Source: Stictocephala bisonia
Lineage: Eukaryota > Arthropoda > Insecta > Hemiptera > Membracidae
Reading direction: 5' to 3'
Length of the DNA: 64,000 nt
Assembly (NCBI GenBank): GCA_035578905.1
Contig: JAQJVL010000247.1
Coordinates: 434,001-498,000, forward strand
Shown here: positions 1-64,000 of the stretch, piece by piece
Layout: each line of letters begins with the position of its first letter
Position numbering within the stretch: the stretch's first letter is position 1
The notes under the pieces: model-generated
Databases searched by the model: none
What the model saw: only the letters and a program-made list of their open reading frames with translations
Told to the model about the DNA's origin: nothing
Program-made: the position numbers and the translations under genes

Positions 1-311
1 TTTTTGTTGTTATTGTAAATTAAAATGTGTTCTCATATCTTAAATAAAAATGTTATTTGTGTACTGAATTTGGTATAGAAGAATTGAAACAAAATATCAA
101 AATCGAACTATCCTATAACTCATCTGTATAGCATAGTGGATTAGTTATACGTAAATCTCATTAATTGTAGAGGCCCTCACATGCTGTATCAATGAACAAT
201 ATAAACAATAAGCATATCGGCTAATTACAACAAAACTGTCATTGGTTTGTGTTTGTATTTGTAATTCAAATTCCTCTACTTGTTTGTGTCCCGCAAAAAC
301 TATCTTAGAAC
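1..311. other. AT-rich DNA, nothing recognised
   Basis: No long ORF, RNA fold or repeat was recognised. Only short fortuitous ORFs are present. Confidence 0.5.
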
Positions 312-558
312 CGCAGTCTGTTTACCGTTCCAAATAATAAATGTGTTTACGTCATATTTCTTTCATGGCCTTCACTATTTTTATACGTCAGAAGAAAGAA
401 GCTTCCCTTCAAAACACCATTTTTCGCAAGCAGTAAATAAAAAACACTCATCATTAATTCACTACGGAATCGCCCTCCAAAATCTGCTTGGATGAGGCGT
501 TTCTCTGATAATATTTCTGTCCTCTGGTTTAAGAAACAAGCTGTTTGGGCATAAAAAA
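312..558 (+). repeat. dispersed repeat family E, copy 1
   Basis: This stretch aligns over about 245 bp, in the same orientation, with 28871-29109. Shared landmarks include CAAATAATAAATGTGTTT, CGTCATATTTCTTTC, CGCAAGCAGTAAATAAAA and AATTCACTACGG. The copies differ by many substitutions and small indels, so they are old. No coding capacity is conserved between them. It is probably a non-autonomous transposable element, but I see no clear terminal repeats and the class is unknown. Confidence 0.7.
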
Positions 559-1330
559 ACGCAAACATATGTATAAATATTAATAATGTAATACATTAGT
601 TCCAGGTGTTTGAATATGTATCCAGTCACTAGTCAAATTAAAATTAAATATTATTACAGTTTCACCATAACTAAACTATACAGTAATTATATAAGATATG
701 TTTAAACAATTACATTTACACTTAAATTACTGCAAACGTATCATTGGTATACAACTATTTTAAGATTACTGCAACAATACGTTTTTACTTTGCTTTTCTT
801 TCTTATTAAGTTGTAAGGGAGGATAGATATGTTGAAACATTTAAACCATGTGATGAACGTTTAACTTTTTTGGTGATTTTGGTTTATCTATTAGTTTTAT
901 AGGCTTGATAATTAAACTCTTTATATTAGTTACGACAGTGAAATGTCCGATATTTTATGTCTAACTTGCACATAAAATATGGAATAATAATCAAATGTTT
1001 ATAGTTGCAAGCTCATTTACATTCAAGTCGTGCCAGTGAGATTAATTTAAAAGCGTAACACGGTTATTTCAGTGGCGTTGAGAGTTAACTTACCTGTCGT
1101 AACCTAACCGATTCTGATTGACAGCCCTCCGTGGGGGTGTAGCACTCGGTGTTTGTGATTTAGTTGTGAAATTTGCAGATAAGTTCGTTCCGATATTATT
1201 CGCTTATATTTTTAAGTCATCATGTAATAAAAAGAATGTATGTGATTAGACAATATATTTTTACTTCCAACTTTAAACGTATAAACATTTATGGGAAAAA
1301 GTAATTATACCCTAATTGCCCTTGATCTCA
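559..1330. other. AT-rich DNA with a small GC-richer island
   Basis: Mostly featureless. About 1070-1160 is GC-richer and holds a TGATTGACAG decamer (1115-1124), which matches the PBX-PREP (Exd-Hth type) motif. On the minus strand it also holds a perfect CAG|GTAAGT donor-type splice site (1088-1096). No ORF supports a coding exon here. Confidence 0.35.
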
Positions 1331-1379
1331 GGTCTTAGGGTATAACACCTATCTCTTCGGGGTGGGTCCACCTAATCAC

Positions 1380-1960
1380 CGTGAAGTCAATACCTACCCA
1401 CCCACCCATACACGTACGGTGGTATTGAAATACACGAACTGTGGTATTGACCCACCCGCCCACCCATACACGTACAGTGGTAGTGACCCACCCCTAAACG
1501 TACAGTGCTGGTGACCCACCCACCCATCCCTAAACGTACTGTGGTAGTGACCCACCCACCCACCCTAATTGTACAGTGTTAGTGACTTATCCGCCCACCC
1601 CTAAACGTACAGTGGTAGTGACCCACCCACCCACCCCTAAACGTACAGAACTAGTGACCCACCCCTAAACGTACAGTGGTCGTGACTCACTCACCCACCC
1701 CAAACGTACAGTGGTAGTGCCACTGTACGTGTAAGAGTGGGTCATTACCACTGTACTTGTATGGGTGGGTGGGTGGGTAATTACCACTGTACGTGTATGG
1801 GCGGGTGGGTAGGTCAGTGCCACTGTACGTGTTTGGGTGGGTCATTACCACTGTACTTGTATGGGCGGGCGGGTAGGTCAATGCCACTGTACGTGTATGG
1901 GTGGGCGGGTGGGTCAATACCACTGTACTATGTGGGTGGGCGGGTGTGTCAATACCAGGT
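1380..1960. repeat. G/C-skewed minisatellite with internal strand switch
   Basis: Irregular units of roughly 30-36 bp combine a (CCCA)n block with CGTACAGTGG. From 1380 to about 1714 the C-rich strand is on top. From about 1720 to 1960 the same unit runs in the opposite orientation with the G-rich strand on top. The switch is a perfect inverted repeat, CGTACAGTGG (1705-1714) and CCACTGTACG (1720-1729), around a 5-bp centre. Four-run G-quadruplex motifs lie on the minus strand (C-runs at 1551-1565 and 1622-1637) and on the plus strand (1763-1778). Confidence 0.9.
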
Positions 1961-2759
1961 AATTTTGCATGGACGAACCTGAACTTATGCCAGTGTTATA
2001 GGCTATTTATATTGTTATTTTAAACACAACAATAAAGTCAAGTACATACCTTGAGGTGCATAACTTAAGTTATTGTAACTGTATTTAATCTTAACAATTA
2101 ATTGAATTACAAGTGTTTTGCAACGGTAATCATCTGATTACATTTTAAAATGTGTACTGATTAAAGAGACTGAAAACTAGAAATTAAATTTGTACCATTT
2201 AAAATATATTTCCGCTATCAAATATATTTATAAATTATTTTAGGACCGCACTGAAGTTGATTCATTATTGCCTTAACATACTGTACATTCAGTGTAATTA
2301 ATGCATTTATTAAATGTCAAATGAAATGTTTGGGTAACAATTTCAACTTGTTTACATTCAACAGAACAAACAAACAAATTAAAACAGTCTGGAATTATAC
2401 TATTTTTGTTGCATATGGCAATCTGTTAAATCGTAAACATAAAATGTTGTAATTAAGTTATGTTATTTTCCATACACTGTAAACAAATTACGTTTCTACG
2501 TAATACTTTGTTAATATTATTGCGATATTAATTTTTGTATCTTATAATTACAAAATATAAAGAATACAAGCTTACCTTATTATGAATATGTACTATTAAC
2601 ACATTTAATCTATACAAAAGAGAATATTTTTCGTTTATATAACTAATAGTATGATGGCTATAATTTATATAACTAATAGTATGATGGCTATAATTTATAT
2701 AACTAATAGTATGATGGCTATAGTTTATATAACTTATTAGTTATATAAATTCTAATAAA

Positions 2760-2815
2760 TTATATATATAAATTATAGCCATCATACTATTAGTATGATG
2801 GCTATAATTTATATA
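2760..2815. repeat. perfect hairpin in unit copy 1
   Basis: About 23 bp of TATATAAATTATAGCC-type sequence ending in CATCATAC is followed, after a 5-nt TATTA loop, by its exact reverse complement. The arms are one inverted and one direct unit of the neighbouring 30-bp minisatellite, so the array contains an inversion. The same hairpin recurs in copies 2 and 3, near 7716 and 12652. Confidence 0.85.
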
Positions 2816-2853
2816 AGTAATAGTATGATGAGTTATATTATATAACTCATATA

Positions 2854-2856
<3 letters not shown>

Positions 2857-2912
<56 letters not shown>
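2857..2912. repeat. (TA)28 microsatellite in unit copy 1
   Basis: An uninterrupted TA run of 56 nt. The equivalent run is 46 nt in copy 2 (7814-7859) and 32 nt in copy 3 (12750-12781). A short palindrome, ATGAGTTATA-TTA-TATAACTCAT, lies just upstream. Confidence 0.97.
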
Positions 2913-2915
<3 letters not shown>

Positions 2916-3200
2916 TGATGAGTTATATAGTGGTATTGAGGGAGAAAAATGGTGATTCTCCCACCCGCCCACCCATACACGTACTGTGGTAATTACACGT
3001 ACTGTTTAGTTACAACTCGCAGTAAAATCTAATATTTTTAACAATATCGGCAGCTGTTACAAAGTTATTTATTTATTTTTGTTAAATCTGATAGTTACGT
3101 ACAATGGTACTAACCTACCCACATACCCATACACGTACAATGGTACTATAACTATTAGATATGGTAATAGTAGCTATAACTATTAGATATATTATAGAAA

Positions 3201-3500
3201 TTTATATAACTAATAGTATGATGGCTATAATTTATATAACTAATAGTATGATGGCTATAATTTATATAACTAATAGTATGATGGCTATAATTTATATAAC
3301 TAATAGTATGATTGCTATAATTTATATAACTAATAGTATGATGGCTATAATTTATATAACTAATAGTATGATGGCTATAATTTATATAACTAATAGTATG
3401 ATGGCTATAATTTATGTAACTAATAGTATGATGGCTATAATTTATATAACTAATAGTATGATGGCTATAATTTATATAACTAATAGTATGATGGCTATAA
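3201..3500. repeat. 30-bp minisatellite, 10 units (copy 1)
   Basis: Ten units of exactly 30 bp containing ACTAATAGTATGATGGCT. Because 30 is a multiple of three, the array stays open in one frame and gives a repetitive 10-residue peptide. I read this as an artefact of the period, not a gene. Confidence 0.95.
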
Positions 3501-4060
3501 TTTCAATAATAAACTCTATTACTATTTTAAGAGCAATAAATGTAGTTAAAACATGAAAAATTTATTTAAAAAATGAACTAATTTTACACAAAACCTAAAA
3601 TTAAAATTGAATATTACTTGTATACAAATCTTAGTGATTTCTTTATTTCGAATTTTGCTTATTTATAACTAATCTAAATGATAACATTTTCTAGTATTTT
3701 ACGTAATTATTTTATATTTAGTATTTTTGTAATTATTAATAGAATTGAAATTACAAGCACATTATTCGTATAATTTTAATACATTCTGGTCAGTTAGTAA
3801 TTTGTTTTATATTGTAATTGTTTATACTTTTTTTTTTATAAACTTATGTACATTGAACCAATTTTGAAAAATATTGTAAAGAAAAGATTTAATGAATAAC
3901 ATAATACACTTGATTTTTTAACCATGAAATATAACTTGTATTCTATTATTATTTAATACTAAATATTTATTTTGAGAAATAAACTGAAACTTTGGAGATG
4001 AAATATGAAGAAACATAAATGAAGGCGAAAATAACCTGAAGAAATCTTTCTTTCTAAATA

Positions 4061-4222
4061 AACAAACCACAATGGCTAAACAAACCACCATGGCTAAACA
4101 AACCACCATGGCTAAACAAACCACCATGGCTAAACAAACCACCATGGCTAAACAAACCACCATGGCTAAACAAACCACCATGGCTAAACAAACCACCATG
4201 GCTAAACAAACCACCATGGCAA
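4061..4222. repeat. 18-bp minisatellite, 9 units (copy 1)
   Basis: Nine units of AACAAACCACCATGGCTA. Each contains an NcoI-type CCATGG palindrome. The period is a multiple of three, which explains the repetitive minus-strand ORFs. Confidence 0.95.
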
Positions 4223-7200
4223 AACCGGAAGCTAAGCAGGGGAGATGATGAATGCTCTTCCAACCAGGTTTAATCTCTTCTTATGATATCTTTTTTAAGT
4301 TAAATATCTTTAATCTCTAAAATGACAATGCAACCACAATTTCAATTGTTACATTAGTAAATTATTTTGAAATTGATTTGATGCCTATACTGCAATGATT
4401 TCGTTTAAACATACAACTTCCCAGTCATACTTTTAAAAAAGGTGGTTTCGGAACTCTGTGTTTTCAAAATAAACGGTAATAGAGGTAATAGATACTAATT
4501 TAATAAGTTTTACTCTCTAATACAATCACTGATGATTATGAATTAATTAAATTAAAATTTCTTTATCTAAACAGATCTCTTAGCTCAAGGTTATTTATAG
4601 GAAACACCATAAAGCATAGAACATATCAAGTCTCTTTGTTAAACAGGCAAATCTTTTAACGTACTAATCAAACTTATTTAACTTGTTTGCCTCTGAATAG
4701 GTTTACTCTTAGGCATTTTTGGAGCAAGAGACAAGGAGATAAACTCGGTTAACAAGCGATTCATCGGTCTTTTTATAAGTTTAAAAACCAGTTTTCGACT
4801 TGCGTTAAAGATATGTAGTACAACAAGACTTACGCAACTAAAAATGGACTTATAGATAAGTAAATTGTAAAAAAGTGTAAAAAATAGGGGTGTATTCAAA
4901 AAAAGATCTTAAGAGGGAACAAACCTTTCCCTTATATTTCCTTATTTAATTTGAACGCTGTACGTGTCAAGTATTAATAAAATTAAAGTTTGATTCCCCT
5001 AATTCTAGAGGAAAATATCTGTTAATTAATAATAATTGCTTAGAACAATTACAAAACAATCACCCCACCCCATGAGCAAGGCAACCGTATAACTACAATA
5101 AACTTAGTTATTTATTTATTTGGTAGAAAAAGAACGAAAGCTTTTGGTAAGATTACATTTTTGGCTATTGTATTTTAGTTTTTGAATATACAGTGATTTG
5201 AGAAATATATTTAATAAAAGTACAAAAAAAATATAATAATAATAAAAAGAAATTTGCTATTCAAATTCTTTCTTAAAAGAAAAATAGTACAATTAATTTC
5301 AAAGCAATTTTGTATTATCACTCTAGCCAATGGCTATTTGAGTGAAAAACTTAATATAAACAAACCTTTACTGATGTGTTGTTAAAAGAAGTATAAGTGT
5401 AGATTATTTTATATATTATTAATACTACTTTTACATTTAGTGGGAAGAGTTTTGTATACAGGATATCTTATAACAACAACACGAATAAATATTATGTCTA
5501 TAATCAATTAACAAATTAAGAAACAAACTAAACAGCAGTTTAAATAACTATATAAAGTAATAAAAGAATTTTATGAGCAAGATAACAAGGTGGTTGCGGA
5601 GTAGAATATATGGTGGCCCATTTAATAAATGGGTCAATAAAATAATTAGCTCAATAAAGATCCCAAGTTAACATGAGAATGTAAATTTCAAAGTGTTGTC
5701 GAATAGTTTAATCTAAACCTAGGCCTTCCATTATTTGAATAACATTTATTTGGAATAAAGTTTATGTAGAGAAACAAACTGTAATAATGTAGGATATAGG
5801 ATATTGGATCCATAGGGTTTGTCTAAGATTAGCCTAACTGTAATATGTTTGTAAAATTCAATTAATATTGTATTGATTTTTCTGTAAATGTTAACGGAGT
5901 TACCATACACTATAACTTTAGTAATAAATCATGAAAATCAGTAAACTTATAACAGTTAAACTTTAATTATAACTGGATTAGTGTACTTCGTACTTGTCCA
6001 TCTTCTTTAAAAAAAGCTTAAATAATTCTAATAATATGGAAATATTAGAGGAGGACTGCTTAATGTTAATGGATATAAATGAGACTATCATCCTTGATAA
6101 AGATATATGAAGTTAGGGAATGATTATAATTATGATGAGAGTAAATAAATTGTGACTGATGCCAAAAAATGAATTTCGTGTCTATATCGTCAAGGATACT
6201 CGTTAACAACGAAAGAATTAAAATAAAAAAATTACAAAAACAAACATACTTCAAATTAAATCAAATTCATTTCTAGAAATATTTGTGCTTTTGGGGAAAA
6301 ATTATCGGAAAATTAACTTGGAGTAAAGAAGGTAAGCAATAAGAAGGAAAATACGTTTCGGAAGGAATAAAAAGCGATTTAATCAATTCAAATAAGGCGG
6401 CATTCAGTTTGATAAAGGTTGTAAATCTAAGACGTCACCCTTGAGGCTTAACACTCTCCTGTAACCCCCAGGGTTGGCGACCGGAAGGCTGAGGAAAATA
6501 TAAAACTGGAACGTTTAGCATCTGCTTCTTTCTTAGCAATAAGTGAGATTCCAGATCCAACATTTAGCTTATTTAAACTTTTAATTAAGATTTTAGTTGA
6601 TTTATATTGTACTTATTTCACATAATGTAAGCCAATACATAAATGATTTCAAAGAACTAGCACAAACTTTCCCCCATATTAAACACTAAAAAATCAAAAA
6701 CTGAAAATTACCAGTTTGATTCCCAAATATGTTTTTTTGCCATATCTAAAAAACTAGTCAAGTTAGAGACATGCAGTTTTTCTAAAATATTTCGAATGGT
6801 AATTCACTGTACTTGTATGGACGGGCGGGTAGGTCAATACCACTGTACATGTATGGGTGGGCGGGCGGGTCAATACCACTGTACTATATGGGTGGGCGGG
6901 TGGGTCAATACCAGGGAATTTTGCATGGACGAACCTGAACTTATGCCAGTGTTATAGGCTATTTATATTGTTATTTTAAACACAACAATAAAGTCAAGTA
7001 CATACCTTGAGGTGCATAACTTAAGTTATTGTAAGTTTATTTAATCTTAACAATCAATTGAATTACAAGTGTTTTTGCAACGGTAATCATCTGATTACAT
7101 TTTTAAATGTGTACTGATTAAAGAGAATGAAAACTAGAAATTGAATTTGTACCATTTAAAATATATTTCCGCTATCAAATATATTTATAAATTATTTTAG

Positions 7201-7810
7201 TACCGCACTGAAGTTGATTCATTATTGCCTTAACATACTGTACATTCAGTGTAATTAATGCATTTATTAAATGTCAAATGAAATGTTTGGGTAACAATTT
7301 CAACTTGTTTACATTCAACAGAACAAACAAACAAATTAAAACAGTCTGGAATTATACTATTTTTGTTGCATAGGCAATCTGTTAAATCGTAAACATAAAA
7401 TGTTGTAATTAAGTTATGTAATTTTCCATACACTGTAAACAAATTACGTTTCTACGTAATACTTTGTTAATATTATTGCGGTATTAATTTTTGTATCTTA
7501 TAATTACAAAATATAAAGGAATACAAGCTTACCTTTTTATGAATATGTACTATTAACACATTTAATCTATACAGAAGAGAATATTTTTCGTTTATATAAC
7601 TAATATTATGATGGCTATAATTTATATAACTAATAGTATGATGGCTATAATTTATATAACTAATAGTATGATGGCTATAGTTTATATAACTTATTAGTTA
7701 TATAAATTCTAATAAATTATATATATAAATTATAGCCATCATACTATTAGTATGATGGCTATAATTTATATAAGTAATAGTATGATGAGTTATATTATAT
7801 AACTCATATA

Positions 7811-7862
<52 letters not shown>

Positions 7863-8147
7863 TGATGAGTTATATAGTGGTATTGAGGGAGAAAAATGGT
7901 GATTCTCCCACCCGCCCACCCATACACGTACTGTGGTAATTACACGTACTGTTTAGTTACAACTCGCAGTAAAATCTAATATTTTTAACAATATCGGCAG
8001 CTGTTACAAAGTTATTTATTTATTTTTGTTAAATCTGATAGTTACGTACAATGGTACTAACCTACCCACACACCCATACACGTACAATGGTACTATAACT
8101 ATTAGATATGGTAATAGTAGCTATAACTATTAGATATATTATAGAAA

Positions 8148-8447
8148 TTTATATAACTAATAGTATGATGGCTATAATTTATATAACTAATAGTATGATG
8201 GCTATAATTTATATAACTAATAGTATGATGGCTATAATTTATATAACTAATAGTATGATTGCTATAATTTATATAACTAATAGTATGATGGCTATAATTT
8301 ATATAACTAATAGTATGATGGCTATAATTTATATAACTAATAGTATGATGGCTATAATTTATGTAACTAATAGTATGATGGCTATAATTTATATAACTAA
8401 TAGTATGATGGCTATAATTTATATAACTAATAGTATGATGGCTATAA
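8148..8447. repeat. 30-bp minisatellite, 10 units (copy 2)
   Basis: Same array as 3201-3500, including the ATGATTGCT variant in its fourth unit that copy 3 lacks. Confidence 0.95.
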
Positions 8448-9007
8448 TTTCAATAATAAACTCTATTACTATTTTAAGAGCAATAAATGTACTTAAAACA
8501 TAAAAAATTTATTAAAAAAATGAACTAATTTTACACAAAACCTAAAATTAAAATTGAATATTAGTTGTATACAAATCTTAGTGATTTCTTTATTTCGAAT
8601 TTTGCTTATTTATAACTAATCTAAATGATAATATTTTCTAGTCTTTTCCGTAATTATTTTATATTTAGTATTTTTGTAATTATTAATAGAATTGAAATTA
8701 CAAGCACATTATTCGTATAATTTTAATACATTCTGGTCAGTTAGTAATTTGTTTTATATTGTAATTGTTTATACTTTTTTTTTTATAAACTTATGTACAT
8801 TGAACCAATTTTGAAAAATATTGTAAAGAAAAGATTTAATGAATAACATAATACACTTGATTTTTTAACCATGAAATATAACTTGTATTCTATTATTATT
8901 TAATACTAAATATTTATTTTGAGAAATAAACTGAAACTTTGGAGATGAAATATGAAGAAACATAAATGAAGGCGAAAATAACCTGAAGAAATCTTTCTTT
9001 CTAAATA

Positions 9008-9169
9008 AACAAACCACAATGGCTAAACAAACCACCATGGCTAAACAAACCACCATGGCTAAACAAACCACCATGGCTAAACAAACCACCATGGCTAAAC
9101 AAACCACCATGGCTAAACAAACCACCATGGCTAAACAAACCACCATGGCTAAACAAACCACCATGGCAA
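9008..9169. repeat. 18-bp minisatellite, 9 units (copy 2)
   Basis: Identical layout to 4061-4222, including the ACAATGG variant of the first unit. Confidence 0.95.
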
Positions 9170-12100
9170 AACCGGAAGCTAAGCAGGGGAGATGATGAAT
9201 GCTCTTCCAACCAGGTTTAATCTCTTCTTATGATATCTTTTTTAAGTTAAATATCTTTAATCTCTAAAATGACAATGCAACCACAATTTCAATTGTTACA
9301 TTAGTAAATTATTTTGAAATTGATTTGATGCCTATACTGCAATGATTTCGTTTAAACATACAACTTCCCAGTCATACTTTTAAAAAAGGTGGTTTCGGAA
9401 CTCTGTGTTTTCAAAATAAACGGTAATAGAGGTAATAGATACTAATTTAATAAGTTTTACTCTCTAATACAATCACTGATGATTATGAATTAATTAAATT
9501 AAAATTTCTTTATCTAAACAGATCTCTTAGCTCAAGGTTATTTATAGGAAACACCATAAAGCATAGAACATATCAAGTCTCTTTGTTAAACAGGCAAATC
9601 TTTTAACGTACTAATCAAACTTATTTAACTTGTTTGCCTCTGAATAGGTTTACTCTTAGGCATTTTTGGAGCAAGAGACAAGGAGATAAACTCGGTTAAC
9701 AAGCGATTCATCGGTCTTTTTATAAGTTTAAAAACCAGTTTTCGACTTGCGTTAAAGATATGTAGTACAACAAGACTTACGCAACTAAAAATGGACTTAT
9801 AGATAAGTAAATTGTAAAAAAGTGTAAAAAATAGGGGTGTATTCAAAAAAAGATCTTAAGAGGGAACAAACCTTTCCCTTATATTTCCTTATTTAATTTG
9901 AACGCTGTACGTGTCAAGTATTAATAAAATTAAAGTTTGATTCCCCTAATTCTAGAGGAAAATATCTGTTAATTAATAATAATTGCTTAGAACAATTACA
10001 AAACAATCACCCCACCCCATGAGCAAGGCAACCGTATAACTACAATAAACTTAGTTATTTATTTGGTAGAAAGAGAACGAAAGCTTTTGGTAAGATTACA
10101 TTTTTGGTTATTGTATTTTAGTTTTTGAATATACAGTGATTTGAGAAATATATTTAATAAAAGTAAAAAAATAACAATAATAATAAACAGAAATGTGTTA
10201 TTCAAATTCTTTCTTTAAAAAAGTACAATTAATTTCAAAGCAGTTTTGTATTATCACTCTAGCCAATGGCTATTTGAGTGAAAAACTTAATATAAACAAA
10301 CCTTTACTGATGTATTGTTAAAAGAAGTATAAGTATAGATTATTTTATATATTATTAATACTACTTTTACATTTAGTGGGAACAGTTTTGTATACAGGAT
10401 ATCTTATAACAACAACACGAATAAATATTATGTCTATAATCAATTAACAAATTAAGAAATAATCTAAACAGTAGTTTAAATAACTATATAAAGTAATAAA
10501 AGAATTTTATGAGCAAGATAACAAGGTGGTTGTGGAGTAGAATAGATGGTGGCCCATTTAATAAATGGGCCAATAAAATAATTAGCTCAATATGGATCCC
10601 AAGTTAACATGAGAATGTAAATTTCAAAGTGTTGTCGAATAGTTAAATCTAAACCTAGGCCTTCCATTATTTGAATAACATTTATTTGGAATAAAGTTTA
10701 TGTAGAGAAACAAACTGTAATAATGTAGGATATAGGATATTGGATCCATAGGGTTTGTCTAAGATTAGCCTAACTGTAATATGTTTGTAAAATTCAATTA
10801 ATATTGTATTGATTTTTCTGTAAATGTTAACGGAGTTACCATACACTATAACTTTAATAATAAATCATGAAAATCAGTAAACTTATAACAGTTAAACTTT
10901 AATTATAACTGGATTAGTGTACTTCGTACTTGTCCATCTTCTTTAAAAAAAGCTTAAATAATTCTAATAATATGGAAATATTAGAGGAGGACTGCTTAAT
11001 GTTAATGGATATAAATGAGACTATCATCCTTGATAAAGATATATGAAGTTAGGGAATGATTATAATTATGATGAGAGTAAATAAATTGTGACTGATGCCA
11101 AAAAATGAATTTCGTGTCTATATCGTCAAGGATACTCGTTAACAACGAAAGAATTAAAATAAAAAAATTACAAAAACAAACATACTTCAAATTAAATCAA
11201 ATTCATTTCTAGAAATATTTGTGCTTTTGGGGAAAAATTATCGGAAAATTAACTTGGAGTAAAGAAGGTAAGCAATAAGAAGGAAAATACGTTTCGGAAG
11301 GAATAAAAAGCGATTTAATCAATTCAAATAAGGCGGCATTCAGTTTGATAAAGGTTGTAAATCTAAGACGTCACCCTTGAGGCTTAACACTCTCCTGTAA
11401 CCCCCAGGGTTGGCGACCGGAAGGCTGAGGAAAATATAAAACTGGAACGTTTAGCATCTGCTTCTTTCTTAGCAATAAGTGAGATTCCAGATCCAACATT
11501 TAGCTTATTTAAACTTTTAATTAAGATTTTAGTTGATTTATATTGTACTTATTTCACATAATGTAAGCCAATACATAAATGATTTCAAAGAACTAGCACA
11601 AACTTTCCCCCATATTAAACACTAAAAAATCAAAAACTGAAAATTACCAGTTTGATTCCCAAATATGTTTTTTTGCCATATCTAAAAAACTAGTCAAGTT
11701 AGAGACATGCAGTTTTTCTAAAATATTTCGAATGGTAATTCACTGTACTTGTATGGACGGGCGGGTAGGTCAATACCACTGTACATGTATGGGTGGGCGG
11801 GCGGGTCAATACCACTGTACTATATGGGTGGGCGGGTGGGTCAATACCAGGGAATTTTGCATGGACGAACCTGAACTTATGCCAGTGTTATAGGCTATTT
11901 ATATTGTTATTTTAAACACAACAATAAAGTCAAGTACATACCTTGAGGTGCATAACTTAAGTTATTGTAAGTTTATTTAATCTTAACAATCAATTGAATT
12001 ACAAGTGTTTTTGCAACGGTAATCATCTGATTACATTTTTAAATGTGTACTGATTAAAGAGAATGAAAACTAGAAATTGAATTTGTACCATTTAAAATAT

Positions 12101-12746
12101 ATTTCCGCTATCAAATATATTTATAAATTATTTTAGTACCGCACTGAAGTTGATTCATTATTGCCTTAACATACTGTACATTCAGTGTAATTAATGCATT
12201 TATTAAATGTCAAATGAAATGTTTGGGTAACAATTTCAACTTGTTTACATTCAACAGAACAAACAAACAAATTAAAACAGTCTGGAATTATACTATTTTT
12301 GTTGCATAGGCAATCTGTTAAATCGTAAACATAAAATGTTGTAATTAAGTTATGTAATTTTCCATACACTGTAAACAAATTACGTTTCTACGTAATACTT
12401 TGTTAATATTATTGCGGTATTAATTTTTGTATCTTATAATTACAAAATATAAAGGAATACAAGCTTACCTTTTTATGAATATGTACTATTAACACATTTA
12501 ATCTATACAGAAGAGAATATTTTTCGTTTATATAACTAATATTATGATGGCTATAATTTATATAACTAATAGTATGATGGCTATAATTTATATAACTAAT
12601 AGTATGATGGCTATAGTTTATATAACTTATTAGTTATATAAATTCTAATAAATTATATATATAAATTATAGCCATCATACTATTAGTATGATGGCTATAA
12701 TTTATATAAGTAATAGTATGATGAGTTATATTATATAACTCATATA

Positions 12747-12784
<38 letters not shown>

Positions 12785-13069
12785 TGATGAGTTATATAGT
12801 GGTATTGAGGGAGAAAAATGGTGATTCTCCCACCCGCCCACCCATACACGTACTGTGGTAATTACACGTACTGTTTAGTTACAACTCGCAGTAAAATCTA
12901 ATATTTTTAACAATATCGGCAGCTGTTACAAAGTTATTTATTTATTTTTGTTAAATCTGATAGTTACGTACAATGGTACTAACCTACCCACACACCCATA
13001 CACGTACAATGGTACTATAACTATTAGATATGGTAATAGTAGCTATAACTATTAGATATATTATAGAAA

Positions 13070-13369
13070 TTTATATAACTAATAGTATGATGGCTATAAT
13101 TTATATAACTAATAGTATGATGGCTATAATTTATATAACTAATAGTATGATGGCTATAATTTATATAACTAATAGTATGATGGCTATAATTTATATAACT
13201 AATAGTATGATGGCTATAATTTATATAACTAATAGTATGATGGCTATAATTTATATAACTAATAGTATGATGGCTATAATTTATGTAACTAATAGTATGA
13301 TGGCTATAATTTATATAACTAATAGTATGATGGCTATAATTTATATAACTAATAGTATGATGGCTATAA
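13070..13369. repeat. 30-bp minisatellite, 10 units (copy 3)
   Basis: As in the other copies, but all ten units carry ATGATGGCT, so the fourth-unit variant is absent. Confidence 0.95.
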
Positions 13370-13929
13370 TTTCAATAATAAACTCTATTACTATTTTAAG
13401 AGCAATAAATGTAGTTAAAACATGAAAAATTTATTTAAAAAATGAACTAATTTTACACAAAACCTAAAATTAAAATTGAATATTACTTGTATACAAATCT
13501 TAGTGATTTCTTTATTTCGAATTTTGCTTATTTATAACTAATCTAAATGATAACATTTTCTAGTATTTTACGTAATTATTTTATATTTAGTATTTTTGTA
13601 ATTATTAATAGAATTGAAATTACAAGCACATTATTCGTATAATTTTAATACATTCTGGTCAGTTAGTAATTTGTTTTATATTGTAATTGTTTATACTTTT
13701 TTTTTTATAAACTTATGTACATTGAACCAATTTTGAAAAATATTGTAAAGAAAAGATTTAATGAATAACATAATACACTTGATTTTTTAACCATGAAATA
13801 TAACTTGTATTCTATTATTATTTAATACTAAATATTTATTTTGAGAAATAAACTGAAACTTTGGAGATGAAATATGAAGAAACATAAATGAAGGCGAAAA
13901 TAACCTGAAGAAATCTTTCTTTCTAAATA

Positions 13930-14091
13930 AACAAACCACCATGGCTAAACAAACGACCATGGCTAAACAAACGACCATTGCTAAACAAACGACCATGGCT
14001 AAACAAACCACCATGGCTAAACAAACCACCATGGCTAAACAAACCACCATGGCTAAACAAACCACCGTGGCTAAACAAACCACCGTGGCAA
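13930..14091. repeat. 18-bp minisatellite, 9 units (copy 3)
   Basis: Nine units with private variants: ACGACCATGG in units 2-4 and ACCACCGTGG in the last two. These show independent drift in this copy. Confidence 0.93.
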
Positions 14092-16660
14092 AACCGGAAG
14101 CTAAGCAGGGGAGATGATGAATGCTCTTCCAACCAGGTTTAATCTCTTCTTATGATATCTTTTTTAAGTTAAATATCTTTAATCTCTAAAATGACAATGC
14201 AACCACAATTTCAATTGTTACATTAGTAAATTATTTTGAAATTGATTTGATGCCTATACTGCAATGATTTCGTTTAAACATACAACTTCCCAGTCATACT
14301 TTTAAAAAAGGTGGTTTCGGAACTCTGTGTTTTCAAAATAAACGGTAATAGAGGTAATAGATACTAATTTAATAAGTTTTACTCTCTAATACAATCACTG
14401 ATGATTATGAATTAATTAAATTAAAATTTCTTTATCTAAACAGATCTCTTAGCTCAAGGTTATTTATAGGAAACACCATAAAGCATAGAACATATCAAGT
14501 CTCTTTGTTAAACAGGCAAATCTTTTAACGTACTAATCAAACTTATTTAACTTGTTTGCCTCTGAATAGGTTTACTCTTAGGCATTTTTGGAGCAAGAGA
14601 CAAGGAGATAAACTCGGTTAACAAGCGATTCATCGGTCTTTTTATAAGTTTAAAAACCAGTTTTCGACTTGCGTTAAAGATATGTAGTACAACAAGACTT
14701 ACGCAACTAAAAATGGACTTATAGATAAGTAAATTGTAAAAAAGTGTAAAAAATAGGGGTGTATTCAAAAAAAGATCTTAAGAGGGAACAAACCTTTCCC
14801 TTATATTTCCTTATTTAATTTGAACGCTGTACGTGTCAAGTATTAATAAAATTAAAGTTTGATTCCCCTAATTCTAGAGGAAAATATCTGTTAATTAATA
14901 ATAATTGCTTAGAACAATTACAAAACAATCACCCCACCCCATGAGCAAGGCAACCGTATAACTACAATAAACTTAGTTATTTATTTGGTAGAAAGAGAAC
15001 GAAAGCTTTTGGTAAGATTACATTTTTGGTTATTGTATTTTAGTTTTTGAATATACAGTGATTTGAGAAATATATTTAATAAAAGTAAAAAAATAACAAT
15101 AATAATAAACAGAAATGTGTTATTCAAATTCTTTCTTAAAAAAAAGTACAATTAATTTCAAAGCAGTTTTGTATCATCACTCTAGCCAATGGCTATTTGA
15201 GTGAAAAACTTAATATAAACAAACCTTTACAGATACATTGTTAAAAGAAGTATAAGTATAGATTATTTTATATATTATTAATACTACTTTTACATTTAGT
15301 GGGAACAGTTTTGTATACAGTATATCTCATAACAACAACACAAAAAATATTATGTCTATAATCAGTTAACAAATTAAGAAATAAACTAAACAGCAGTTTA
15401 AATAACTATATAAAGTAATAAAAGAGTTTTATGAGCAAGATAACAAGGTGGTTGTGGAGTAGAATAGATGGTGGCCCATTTAATAAATGGGTCAATAAAA
15501 TAATTAGCTCAATAAAGATCCCAAGTTAACATGAGAATGTAAATTTCAAAGTGTTGTCGAATAGTGTAATCTAAACCTAGGCCTTCCATTATTTGAATAA
15601 AATTTATTTGGAATAAAGTTTATGTAGAAAAACAAACGGTTATAATTTAGGATATAGGATTTTGGATCCATAGGGTTTGTCTAAGATTAGCCTAACTGTA
15701 ATATGTTTGTAAAATTCAATTTATATTGTATGGATTTTTCTGTAAATGATAACGGAGTTACCATAAACTATAACTTTAGTAATAAATCATGAAAATCAGT
15801 AAAATTATAACTATTAAACTTTAATTATAACTGGTGTACTCGTCCTTGTCCATCTTCTTTAAAAAAAAGCTTAAATCATTCTAATAATATGGAAATATAA
15901 GAGGAGCACTGCTTAATGTTAATGGATATAAATGAGACTATCATCCTTGATAAAGATATATGAAGTTAGGGAATGATTATGATTACGATGAGAGTAAATA
16001 AATTGTGACTGATGCCAAAAAATGAATTTCGTGTCTATATCGTCAAGGATACTCGTTAACAACGAAAGAATTAAAATAAAAAAATTACAAAAACAAACAT
16101 ACTTCAAATTAAATCAAATTCATTTCTAGAAATATTTGTGCTTTTGGGGAAAAATTATCGGAAAATTAACTTGGAGTAAAGAAGGTAAGCAATAAGAAGG
16201 AAAATACGTTTCGGAAGGAATAAAAAGCGATTTAATCAATTCAAATAAGGCGGCATTCAGTTTGATAAAGGTTGTAAATCTAAGACGTCACCCTTGAGGC
16301 TTAACACTCTCCTGTAACCCCCAGGGTTGGCGACCGGAAGGCTGAGGAAAATATAAAACTGGAACGTTTAGCATCTGCTTCTTTCTTAGCAATAAGTGAG
16401 ATTCCAGATCCAACATTTAGCTTATTTAAACTTTTAATTAAGATTTTAGTTGATTTATATTGTACTTATTTCACATAATGTAAGCCAATACATAAATGAT
16501 TTCAAAGAACTAGCACAAACTTTCCCCCATATTAAACACTAAAAAATCAAAAACTGAAAATTACCAGTTTGATTCCCAAGTATGTTTTTTTGCCATATCT
16601 AAAAAACTAGTCAAGTTAGAGACATGCAGTTTTTCTAAAATATTTCGAATGGTAATTCAC

Positions 16661-16729
16661 ATTTTTCCTGAAAATGTAATTAAAATAGTTTATTATTAAT
16701 TAAAGAAAATTTTACTTTTGTATGTTTTT
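16661..16729. other. unique AT-rich flank after the triplication
   Basis: Begins directly after the shared unit end. Nothing else is recognised. Confidence 0.5.
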
Positions 16730-17015
16730 TGCCCATAAAAATAACTAAAATTTCATAAAAGTAAAAAAAAAAAAAAAAAAAACGGTCTGGATATAATGGC
16801 TTTTATACCAAATTTCACAAAATTTTGTCCATCCATTTGGTTTACAGCGAAGTGCACATACACACAGACAGACGCACATACGGACATACATCCAAATATA
16901 TATTTAAAAAAAACACTTTTTTGAGTTCAGGGGACCCTTAAATGGATTTTTTGATCAACTTGTAAAATATTTTTTTGGACGATCACAATACTTTATCTAT
17001 GCTAACGCATATGGG
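16730..17015. repeat. candidate transposon-derived noncoding segment
   Basis: The stretch combines a long A-run (near 16765-16782), a CACACAGACAGACGCACATA tract, and a GGGACCCTTAAATGG segment before more A/T runs. Similar ACACAGACAGACG-type tracts are common in noncoding ends of arthropod transposons. I see only one copy in this window and no terminal repeats, so the call rests on resemblance alone. Confidence 0.35.
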
Positions 17016-17768
17016 AGAAAGTAAAATATAATAATACAAAGTTTATAAATAGTATGAATTGTTACGAGGGTGAAAGGGAATAATATGGTTGATTATTGGA
17101 AATAGAGTCCAGCAGAAGTAGTATAAAATAAGACAATCGAGCCAGAGGTTCGATCAAGACGGCGGTGAAGTAATGTCAGCTACGGAAGGGTTCGTCATAG
17201 GGTGGTAGTTCTAATGAGGGCGACTTGTTCAGTAAAATTTGGTCTAGGAATACCCCTTCCGATTACTTTAAGGATGAATTATAAACTATAACTGTTATCC
17301 AACTCGCATGCGTTGTAACCTGACAGGGCGTAGAATATGTGATGGATATGCGGAATCGTAGATTTATTTTCTTAAATTATTAGTTCTTCCATTATGAAAC
17401 AGCTGGTGCAAGAGATAAAATATTTAATCAAGTTTTATTTTTTACCTGATTATTGGTATATCTAGTAAAGAGGAAACACAAATTTTCGAGTAAATTTACC
17501 TTGTAAAATAAAGTAAATAATGAACGAACAAGTTTTCAAAGTAGCCTATAATTTTATAAATAGTTAAGACTTGTTATAAATATTTTCCATTGTATAAATG
17601 TAAAATTAGTTTTTCTTTACAGTAATACAGGAGCATAACGATATTTTTGTTCGGCAACTATGCATTGTTGAACGCCTATATCAACAATGAACCATTAAAA
17701 TCAGCGGAGGATAAAGTAAGCAATCACAATATTAATTAATTCATCAGATACTAGTTGCAACACATGTT
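17016..17768. other. no recognised feature
   Basis: Moderately AT-rich. A GAGGTTCGATC stretch near 17147 resembles a pol III B box, but no A box or tRNA-like fold accompanies it. Confidence 0.4.
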
Positions 17769-17919
17769 ATAAATAAATAAATAAATAAAAATGCCTTTAT
17801 TTACAAGCGTTTCTCAGTACATAACTGTTTTACAGAACAACTCAAGTCAATGGCCTTAATACTAAGAAATAAATATTAAAAACTAAGAACAGTGCAAGTT
17901 AAAATTAAGGTATAATACA

Positions 17920-17920
17920 T

Positions 17921-17965
<45 letters not shown>
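17920..17965. repeat. (CA)n(TA)n microsatellite
   Basis: A short CA stretch runs into an uninterrupted TA stretch inside the 3' UTR of LINE A. Confidence 0.9.
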
Positions 17966-17968
<3 letters not shown>

Positions 17969-18038
17969 TTACAAAGAAACACAAAGACTTAAAATTACAA
18001 TATACTATTTGGCTACGAAAAGCTCTTTAATTTTACTC

Positions 18039-19791
18039 TTAAATGAGCGTATAGTACATGATTTGATGGTACAATTTAGGGCCGAAATAAGAAAAACTCC
18101 GTCTCCCAACTTCTAAACGGACCTTAGGGAAATGGAGCAAATTTGCATGGCGTGTACTACGCTGCGAGACCTCTTCCCGGTGTAACAGCCTTTCGCTTAA
18201 GTACTGTGGCTCACTGTGTGACAGTACCTTGTGAGTCATGCAGCAAGTTAGAATCCTGCATACGGTCTCCATTGGCAGTAAACCAACAGCCTCTCGAAAA
18301 GGAGAAACATGATCAAAACGTCTCAAATTGAAAATGAAACGGACTGCAGAGTTTTGAAGCTTTTGAATTCGCTCCATATCTCCACACGAGATGCTGTTAC
18401 CGTATGCAGGGTAGCAGTAGTAAAATACTGACAAAATCAGTGACTGCATTATGTGAAACTTAGCGGATTCTGGTAGCAGTTCTCTAAAACGATACAGACC
18501 TCTCAGCCTACCTAGTGCACGTTGTGCAGAGTAAGTGACATGCTCAGTGAAAGTCAGGTCATTGTCTAGCACGACACCGAGAGTTTTGACTTTGCCGCTT
18601 ACAGCCAAGCTTACACCACTGAGCATGATCTCAATGTCCCTTGAGCTAAGGGACTGCACCAGAGTCTGAGGGGCAAAATGGAGAACGGTACACTTGTCTA
18701 TATTGAGTTTTAGGCTATTATTTACGGACCAGGTGGTAATGCTTTCAAGATCCGAATTAATTAGCATGAAGGCCTCCTCAATTGAGCCAGGCTCGTATGA
18801 CAAGTGTAGCTGACAATCATCTGCATACAAATGAGCAGTGCAGCTTTGTACACATTCGGGCAGGTCACATGTGTACAAATTGAAAAGTATAGGACCAAGA
18901 CAGCTACCCTGAGGTACACCTCGATGTCTATTAAGAGGAATGGATGTCTCACATCCCAGCTTTGTAACCTGGCTTCTATTTTCAAGGTATGACTTCACCC
19001 ACTCGATAGCATCTGCACCAAAGCCACAAAAATTCATTTTCGCAGCCAGCAACTTTTGGTTCATGGAATCAAAGGCTTGAGAATAATCAAGCAGAACCAG
19101 TGAACTGTATCTTCCATTATCTTTACTATCAAACAGGTCACTAAATAAGTTTACCAGGGCAGTGCATGTGCTATGGCTTTTCCTGAACCCAGATTGTGTT
19201 TTCGGCAAAATATTTTCTTTGTCCATATATTCTACAATCTGTCGAGTTACAACTTTTTCTAATATCTTTGACATCGCAGGCAGTATCGAGATGGGTCTTA
19301 ATTGTTGGACACTTTTAGGGGCTGTCACTTTCGGTATGGGATGCACAATGCTCGACTTCCAGCTCTGAGGAAACACCCCACTCAACAGGGACTCATTTAT
19401 GAGGTGTGTAATCGCATCCAGAACGTAAGGACTCACGGCTTTTATCTTTTGTATTGATAGTTTATCGCTACCAACCGCTCTTGATGTTATCTCGTCCATG
19501 GCTGATTGTACAACTTCATTAGTGACGGGCGTAAATGTAAATTCTGTCATCAGACCATTCCTCCTGTTTGTTTTGAAAAAATGTATGTCTTGTTCACTGA
19601 CTGGTTCTGCCACCCCCATTTCAACAAAGTATTTATTTATGTCATCTATATTGGTATAGGCAGGAATTGTTTCTCTCTTTCCACTATCAACAATATCACA
19701 CTGCTTCAGACAACTCCAGAAGTCTTTAGAAGTTTTCTGTGAGCTAAGTTTGTCATTAAAGTAGACATTAAAGTAATGTTCTACCAGTCTT
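18039..19791 (-). CDS. reverse transcriptase of LINE A, 5'-truncated and frameshifted at the C-terminus
   Basis: This encodes an RNA-directed DNA polymerase of a CR1/Jockey-like non-LTR retrotransposon. From the first Met at 19619 it runs 526 codons, and the frame stays open upstream to about 19791, adding ETIPAYTNIDDINKYFVE-type linker sequence. Visible RT motifs are LRPISILPAMSKILEK (about residues 107-122), LDYSQAFD (177-184, first catalytic Asp), GVPQGS (234-239) and YADD (265-268). The tail has the RFIFNLRRFDHVSPF motif shared with LINE C. The endonuclease is missing through 5' truncation. The C-terminus is broken: after FGPKLY the frame shifts at about 18065-18075, and the expected ending (IKSC...ELFVAK) is readable in another frame to a stop at 18005-18007. 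It is not expected to be active. Confidence 0.92.
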
Positions 19792-19795
19792 TAGG

Positions 19796-20218
19796 AGAAT
19801 TAGGAAAGAAAAACTTCAATAAAGTTAATATTGTAATAACTATGCTTAGTTACAATCCAAGCATTTGAAAGTTACTTTACCATTTCCAAAAAAAATATTA
19901 TAACAATTGTGCTAGATGTATATGCATTTAATTTTTTACTTGCTGTTTGGCATTGTCAAACAGTGTTACTACTTTTAACAACTATTTTATATATTTGAAA
20001 ATATTTATAATTTATTTGTAGTTGTATGAAATGGTCTTCCCTCTAGCTGAACGTTCATGCAGCATTTCAGTCCCTTAAGGATCTCGAAAGCCTTCCCTTA
20101 CTTACTAAATTTTTTAAACTTTTTTTACATTAAATATTATATTAAAACATAGTGTAGATATTGAGTTTGACCATACAGCAAGAGCTGATGTTGTTTCCAA
20201 CAGTGTTATTTAGTTATT
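19796..20218. other. no recognised feature
   Basis: AT-rich DNA between LINE A and the SINE-like repeat. I see no ORF or repeat match. Confidence 0.4.
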
Positions 20219-20670
20219 ACACTGGTGGCGCAGTGCTGTAACTCAGCTACTTGGGGAAAAAGTGTTTGGGAGATTGTAGGCGATAGATTCCATGCTCGGT
20301 TCTCTTAATACCGACACGGGGTCCGCTTAATGGTTGTCATCAACTTAAACACTACTAGAGAAGTCTGGAGTGTCCGTGTTGAATGGTAGTCAAGGTTCGG
20401 ATGTTTTGTAGGGGAGAGAACTGAGTGTCAGACTTGTGAGTTAGCTGAAAATCAGACCAACACTACGTGGTTCGGATTCCACGTAAAGCTGTAGGTCCCA
20501 TAGTTGCCCTGGTTATTGGGCTATTAATAAATAGTCCTTTCTGAGCTAAGCCGAACTCAGATAGTAACAATGACTACACTCGTTCATCTATACTCATCAC
20601 ACTCATTCACTCCTCATATTCGCCCATATCTCTACGATCGACGTCTTAGAGATGAATAATGAATAATAAT
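20219..20670 (+). mobile_element. SINE-like repeat family D, copy 1
   Basis: About 450 bp, starting at CACTGGTGGCGCAGTG and ending in an AATGAATAATAATA tail. It aligns along its length with 61435-61880 (same strand), and its 3' half aligns with 46795-47025 (opposite strand). Shared landmarks are CAGCTACTTGGGGAAAAAGT, CTCTTAATACCGACA, TTAGCTGAAAATCA, CCACGTAAAGCTG and GTAACAATGACTACACTCG. GGTTCGGATTCC (near 20464) resembles a pol III B box and TGGCGCAGTGCTG a weak A box, but they lie about 240 bp apart, so tRNA ancestry is uncertain. There is no ORF. Confidence 0.85.
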
Positions 20671-20961
20671 ACTTACACAATTAACCAGTATGTAGAATAT
20701 GGCACAACCCACTGCCCTACGTTGGTAGTTTGTTATATTGAAGAATGTACCTGAATATTACAAACATATTGTACAAGATGTACTATACACGAGCACTGTA
20801 CGGATATACATAAGTGATCGACTTGAAGCAGATGCACGTCTTGATAATCGAGTGAGAATTATGGAGTTTAATCTCCTAGAGATGGAGAATACAGCGTGCT
20901 CTTGTTTCAGAAGTGACCTCATTCCAATGTCAGTACCGAATGTAATCAAATTTTATTTCAT
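20671..20961. other. no recognised feature
   Basis: Short spacer between the SINE-like repeat and the 3' tail of LINE B. The short ORFs on both strands overlap one another and resemble nothing I know. Confidence 0.4.
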
Positions 20962-20987
20962 GACATAAGACATAAGACATAAGACAT
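20962..20987 (-). repeat. 3' terminal (ATGTCTT)n tail of LINE B
   Basis: Three to four units of the heptamer directly follow AATAAATGTCTT on the minus strand. This marks the 3' end of the element. Confidence 0.85.
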
Positions 20988-21112
20988 TTATTTCCAATTA
21001 GAATACAATGATGTACATAGGAATTGTCATTAATGATACATCCATCTGGAACAATACTTAATCAATAATAATATTCTAAAAATGTATTAATTAGTCCTAG
21101 TAAGTACAAAGT

Positions 21113-21420
21113 TTAAAATAATGGCCCTATTTCAGCATTCATGAACTCTTCTATTGAGTAAAAAGCGCTATCCATCAAAAGCCTCTTGACCTTCCTTAAA
21201 AATGATTTATCAAAATTGATGATTGTATTTTCTTTTATGAACTTATTTATTATTCTGCATGTTGTGTAATAAGTAGACCGCTCAAATTTACTGGTGCTGT
21301 GAGATGGGTAGTATATATAATGCTGTCTTGTGTTATAATTTGAATTATAAGGATTGCCAAATTTATTTTTATTTTTAATGTAATATTTACAAATTTCAAA
21401 AACGTATAGGCTTGGAAGTG
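21113..21420 (-). pseudogene. C-terminal remainder of LINE B ORF2 in a shifted frame
   Basis: Beyond the premature stop at 21421, the sequence stays coding-like in a neighbouring frame. It runs from the homopolymer at 21494-21500 to a stop at 21113-21115, about 125 codons. It begins AIRILFKKPLRYHCRS, the expected sequence after a LINE KIQKK motif, and ends NAEIGPLF. The tail lacks any zinc-knuckle pattern that I can see. It was separated from ORF2 by loss of one A, or by a base-calling error in the run. Confidence 0.85.
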
Positions 21421-24000
21421 TTAAGATTTTCCTTGATATAAATTCTGATCTACAATGATATCTGAGTGGCTTTTTGAATAATATCCTAATAGCTTTTTTT
21501 GTATTTTGAAAATCCTGTTAAAATGTTCTGCTCCCGTGCTTCCCCAAACGACTAATCCATAAGTAGCTAAACTTTGAAAATTAGAAAAATAGACTCTTTT
21601 AATTACATCATCAGATACACAATTAGATAAAACTTTCAGAGAAAAACAAACTGAATTAAGTCTTTTAGCCAAATAGTCAATATGCTTATAAAATGTTAAT
21701 TGTGGGTCTATATAAATGCCAAGGAATTTAGTAAATGGTTGTACGGTCAGATTTGTGTAGGGAGGAAATTTCAAATTAGATTTTGAAAAGTCTATTATAT
21801 GCGTTTTTGAAGGATTCAATTTTAGACCGTTGGCACCAAACCAATTATTTAAGCCCTCTAAACATTCAGTTACTCTACTGGACAGACACTGTGGAGTGAC
21901 GCTCCTCACTAGGGCTGAGGTGTCATCTGCATATTGCCATATATTGGCCATATTTACTTTTGAGTAAGAAGGAAGATCGGCCATAAAGATGATGAATAGT
22001 ATTGGCCCACAAATAGATCCTTGAGGACACCCCACAAGACTTTTTTTCCAGTGTGAGTAATACGTTCCTTTTTCGTCGTCAACAATTACTCTCTGATATC
22101 TGTCACTAAAGTATGAACTAAACAATTTTTTCGAAATACCACGAATACCATATCTGTCCATTTTTTCAATCAAGATACTTCTACTCATAGTATCGAAGGC
22201 TTTCGTTAAGTCGCAAAAGACGCCCGCTGACGGCAGCCTGCTTTCAAGTCCATTGTGAACCATATCAGTGAATTTAAGTATTGCGTCGACAGTGGCTAAG
22301 TTTTCCCGGAACCCATACTGTTCTTTATTGATTATATTATGTTTTGCAAGAAATGGGAGCAATCGATTTAAAATTAAACGTTCCAATATATTGGAAAAAA
22401 TTGGCTGTAAAGATATAGGGCGGAAATTATCAAGATCAGTATCATTTTTCTTTTTAATAGGTTTTATGACCGAATATTTGGCCAATTTTGGAAACACCCC
22501 TAAGGAAAGTGAATAATTGAAAATGTAAGTTAAGTGAGGTGCAATGATGGTTGATATATGCTTGACAAGGAACATCGGAATTTCGTCCCATCCTGCCGAC
22601 CTTTTATTTTTAACCTTGCTGATAACAGAAACTACTTCACTGGTTTGGATTGGCCATAGGAACAGTGTTTCCTCTACCTTGTTACGGTACTCTTCGCAGG
22701 ATTTCATTGCGGCATTTAAGTTTGGGGACAAACTCAATCTATCCCTGACGGTAAGGAAGTGTTTGTTTAATAAATTAGCTGCCTCCGCTCCTAACTTAAT
22801 CAATCTATTACTATCTTTAATCTGTAATTTATCTAACATCACACTAGTATTAGGTTTCCCAAGTTCATTATTGATAATCTGCCAAGAGGCCCTTGATACA
22901 TTGTCAGCTAATTTTATTTTATTATTATTATACATAAGTTTTGCCATTTTAGTCACTTTTCTTAACTTATTTTTACATATTGTATATTTGTTTTTTAGAC
23001 TTGAATTATAAGGGTTGTGTTTTTGCAATACATGTAGGTTTCGTTTTTCAATACTTAGTTTAATAATATCATTAGACACCCATTCTTTTCTGGTAGATTT
23101 TAATTTTTTTATGAACGATCGTTTAGGAAAGTATTTGTTAAAATGTAATAAAAACGTCTCTAAAAATATTCTGTACAAGTCATTAACAAAAGAAATATCA
23201 CAATCACTGTTAGACACAGCATACAGTGCAGACCAGTTTTCCTCATTTAGGCTGTTGTGGAACAGCAAAATACTATTGTTAGTAAATTGTCTACAAGTAG
23301 ATATTCGTTTATGTGTTGTGTTGTTTATATTAAATTTCACCAGCACAGCTGAATGGTCGGATAAGCCAGGGTCAATTACATTAGAATTTGAAATTTTTAT
23401 ATTTATATTACAAAATATGTGGTCTATACAACTAGAGGAACTACTCGTCACCCTAGTTGGGACATTTATACATGAAATTAGGCCATATGAATTAATCACG
23501 TCTTGTAACTGTGTTGAATATTTACTATCCTTCAAAGTGTCAATGTTAAAATCCCCACCTAATATTAATTTCTTTTTTGAGTTGTTTGTATTTTTTGAAA
23601 CATTTTCCAGTAAATTTGTTAACTGAGTAAAAAATTGTTCATAATTCTTTGAATCTGGAATTCTATAAACGCATAGTATTAAGTAAGTATCATAATTTAA
23701 TTTTATTTCAGCGGCACAGACTTCAAAGGTTTGTTGGATAGCAAACTGTTTATATTCTATCATGTCAGATGCAAATGGCATTAATTCGCTGCTTAAGAGA
23801 ATGCAGGAGCCTCCACGATTGCGCGACTCTCTGAAATAACCGGAAACATAGCATAGACTGCTCCTATTTAAGTATTCTTTGTTTTCAAACTTTAGCCAAT
23901 GTTCGGTCATTAACAATATTTTTAAGGGCGAAGTGTTTTGTGTTAAAAATACGTCGAGTTCCTCTAGTTTATTATAAACCCCTTGAATATTATAATTCAC
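21421..24000 (-). CDS. LINE B ORF2: APE-type endonuclease plus reverse transcriptase
   Basis: This is the retrotransposition enzyme: it nicks target DNA and primes reverse transcription there. The 859 codons counted from 24000 start with GTG, not ATG. The frame is open upstream to a stop near 24107 with no ATG. Endonuclease motifs: NYNIQG (2-7), catalytic Glu in LLMTEHWL (E33), YRIPD (112-116), LILGGDFNID (145-154) and the terminal GLSDHSAV (212-219). RT motifs: FRPISLQPIFSNILER (526-541), FCDLTKAFD (595-603), GCPQGS (657-662) and YADD (690-693). The first ATG (residue 31) lies after the first endonuclease motif, which argues for synthesis by frameshifting from ORF1. A 1-nt loss in an A-run (21494-21500) replaces about 125 C-terminal residues with a short aberrant tail. 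Confidence 0.95.
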   Translation of the reverse strand: MNYNIQGVYNKLEELDVFLTQNTSPLKILLMTEHWLKFENKEYLNRSSLCYVSGYFRESRNRGGSCILLSSELMPFASDMIEYKQFAIQQTFEVCAAEIKLNYDTYLILCVYRIPDSKNYEQFFTQLTNLLENVSKNTNNSKKKLILGGDFNIDTLKDSKYSTQLQDVINSYGLISCINVPTRVTSSSSSCIDHIFCNINIKISNSNVIDPGLSDHSAVLVKFNINNTTHKRISTCRQFTNNSILLFHNSLNEENWSALYAVSNSDCDISFVNDLYRIFLETFLLHFNKYFPKRSFIKKLKSTRKEWVSNDIIKLSIEKRNLHVLQKHNPYNSSLKNKYTICKNKLRKVTKMAKLMYNNNKIKLADNVSRASWQIINNELGKPNTSVMLDKLQIKDSNRLIKLGAEAANLLNKHFLTVRDRLSLSPNLNAAMKSCEEYRNKVEETLFLWPIQTSEVVSVISKVKNKRSAGWDEIPMFLVKHISTIIAPHLTYIFNYSLSLGVFPKLAKYSVIKPIKKKNDTDLDNFRPISLQPIFSNILERLILNRLLPFLAKHNIINKEQYGFRENLATVDAILKFTDMVHNGLESRLPSAGVFCDLTKAFDTMSRSILIEKMDRYGIRGISKKLFSSYFSDRYQRVIVDDEKGTYYSHWKKSLVGCPQGSICGPILFIIFMADLPSYSKVNMANIWQYADDTSALVRSVTPQCLSSRVTECLEGLNNWFGANGLKLNPSKTHIIDFSKSNLKFPPYTNLTVQPFTKFLGIYIDPQLTFYKHIDYLAKRLNSVCFSLKVLSNCVSDDVIKRVYFSNFQSLATYGLVVWGSTGAEHFNRIFKIQKKLLGYYSKSHSDIIVDQNLYQGKS

Positions 24001-24016
24001 TATTGTAAGTTCAGAT

Positions 24017-24045
24017 TTACTCTTATTAGAGTTTATCCTAAAAAA
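24017..24045 (-). promoter_or_regulatory. candidate -1 ribosomal frameshift signal, ORF1 to ORF2
   Basis: In the ORF1 frame the minus strand reads GAC AAT TTT TTA GGA TAA. It contains the heptamer T TTT TTA (24039-24045), the same slippery sequence used at HIV-1 gag-pol. After a 6-nt spacer comes ACTCT-AATA-AGAGT, a 5-bp stem with a 4-nt loop. Slipping back one base at the heptamer enters the ORF2 frame, which is open through the endonuclease. No ATG lies in that frame between the preceding stop (about 24107) and ORF2. The stem is weak, so a larger downstream structure may contribute. Function is inferred. Confidence 0.75.
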
Positions 24046-26864
24046 TTGTCGCCTATAAAATTGACTTGGTCCGCTGCGGGTTTTCGGTAGTTGGCAGGTG
24101 GTGGCCCGTCAGTCAATGGTGGCTGGTCCCCGGTTGGACGGTAGTCAGCAGATGGTAGTTGTCCCAATGGTTGATACTGCTCTGAGGGTGGATTCTGAAC
24201 GATGGATAAACATTGACTTGGAGGCAGTGGAGGGAACTGGTCAGTAGAGTTGAGTTGGAGTTCAGGAGATTGAGCACTTAGTATAATATTACGCAGGATA
24301 TTTATAAATTCGTGGTGCTTAAGGCCATTTCGCAAGTTCCTCCTTGATCGCTCGTCCTGTACAATAATTCTTACTGCTGCGCCAGTTGCCTTTTGAAGCG
24401 CTACTATATTTTTCACAAACAGCTGAGGGTGTATGTTATCTCTCATACAACCAAGTGGGGAACAAACAAGTTTTTTAAACCCGCGATGTAGAACGTCCTC
24501 TGTTAAATGATCCAGTGCATTGTTGTAGTCTTCCTCTGTAGGTTTATCGCAATATTTTGGCTTTGTAATTAAACCATAAACAGCTGCTTGGTTTTTAGAG
24601 CGTTGTATGCACAGATAGTTGCTCACACACTCAGAGACCTTGGGGTGACCAAAACTCTTTCTAAATTTAACGGCCACACCTGCGCTCATCTGACGTTGGT
24701 CTCCAAAGTCCCCTGAGATGCAATGGGCGAACGCCACCTCAGGATCATGTTCATAAGTGTTTATAATGTCTGCCATGTCCGCTTCTATAATTTCGATCTC
24801 CTGCTTCCAAGGGGTCTCAATGTGAATATTTGTAAGTGGGTTATCCCCATCTTTAACCTGGATGGTTTCCGTTTCTGATGCCTCCACCAATACGGCCTCT
24901 GATTGAAGTTCCGTAGTAGTAAAAAAGTCCTGCACCATTGAGTTTGCCATGTTTATTATTTCCCTTGCTATATAACTCTTGCCTCTCTTGTTGATGTGCA
25001 GACCATGTTTAGTATGATAACTGCTCTGTAGAAGATATAGATCCAGTATCTTGATATTGGGTTGGTTGTAGGTTAGATTTCTTATCATTAAATTTGTATC
25101 CTTTATCAATTCATTAACATTACTATTTGCACTTAGATCATATCTATATGGAATTGTCGATAATATAATATTGGTGTGACTAAATAGTTGCAGTTGATCT
25201 TGTATATACTGGGAATATGTTTTTAAAAATAGTTGTTTATTTTTGCAAGTTTGCTGTGTTATATTATTAGTTCCCCCGATGACTACAACGCAGTCATTCT
25301 TTGACAATGTCTTGAATTCAGTGGAATTGGTTATGGAGAGCATTATTGGTTGGATTGTTGCACCGGGTTGACATATACCATAGATTTTATATTTTCCATC
25401 GTTCTCAAGTCCTAGGATGGTGGAGAGTCCTCTTCCTTGGCTATCACTCGCCACTGTTAATACATGTTTGTTTGGCTGTATGGCCATGAGTTCTTCTTGT
25501 AGATTTATTTTAGGCTTCAAGATGCTTCTCTTCACGTCCCTGGTGTTAATTTTACTGATAAGACATGGCGTATCATTAAAGACATTATTAAAATCGTCAT
25601 CAGTTGATTTGTTTAGGATTTCAAATCTGTTCTTCTGTCTTATCTCCTTTCCTCCATCACTAATTAAGCACCGTCTATGGACTGCCCTGTTCTTTTTTTT
25701 ATTTTTTACTAGTTTCCAATCTTGCGTGCGTAGTAGGGTTGTCTTTTTTGGTTGCCTATGGGTACTGGGTATGTTATCAGTTTTATTAATAATTAACTGT
25801 TGTCTATCTTGTTTTGCTTCATTAAACCATTTTAAGAAGGGAGTATCTTGATTGACCTTACAGTAGTGATTGGCTACATACTGCGTGTTTGCCAAGACAT
25901 GGATACCGCATTCAAACGATTTCTTTTGTTGAATGCATGGAATCTCTATAACATTGTTTGGTTGCACCCCCATATTTCTAGCAACTATCTCAGCGGAGAC
26001 TCTGTTTAATGGTTGCAAGGAGTCAAAATGATATGATTTATTGTGCCCTCTGTCAAAAATTAATAAACTCCAATGTGATCCACTGTCATCCTTTGCGGCA
26101 TCAGAACAATCACTTATGCACGCAAAGATGAATCGTCTCACCGGGGCAAATAAAAATTTGAAGCAGTCACTGTCATTTACAGTATCTGGCGTGGCAAATC
26201 GGATAGTTAGTGTTACTGACGGACCCAGGAACAAGATGTCATCACAGTCAATCGACTCGGAAATGGCAGTAAAATAATCATTAATTACTTTGTCCTCCAG
26301 CCACTTATTCCTATTCCAAGGATTAGTATTACACTTAATATATTCATTTTGGATAATTTCCAATTCAAGTTTTAGTTTTTGTATATCCCTGTATTTAGAG
26401 TTATCTTTTTTTATATATTGGGATTTAATATTTTTTATTTCATTTTGTAAGCACAGATTGTCTCTATTTAGTGAGTCACATTTATTATGAGAGTCTTGAA
26501 GTTCCCTCTTCAATTTTTGAATGTTATTATTTAGAGATATTTTTTCATCGTATTCCGCTTCTTGTATGTAAAATGATTTATTCATTTCCAGTTCTCTTTG
26601 TTTTTTTTCTAACCCTAATTTGGTACCTAGTGAAGCAATTTCCCTAAGTGATAAGTCAAGGTTGTTGGTTTTTTCCTCATTATCTAAGAGGGTCGTGTCA
26701 CATTGTTTTATTAGTAGTTTTATAGTACTAATAAGATTTAATAGGTCACTGTTGGGATAATTAGCTTTCAATTTATTTATTTCATAAGAGATCTGGGCTA
26801 TGTACTCCTCCATATGTTGACGATCATCAGAGCATTCCAAAACAAGGTCATCAAAATAACTCAT
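24033..26864 (-). CDS. LINE B ORF1: coiled coil, Ulp1-like protease, SGNH hydrolase and TARG1-like macrodomain
   Basis: A 943-residue ORF1 protein starting at ATG 26864. Residues about 60-175 are charged and heptad-rich, a probable coiled coil for self-association. Residues about 185-345 resemble C48 (Ulp1/SENP) cysteine proteases: His264 in SHWSLL, Asp281 in HFDSL, Gln313 and Cys319 in ECGIHVL, with the usual Gln-to-Cys spacing of six. Residues about 350-450 are basic. Residues about 465-640 form an SGNH hydrolase: Ser475 in SDSQGRGL, GGTNN (530-534) and HGLHINKRGK (620-629), with His where DxxH enzymes have Asp. Residues about 690-840 match the macrodomain of TARG1/OARD1: AHCISGD, SAGVAVKFRKSFG and SPLGCMRDN with Asp809. 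The last 70 residues are Pro/Gln-rich. Substrates are unknown. No zinc knuckle or PHD is visible. Confidence 0.85.
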   Translation of the reverse strand: MSYFDDLVLECSDDRQHMEEYIAQISYEINKLKANYPNSDLLNLISTIKLLIKQCDTTLLDNEEKTNNLDLSLREIASLGTKLGLEKKQRELEMNKSFYIQEAEYDEKISLNNNIQKLKRELQDSHNKCDSLNRDNLCLQNEIKNIKSQYIKKDNSKYRDIQKLKLELEIIQNEYIKCNTNPWNRNKWLEDKVINDYFTAISESIDCDDILFLGPSVTLTIRFATPDTVNDSDCFKFLFAPVRRFIFACISDCSDAAKDDSGSHWSLLIFDRGHNKSYHFDSLQPLNRVSAEIVARNMGVQPNNVIEIPCIQQKKSFECGIHVLANTQYVANHYCKVNQDTPFLKWFNEAKQDRQQLIINKTDNIPSTHRQPKKTTLLRTQDWKLVKNKKKNRAVHRRCLISDGGKEIRQKNRFEILNKSTDDDFNNVFNDTPCLISKINTRDVKRSILKPKINLQEELMAIQPNKHVLTVASDSQGRGLSTILGLENDGKYKIYGICQPGATIQPIMLSITNSTEFKTLSKNDCVVVIGGTNNITQQTCKNKQLFLKTYSQYIQDQLQLFSHTNIILSTIPYRYDLSANSNVNELIKDTNLMIRNLTYNQPNIKILDLYLLQSSYHTKHGLHINKRGKSYIAREIINMANSMVQDFFTTTELQSEAVLVEASETETIQVKDGDNPLTNIHIETPWKQEIEIIEADMADIINTYEHDPEVAFAHCISGDFGDQRQMSAGVAVKFRKSFGHPKVSECVSNYLCIQRSKNQAAVYGLITKPKYCDKPTEEDYNNALDHLTEDVLHRGFKKLVCSPLGCMRDNIHPQLFVKNIVALQKATGAAVRIIVQDERSRRNLRNGLKHHEFINILRNIILSAQSPELQLNSTDQFPPLPPSQCLSIVQNPPSEQYQPLGQLPSADYRPTGDQPPLTDGPPPANYRKPAADQVNFIGDNFLG

Positions 26865-26999
26865 GTTATTATTTAAAACAATTATACAACATCACAAGAA
26901 GTATATGTTATATATTTACATAGGTCTAGGGTCAATTAAAAATGTTTGTAAACTCCTAAAGAGAAAAAAAAAAAAAGAAAGCCGTGGTACTAATTACTC

Positions 27000-27140
27000 A
27001 GGAAAGATTTAAAATAAAATTCTGTATTCACAATTGAACTCGGCAAAAAGTCTGTCCTTATGGAAGGACTCGAACGCAGTTTATCGATAGACAGTTATCA
27101 GGCTTAGAGAACCCAACTCTACCGTCTCAGCCACGGAGAC
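27000..27140 (-). mobile_element. tRNA-derived SINE head
   Basis: On the minus strand the sequence starts GTCTCCGTGGCTGAGACGG, with a pol III A box TGGCTGAGACGG (27122-27133). Next come an anticodon-arm-like stretch and a B box, GTTCGAGTCC (27066-27075), in a tRNA-like arrangement at normal spacing. It resembles a type-II (Leu/Ser-like) tRNA but is degenerate and continues into non-tRNA sequence, so a SINE fits better than a gene. The 3' end is unclear; a T-rich run on this strand lies at about 26962-26975. Confidence 0.65.
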
Positions 27141-28013
27141 AAAGTTGAATAAACGACTTGGCTTGTTGATAAGGTGCTCCTATCAGAAGTTATGACAACG
27201 TGGACGTGTGCAGTAAAAGTCCAATCCTCGTTAGTGAGGTTAGTATTACACGATGCCAAAAGTACTTACTGTGTCACATTACAAACACACGGAACTATAT
27301 AAAAAACGTCGAGCACTCTAAAATAGATCAGCCGACCGGTTATTTACGCCACGAGAACACTATAACACATTAATAACATAATTAATCATGGAGCGTAGGT
27401 TCCTACGTGATCACCGTGTAGGCTCAGGCCTACCAACAATGTCTACCCAGTTGGAATATACAAGTTTTTACTTTACAAAAACCCCACTTAGCGTCCATTA
27501 AACATCACAAAGCACTCCATACGAATGTTTAATAATCAATACTCTAGTGACGTCATCACACTCTGATACAGAATATAACTGATAGTAAACCCGACATCGA
27601 CCGTGAGGGATTGTCCCGTTCACATTGATGTGATCAAATGGATTCGATGAAATTTAATATTCTGAGTAAATGGAGCCACCCCTTTCAAACCCCTCTCGAC
27701 CAACAGGGACGATATAAATATGATTTCCGCCATTTACGTTCGCTTATGGCCATTAATGTTTTATAAATTCTCTCCGCATCCCCTGATTTTTCTCCGCTCA
27801 CTGATGGTTAAGTTTAGTCAGTTGAAGTATTCATTTGATTTGGCTGTAACTTACTAACTAACCCTGTATTTGATTGATTAAAGGACTTTAACTGGTATTT
27901 TAATAATTATTTCATAAGATATTTCGTATTTAAATTTTCCTAGTTAATTTAATTGATGTTTAAATTTAAATTACATTAAGATATTTTTCGTTAGTTCACT
28001 TCCGTACCCATAA
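27141..28013. other. no recognised feature
   Basis: Mixed composition, with GC-richer patches near 27180-27270 and 27590-27800. No ORF above background and no repeat match within the window. Confidence 0.4.
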
Positions 28014-28135
28014 CTTAGGTTAACCTAACATAACCAAACCGAACCTAACATACTACGCAAACCTAACATAACCCAACCAAACTTAACATAAACAAACATA
28101 ACATAAAGTAAACAAACCTAACACAACCTAACCAA
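28014..28135. repeat. degenerate AACCTAACAT-type array
   Basis: Loose repetition of AACCTAACAT, ACCAAACC and AACATAA motifs. It looks like a diverged pentamer array related to the telomere-like AACCT tracts elsewhere in the window. Confidence 0.6.
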
Positions 28136-28870
28136 TGTATTGGTGGTGAATTAACGGAAAAGGTCGAAATATTACTTATTTTTTTGAAAAATGATATATG
28201 CAATTTTACTTTGAATTAAATTTTGTATAAACTTATTATTGACTAATAAGGGACGTGGTGTAATGCAGTGAAGGCAACCTATATTTAAATGGAATAAATA
28301 GTATTTAATCAGTTATAGTGATATTAACTTTAGGCTACGGCACCTTACCAGTATTACTAACCAATAAACACTGTTAAAACTGTTGCTGTATTGATTCCTG
28401 TGTGAATCACTATCGTAAACCCGACTTACTAAATTCTATAATATTTGTATTTTTTCATTACATTTTTTAATAATTAGTGTTTTGTAATGGATTACTTGTT
28501 TTGTATTAAATTTCTGTCAACATGTAATATGCAAATGAACACTTTTTTCAATAAAGTAGATGTAACACAAATCGAACTATCATCAGTACATGTGTTTTTA
28601 CTTATTTTACTTATCTATTTACTATAAAGCTCGTCTGAACTTAAAAGTCGCTTTAAAATTGCTAAATGGCAAACGATTGGGTCATATTTTAATCCACTCT
28701 TGTAACATTAATGCAATACAGTATTTGTTTTACCAATCCTACCATTCTTTAAAACCATTTTAATGGTAACTACAATATAACTAGAGTTTGTGCAATCTTG
28801 GAACAAAATATTTTACTTGTATGTAAAAAGTATTTACTGATTTATGTTTCTTCAAAACGATAGTAAAAAT
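28136..28870. other. AT-rich DNA, nothing recognised
   Basis: No ORF or repeat of note. Confidence 0.4.
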
Positions 28871-29109
28871 AAGTCTGTTTACGATCCCAAATAATAAATG
28901 TGTTTGCGTCATATTTCTTTCTTGGCCATGACCATTTTTAACCGCCAAAAGAAGGAAGCTCTTTTTAAAAATACTACTTTCGCAAGCAGTAAATAAAAAC
29001 CTCATCACTAATTCACTACGGGATCGCCCTTCCAAATCTGTTTTGAAGAGGCATTTCTTTGTTAATATTTTCCCTCTGGTTTTTTAAACGAGCCTTTTTT
29101 AGGGTAAAA
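28871..29109 (+). repeat. dispersed repeat family E, copy 2
   Basis: Partner of 312-558 in the same orientation, running from GTCTGTTTACGATCCCAAA to the GAGCCTTTTTTAGGGTAAAA end. The minus-strand short ORFs in the two copies are not conserved. Confidence 0.7.
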
Positions 29110-29384
29110 CATGTCTTGATTTACAATTATTTTAAGAGGAAATATATATAGAGTATAATATCTTTTTCAGCTACCATTTAATAATTAAAATATTTATAAA
29201 TGTTGTGGAAAAAATCCAAAAGTCATTAGATATTAATAAAAATATCTAGTGATCTCGTATCAAAAAGCTAATTCCAATCCATCATGACATTTTAAGACCT
29301 GTCTCACTGATTATATTTACGCTTGCTAATCCCTCCGTATAACACAACAGGGAGAAGCCTGTAACTATGTGATCCCTTGTTTGA
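29110..29384. other. possible downstream decay of the LINE at 29385-29950
   Basis: The minus strand here may continue the decayed retrotransposon, but I cannot follow a reading frame with confidence. Confidence 0.3.
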
Positions 29385-29950
29385 GTGTACTCTCACATGA
29401 CTTATATAGTTTCAATCCCCTTACGTCAGTTCGGAACCGATTTAACAGTACCCAATCCATACTAGGGAGGTTCATCCCACCAGTAGATTTTGATGGACGA
29501 AATAAGGAACTTATTTAGTCCATCAAAACTGTTCCGCGCTATGTCCCAACTAGAATGGGCGAGCAATTTAATCATACGTAGAGGTGTGTTTCGAGATTTC
29601 GAGCGCCCGTACTGACGTATAACGAGGAGGTGCGGGGCATTCCAGAAACAATTAATTCTGAAAGTAGTGCCTCTTGACGTCTTATCTCTGGAGAAACTAT
29701 ATTGTACAGCAACGGGTGCCAAGCTAGTGAGTGAAGTTGCCATGAGATTGCCACTATAGCTTTCATGACCCTATTCATTTGGACATCAACTGAATGTGTG
29801 ATCAATTGGACAAGCTTTAGTGTGAATACTATTTAGCCATACGGGAGCACTGTATTCAGCAGCTGAATAGAACAGTGACAAAGCAGTTGTACGCAGGACG
29901 TGGGCGTTCGGCTCCCCAAGTTGTTCCAGCAATATGATGTAATGCATTTC
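29385..29950 (-). pseudogene. decayed Jockey/I-like LINE ORF2 fragment
   Basis: Minus-strand translation across several frames gives the region after the RT of a Jockey/I-type element. In order: LLEQLGEPNAHVLRTTALSL (about 29890-29945), YSAAEYSAPVWLNS (about 29820-29865), LLYNIVSPEIRRQEALLSEL (about 29660-29720), and NLPSMDWVLLNRFRTD near 29410-29465, resembling the DLPRxxWxxLNRxRT block of this group. Frameshifts and stops interrupt it, so it is an old, dead fragment. It differs in type from LINEs A, B and C, which lack these blocks. Confidence 0.8.
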
Positions 29951-30319
29951 CCCTGGTTTTGATTTTAGCTACTGTTTTTTGAAGAAGGCTTTTAACAGCG
30001 ATCGTTAAGGGAAAACACTAGCAGTAAGTTGGTTAGTTAGAAGTAATGTTATGTGTTGGCCCGATGTATTTAGGCCACTGTTATAACGTATGTCACAAAG
30101 TAATCCTAGTTTCATTTTACTTAATTGTAGATTTTAAAAAAGAAACAACAATAGGGTAGATGATGTGAATCAAAGTTACCAGTATGAGTTTTTCGTGTAA
30201 GAGTTCCTGTCACTGGATAACGCATTTTTTGTGTTTGAGAAAACATTGGCAACACAACACCCTTTTATAGGTAGCTAATTTTTCTTTTTTTTTCTAAAAA
30301 TAATAATTATAAATAAAGA
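29951..30319. other. no recognised feature
   Basis: AT-rich, with a T-run near 30285. Nothing supported. Confidence 0.4.
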
Positions 30320-30400
30320 ACTTACCAGTTGGCTCAGTCGGAGATTCGAACTTTGGAATTTGCACTCCGCAATAAACTTAGCCACTGAATCACCACCACG
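30320..30400 (-). repeat. tRNA-like SINE fragment
   Basis: On the minus strand GTGGTGATTCAGTGGCTAAG precedes a B box, AGTTCGAATCTC (30341-30352), at tRNA-like spacing. The acceptor stem does not close and the folds are degenerate, so it is a tRNA-derived repeat fragment or pseudo-tRNA, not a gene. Confidence 0.5.
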
Positions 30401-32399
30401 CCGTCAAAATAGATGGTATTCGATTAAAATTTCCCACACTTACACTAACGGCCAATAAATTAGTACAATTGCGGTAGAATGTGCTCGTTAGTAAAATTTA
30501 AATAACAATTAATAAATCTAATAAAAAAATTATAAAAATGAAAACTAATTAAAAAGAACAAGCAGGGTGAATGGTAAATTATTTGGTGTCATCTGACAGT
30601 AAATCTCACTCTCTTTGATAAGCAAGTCTTAAAGGGTTCAATGAGTGTAATTAATATAGACCCTGGGTGTCACTTAGCTGATCCTTTATAAAGTGGAGGC
30701 TGATTGGGGTTACAAATGTTTGTCTCTATCGGTTGGTAGTGAGCAAGGGGGCAGAAACAATTTTATAAGCACAAATTTTATAAGTGTTTTTTTATAATGT
30801 TTTAAAAAAACAACACCTATTTTATGTGCTCTCTCATTTTAATTGATATTGTATATTCTTTTAATATGTTTAAATTGTTATGAAACAGTATGTTTATTTA
30901 TTTGTATTTATTCATATGTTTATTTTGTTAATTCTAGTGATAGACCAGTACTTTCATAAACATGAAGAATCATGTAATATAATTGATCATTCTTTTAAAC
31001 GCGTACGTGTAATGAATTTTGTTTATTTACAATTTTTCCATTTTACTACAGATCAAACTTCACTTATATATATAATTTTAGAACTGAAATTTTCAGTCAT
31101 TTTGCTGGTAAATAAGGATTGCGTGGGTTAATTCTCATTTAGCTAAAATATAAGCTAAACGACAGTAATTAGTATTTTAACTGATCAACAATTTTGTAGT
31201 AGGCAATACAAAACGTTGCCCCAAGTTAAGATCACTTATCATTGAAAATTATCGTAAATTTGCTCTCAAGTGAAAAATGGTTTACACGCACTTTGGGATT
31301 TGTTGAGTGTGTTGTTCATTTTATATAATTCCTGTTACAATAAATTTGAAGCACAACAAAAATTTTTTGTTTAGAAAAAAGTTGTAATGTTATAAATATT
31401 ACGGAAACAGTTTTTATTGTACATTTAATGAAATAATACTCTTTTATTTCTCTGACAAATGAGAATGCTATTTAACTCCAAAATGCAAAGTTTTAGGGGA
31501 TCGTTTCCCAAACCGTCAAGCCACCGCTGGCAAGTTGACAGCCCCAGACAGCCCTGTACTAGCCATGAAAACTTACCGCCAGCAGGCCAAAACATACTGT
31601 TCTATGTCAACTGTACGGTTCGTGTTTATTATTATAGTAAGTTTTAGTGAATACTTTATGGTTATAAAGGTCCATTCTAGTGGACCATAGGTTTTTATTA
31701 CGAGTTTTTATGTAATGACAGGTAAAGTTTCACATATTTTACTATGACAAAAGTATTAAAATATTCAATATTTTACAAAAACAAACTTTTGATCCACTTT
31801 CAAATGCCACTGGAGGGAAACGACCACCTTAAGTATAGTTTCGTTGATTTGAGAATAATTTAATTGCTAGTAATCCAAATTATTGTTTAATAAACTGCTA
31901 TAAAACGTAGTAATACAGTTTATGTGACTTAATTATTTAATTTTCAACACTACACTTCACACTACGTGCTACCTTCCAAACCTAACCTATTCAATTGGCA
32001 GCCAGCCACGCTCCCACCATCAGATTGAATGGCGCCGCTCGGGCCTCTATTGCATTGACATTGGGTGAAAACTTATTGATTGACACTTCGCTCTAATTAA
32101 CACCTAATTATCACCTCGGAGCGTGTTTTCGAAACGAGTTGATCCACTCTTGCTGATGAATAGTTTGTATTTTTTGTTAAAATTGGGTTCTTCATTGAAG
32201 AAACGCGCATCTGATAATTGGTTTCTTCAACAAAAAATATCAAAAATATAAAATAAAAAAATAAATACATAAAAAATTCTATTGTTGACGGAAGTTTATT
32301 GGTGTTTGAACTATTAGTTACCTATATTAGGAATTATTATACCTTCACGTAGTCATAGTATGTTTTATAATATTTTATTTTATTTTTTTAAGCATACAT
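30401..32399. other. AT-rich DNA with small GC-richer patches
   Basis: No gene recognised. Patches near 31490-31610 and 31975-32060 are GC-richer. The second includes ATTGGCAGCCAGCC and ATGGCGCCGCTCGG, and a regulatory or transposon origin is possible but unsupported. Confidence 0.35.
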
Positions 32400-32990
32400 T
32401 TCTTTAATTTTTGGGTCAGTCCGTGTCAAATCAACACAGAATTATAGCATTTTGAACCTCACCATTTCAGATGTTGATGAAATTGTTACATAAGTTAAAA
32501 CTATCAAAACTAAGAAAAATACCAAATTTTATTGAAAAATCTCAACCCGTTCAGATTTTACAGCCACGTAAAGTTGTAAAAATCGGCCCAAAATTGTCTG
32601 ACTGACAAATTTTGAAAATGTGATTATGACCCTCCTAGATAAGATAGAGTTGAAACAAGTGTCATTTTCTTGCACTTTTTATGCCCTTTCATTTGATATG
32701 TCACACAACATATGTTGAGAGAAAAATATTTTCACAAATTTCATTTTCAAATTTTGATTTTGATTTTTTCAAAATGCGTACCTTGAATTTTTTTCAAAAA
32801 ATATATGTTTTACTTAATGTATTTAGTAAAGTAATATAAAAATTTGAAAGTGGGATTCCTATGGGTTCATGTTTAAAAAATTAATTTTCAAACAGTTTTC
32901 ATAAAATTTCGTAGCTTATAGTCGTTTTCATATTATAATGGCTTATATATTTAGTACTGTATTTTAGTTTTTCCTAATTAATTTTTTCCT
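32400..32990. repeat. candidate dispersed-element interior
   Basis: About 590 bp beginning GGGTCAGTCCGTGTCAAATC, with poly-purine and poly-pyrimidine alternation. This style resembles the interior of non-autonomous insect elements. There is no second copy in this window and no terminal repeats, so this is a weak call. Confidence 0.25.
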
Positions 32991-33855
32991 TTTACTAAAG
33001 TAAACTTTTTTACCAGGTAGGCATACATTGACCATAACTGGAAGCAATTTAAATATCTAAATTACTTAGTATTTAAAGTTTAAAAAAATGGTATTGCCAA
33101 TGATACAACGCAACGTTAGTTTATAATTCCATTTATAAAATGTATAGTCAAGTAATTAAATGAATAACCATACATTTATCTTACGAAATTAAATGTTAAT
33201 ACACGCTGTTTAAAAAATATTTAAATTCTTGAATGCATGTTGAAGATGATTGTTTGTATTATAAGTTCAGTGTTTTGTAGTAAATGGTAACTTATTATTT
33301 CCACTGATATTGTCTAGTTGTAGAAAAAAATGTGTTTATCGTTAAAATACATGATTTTCGATAAAATATTTTAAAAACCTCTACGATAATATTGTAAAAT
33401 GTAGTACATAAACTCTATATTAAGCCTTAAATATATTACGTAATTGTGTTAAATTTTGAGAATAAATAAATGGAATCACAGGCTCTGTCAACTGTGGAAT
33501 AAAATTCACCCAATTGTGGAGTTTATGTATATGAGGAAGCAGCTTTTCCATACTGACGTGTATAAATAATATTTCAAAATTTTTGTAATAATTTAATTAA
33601 TTGAACTTAAAAAAAATTTATTTCGATATTATATTCAAGCGAGTGTATATATTATATACATTCACACTAATGAATTATTTAAATAGTATCCAACAAAATA
33701 AATCTTGTACCAATTATTTTGTTTTCTAAATTCAGTAATTTATAATTTTTTATAACAAACCATTATGAACAAATTACATAATCTATATCATAGCAAGTTA
33801 CTTATATTCCAACATTACACAGTATTACATTGATATCGTTTTTAGTTAATTATTG
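32991..33855. other. AT-rich DNA, nothing recognised
   Basis: No ORF or repeat of note. Confidence 0.4.
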
Positions 33856-34470
33856 ACAGTACAAGTAAACGCCACACAACACAAATTTATTACAATATAA
33901 GCAAAAAATGCACAAATATATTACAATACAAGTACAAAATGCACAAATATAATGGTGATCGATTTCGGTGAACCACGCTCACCTTCCTCAGACCAGAGGG
34001 ATTCACAAAAGAATGGAAAATGGTGTTCAACAACTCAATTTATAGACCTATGATCACGTGACCCCATTGGCTGGAATCGTCAAAATGGAGGCTGCTGTGA
34101 TATTATTTGTAAATCCCTATTGGATAGTACAAAATGCACAAATATAATGGTGATCGATTTCGGTGAACCACGCTCACCTTCCTCAGACCAGAGGGATCCA
34201 CAAAAGAATGGAAAATGGTGTTCAACAACTCAATTTATAGGCCTATGATCACGTGACCCCATTGGCTGGAATCGTCAAAATGGCGGCTGCTGTGATATTA
34301 TTGGTCCCATTGGTCTTTTGTGAATCCCTCTGGTCTGAGGAAGGTGAGCGTGGTTCACCGAAATCGATCACCATTATATTTGTGCATTTTGTACTTGTAT
34401 TGTAATATATTTGTGCATTTTGTGCTTATATTGTAATAAATTTGTGTTGTGCGACGTTTACTTGTACTGT
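33856..34470. mobile_element. foldback/MITE-like element with 157-bp terminal inverted repeats
   Basis: The left arm (33856-34012), starting ACAGTACAAGTAAACG, is the near-perfect reverse complement of the right arm (34314-34470), ending CGTTTACTTGTACTGT. Inside, a 195-bp segment is tandemly duplicated (33931-34125 and 34126-34320), so each half repeats the GGTGATCGATTTCGG and CCATTGGCTGGAATCG blocks. There is no ORF, so it is non-autonomous. No clear target-site duplication was found, so the superfamily is unassigned. The arms contain a hammerhead-core-like segment. Confidence 0.88.
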
Positions 34471-36478
34471 ATATGTACCAACACGTATTATGCTAATTAA
34501 AAAACTATTTAATTATTGATAAACATATGTATAACTTAAAGGTTTATCATGAATATGGCTGGAAAATAATATCACAAAATGTTCCCTAAGATGATTATTA
34601 AGAAGAAAAATATCATATGGACGATTTCATGTCAAAAAACTAACCTAATATATTTTAAGAAAAAGTATATTCTCGTTAAATACGCTACAAAATTAGGTAT
34701 AATTATATAAAAATGTCATATTTTTACGGCAAAGTTTAGGAAGTACCATTTGGTCCTCTCTTAAACTAAACCTCTATTTTATATTCTTCCTTGAAACAAA
34801 ATAAATTATTATAGTGTTTTTACAAATTACATTACAAATATATAGCAAGGTCAGTAAACTAACATTAATGAATTATGAACTAAAAACTAATTACTTGAAA
34901 ATACAGGTCTTGTACTTCATCGGTCTCGAACATAATCTCTTCCTTCAACCACCTAAAAGTTCGAACCTAGAAATTAAAAACAACACTATTATAAAATCTA
35001 AATGGTCGCGCTGGGAATTACTTTTTTACCCTTTTCGAATGTTACCTTTAAATGTCTTTTTACGGCTAAAATATAATTGTACCTTATTTATTCAATATTA
35101 AAAGAAATTCGATGACTGTTTTGAATTCCAATAATGGAAATAGAATTAATCTTTCTTCTTAAACCAACACAGACCTGGCAGCTCGGCAAACTAAAGCAGG
35201 GTGAATCAGGCTGACGCCAATATCTTACTGCCGCTGTGAACCTCCCCTAAGTAAAACCTTCCAATACCATCTTAAATGGTTTGCGGTTTCATTTCTATTC
35301 TAATCGCATTTCCACAATCAGTATTCAATGTTGGAACATTGTTAGTGTTAATATCGGTTATATTACATTATTTTGAAAAGTAAACATGAAATTAAAATAT
35401 GTTAAAATGTTGAATGTGTTTATAGCTAACCACATTATAACAATGTATTTATGTAAAAGAAATAATCTACTTTAAAAACAATATTTTTTTAAAAGTTGGA
35501 AGGGATTTTCTTCGAAACTAAACATTTCAACTTCGTTCGGCTATCGTTATTAACATATAACGATATATTTACTGTTAAATTTGACAAAAAAATATAACAA
35601 ATAAATAACTACGTTTGTCTTACCAAAATATTTCTTTAACTATAGTGATGGCTGTTAGCTAACTTTTATTATATGTTATAATCAATATTAAAACTATAAA
35701 TATTAAAATGATTGTTTAGTTTTGGAAATCGCATCAAGGTTAAAATATAAATGAAAATGGAAAATGCCCTGTGCTAATATTGAAAGGGGTTCACTTAGCG
35801 AAGAGGTGCTGAAAGGAAATTGGCCTCACTACGGTATTTTCCCGCCTCAGTTAGTTAAGCTGCCGGGTTTGTTAACTTAGCCCCAAGATCTATTTCTAAA
35901 TTTAATATTTAAATTAAAGATTTCGTTTTAAATATTTTGAAGTGGTAGTTCGTAAATTAATTTTTAAGTCAATCGTTTATGAAAAATAAAAATACATCTC
36001 AGTTTTTCTTCATAATATGAGTTTAGAAATATAATTTTAAAATGGGTAAAGTCGCTCTGTAACGTTCTGGCGAGGACGAATTTTGCAAAATAATAAGAAT
36101 TAGTGCTAATAAGACGACATACGTACGATTGTTTCTTGAGTAATTTTACATTGTTTAAATAGTTGTAATAATTTACGTCACGCGTTGTTTTAAGCTTTTA
36201 AATTATATTGTTGTACGATTGAGTGGGGGTCGACGAAAGGCTTCCCTCCGATTCAGAGATGCATTCAAATGTATATAAGACTATTGTATTATGTATATAA
36301 AAATTACATTTTAATACAAAGACGGCAAAACGTAAAACATGCACTGTAACTATGAAAATCTCAAGTTAAAAAAAATCAGTACATTTTTGGGTTCTCCTTT
36401 AATTCACAGGTTTGATAGAGCCACTGCCAAAATATGGCTTATATGGAAAAATTTTTTAATTAGGATATTTACAATTAT

Positions 36479-36479
<1 letters not shown>
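34471..36479. other. AT-rich DNA, nothing recognised
   Basis: GC-richer patches lie near 35160-35250 and 35770-35890. No ORF of note. Confidence 0.35.

Positions 36480-36483
<4 letters not shown>

Positions 36484-36543
<60 letters not shown>
36484..36543. repeat. (TA)n microsatellite
   Basis: An uninterrupted TA run of about 60 nt. Confidence 0.97.
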
Positions 36544-36547
<4 letters not shown>

Positions 36548-36739
36548 TAATGTTGTTTAGGTTGCCTACCTAATAGAAGAATTCAATTTTTGCCTTTTTT
36601 TATTGAAACAAATTTCAAATTTACTTTTATAAATGTTATAATTTTACCATAGCTTTACTTTTTAAATAAAACCTTTTAATGTACGTTAATAGCTCATTAA
36701 GTATTATTATTTAAATTTGTAGTGTTTCAAATTTTTACT

Positions 36740-37020
36740 AGTGGTAAACCTCGTCATGTCGTATAAAACCACCCATCGTATACGTGGTATGTTGAAAGGG
36801 GAAAGTGCTTTTTAGGCTAAACAAAACAGAAGAGCCATCTGCATATTTGCAAATACACCCCCGGGGCGGTGAATACAACACCCGTCGTGATCATTGGCTG
36901 TCAATCACAGTTTGAGGGGTCGTGTACTGATTAACCCTCCCAGTGCCATTGAGAGGCCGCGTGGCGCCATTTAAGACAGGCGGTGAGGTCACTACGTTAG
37001 GAGTAATTATGGAGTCATAG
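36740..37020. promoter_or_regulatory. candidate cis-regulatory island
   Basis: A GC-richer island in AT-rich surroundings. Motifs seen: ATTTGCAAAT (octamer-like POU site, about 36845-36854) and ATTGGCTGTCAATCA (36893-36907). The latter overlaps an inverted CCAAT box with the PBX-PREP decamer TGATTGACAG on the minus strand (36898-36907). GTGGCGCCATTTAAG lies near 36960. No ORF is present. The regulatory role is inference from motif content and composition only. Confidence 0.4.
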
Positions 37021-38748
37021 CTTAAACATCTTTTATTGCAAGGGTTAGAATTAACAACCTAAATACCATCCTCATAAAAAATAGTTTTCAAATTGGTGTA
37101 GTGTATAACTGACTGAATTTAATATAACTTACACTATATCGAAACGATATAAATAATTTAGTTAAATTATAGATAATTAAATTTATTTATGACAGTTTAA
37201 AATTCTTTCTAGACATTGATTTTCCGTAATTCAGCAATCCTCTAGCCTTCTTATTGCTTCGCTTCATCATCATATTTTGGTAGATTATAACGTTTACGTA
37301 TTATTTTATAGTTTTTGAATTTATTTATTTAAAATTATATTCCAAAGTGTTGTCTTCTTCATTCCCCCTTATGTCGTTTCCACTTCATCGAATCCAGATA
37401 ACAATTAATTGTGTATAAAGCATATGGCCGGTGATTTTTATTAAGCTTATTTTTATGACAGTCATACGACTGTAGTCTTATGCTCTTCTAAGTATTTCTT
37501 AATTTTTTTAGTGACCCACCTTTTGATCTTATTTATTGTTTTTCAGCGTCTTTGTTTTAAATTAACGTTAATAATATTATTTATATGGTCCATTCGTCTT
37601 GGAAAGTTGAAAAGACATCGAATCAATTTTATAGCATTATTCGAATACGACATTTTGCATGAGTCAAATCCTTGTGTCAAAACGTTACTTGAGTTCATAG
37701 TACTAAACTGCCATATTGAAATAGGCCTAAGTTTTGTTGCTTTACCTTGTGAACTAAAACCTACTTTGAATATTTAATTAATAAACTCTCCCGACAGTAT
37801 GAAACTGTTTTCACGGTATGCAATAAATACGATATATGTATTGAAATGAGTTTTCTTTGAAACAAAAACACCATGTCTTGTCAAAGGCTGCGAAGATATT
37901 AAACTCTGCAGGGGCTGTTCTGTTTGTTAAGACCGTTACAACGGTGTATCGCTGCGTTACTAACTGTTTCTACAGATGTAGTAACTGTTTCTTTTATTTA
38001 ACAGATTTTATTTAACTGTTACTGACTACCTTGAATATTCAAAGCCAGGGGTATAGGATACGGTACGGCGTTGTATTAAGGTATTAATAACGGTTAATTT
38101 GTCCTTGAATTTAGTAAAGTCTGTACACATTTTCATGATATTAATAATATAAAAGTCTGTATTTAACGTTTTTTCTTGTTAGGAATAAAATAAACGTTAC
38201 TTAAATCTATTCTAAGTAGTTTAAAACAAGCAAACTGTTTTAAGGAAAATACACATTGGCCTTTTTATTAAATGTACTATTTAAATAAGATAAACCACAC
38301 GTCTCTTTACCAAAACCAATTCTTGACTGTTTATGGTTTATAAATGGAAAAAAATTAGTTTAATGTTATTAAAATTATACGTTCTTTAATCATTTTTAAT
38401 GTTAATAATATACCTATTTTTACTATTTGTGTTTGTGTATTGGGTCATTTTTATACATTGGAACAATGTAAGATGAAAGATAAAAGGAGCAAAAATTAGT
38501 TCATTAATAAACTTAAAATCACTTGTTAAAGGTAGCTTGAAAGTGGAGATCAGTAAGTGTAAAAATAAAATATCTCTCCTAGTTTTATGAAGTCGGTGTG
38601 GTTGTTTGGGATTAATTGTTAGAAAAAGAACTTTACAGTCCTTTCATATATATATTACTTTTGTTTCCCTACATATGTATTAGTGAAATAGTGTTTTTTA
38701 ATTTGATAAATGTAAGGGAAAACAACATTTTTTAATTTGGCGATGTTC
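37021..38748. other. AT-rich DNA, nothing recognised
   Basis: The longest ORF, 88 codons at 37511-37777, looks like chance. Confidence 0.4.
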
Positions 38749-38789
38749 AGTATGCCTAATTGAATTTGTATACTGAAATTAGGCATACT
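38749..38789. repeat. short perfect hairpin
   Basis: AGTATGCCTAATT (38749-38761) and AATTAGGCATACT (38777-38789) pair perfectly around a 15-nt loop. The hairpin directly abuts a CTAACCTAACCTAACC tract. It could be a hairpin RNA or a transposon end; nothing decides. Confidence 0.7.
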
Positions 38790-38852
38790 AACCTAACCTA
38801 ACCTCCTTCCTAACTTACCTTCCTAACCTAACCTAACCTAACCTCCTCCAGA
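38788..38852. repeat. AACCT pentamer tract
   Basis: Telomere-like (CCTAA)n pentamers interrupted by CTCCTTCCTAACTTACC and ending CTCCTCC. Confidence 0.85.
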
Positions 38853-39504
38853 ATAATGTGGTTACAAGGGTGATTTACCCCTTTTAAGTATATTTATTTC
38901 GTAAAGGGGACTTATTTAATTTTTCATTGAGCAAAAATATGGGTAAAAAATATAATCCCCTTGTAGTTGTACCTATGATAATTCAATAAATAAAGTAATT
39001 TATAGTTCCATAACTGTAAATTAAGTATAAATGTGTTATTTATCGTTATTATGGTCTACAGTGCTTATATACATTTAGTTCCTAAAATTGTCAACGAGAA
39101 TTTTTTTAATGGTTAGGTTAGGTCACTTAATTAAAAAAAACATCAAATTTTTCGTTTCCTTACGTTAGGAACAAAACCGTTGGTTTCATTGGTTGCATTT
39201 TACCGGTGATAAGTCAGAACCAATAAGTTTTTTATATAAACGATTTATAACAAATTGTATAACGATTTTAAAATTTAGAAAATGTTATTTTTAGTTTGTT
39301 TTTATCATTTAACTTCAAGATAACACATCTATTAAAGTACTGCTAATCAATAAACCAACAATATATATTTATCATAAAATATTTACTGTCATTTATCTAC
39401 AATCGAATTTATCGACAGTTAAGTTGTGTCACAAATAAAAAATGTTCAAAAGGCCGAACACTTTCCGACGAATATTTTGAGGAAAAAACATCTCATAAGT
39501 TATT
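38853..39504. other. AT-rich DNA, nothing recognised
   Basis: A short GGTTAGGTTAGG occurs near 39113. Otherwise featureless. Confidence 0.4.
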
Positions 39505-39625
39505 ATAATTAACGCCGGTGGAGGGAATTTGTCTCATGTAATTAACAGTCTTATGAATCACTCAGAGGGAATGCTCTGGCAATTTGTTTACTTTACTGAG
39601 CTTTTGTCGAGGGACTGATTTACTA
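39505..39625 (+). repeat. dispersed repeat family F, copy 1
   Basis: About 115 bp aligning with 48030-48150 in the same orientation. Shared blocks are GAGGGAATTTGTCTCATG, TAATTAACA, CTTATGAA, CTCAGAGGG and GCTCTGGCAATTTGTTTAC. No termini or ORF are seen. Confidence 0.75.
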
Positions 39626-40399
39626 CTTTATATTCTAAAGTTTTACAATTGGTTTAAAGTAGGCCTACTCAGTAAAGCTGTATTCAAATAATTTGAGGGC
39701 GTATGATTAGTGACTCGATAGTGATCAGACATAATTTTTTATCTTAATTAATGAGACAGTTTTGGGTGCATTCCAAACAATTGGTAAAAAGTAGTTAAAC
39801 ATGAATTCTTCGTATTATTCGAACTTTAGTACAAATACGTACCTTAAACCATGCCCAATTATCAAATCAGTTACCCTGCTTATGAATTTACTGATTCATA
39901 AGTCAATCGTACGTGACCCTCCACCACAAATAAAAAACGTATGTCCCCGTTATTGATCTTAAATACGTTTTGTAAGAAGAAAGATTACCTGGGTTGATTA
40001 ACTCAGCAGTGGTAGAGGAACTTTCGACTTACCAGCACCAATGCCATGAATAAATACATTTCATTGGTATTAAATACTGAATTAAAAACATTTTATTTTT
40101 GGAAGTCATATGTGGTATTATTTCACATACAATCCATCCTACATCTAAAAACATGTGTTGGCTTGAAATATTTAAATTTTTTAAAACTATATTTGATTCA
40201 AACGAGCTATTTATGAACTCCAACTGTCGAATAACATCATATTGTAAACAATTGTTTCTTTACAGTTTGTTTACTGGTTAAGAGCAGACTAGTTATGTCG
40301 GAATGTTCGTGCCTAGTTGAGCACTTAGTAGGAGGAAATGCTTCTTAAATGTAAAGTGGTAAGTCAATCATAGGATTTACCAGTTTGTGATCAACTTTA
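39626..40399. other. AT-rich DNA, nothing recognised
   Basis: Short overlapping ORFs only (for example 40029-40281 on both strands), with no coding signature. Confidence 0.4.
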
Positions 40400-40762
40400 G
40401 TAGCCACCTAACCTAAACTAAACTAACCTAATCTAACCTAAACGTATCTACCCTAACGTGACCTAATCTAACCTAACCTAACCGAAACTAACGTAACCTA
40501 AACTTACCTACCCTAACGTGACTTAACCTAACCTAACCTAAACTAACGTAACCTAAAATTACCTACCCTAACGTGACCTAACCTAACCTAACCTAAAATA
40601 ACGTAACCTAAACTTACCTACCCTAACGTGACTTAACCTAACTCAATATAACCTAACCTAACTTGACCTAACCTAACCTAAACTTACCTACCCTAACGTG
40701 ACCTAACCTAACCTATCCTAATCTAACCTAACCTAAACTTACCTAACCTAACCTAACCGTAA
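40400..40762. repeat. telomere-like AACCT pentamer array with higher-order units
   Basis: Built of CTAAC-type pentamers (the complement of TTAGG-like) with point variants. The block CCCTAACGTGAC recurs at 40451, 40511, 40566, 40621 and 40691. Its spacings of 60, 55, 55 and 70 bp are all multiples of five, so the variants spread as larger higher-order units. Confidence 0.9.
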
Positions 40763-42870
40763 TTGCGTTAAAAAAGTAGTGGTAGTGAATTTTCAGAAAA
40801 GGTACTAAACGGGCCGTCAATGATAACTGCAATAAGTTACGTAAACAAAAGCATTGAGCAAAATTATGTCCCTGAAAAACCGGAAGGAACCGTTTTATGG
40901 TAATGCAAAGTAAGTTTTCACTTAGAGCGAAAGTGGTAAGAAAAGATTAAACCTGCTTGGCAGATCGTTCATCATCTGCTTAGCTCACTGTTAAGCCGCG
41001 GTGGTTTGATTATTTAAGGAGAAAGATTCCTTCAGGATACTTTCTCACCTTCATTTATATTCCTTCATATTGGTCTCGGAGATTTCAGCTAAATTTGTGA
41101 TTCAATCAATCAATCTAAACTAATTTATTTTTAATAAGTTAAAAAGTTATTATTAGTTTAGATCCTTTCTTTATCATAAAACTCATTTCTTTCGTTCCAG
41201 TGAGTTTATAAAATTAATTTTTTTAACAATAGCACAACAAATTGCATTGTATAGTTTGGTGATTAGTGGAGTAGGCATCGAACTCCGCCTCGCTTGGTCT
41301 GAGGTTTATATACCCAACGAGATAATGGTCGTTCACTTGCTTGCACAGGCCTCCAGGCCCATGTAAACTGGTCTTTTAAGTTGTATTATAAATTTCATGG
41401 ACATATAGGTTTGATATTCCCTTTATTTGATAAAAGCTATGTCTAAAGTATATTATACCATCATTTCAGAATAAAAGAATCGGCATGTTTTTTAATCTTA
41501 AACATTTTATGGTCTATATAAAGTATGCAAAATAATGTTTTCGTACTTTTGACGGTTTTGCGTATAAGCAAAAAACTTTTGTGTGTATAAAACTATCTTT
41601 TTTTACTGAAATTAATCATTTAACCAATAATAGTGTATTAAATTAAATACATTTATTTATTATTACCGATATGTAAATGTAACATATACTAGTACATGCT
41701 TAATAATATTTAAAGTAACAGATTTAAACATTTGGATTTTTTATAGTGTATATATATAACATATATCGTGATTTTAAAAGCTTAAAAAATGAAAGCAAGA
41801 AAACCTTAAATAATTTAATATTTTAAGTAAAAAATAATCTAGCCTAAATTTATGTGTTTTAATATTTATTAATAATTTTATGTATGGATCCAATTACAAC
41901 GTAGGCCTAGTTTATATGATGTCTCTAGCAAAAATGCCTACTGAACATAATTTTAAAACTATTTAACATTTCACATTACGGTGTTAAAGATTTAAAAAAT
42001 AAAAGAGTAAAAAATAAGAACAAAATATACATACATTTTCTAAGTAAATTCTTAGTCATTACAATATAGTATGTTAGCAATAGGTTAGAATTTTTGTTAT
42101 CAACAGTATATACCGCCTATGAAAGAAATAGCAATGCATACTACCAGTAAATCAACACAAATATAATTAAATGATTAACATATTTACAATTTGTACTAAC
42201 AAACATATTTAGTACAAATACACGAACTATAAACAATTATAATAAACAAACATTGGAAGTGAAAAATGATAAAGGCATTTGTATATTAAAATAGTTTTAA
42301 CTTTTATTTGAGACATTACAGTTATACAGCCCAAAAGTATTTGGCTCACAATTTTGAAAATTTCAACTTATAAATGTAAATATGGAAAAGTGACTTTGTC
42401 TTTGCTTTTCCCTTTAAATAGATTAACACATAAATGACAAACGAATAGTTTTTTATTCTATTATAAACAGAAATTTGAACCCGTACTAAACGTAATTATA
42501 TATTGAAGGTATGAAATCATAATAAGACCATTAAAACTGTTACATAAACACCCGTGTTGTATTCTAGGGATATGTACTTTGTTTAAGTTAATAAAAGCTT
42601 TGTATACAGTACATAAAAGCAATGCATTATTTCCATAATTAGCAGTGAAACATTGTTCCTTTTATATGAGCGTTTATTTGAAATAACGCTCTGAATGTAT
42701 TTAATTATATTAACCTTTGAGAAATGGGACAATGTAAAAACTAGCTCTATAGTAAACTTCTGTTAGTTGTTTTGTTGAATTTTAATTATAATTAAAGGCT
42801 GAATAGAAACTTCAAACGTGTATTAAATAGTACAATCGAATATTTACAACATATTAAACTGTACTGTAAC
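40763..42870. other. AT-rich DNA, nothing firmly recognised
   Basis: A GC-richer patch lies at 40900-41060. A degenerate tRNA-like stretch, GGTGATTAGTGGAGTAGGC, occurs near 41258, too weak to call. The rest is featureless. Confidence 0.35.
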
Positions 42871-42896
42871 TGGGTTGGTGGCCGAGCGGTCTAAGG
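42871..42896 (+). mobile_element. tRNA-Leu-derived SINE, left fragment
   Basis: GGTGGCCGAGCGGTCTAAGG is the 5' part and A box of a tRNA-Leu. It matches the head of the intact SINE on the minus strand at 46591-46610. The SINE continues at about 43840 with GCGTCAGGACTTT, so it has been split by inserted DNA. Confidence 0.75.
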
Positions 42897-42924
42897 CAGA
42901 TATACTCACTACGTAGCTCTCGGG

Positions 42925-43541
42925 GAGATTTCCAATTGCACCGGGGTCAGGGATCGGCCCCAAACTGATGTGTCCAGATGCACCGGAGCCCCTTTTGGGG
43001 GGTGTTCCAATTGCACCAGAGGCCCTTGTTTATGACATGAGCGGGGAAAGTCCAACCAGGCCGGATTCCTAGTACAGTAACCCCAAGCTGACCGTGCCAA
43101 ATTCCACACCCTTTGTTATGACATGAGTCATGTTAGGTTAGGTTAGGTTAGGTTAGGTTAGGTTAGGTTAGGTTAGGTTAGATGTTAGTGTTGCCACGGA
43201 TAAACACAAAATTAAACATTAAATACATAGTTACCATATTTATTAGTTAGAACCTGCTATGGTCTACCATTAGTATGTGCCACGAAACATCGGCAAGTGT
43301 TTGATAGAATATTCCATTGCGAAATTGTTAAACACTTATAAACTATGTTTGAAGAAATGTAGTGGGGTGGGGAAGGAAGGGGCCTTCCAATTGCACCGGC
43401 TCCGGCGGTCGAAGGAATTTGCAGCGGGGATAAGTGAGGTGGGTAGATTTTGACCACCGGTGCATCTGGACACTTTTCGGACGGAGGAATGTTTTGACCC
43501 GTGGAAATTCCTTTGACCGCCGGTGCAACTGGATATCAGCC
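42925..43541 (+). mobile_element. TIR element with 10-bp target duplication (MULE-like?)
   Basis: Flanked by AGCTCTCGGG direct repeats (42915-42924 and 43542-43551). Its ends are inverted: GATTTCCAATTGCACCGG on the left against GATATCCAGTTGCACCGG reading in from the right (16 of 18). Related CCAATTGCACCGG or CCAGATGCACCGG boxes recur near 42970, 43010 and 43388 (plus) and near 43460 (minus). A 9-10 bp duplication fits Mutator-like elements, but no transposase is present. It carries the (TTAGG)n tract. Confidence 0.65.
43133..43181 (+). repeat. interstitial (TTAGG)n telomere-type tract
   Basis: About ten uninterrupted TTAGG units, the canonical insect telomere repeat. It lies inside the TIR element at 42925-43541. 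Confidence 0.97.
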
Positions 43542-43839
43542 AGCTCTCGGGCCGCATGCGGCCCTTAAGACAATTTTTGCGGCCTTTAAAATTGTTTAGA
43601 ACTGCAATAATTTAATAAAGTGACAACCACTCTGGTACTTTTATGAGAAAAAAAATGCTTAAACTGGCTTGTCTTTGTTGTAATGCACTAAATACAGTAC
43701 TAAACTAATAGTAGAGAGACAGACGAAATGCAAGCTAGAAAACATACGAAAAACTGTATTTATATGTACTCGCTGCCTTCAGATTATTTTTAGAAAAGTA
43801 ATAAGGCTCTTAATAAAATTCTATTGAAGAACTATTTAG

Positions 43840-44015
43840 GGCGTCAGGACTTTGAAGATTCGAATCCGGCCTAGACTGGAAAATTTATCAGTAATATTCA
43901 CCTTCTACTGTACTGGTTCGCCCCCTTAGTCTGTCTGAAAAAGTTCCTCGCACAGATCAATAGTAGATGGGGAATGGGCAGATTAAGGTTAAGAAAGAGA
44001 TCGGCCTCTCCTTTT
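43840..44015 (+). mobile_element. tRNA-Leu-derived SINE, right fragment
   Basis: Holds GCGTCAGGACTTT, the B box GATTCGAATCCGG (43857-43869) and the SINE body (TTTATCAGTAATATTCACCT, CAGATCAATAGT, GATCGGCCTCTCCTT). It aligns with the intact copy on the minus strand at 46389-46620. Confidence 0.85.
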
Positions 44016-45733
44016 GATATAAACAAAACTAATTAAAATATTTTTATGATTTTAAAATTATTATACTGTATTCTTTGAAATTATTATATTCATGCAGTTT
44101 AGACGGCAAGCAATCAACGGTAACAACGTAAAGTACAATATTTAATTGTAAATAACAGTAACAACTTTAGTATTAAAATCGGCTCACCAAGGGATACCAG
44201 GTTTTGAGTTTGAAGAGAACGCAATATCGTTAGTTTTTCAGTAGTTAAATAATGTAATATGACTAAAAAAATAAATAAAAATTAGCTTTTTTGCTACTTT
44301 TTTAAATTGCTGTTTTGCTTATGAAATTTGAATATTTTTCCTAAGCAAAATTAATATAAAATTATGTAATTAAATTAAAATTAAACCCCTTCCAAACTGA
44401 ATGTTAGCAGGTTTGGTACATAATTTAAAGTACATTTCAAAAGTGTATTAATTATCAACGTACTTATGATGTGATATGTGTGTTGAAAATAATGTTTTGT
44501 ATATTCTTTTCAGTAACAATAAAATAATTTATTCTTCTCACAAAAAAATAAGATAATGATTATGAAATAATATTTATGTAAATAATAAATGGTGTTAAAA
44601 ATAAACTATGAACATTAATCTTGGGTGTAGTGCATTAATGTTTGTTTATGTTTTAGATTCTTAATAATTTTTTTATGTTTTGAAATATGCTTGAAATGTT
44701 TTTTTTTTTTACAGTATAGCAAAACTATTGTTGCATGTGTTGGCTGTTTTGGACACTTGAAAGTTCAACTGGCTGGTGGGTGGGAGTGTGGTAGGAAAGA
44801 ATGGGAACTCCTGTTAATAAAACTAAAATGTTTAAACGCAATGCTTCATACACTAACCGCTGAAAATCCGTTTCTTCATTTCCCATAACTTTTTTACAGG
44901 TTTTTAATGTTCCTCTACGGCTTTTGATATTGTTTCCATGATTTTATATTGTTTATTGTTACGTAAATAATTTCCTATGGAAATTTGCATTGTTCAAAAA
45001 TTAAATAATGCTAATATCGTCGATAAAGGAAACATTTTATTTTTTGATTGTGCTTGAACATTGATCTTATTTCCATCTTTAATTTAAGAACAACATCATC
45101 ATACAAATGAACCTTATTTAATAAAATATATACAGTAAAATATGAATCACCATTTAAACAATATTAGTCTAAAAAATAATTAGGTTTACATAAACATAAT
45201 TATTAATTATTATATACAAAACCTGTAGCATATCATTGCATGTATACACTTAAAATATATATTAAAACGTAAACAAATATTTTAACGTCCAACAGCAAAT
45301 TAATTAAGAATACGTGTAAAACAAGGGTTTATTTACCCTTTACATTATATTTTGATAAAACAGGGCTGGTTACGTGCTCGTCAGTGACATGTATGTATTG
45401 TTCTCATCAACACAGGATAACGTTCTGTGACATTTTCCATCAAAAGGTCAATGGGGGATGCAAACTTTATACATACGTGTCATAAACATATTCTTTAAGG
45501 CATATATCTGCGTCGTCGGTGTATTTTTAATGTCTTCATTTTATTAAGTCTGGGTACGGCTTAGTATTTAATAAACCATAGCAGATAACATCTGTAAAAT
45601 TTGCACAGTGTTAAATATGTAATTTATTTTTCCTTGATATTACCATGACATGCCTATCATGTGGAGACGCCCACTGAGGAAGTCATACAAATATTAAATG
45701 TAAGCATGAGTCGAGTGATATCTCATTTTAAAG
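44016..45733. other. AT-rich DNA; weak exon-like stretch at 44704-44886
   Basis: A T-run plus ACAG near 44714 looks like a strong 3' splice site. It is followed by a 57-codon open frame to a stop at 44886, with GC-richer content. No family is recognisable and no matching donor is obvious. The rest is featureless. Confidence 0.3.
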
Positions 45734-45890
45734 AGCTCAGTTAGTAGAGTTGTACGCCGGAATCCGCATCTCAAAAGAATTATCCAATCAGAATCGGCGG
45801 CGTGTATTAGGTACACATTGTGAAGTGCATTTCTGACTAGATGGGCGTATTGAGATAAAGACTGCGGCGTACAACTCTACTAACTGAGCT
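45734..45890. mobile_element. palindromic foldback element with tRNA-like arms
   Basis: The perfect 26-bp arms lie at 45734-45759 (AGCTCAGTTAGTAGAGTTG...) and 45865-45890 in inverted orientation. Weaker complementarity (ATCTCAA, TCAGAA) continues inward almost to the centre, so the whole 157 bp can fold. Each arm starts with a D-arm/A-box-like AGCTCAGTTAGTAGAG, as in tRNAs. It may be a palindromic MITE or an inverted pair of tRNA-derived heads. Confidence 0.75.
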
Positions 45891-46620
<730 letters not shown>

Positions 46621-46794
46621 ATTCGATTACGATATGTAGGTTTCTTATATGTTAAACAGCATTAAATTCTTGACAGTGTGACTAAGTTCAGCTATCCGAG
46701 CACTATTTCTAGAGTGTTATATGATTGAGCCTCAGCTCCTTTTTGGTCACTTAGAGTTTTTACCTAAGAATTCTTATTCTTAAATTCTTACCTA
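46621..46794. other. spacer
   Basis: No feature recognised. Confidence 0.4.
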
Positions 46795-47025
46795 TGAGAC
46801 GCCGATACATATTTTTGCGTATTTTAAGGCGAATATGAATGATTACATGAGTAGGATGAGTGTGGATTATCTGTGTAGCCTGGTTACTAACGAAATTCGA
46901 GTGTTCCTCAGAAAGGGCCATTTATTAATAGCCCAATTGCCAGGTCAACTAAGAGGCCTATAGATTTACGTGGAGTCCGAACCACGCAGTAATGGTCTAA
47001 ATTTCATCTAATTGACAAGCGTTTT
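46795..47025 (-). mobile_element. SINE-like repeat family D, copy 3 (3' half)
   Basis: The reverse complement aligns with the 3' half of 20219-20670. It covers the GGTTCGGATTCCACG-like block (46973-46987), the CAATTGGGCTATTAATAAAT block, the GTAACNA block and the GACGTCTTAGAG-like end. The 5' half is missing, as expected for a truncated insertion. Confidence 0.8.
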
Positions 47026-48029
47026 TTTGTTGGCTTATCAACAAAAGACTGGTGTCATTAACCAATGAGAAGATTGGTGACGTATTGCAAACAAATAATG
47101 TTTAACAAAGATAACTGTTATATCGGATCGAGTTCATGTCATAAATAAAAGCACTTTGTCTTCTATAAAGGAGAAATTCTCGAAAGGTACTCAGATACAC
47201 ATATCTGCTTCGCGTTAAGCCCGTTACAATAGTATATGGTACTTATTATGTTAAACTGCACAGATGTTCTCTCAACAGGTTTATTTAAATGCCACTGCTA
47301 CATTAGAATTATGTTATATTGTTGAACATTTCAAAGGCAATGCATTTACAGAGATTCGTAATGCTACATTGTAATATACATTGTGAGTTATTTATTAATA
47401 TTTATTAGCTTATTTGGGTTTTAAAGAGTAGGAATGTTATTAATTATGTGAGTATAATAATTTATGGTGTTATTTTAAAACAAGAAATTTACATAGAAAC
47501 TAATCTTTTAGGGTCATTTAAGTTAAAAGTTCTTTAAATTTGTACACAGTACATTAGTTGTAAGAAGAACATAGGAACCGTCGTCATACACTGACTTCAT
47601 ACTGTGTGACAGCCTGATGAACATTTTTTCTAATTCGAACATGAAATATAAATATTTATTAGTTACATTTTTCTCTTACAGTTATTATTAGGAAATGATA
47701 GTAATAACGCAGATCTTATTGACGATATACTAAATAATAAAATGTATATTGTTTTTACTTACACAATTTTGACTTTTTGTAGTAATTTACAATGTTATAT
47801 TTAAATACATTCAGCTGTGGTAGTTAGGATTTCTTTACTCTGAAATCAAAAACACTCAGTTGCTTTATATTTTTCACGTATTTTTGTTGAATTTTAGTGA
47901 AGATAACGCGAAGAAGAACCTTGTCCTAGGTAATTAACAATCAAGTAAGGTTGTGTCATCTATGAGATGTTCAATAAGTGAATCTCATATGAAGACGAAT
48001 GCCGGACATTACACTCCGACTTACATCTC
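47026..48029. other. AT-rich DNA, nothing recognised
   Basis: A TTTTTCTCTTACAG acceptor-like string occurs near 47678 without other gene signals. Confidence 0.4.
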
Positions 48030-48150
48030 ATCAGTTATTATACAGCGCGGGAGAGGGAATTTGTCTCATGTAATTAACAATCTTATGAAATGCTCAGAGG
48101 GGTTGCTCTGGCAATTTGTTTACAATAATGAGTTTTTGTTAAGCGATTTC
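48030..48150 (+). repeat. dispersed repeat family F, copy 2
   Basis: Partner of 39505-39625. Confidence 0.75.
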
Positions 48151-48689
48151 CACTACTTCTTCTTTTTACATTATTAATAGCAAGAGGTCAAACAGAGCCA
48201 TCTCTATTCACACTGAAACTAATCACACTTACTTTAAAACTGAATATTTGAGTATAACTATTTGTTAAATGATGGTTCCAAGTATGATAATATTGTCAAT
48301 TAGTTTCCGTGTTTAGGAGTTTGTTGAAGTGTTCGACATCAATCTACTGGTATTTATTATTACTGAACGTGTTAGCCTCGTCAATTACTATATTATTACT
48401 TTTGTCTGCCCCAACAGCTGTGTCGTTGTTAATATCGTATATACTTTGTGTAACAAGACAATTTCAAAGAGATTCTTAATAGGATGTATGCCCGACAGTT
48501 GTTTTGAGAATCAATCAAACTAGTTTCTCTTAAGTTTGTACAAGCATTTATATACAAGCATTTGAATATAAAATTTTATAATAGGCCCTACAGTATGTTA
48601 TAGGCCTATTTACCGTTAATTTTTGCCTTTAATGACCATCCATTCAATATTCAGTTAACATATTTGTGATCCAGAGATATTTGTTTGCT
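48151..48689. other. AT-rich DNA, nothing recognised
   Basis: No supported feature. Confidence 0.4.
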
Positions 48690-49020
48690 GGATCGGTCAG
48701 CAGTGATTGCTGGTGTACCTATATTCCAGCAGTTGCTATATTCCAGAGAGTTGAGAATGAGGCTCCGCCTAGACTGTCGGCGTCACACGGGTGCCGGCCA
48801 ATAAAAAGTGGTGGTCCACAGGGACGTGGAACCTTGATTTACAACAAGAATGATTCTTTGGTCTCCCCAGTTGGCATTCAGTCAGGCAGGCTCAGATAGA
48901 AAGGGCAGTTCATCCCTACAGCAAAATGTTAACGCCTCTGAATTGGACTAACGCCTACGTCAGGGGAGCTTCACACTCAACTCTCGATGAATAGAATAAA
49001 AGGCGTGTAGGGGGGGGGGG
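48690..49020. other. GC-richer unexplained stretch ending in G11
   Basis: About 280 bp of higher GC (for example GGCTCCGCCTAGACTGTC and GTGCCGGCC), then an 11-G homopolymer at 49010-49020. It could be a transposon 5' UTR, but I do not recognise it and see no ORF signature. Confidence 0.3.
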
Positions 49021-49132
49021 CAAATAGTACAAAAAAATACTCTAGATGGTAGTGCGAAACTTGTTTACACAATTTTAAAAAGAAAGCTTCCTCACAAAAC
49101 CTTTCATTGTTCACTTTCCAAGTACACGTGAC

Positions 49133-49715
49133 GTTTCCCCACCATACAATGTAAATCCCCACCACACAGCGTAAATCCCCACCACACAGCGTAAATACCC
49201 ACCACACAACGTAAATACCCACCACACAACGTAAATACCCACCACACAACGTGAATCCCCACAACACATTGTAAATCCCCACCATACAATGTAAATCCCG
49301 ACCACACAACGTAAATACCTACCACACAACGTAAATCCCCACCAGACAACGTAAATCCCCACCACACAACGTAAATTCCTACCACACAACGTAAATCCCC
49401 ACCACAAAACCTAAATCCTCACCATACAACGTAAATCCTTACCACACAACGTAAATCCCTACCACACAACGTAAATCCCGACCAAACAATGTAAATTCCG
49501 ACCAAACAACAAATCCTCATCTTACAATGTAAATTCTTACCCTACAACGTAAATCCCCATCACGCAACGTAAATTCTCACCATACAACGTAAATCCTCAC
49601 CACACAACGTAAATCCCCATCACACAACGTAAATCCCTACCACACAACGTAAATCCCTAACACACAACGTAAATCCCGACCACATAACGTAAATCCTCAC
49701 CATACAACGTAAATA
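49133..49715. repeat. 20-bp satellite array, about 29 units
   Basis: Units of CCACACAACGTAAATCCCC with frequent point variants (TACCC, CATAC, CAGCG). The overlapping minus-strand ORFs of about 95-110 codons are Trp/Gly/Val-rich by-products of the repeat. Three units of 20 bp make a 60-bp period, which keeps all frames open. Confidence 0.95.
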
Positions 49716-49867
49716 ATATCCACCCTGTAAAATTTACTTCAAAGTACTTATATTTCCGGTAAAGTGGAACCAAAAAGAGCTTCAACAACTTGATTCATAT
49801 TTCTAAAATATTGCTGCCAATTCGTTTTAAATGCCAATTTTTGAGCTAATTACTCAGGTTTCTATCC
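49716..49867. other. spacer before LINE C
   Basis: Short unique sequence up to the 5' truncation point of LINE C. Confidence 0.4.
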
Positions 49868-51797
49868 AGCCCCTTGGATTAATGACTACTTACGTCAACT
49901 ACAGAGGTTAAGGGACATTGCTTTTCGTAGGGCTAAAAGAACTAAGTCATCTGACGATTGGGCGGAGTATAAAAGACTGAGGAATAAGACTCAGCAACAA
50001 TTTCGCAATGCCAAGATACGATTCTATTATAGATCTTTCTCTGGTGTCATATGTACTAAAGACTTGTGGTCTAAGGTCAGGGAGCTAGGCATTGGTAAGA
50101 CCAATAGTGACAAACCTGTTTCACTTGATCTTAATATCGTAAATAAATATTTCACTAACATTCCAATCGATCTGTCCAGAGCTCGTGACTTTGTCAGTGA
50201 GCTGAATGCCACTCCTCTTTGCCGCCCGCGCCATCAGTTCGTCTTCACTCAGGTGACTGAGGCTGATGTGCTTGATGCTGTGATGAGGATGACTAGCAAC
50301 GCAGTCGGTACTGATAAAATCCCTATTAAAATTCTCAAACTTTTACTTCCAGCAATACTGACTGTGATTACAGCTATTTTCAATAAATCTTTAACCACAT
50401 CTACTTTTCCGTCTGAGTGGAAATCTGCTATTGTGCGCCCTCTACAAAAAGTTTCGTCACCTCAAGTTGCATCAGATTTCAGACCTATCAGTATCTTGCC
50501 AGCATTGTCAAAATGCCTCGAAAGGTTAGTCCACCGTCAGATGTCATCGTTTATGGAGAGTGCTGGATTATTGTCCAATTTCCAATCTGGATTCCGTTCA
50601 AGATTCAGTACTTCCACTGCCCTTCTTAAAATTACTGACGATGTCCGCTCTGCTATTGATAAGTCCCTACTTACCATCTTGACCCTTTTTGATTTCTCTA
50701 AAGCTTTCGACTGCGTTTACTATCCCCTTCTTTATATAAAAATGTTCTCTGGTGGTTTTTCTGATGGTTGTATTGAATGGGTCAGGTCGTACTTGACGGA
50801 CCGTCGGCAGTGTGTAAAGGCAGACAACAGAAATTCTGACTGGGAACTGGTGACTAGAGGTGTGCCCCAGGGTTCTGTGCTTGGGCCACTCTTATTCTTA
50901 CTCTACATTAACGATGTCACTACTGTTATCAATTTCTGCAAATTTCACTTATACGCTGACGACCTACAAATATATACTCACTTTACTTTGAAAGACTTGC
51001 CTACTGCCGTAACTAACATTAACTGTGATATCCAGTCTATCACAAATTGGGCTGCCAAGCATGGCTTAAAGCTCAATGAGGCCAAAACCCAAACAATATT
51101 GTTGGGCTCTACTAGACTCACTTCTAACATTGACCTGACAAATATACCAAAACTCAAACTTAACAATACAGAATTACCGTTTTGTGACAAAGTTAAAAAC
51201 CTAGGACTTATTATGAATAAAAATTTGAACTGGACTGATCAAGTAGCTGTAATGTGTAATAGAGTTTTTGCTGCTATACACACTTTGAAAAGATTTGCCA
51301 TGTTTTTCCCTCTCAATGTCAAGGTGTTGTTAGTAAAGACTCTAGTTTTCACTCACTTTAATTATTGTGATACTGTAATCAATGACATGTCTGTTGAGCT
51401 CGCGGAAAGATTACAGCGTGCCCAAAACTACTGTATCAGATTTATTTTCAACCTGAGGCGAAGGGATCATGTTACTCCATTTTTCCACCAATTATCCATC
51501 TTAAAGTTAAACAATCTTCGACAATTCCATATCCTGATATTGTTGCACAGTATTCTTCAAAACCAAATTCCTAATTATCTGTCAGAGCAGTTTGTTTATC
51601 TGTCACAAGTTGGTGTGCGTAGAACAAGACGCGGTGAGTCAATGTTAGCTATTCCAGTTCACCGGACCACCACTTTCAACAAATCATTTATTGTCTCCGC
51701 GTGCAGGCTCTGGAATGCTCTGCCTGATAATATCAGATCCATCGATAAGTGCACTCGGTTTGGGGCGGAGGTGAGGTGCTATCTGCTGCGGGCCTAG
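49868..51797 (+). CDS. reverse transcriptase of LINE C, 5'-truncated
   Basis: This is a CR1/Jockey-like reverse transcriptase. The frame is open from a stop near 49840, about 640 codons to the stop at 51797, with no ATG at a plausible start, as expected for a truncated insertion. The upstream part reads WINDYLRQLQRLRDIAFRRA, then CTKDLWSKVRELG, the linker found before the RT in this group. Counting from codon 50064, RT motifs are FRPISILPALSKCLER (139-154), LFDFSKAFD (208-216), GVPQGS (266-271) and YADD (297-300). RFIFNLRRRDHVTPF lies in the C-terminal part. The RT region has no internal stop, so the insertion is fairly young. The endonuclease is absent, so it cannot move on its own. Confidence 0.93.
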
Positions 51798-52125
51798 CGG
51801 GAGTAGTGGTTGGTGTCGCTGTGGCTTGGTGGTGGCGGTAATGAGTGATTGTACCGAATGAATGTAGTTTTGAATAAATGTTATGAATAACTGTAGTTTT
51901 GTTTGAGATAGTCGTAATATTTTTAAGTTCAAATATAATGTTTCACATTTTTTGACTTTATATGTTTTACTTCGTATATTGCAATTTCTATTTTGTATTT
52001 CCTTGTAAATTGTTATTTATATTTGAAAATATGTTATTATGTATGATGAGGTTAAGTGGTAGAGAGGGCTTTGCAGCCCTAACTTCGCCTCTTGAATATA
52101 AATAAAGACGTTTTTCATTTCATTT
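49868..52125 (+). mobile_element. 5'-truncated non-LTR retrotransposon (LINE C)
   Basis: The element starts abruptly inside the pre-RT linker near 49868, has one ORF to 51797, a 330-bp 3' UTR with a GGGCTTTGCAGCCC hairpin (52068-52081), AATAAAGACG, and a short (CATTT)n end at about 52125. Protein and 3' end are related to LINE A, but the copies are not near-identical, so these are sister families. Confidence 0.9.
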
Positions 52126-52251
52126 GTACTATTGTTTCTAAAGGGAGAAAGTTGTATACAATTTAAAAGAACGCTGCGTTAGGTTGTTGATTTCATTCTC
52201 CTTAGTTTGGTCACTTTGTTTCAAAGGAGATGAAGTCTGAGAAGTCGAATT

Positions 52252-52520
52252 ACAAACTGTCATTATTAGCTTCTGTACACGCAGCCAACACGTACAGATG
52301 ATAACAAACTGTCATTATTAGCTTCTGTACACGCAGCCAACACGTACAGATGATAACAAACTGTCATTATTAGCTTCTGTACACGCAGCCAACACGTACA
52401 GATGATAACAAACTGTCATTATTAGCTTCTGTACACGCAGCCAACACGTACAGATGATAACAAACTGTCATTACTAGCTTCTGTACACGCAGCCAACACG
52501 TACAGATAATAACAAACTGA
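52252..52520. repeat. 52-bp tandem repeat, 5 units
   Basis: Units start at 52252, 52304, 52356, 52408 and 52460, with a partial sixth at 52512. They contain ACAAACTGTCATTATTAGC and CTGTACACGCAGCC. They are nearly identical, so recent. CTGTAC and GTACAG within each unit can form a short hairpin. Confidence 0.95.
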
Positions 52521-55397
52521 TTCATTTTTTAAATGTTGGTCTTTCCTTAATTATTTGGCTTTACGCCTTTTTTAGAACTTATAACAATAATATTTACATT
52601 TAGATAATATTTTGAACTTTGACATGAATATTTCTTATTTGCTTTTATGTTTGAAAACATCCTGTTCTAATTGTTATTCGCCTTGTAATCCTGTCTTACT
52701 GCGGGTGGTTTACTTAACAAAATATTATAGATAGTCGTGGCGTATTATGTTATCTTAACGATAAACATTTTTAATATGTTAGTAATTGTATGAGTAGTTC
52801 ATTATTTTAGATTACAATTGTAACATTGTCGAATATTACAACATTGCGTAGGAGGTAACCAACCATATAATCTTTAACATTTTACCTTTAAATTTTCAAA
52901 AACAGATAAAAAAGCAGTTTTTCGTTGCAAAAAATTCCATTTAACTACTAGAGTTTGTATGGTGAGTATTTATCGTACAAGGCCAACATCGTTTCCAATG
53001 TTTACACATAGTGGTGATTAATCAAGTAATGTAAGTTTTTTAAGATCCTCTGTTAGAAACAAATTTTGAGTGTTTATTATTCCCATAATACATGGAATAA
53101 CATGTATAACAAATGTTATCAGAACATGTTATGTATAAAATATTCTAACAACCACAGTAGTTATTTGCTTTACATGTATATTTGAATTTGACAGTGTCGT
53201 TAACTCGTTTCAAAGCCAATGAATTCTCCCTTGTCGGAGCTGTAAAACAACACTATTCCAGGAACTTGGTATCAAATCGTATTGTCGGAACAGAACCCTT
53301 CTAATGGACCACCCTCTAGTAATTATATCAGTAAACAAACATCTGGCATTGTAATGGAGGATCTACATTGCCGACAATTACTGCGTAGTTATTACCTGAT
53401 TACATCAGATAAGGCACACTTTACACGGTGTAATAAGTCAGCGGGGACTGTAATGTGTCATGTGAACAGACACCAGACAAATGCTGAGTGCTTCTTGCTT
53501 CATGTGACTCAGGAAATGTGAATGCTTCTACGGGCGTTTTACATTAACAACCGCTGAATTTATAACTATAACAATGTGATTAATTAAACGACAAAGTCTT
53601 CCAAAGTGATACTATTTAAATGTGTTGACTCAATAGTGTTATAAATTTTTATAATTTTGATTTGTTGGTGTTAGTTAAGAAAAATAACACAAACATGTAT
53701 TCCATTATAGTTTTCATTTCTATTGTGTGAAACGGCGGACATTACACTCATTCGAAAATAAATGCTGTTTTAAGGTAAATTTGGTAATAAAAATAAGAGA
53801 GAACATGTATGAGTATGAATTAATTCTGGTTATGGTAAGTTTTGTATAAAAAAATGCAATAAAAAATAAAAGAAAAAATACAAAAAAGGTTGAATGAAAC
53901 TATAAACGATGTTTATTTTTATTTAAAAAGTAATGGCTAAGTCTTTAAGACATTTAAGATAATAAATGAACTTATTTTTCAGTAATTATTCATTTTTAAG
54001 TAATGCCAAAAATTAACTTTAAAAAGAATTTAATTATGAATTAGTGTTAAACCTTTGTAAGTTTTGAGTTTGAACACCTGTCTCACTCGCTGTGCTCGTG
54101 ACTTTGGTCGTTTGACTTTAGGTATTCCTCACCTAAACAATATTAACAGAAGTGGACCATATCAAATAAATATTACATTAAAATAGTAACAGAAGAAGTA
54201 TTATAATGGTGTTTGTATATTACCACTTAATGTAAACTATTGGCAGTATTATTCTTAATGGAGTAAAGGACGAGGGTTTTTATTTTCTTCGGGAATGGAA
54301 ATTGGGAAAAATCTTTCTTAGTGCCACTATCTTAAACTATCTCGACTCCCACAACAATTCAAGTCTGTCTCTTGAAATAAATAATACTCAAGCAATAATT
54401 CGTGATTTTTGGTAATTAACTTGGTATATTTTGGTAATTGAATCGTTTTTAAGTTGTGTTATTTTATAAAAACATGTATGTATTATTGTCATTATTATAT
54501 TAAAATTACTATGTGTAAAGTGTCTCTAAAATTCAATGTATCATACTTATTTATTTGTTTGTTTGTTAGGCTATTATTTTAATTTTTATACATTTATCAG
54601 TTTGTTAATGATATTATAATATACGCCTAGGTTATAATGAAAGCTTGTTGTTTGCTTATATCTCTGTTATGCTATTTATTTCATTTTTTCTTCTAGTTTT
54701 AATAGCAGTTGCCTGTTTTCTTGTTATTATAAGGGATAGTTTTTTGTTATTAAATTATTATTTTACTCTTGTATATATTGTTATTTTAATTTTTTTCATT
54801 ATTACTGTACTATTTTTTATTGTTGTACAATTTATTAATTAAATTCATTATCTTGCATGTAATATCTATCTGTCCATTGGGCGGATATTTGGAATATTTT
54901 GATAAGTCAGTCAATGAGTCATTTGTATTTCATGTCATTTATTTATATATAAATATATGAATGTTAACTAAGGAGAACTGATTATATACAGTAAATTCTT
55001 TGGGTAATACAAATATACGAGAGTATATATAGTAGCTTTGTTAGATAATCGTGATGGTTTTGGGAAACCAGAGGGGAGTTCCGGTCACATTCAGGCAAGT
55101 AGCCAGACATTAAGAATACAAGATCCAGACAGAGACCCCCTTCCCCCCAGCTTTCTGTGGCCAATTCGCATGTATTCAGCGGAGTGTTAAGGCTCCAGGG
55201 TGACGTCCTAGATTTATGATCTTTGCCAAACTGAATGCCACGTTATTTGAATTTATCAAACCGCGTCTCTTCCGTCTAAGACGAATTTAGCTTTTTCTTG
55301 TATTTTTACGTTCGTCAATGATTTGAACATTTCAACTTTTGCGATAAATTTGTTATCGTTCAAGGAGAAATACATATTTGAACATTTTGACTAAATA
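52521..55397. other. AT-rich DNA, nothing firmly recognised
   Basis: GC-richer patches lie at 53220-53520 and 55060-55260. The 79-codon ORF at 53282 has no recognisable features. A T-rich tract at 54640-54840 encodes only a hydrophobic chance ORF. Confidence 0.35.
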
Positions 55398-58312
55398 TTT
55401 TCACTTGCAGTGGTGCTTGTGTATTTGATGTGTAATTGTATTATAACATTTATATTTTCACTTGCAGTGGTGCTTGTGTATTTGATGTGTAATTGTATTA
55501 TAACGTTTATATTTTCACTTGCAGTGGTGCTTGTGTATTTGATGTGTAATTGTATTATAACGTTTATATTTTCACTTGCAGTGGTGCTTGTGTATTTGAT
55601 GTGTAATTGTATTATAACGTTTATATTTTCACTTGCAGTGGTGCTTGTGTATTTGATGTGTAATTGTATTATAACGTTTATATTTCACTTGCAGTGGTGC
55701 TTGTGTATTTGATGTGTAATTGTATTATAACGTTTATATTTTCACTTGCAGTGGTGCTTGTGTATTTGATGTGTAATTGTATTATAACGTTTATATTTTC
55801 ACTTGCAGTGGTGCTTGTGTATTTGGTGTGTAATTGTATTATAACGTTTATATTTTCACTTGCAGTGGTGCTTGTGTATTTGGTGTGTAATTGTATTATA
55901 ACGTTTATATTTTACTTGCAGTGGTGCTTGTGTATTTGATGTGTAATTGTATTATAACATTTATATTTCACTTGCAGTGGTGCTTGTGTATTTGATGTGT
56001 AATTGTATTATAACATTTATATTTCACTTGCGGTGGTGCTTGTGTATTTGATGTGTAATTGTATTATAACATTTATATTTTACTTGCAGTGGTGCTTGTG
56101 TATTTGATGTGTAATTGTATTATAACGTTTATATTTTCACTTGCAGTGGTGCTTGTGTATTTGATGTGTAATTGTATTATAACGTTTATATTTTCACTTG
56201 CAGTGGTGCTTGTGTATTTGGTGTGTAATTGTATTATAACGTTTATATTTTCACTTGCAGTGGTGCTTGTGTATTTGATGTGTAATTGTATTATAACGTT
56301 TATATTTTCACTTGCAGTGGTGCTTGTGTATTTGATGTGTAATTGTATTATAACGTTTATATTTTCACTTGCAGTGGTGCTTGTGTATTTGATGTGTAAT
56401 TGTATTATAACATTTATATTTTCACTTGCAGTGGTGCTTGTGTATTTGATGTGTAATTGTATTATAACGTTTATATTTTCACTTGCAGTGGTGCTTGTGT
56501 ATTTGATGTGTAATTGTATTATAACGTTTATATTTTCACTTGCAGTGGTGCTTGTGTATTTGATGTGTAATTGTATTATAACGTTTATAGTTTATATTTT
56601 AACTTGCAGTGGTGCTTGTGTATTTGATGTGTAATTGTATTATAACATTTATATTTTCACTTGCAGTGGTGCTTGTGTATTTGATGTGTAATTGTATTAT
56701 AACATTTATATTTTCACTTGCAGTGGTGCTTGTGTATTTGATGTGTAATTATATTATAACGTTTATATTTTAACTTGCAGTGGTGCTTGTGTATTTGATG
56801 TGTAATTGTATTATAACGTTTATATTTTAACTTGCAGTGGTGCTTGTGTATTTGATGTGTAATTGTATTATAACGTTTATATTTTAACTTGCAGTGGTGC
56901 TTGTGTATTTGATGTGTAATTGTATTATAACGTTTATATTTTAACTTGCAGTGGTGCTTGTGTATTTGATGTGTAATTGTATTATAACGTTTATATTTTA
57001 ACTTGCAGTGGTGCTTGTGTATTTGATGTGTAATTGTATTATAACGTTTATATTTTCACTTGCAGTAGTGCTTGTGTATTTGATGTGTAATTGTATTATA
57101 ACATTTATATTTTCACTTGCAGTGGTGCTTGTGTATTTGATGTGTAATTGTATTATAACGTTTATATTTTCACTTGCAGTGGTGCTTGTGTATTTGATGT
57201 GTAATTGTATTATAACGTTTATATTTTCACTTGCAGTGGTGCTTGTGTATTTGATGTGTAATTGTATTATAACGTTTATATTTTCACTTGCAGTGGTGCT
57301 TGTGTATTTGATGTGTAATTGTATTATAACGTTTATATTTTCACTTGCAGTGGTGCTTGTGTATTTGGTGTGTAATTGTATTATAACGTTTATATTTTCA
57401 CTTGCAGTGGTGCTTGTGTATTTGGTGTGTAATTGTATTATAACGTTTATATTTTCACTTGCAGTGGTGCTTGTGTATTTGATGTGTAATTGTATTATAA
57501 CATTTATATTTTCACTTGCAGTGGTGCTTGTGTATTTGGTGTGTAATTGTATTATAACGTTTATATTTTCACTTGCAGTGGTGCTTGTGTATTTGGTGTG
57601 TAATTGTATTATAACGTTTATATTTTCACTTGCAGTGGTGCTTGTGTATTTGGTGTGTAATTGTATTATAACGTTTATATTTTCACTTGCAGTGGTGCTT
57701 GTGTATTTGGTGTGTAATTGTATTATAACGTTTATATTTTCACTTGCAGTGGTGCTTGTGTATTTGGTGTGTAATTGTATTATAACGTTTATATTTTCAC
57801 TTGCAGTGGTGCTTGTGTATTTGGTGTGTAATTGTATTATAACGTTTATATTTTCACTTGCAGTGGTGCTTGTGTATTTGGTGTGTAATTGTATTATAAC
57901 GTTTATATTTTCACTTGCAGTGGTGCTTGTGTATTTGGTGTGTAATTGTATTATAACGTTTATATTTTAACTTGCAGTGGTGCTTGTGTATTTGGTGTAT
58001 AATTGTATTATAACGTTTATATTTTCACTTGCAGTGGTGCTTGTGTATTTGATGTGTAATTGTATTATAACGTTTATATTTTCACTTGCAGTGGTGCTTG
58101 TGTATTTGATGTGTAATTGTATTATAACATTTATATTTTCACTTGCAGTGGTGCTTGTGTATTTGGTGTGTAATTGTATTATAACGTTTATATTTTCACT
58201 TGCAGTGGTGCTTGTGTATTTGGTGTGTAATTGTATTATAACGTTTATATTTTCACTTGCAGTGGTGCTTGTGTATTTGATGTGTAATTGTATTATAACG
58301 TTTATATTTTAA
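55398..58312. repeat. 57-bp satellite array, about 51 units
   Basis: Each 57-bp unit contains ATTATAACGTTTATATTTTC, ACTTGCAG and TGGTGCTTGTGTATTTGATG. The period equals 19 codons, so the plus strand stays open for hundreds of codons and gives a hydrophobic repetitive peptide (LVYLMCNCIITFIFSLAV). I treat this as an artefact. Variants cluster: TTTTAACTTGCAG units are consecutive at about 56755-57005, and GGTGTG units predominate at about 57360-57970, showing local homogenisation. Confidence 0.96.
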
Positions 58313-59180
58313 TTTGGATATTAACGAATTTATAATACAACGTTCTTCACATTTCAACAAATATTAGATCTTTATTTTGTTGTTAGGGCTTGGAAAAAAC
58401 CCAACAAATTAATAAGATATTTTTTCGGTTATTGAATACATAATAATTGCGTAGACATTAAGTATTATTAGAAACTGTTCTATTTATACTTAATAATTAG
58501 TGTTTTGTAGACAAGATTGTAATTTAGATTTAGTCATTAATACTTACAACTGATTCATGTTTAATAAAGACAATAAATCATGAATTGTAAATTAACATAT
58601 ACTAATAATGTTTTATGATCAATAAAACTCTCTTTCTGGTGAAGAAACGAGAGTGGGGTTGTAGAAATTGGGGTGAAATCTTTATCAAACTATTACTTGT
58701 AAACTTATTGTGTTTTCTAGGTGCCATTATAACTTAGTAAATAGATGCATTCTGCAATCATCCTCAGACAATTCAATATTATACGTCTCGGACATTTATT
58801 TCGTTGATTCACCCTTTAGGTTTTTGGAACAGTTTGTCATGTTAATTATGTCACGTCATTTCTTATAATACGTTCTTCTTATTTCTTAACTAGAAACTTT
58901 ATTTGACATTAATCATTTATTTAGAACCCATTTAACATTTTTTTATCAATTAAATATTTCCTTCTTATTGTGATAAGAAATGGTAAATGTCTCACCATTC
59001 ACGCTATGGTATTTTTGTTTTAGGGGTGCAATCTAATATGGTTAAATTTAAGCCAAACCTTCATTGTGTTGCAGGTCAAATTATATATTTCATAATTAGT
59101 CGATACTTTTTATATCGATTATAAATGATCAATAGTAGTTAGTTAAATATTACAAATTGTCAATACAGCAATCAACTGAT
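58313..59180. other. AT-rich DNA, nothing recognised
   Basis: No supported feature. Confidence 0.4.
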
Positions 59181-59206
59181 TTTTATTTTGTTTTACAGGT
59201 AAGCAT
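59181..59206 (+). promoter_or_regulatory. candidate recursive splice site
   Basis: TTTTATTTTGTTTTACAG is followed at once by GTAAGC, so a strong 3' splice site and a 5' splice site are joined at 59198|59199. This is the arrangement used for stepwise removal of long insect introns (zero-length exon). It would place this part of the window in a long plus-strand intron. No host exon is seen in the window to confirm this. Confidence 0.4.
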
Positions 59207-60317
59207 GTGACAGTAATTAGTGGCTGACTAATACGTTATAATATTTTGGCAAGTCACTCATTCAACATTTAGTATTTGAACTATGGAAACTTATTTCTGT
59301 AGGTTGAAAATTCTAACTTTTTAATGTTTATATTTTTTACTTTTTGAACCTCACTTGTTGTATAATTAAAAAAAATATAGTGCTATAAAAGTTTTCTTTG
59401 TTCACACAAAAATAGTCTTTTTATTTTTTATTTTTAAACAATGTGCGATTTGTGTGAGGATTCATAAGTGACATAGTCGTTTAGCTTGTTATACATTTCA
59501 AGAGAAAATATTAAAACGCATAGCGTAGCTTTAAGTACGTGTTTTAAATTCTAAAACCATAAAAAATACCATTTATACAAAAATAAATATCATTTTGTAG
59601 CTGTATGACTTTGTTATGTCAACTTTCTCAAACAAAGCACTTGAAATATATTCTAAAACAATTTCTAAGTTCGTTCATCTGAACACTTACGTCTAAAAAG
59701 TAGTATGTAAAAAATTTTTAAAGTACTTTTTAATTTGTTATACGAAACATAAAGTGCAAAATCATGTTTTAACTTTAAATTAACATATTAAATAATGTAC
59801 AGTATAATTGTTCTCAATGCCATTTTGTATATTCACCGTTATTTAGGTAATAAACAATGTTAATTACATAAATTGTTATGCTTTGTCGTATTTCTGTTGG
59901 AATAACACTAACCAATCTCACAAATGGAGAGATAAGTGAACCAGATTGGATTTTCAAACACAAAGTGGAGTAAACTTGATTTGAGTTTACAGAGGGTGCT
60001 GTCAAAAATAAATTGTTTGCCTATTGTATATGATTTTGTTTTAAATTAATGTACAAGTCATAAGGTCGTTTGATAATTGAACCGTGTTTATTATTCGCCT
60101 TATTAATGATTATAAACTGGAAAATTGACTATCCACTTTTTTAAATTGATGGAGTGAAATATTTTTATTTTTTTCATTTTATTGATTGCTAAAATGTTGA
60201 TGTTCTCCGATTGAAAGTAAGAATCCTTAGTTATGATAAGTTGTAACTATCTTAATTACTGATCTAAATTTGAAAGACTTTCCACGATCTTCTTAATTAT
60301 TGATTGATTTATAGGAG
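59207..60317. other. AT-rich DNA, nothing recognised
   Basis: No supported feature. Confidence 0.4.
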
Positions 60318-60319
60318 TA

Positions 60320-60792
60320 CAGAGTAGACTTCCTTAACAGGCCAGCTCGAGACTGGAGGCTCAACCGGATAATGACTTGACCGGTTAAGCGGAGGTGCTC
60401 AAAACCTCCTTATATTACTGTTTATCACAGTAATTAATTAATTTATTTATTAGGATACCTACTGTTCCCACCAAATGAAGTATATTTACAAAATACATAA
60501 TTAATAGCAAAGGCACGTGATTTAAAAGAAGATAACCTACAACTATAGATTAGTTAAGGTCACCACACCACGGGAGCTCTTGACAGACAAGTAAAAATAA
60601 TTATAATTCTTTATTAAAAATAAACACGTTGTGGCAGTTTTTTATGGATCATGGACATCACCGACGTCCATTTCTGGTTAAAATGATGTCTCATCGATAA
60701 ACGGCCGTTTAAAAAAAGTCACTGTCATTCGAAAAGATGCCGGTTAAAGCGATGGCCGGTTGAAAGGTGGCCGGTTGAGAGGGATTTTACTG
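60320..60792. mobile_element. pogo/Tigger-like non-autonomous element
   Basis: The left end CAGAGTAGACTTCCTTAACA and the right end (reverse complement CAGTAAAATCCCTCTCAACC) are diverged inverted repeats in the style of pogo/Tigger termini, followed by GGCC-rich subterminal motifs. TA dinucleotides flank both ends (60318-60319 and 60793-60794), matching the TA target of the Tc1/mariner/pogo group. No transposase ORF remains in 473 bp. Confidence 0.65.
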
Positions 60793-60794
60793 TA

Positions 60795-61434
60795 TACCAA
60801 TAATTTAATCCACGTTATTTATTTTACTATTGTATTTTTACAAATATTTTTAAATTAAGGATATTTTCTCTCTGTTTTTTTGTACATCTTGGGTTTTTAC
60901 TATTATTTATATTAAATTAGATTAGATTCAAGAGATGTAATATTAAAATATACTTTCCATATAATACATGAAATATAATAAAGAAACATTGTTGTGTATT
61001 ATATAGATTTACTTCCTGTAGTCATATATTTTTTACTTTTACCAAACTGCGGAAATATTTATTTTATATATTGTTTATTTTACAAACACACTTTATGTAA
61101 CTCCATAACGAACAGACGGACGAACACGATTTACATTTATATTGTACATTTATTTATACATTTATACTAGTCAAGGTTGTGGTTGAACACCAGTATGGGC
61201 AAGGAGGACACTGTAGTGCCTTCCTAAACCACGACATTTTTGGAAATAAAATGTATAACATTGTAAATATGTATGTAGTGTCTATAACATGGACATCATC
61301 GACAAGTTACATCAAACTGGTAAGGCCAAATTGTAAAATAAAATATATGAATTATTAAACAAAATAATAATAAAACTAATTAATTTCATTTATATATTAT
61401 ACATATTAAGATATTATTTAGGTGGTCGTGTCGT
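60795..61434. other. AT-rich DNA; possible LINE 3' end near 61190-61260
   Basis: GGACACTGTAGTGCC followed by GGAAATAAAATG resembles a LINE 3' UTR with a polyadenylation signal. No ORF is attached and no second copy is present. Confidence 0.25.
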
Positions 61435-61880
61435 CACTGGTGGTTTAGTAGTGTAACCCAGCTACTTGGGGAAAAAGTGCTTTAGATATTGTAGAAAATA
61501 GGTTCTAGTCCTCTTAATACCGACATGGCGTCCGCTCAATGATTACAATCGACGTGAACACTACTAGAGAACTACCCAGTACGGAGTGTCCATGTTTGGT
61601 GATAGTCAAAGTTCAGATGTTGTGTAAGGAAGAGAACTGAGGGCCAGGTTAGTATGTTAGCTGAAAATCAAACCAATACTTCTTGGTTCGGAATCCACGT
61701 AAAGCTGCATGTCCCTTAGTGGACCTGAATATTGGGCTATTAATGAATAGATCTTGCTGAGGAACAGTCGACCTTAGTTAGTAACAATGACTACACTCGT
61801 TCATCTACATTCATCACACTCATTTGCCCCTCATATTTTCCCATATATCTACGATCAGCTTCTTATTGATAAATAAATTA
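61435..61880 (+). mobile_element. SINE-like repeat family D, copy 2
   Basis: Full-length partner of 20219-20670 on the same strand. It starts CACTGGTGGTTTAGTAGTG and ends with GATAAATAAATTA. The B-box-like GGTTCGGAATCC is kept, while the weak A box is more diverged. Confidence 0.85.
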
Positions 61881-61959
61881 TTTTTTCCTTGTTATTCTTC
61901 GTCTGGCAAGCCATGTTCTATATTTTGGTTATACATCGTAACATAATGAACTACCCCGC

Positions 61960-62020
61960 CTAGTTCAGTGAAGCCTACGTTTCGCTCTTTGAGCCTAATT
62001 AGGTTACCCTCATCAGTGTC
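61960..62020 (-). ncRNA. hammerhead-core-like remnant
   Basis: On the minus strand CTGATGAG (62009-62016) is followed by GGCTCAAAGAGC and CGAAAC (61979-61984). These are the two invariant cores of a hammerhead, with a GCTC/GAGC stem between them. About 13 extra nt (GTAACCTAATTAG) sit between the first core and the stem, so this copy is probably not catalytic. Such cores occur in Penelope-like elements, retrozymes and related repeats. Confidence 0.35.
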
Positions 62021-62060
62021 AAAGTTGATGTGGGACTTTATTGTTACGTGTGGCTTTCTC

Positions 62061-64000
62061 GGTTAACATTTGTATATAATTTCCTAAGTATGCAAGTGAA
62101 CGTTTACCAGTGCATTTAATTAATCTAATTAATTAACGGTAATAATGCTCTTTCTTACCAAATATAAAAATACAATTTATTGTTAAAAAAGTGGTGAAAC
62201 ATGAGTTGTTATCTCTTGAACGAAGCGGTTGAATTGTATCAAAATCATTTTCAACCGCGGAAATGTCGTGTTTTACAAACAAATTAAAAAATATTGTTTT
62301 TATCTGATTAAAAAATTTGTTATTTTCATATTTTTTTCGTTTTACATGTTTTTTTTTTTTTATGATGAACACGAATATATAATTGCTTTTTCAATATTTT
62401 ATTTTGTCGGCTCAAAAAATATTCTTTTCACTACCCTAACAAAATATAACCTGACTTATCGTAATTGTATATTTATTCAACAAAAATTCGTAATTTGTGT
62501 TTAATTCAGGTGCCCGACCTCTTTATACGACTGGTTTTTGTAGTTAATAGTTAGTGCTTATAATGATCACGATTCGCCGTGAAAGTAGTTTTTCCACTAC
62601 ATCTTGATAAATACTTGTTATAAACCAAAATAGTTTTCAAATTGCTATTCAACGCAAAAAACACCATAAATCAAATAAAAGAGACAGTTAAAATAACGTT
62701 TAAACTAACGGAAATATGTAATAAAAATACTAAATATGATCACATTATTTTTTTGAATTTTTCGCTAAACCGCGATTTTTGCAGAATAAAAGTATATTAT
62801 ATACAAATACAAATTTATGACTCATTTTAGGGAAAGTGTTCAAAATTCGTTAGGTGCCAAGAATCAGCTAGTCAATGTACTTTTAGTTCAACTACGGAAT
62901 ACACTCCAATGTATGCTGCACATATTCTTTTCTATACTTGCATTCATACATGTACTCACGTCTATATTTTAGGTCCAACATTTATGACCTGGGCATTTAA
63001 AAACCTAATATATTTAGCACTGATTTTATAATAATCAGTCCAATAGCTCTATAAATTGAATAAATTAGTAGCATTTTAGTAAAACCTAGATACTTAAATG
63101 TGTGCGCAGTATGGTTGACGTAGGTTTGTGAAGGACTAACATCTTACACAGTAGTCATTATACGAAAGCAGATATTAAGATACAAAAAGCCCAATTTAAT
63201 TTGAAAATCAGCCGATATAATTGAATGAATAATTTATGAGATTGGGGATTGAATAGATTACTTTAAAAGAAATATTTTTAGCTTCGTCCTTTGCCAAATA
63301 TGGATACATTTGAATAACTTTAGGTATTTTATTTTTACTTGTTTTTGCCTCGACCTGTTGACTATTTCTGTTTAGTACTTATTAATGGTATGTATTGATA
63401 ACTTTGCATTTATTTACATACATTCTGTGTTTAAAATTTCATAATGTACCAATTTCATTAAGTAGAATGTTATATGTGATGTTCGACCCTGAAAATATGT
63501 TACTTTTAAAGTGCCCAAATGAAAATTCACCTGGAAGCCGGAATATTAAATCACCCTTTTTAGAACTATCCATCAAAATTAGGTTTATATCCATCGACAA
63601 TTGCTGTAACTTTTCATATTAATGCTTACATATTATATTGCTTATCTGTATTAAGAGTTTTAACGATTCTTTTCGTAATAATAAATTAAGTTTGTTATGT
63701 AATATTTTTTGTTACTACACAATCACAAGTTATGTGAGAATGTAAGTTCAGAATTGTACATGTAATATTTATGTATTATTGTTATATGCATGTAATATAT
63801 AACATTCATTATTTATGTATTCGTTTCAAAGACGTACTTCATATATGTAAAGGCTTAAATAGAATAAGGGATCAATGGTTATAAACAAATGTAGTTTTGT
63901 TTAAAAATGCCTATTAAAAAATATATAATTGAAAGTGGAAAGACAATAAAAGTATCAGTAACTTTTTAAAACTATTTCACTATAACTGCGATGGAACAAG
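62061..64000. other. AT-rich DNA, nothing recognised
   Basis: Short ORFs of up to 91 codons only, with no family resemblance and heavy overlap on opposite strands. Confidence 0.4.

Follow-up and report, generated by a model that had tools for sequence, protein, structure and literature searches.

Three predicted hydrolase domains in one ORF1 protein of a LINE from Stictocephala bisonia

A 64-kb stretch of contig JAQJVL010000247.1 of Stictocephala bisonia (Hemiptera; Membracidae), hereafter called the window, carries a reading frame that an earlier note, made from the sequence alone, had described as one intact 943-codon retrotransposon ORF1 encoding a coiled coil and three different enzyme folds. 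This locus raises the question of whether such a protein truly belongs to a mobile element and, if so, what three enzymes might do for it. Little is known of the roles that ORF1 proteins have beyond RNA packaging, and to our knowledge few cases of enzymatic counter-defence by LINEs have been documented.

The reading frame is indeed intact, and it is the first ORF of a 6,476-bp LINE on the minus strand of the window. A gap of 32 nt separates it from ORF2, whose product matches the Pfam families Exo_endo_phos (1.5e-9) and RVT_1 (8.2e-29). The parts of the element are as follows.

20962-27437, minus strand: whole LINE element, delimited by the 5′ start and the 3′ tail that its copies share
26865-27437, minus strand: 5′ untranslated region, 573 nt, derived from the element 5′ end and the ORF1 start
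24033-26864, minus strand: ORF1, the triple-enzyme protein, 943 aa
21421-24000, minus strand: ORF2, 859 codons, with the endonuclease at about residues 1-219 and the reverse transcriptase at 515-761
21113-21420, minus strand: stretch that we take to resemble a LINE ORF2 C-terminus, in another frame than the ORF2 of this copy (three-frame translation)
20962-20987, minus strand: 3′ microsatellite tail, (TTATGTC)n

The ends of the element were located by comparing copies. Alignments of copies L002, L003 and L007, and of the diverged L028, to the window all start at 27437 with differing flanks, and the (TTATGTC)n tail at 20962 is common to the window copy and L030, with L029 stopping three bases earlier. 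Visual inspection of the termini revealed no evident target-site duplication for the window copy, L002/L029 or L003/L030. Repeats of the TTAGG type are also present in the window. The genome holds at least 49 ORF1 matches, a lower bound given that 48 of 7,226 first-look candidates were scored; among the matches listed, 29 of the 49 consist of a stop-free stretch and 20 contain stops. Also among these, three copies (including the window's own) align over the full 943 residues at 99-100% identity, a fourth starts to match at residue 3 and a fifth at residue 56. The near-identity of copies at different sites suggests that the LINE has moved recently.

An ORF2 match lies behind ORF1 in all 20 of the further loci inspected (L009-L028). 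The protein thus has the position expected of the ORF1 of an APE-type LINE, upstream of an endonuclease and reverse transcriptase ORF2 in a dispersed, multi-copy element with fixed ends. The microsatellite at the 3′ end and the type of ORF1 are the only hints that the reverse transcriptase belongs to the CR1/L2 clade. One could instead suppose that the protein is the product of a host gene or of a chimeric assembly, as might be suggested by a relative (P0021) that is catalogued as a Homalodisca vitripennis hypothetical protein. For the element in the window this reading is refuted by the many copies with a common 5′ end and 3′ tail, by flanks that differ wherever ends were compared, and by the ORF2 match in 20 of 20 loci, and we consider it vanishingly improbable.

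The earlier note had proposed that domain searches and structure prediction be used to examine the three folds. Sequence matches in the PDB, an AF2 structure model and structural comparison of that model (scored by Z, rmsd and number of aligned residues) support all three families, and all three folds are therefore present in a single LINE ORF1. The coiled coil, which had been placed ahead of the enzymes, is likewise recovered, as a long helix in the model and as weak PDB profile matches to coiled-coil proteins. The domains are arranged as follows.

26331-26822, minus strand: ORF1 residues 15-178, model helices 15-35, 42-64 and 67-178, the last of 112 residues (coiled coil)
25830-26312, minus strand: residues 185-345, C48 (SENP8-like) cysteine protease with H264, D281, Q313 and C319
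25473-25829, minus strand: residues 346-464, basic disordered linker with net charge +12 and pLDDT mostly <50, candidate RNA-binding arm
24930-25472, minus strand: residues 465-645, SGNH hydrolase with S475, N533, H623 and the probable block-II Gly G501
24270-24797, minus strand: residues 690-865, TARG1-type macrodomain with K768 and D809
24036-24269, minus strand: residues 866-943, Pro-rich disordered tail with pLDDT of about 30-37 and dN/dS of 0.72

We regard this anatomy of helix and coiled coil, basic linker and three hydrolase domains as virtually certain. A check by Pfam only would overlook two of the three domains, because Pfam misses the macrodomain and places the SGNH domain below its cut-off. 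A Pfam search with the window protein (P0001) at E <= 1 finds no RRM, CCHC knuckle or PHD, the features of ORF1 types I-III, and a coiled coil (the long model helix) followed by an SGNH fold is the arrangement of the type IV, or esterase, ORF1. The first linker is net positive in 38 of 39 aligned ORF1 proteins (median net charge +12), which makes it a candidate RNA-binding arm in a protein that carries neither RRM nor CCHC.

The earlier note had proposed looking for the same architecture in related insect genomes, and relatives do share it. A protein search returned 15 matches and a profile search 18, each after scoring roughly 8,000 candidates with the most words in common; together they yield 23 different proteins among the candidates scored. 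The relative P0021 (Homalodisca vitripennis J6590_056169) matches SENP8 (7.8e-18) and OARD1 (1.9e-6) independently. Other relatives carry different domains, such as a PHD finger in P0015 (Pfam) and a Pygopus-like PHD finger in P0022 (PDB match). The protein P0023 is a 507-aa piece that ends after the protease and has a FLYWCH match just under the cut-off. Relative P0016 combines a methyl-CpG-binding domain (3.7e-14) with SGNH and macrodomains and is devoid of the protease. Judging by these proteins, the N-terminal part of ORF1 is exchangeable among relatives.

Conservation of the active sites was evaluated across 39 aligned ORF1 proteins; 18 of them come from this genome and the other 21 from the window or public sets, with near-identical copies kept. 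Left out were P0002, P0023, L001-L004 and P0024, the last (E 1.3e-4, 8% of the query covered) as probably unrelated. The protease residues H264, D281, Q313 and C319 are kept in 38 of the 39 proteins, the sole exception being P0016. A His-Asp-Cys triad and an oxyanion Gln within a C48 fold are the marks of peptidase family C48, and so the note's assignment of a C48 protease with these four residues is upheld. Its label of 'Ulp1-like' needs refining: the domain is closer to the NEDD8 protease SENP8 and to NopD, its nearest solved relatives, than to Ulp1 itself, with fold matches to NopD (Z 18.6, rmsd 2.7, 158 aligned residues) and NEDP1 (Z 18.3, rmsd 3.6, 167 aligned residues). SENP8, NopD, Ulp1 and the SENPs all match the domain, and no single ubiquitin-like (Ubl) specificity is picked out.

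The SGNH domain has the Ser, Gly, Asn and His of the four blocks that define this superfamily: none of the 39 proteins departs from S475, G531, N533 and H623, and 33 have the probable block-II glycine G501. The domain has a fold match of the OatA type (Z 18.1, rmsd 2.1, 150 aligned residues). The ZfL2-1 esterase is absent from the first 50 entries of the VIA-align list, which has no bearing on kinship. The claim of an SGNH hydrolase therefore holds for the fold and for Ser, Asn and His, but not for the usual triad Asp. This residue, three positions before the His, is D279 in the ZfL2-1 esterase (PMC3905857), whereas the window protein has H620, with His in 35 of the 39 proteins and Ser, Leu or Asn in the other 4. 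Because the triad Asp is missing, the predicted SGNH enzyme might work slowly or do no more than bind.

The predicted macrodomain was found and proved to be of the TARG1/OARD1 type, with a fold match to TARG1 (Z 19.5, rmsd 2.0, 136 aligned residues). K768 and D809, kept in all 39 proteins, fall on Lys84 and Asp125 of TARG1 within the macro fold (counted by hand, in chain numbering), which are residues for ligand binding and hydrolysis in that enzyme (PMC5087735). A search with the macrodomain only, in which 32 candidates were scored, returned two proteins and no cellular relative; these two (239 and 232 aa, 55% and 61% identical) are probably fragments of related elements. Given the residues that are retained, we think it quite likely that the three domains are active enzymes.

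If the enzymes matter to the element, each domain should have been held by selection, and the earlier note had proposed dN/dS below 1 per domain as the test. Ratios were computed by domain with the method of Nei and Gojobori for 253 pairs, of which 31 have synonymous divergence in the chosen range. Twenty of the 31 (dS 0.9-1.2) are informative, yet they amount to only two independent comparisons: the family L015/016/019/020/024/025 versus L021/022/023 (18 pairs) and L009/L010 versus L012 (2 pairs). In these 20 pairs the ratio is 0.10-0.11 for the protease, 0.13-0.16 for the SGNH domain and 0.08-0.14 for the macrodomain, with 0.36-0.45 for linker 1 and 0.49-0.54 for linker 2. A third comparison, between the window element and the decayed L028, gives 0.14, 0.13 and 0.20 for the three domains, 0.54 and 0.44 for the linkers, 0.72 for the tail, 0.157 for the endonuclease and 0.098 for the reverse transcriptase.

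All enzyme domains thus fall well below 1 in the three usable comparisons (0.08-0.20 overall; C48 0.10-0.14, SGNH 0.13-0.16, macrodomain 0.08-0.20), with linkers at 0.36-0.54. Since synonymous sites are near saturation, the ratios are, if anything, overestimates; the ORF2 comparison of L009 with L011 is saturated. In the 11 other pairs the copies are so alike that changes are too scarce for a reading per domain, and it is among near-identical pairs that single high ratios occur (linker 1.68 and protease 0.80 in L021-L022, macrodomain 0.82 in L015-L025). The three domains are under purifying selection of about the same order as that on the core endonuclease and reverse transcriptase enzymes, as their ratios lie near those of these two.

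A comparison of ORF1 with ORF2 reveals that the two have different histories. Within ORF1 the domains share a single history (Mantel r 0.78-0.91 for six domain pairs in 28 proteins, after removal of P0016 and of rows >85% identical), but across nine families of this genome ORF1 and ORF2 are discordant (r = -0.12, p = 0.71). For example, ORF1 residues 187-865 are 69% identical between L010 and L012 and 71% between L016 and L021, whereas the corresponding ORF2 values are 28% and 31%; L010 and L011 are 43% identical in this part of ORF1 and 56% in ORF2. BLASTN matches longer than 70 nt tell the same story, with a single match from about the ORF1 start to near its end for both L016/L021 and L010/L012, and a single match from just behind ORF1 onwards for L009/L011.

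Trees with support agree with this discordance. AU tests reject the clades L009+L012 (p 1.8e-23) and L015/016/021/022 (p 0.0015) in ORF2, and L009+L011 (p 2.4e-7) and L009/011/014/017/026 (p 7.6e-7) in ORF1. These clades were named after the identity table had been seen, and the tests used plain LG+G4 and not a mixture model; a program warning that long branches meet bears most heavily on the p value of 0.0015. In the multi-copy families (6, 3, 3 and 2 fetched copies) ORF1 and ORF2 align together, and so the pairing there is no assembly error; L011, L012, L013 and L026 are single copies. We conclude that, within this genome, distant ORF2 lineages have traded the whole triple-enzyme ORF1 with one another. 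This is a clear case of ORF1 exchange as a module, and it extends the reticulate ORF1 evolution that has been proposed for the Jockey superfamily (PMC4120745).

What might such a protein accomplish? ORF1p would multimerise through its coiled coil and hold the element's RNA with its basic linker, and so every RNP would display the three enzymes in many copies. NEDD8, SUMO or ubiquitin would be stripped by the protease and ADP-ribose by the TARG1-type domain; the modified substrates might be the RNP itself, silencing factors bound to the element's chromatin, or, where the target site is nicked, proteins and the ends of nucleic acids. Esters or lipid membranes would be acted on by the SGNH domain, in line with what has been suggested for the ZfL2-1 esterase. 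Of the possible benefits, escape from host control would be the likeliest. The earlier note had likewise supposed that ORF1 edits SUMO/ubiquitin-like, ester and ADP-ribose marks to counter the host, and it may do so, a proposal that fits the intact catalytic residues. We prefer it because three erasers, selection on each of them and changing ORF2 partners fit a general anti-host module.

Published findings ascribe to two of the marks concerned, SUMO and ADP-ribose, a part in how transposition is controlled or runs its course. In Drosophila, fusion to SUMO restores silencing by SUMOylation-defective Panx (PMC13195609), and TARG1 takes ADP-ribose off Glu/Asp, DNA breaks and RNA ends (PMC6582358). 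PARP1/2 act at L1 integration sites, but their loss lowers human L1 retrotransposition (PMC8535693), so a LINE would not necessarily gain from having ADP-ribose removed. The relative P0016, which manages without the protease, also counts against the proposal. On balance, an exchanged ORF1 with three hydrolases that serve as erasers on the RNP and permit escape from host control is, taken as a whole, slightly favoured as the best explanation, and we give counter-defence as the main role of the enzymes an even chance.

The main rival, which we judge somewhat unlikely, is that the enzymes serve steps in the element's own cycle rather than counter-defence. The macrodomain, for instance, could clear ADP-ribose from nicked ends and let target-primed reverse transcription proceed, the protease could free ORF1p and ORF2p from conjugates that direct their degradation, and the SGNH domain could dock RNPs on membranes. 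These roles agree with the action of TARG1 on ADP-ribosylated DNA and RNA ends (PMC6582358), with PARP1/2 at L1 integration sites (PMC8535693), with the binding of liposomes by the ZfL2-1 esterase (PMC3905857), and with selection on the three domains comparable to that on the endonuclease and reverse transcriptase. However, such roles leave the gathering of three separate erasers in one protein unexplained, and they account for swapping among ORF2 lineages no better than counter-defence does.

A quite improbable alternative is that the C48 domain is a processing protease that cuts ORF1p into its domains in the manner of adenoviruses. C48 proteases are related to the adenoviral endoprotease, and P0014 weakly matches Peptidase_C5 (E 0.0015, below the cut-off). 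The usual cleavage site of Ulp1-type enzymes is Gly-Gly, but this dipeptide occurs in linker 1 of only 5 of the 39 proteins and in linker 2 of none, and the linkers themselves vary widely among the proteins (with mean pairwise identities of 0.21 and 0.16). Lacking a conserved Gly-Gly in the linkers, this alternative was rejected. The domains might also be non-catalytic readers that bind Ubl proteins, lipids and ADP-ribose and target the RNP. Macrodomains do include members that only bind, the SGNH domain lacks its triad Asp, and the SGNH fold has a non-catalytic member in Oskar (PMC3905857). A pure binder, however, need not retain its nucleophile, and the persistence of Cys/His/Asp/Gln in 38 of 39 proteins and of Ser/Asn/His and Lys/Asp in 39 of 39 makes this option very improbable.

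Returning to escape from host control, a more far-reaching proposal can be offered tentatively, at somewhat less than even chance. The protein might define a new class of LINE ORF1, a mobile cassette that erases Ubl, ester and ADP-ribose marks. Unrelated LINE lineages of one genome would hand it to one another because it would disable host defences no matter which reverse transcriptase accompanies it, and in its relatives exchangeable readers at the N-terminus (PHD, methyl-CpG-binding, FLYWCH) would dock it to chromatin. If true, such a cassette would be to transposons what anti-PARP macrodomains and deubiquitinases are to viruses. Three predicted tag-removing enzymes, each kept by selection, suggest a possible chemical means by which the element fights or manages control by the host, and their nameable catalytic residues make each of them testable by one substitution.

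Esterase ORF1s, the Ulp1-like proteases of NeSL/Utopia elements and PHD-bearing ORF1s are already known, and we file the triple-enzyme protein as a new ORF1 type. The closest in layout are the type IV ORF1s of CR1/L2 LINEs such as zebrafish ZfL2-1 (PMC3905857, PMC4120745), which likewise have a coiled coil followed by SGNH and carry neither RRM nor CCHC. The ZfL2-1 esterase (4c1b) is a weak PDB match to the window ORF1 (E 0.005), which differs in its two extra enzyme domains and in the change of the triad Asp to His. A 2013 paper places the esterase type in CR1, RTEX and Penelope elements of chordates, cnidarians and sponges (PMC3905857), and a 2014 survey limits it to two groups, both vertebrate, within the Jockey superfamily (PMC4120745). 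The LINEs of the NeSL/Utopia group also bear a C48-type protease, as an N-terminal Ulp1-like domain in a single protein with the reverse transcriptase and a restriction-like endonuclease (PMC4640811). In the window, by contrast, the protease sits in ORF1 with SGNH and macrodomains, and the endonuclease of the element is of the Exo_endo_phos type. No description of a macrodomain or C48 protease in a LINE ORF1 was found among the matches listed in the open-licence PubMed Central literature, judged mainly by titles and abstract openings.

Among cellular enzymes, the NEDD8 protease SENP8/NEDP1/DEN1 and NopD share the fold and the same His/Asp/Gln/Cys with the C48 domain (about 26% identity in the aligned part). 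The terminal ADP-ribose glycohydrolase TARG1/OARD1 is also about 26% identical to the macrodomain in the aligned part, which here lies inside a multidomain transposon protein. Viral macrodomains that act as anti-PARP factors similarly place a fold of the ADP-ribosylhydrolase type in a mobile genetic element, although those tested in PMC6582358 are MACROD-like and come from RNA viruses, whereas the macrodomain in the window is TARG1-like and belongs to a LINE. Its presence in a retrotransposon would bring transposons into the ADP-ribosylation arms race that has been described for viruses.

In the window copy of the LINE, ORF2 looks to be damaged near its end, judged on this copy alone, because three-frame translation places a stop in its frame at position 21421 while a stretch at 21113-21420, which resembles the C-terminus of LINE ORF2 proteins, continues in a different frame (region 21113-21440). 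At its other end, the ORF2 frame opens with a GTG codon 32 nucleotides past the ORF1 stop (24000-24033), and the ORF listing for the window includes no ATG as the first start codon of this frame.

The window also holds other LINE-like ORFs, tandem repeats and telomere-type arrays, as follows.

1849-16660: tandem unit of ~4.95 kb in three copies that are ~98% alike
18039-19619: ORF with a Pfam match to RVT_1 and none to an endonuclease
40406-40758: CCTAA/TTAGG array inside the contig
43132-43181: CCTAA/TTAGG array inside the contig
50064-51797: ORF with a Pfam match to RVT_1 and none to an endonuclease
55395-58310: 57-bp satellite of 51 copies with 97% matches

Based on these domain matches, the two ORFs carrying RVT_1 are probably fragments of other LINEs. 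At L012, a single-copy locus of the same genome that carries a related LINE, ORF2-like matches flank the element on both sides and on the same strand (9-1096 and 7806-8783 in the numbering of that locus), and therefore LINE sequences are clustered around it.

Each of the ~4.95-kb units contains short satellites of its own. The ORFs of 191 and 320 amino acids that lie within the 57-bp satellite probably arise only as a side effect of its repetition, and a Pfam match to DUF4408 in the same array is probably spurious. The two CCTAA/TTAGG arrays belong to the type of repeat found at insect telomeres.

Proteins related to ORF1 carry various N-terminal domains. In P0016, a methyl-CpG-binding domain is followed by a coiled-coil-like region, an SGNH domain and a TARG1-type macrodomain, with no protease. 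As a LINE ORF1, this protein may target methylated DNA. The N-terminal match of the 507-amino-acid piece P0023 is to FLYWCH, slightly under the cut-off. Two further relatives, P0015 and P0022, each have an N-terminal PHD domain, which in P0022 is Pygopus-like.
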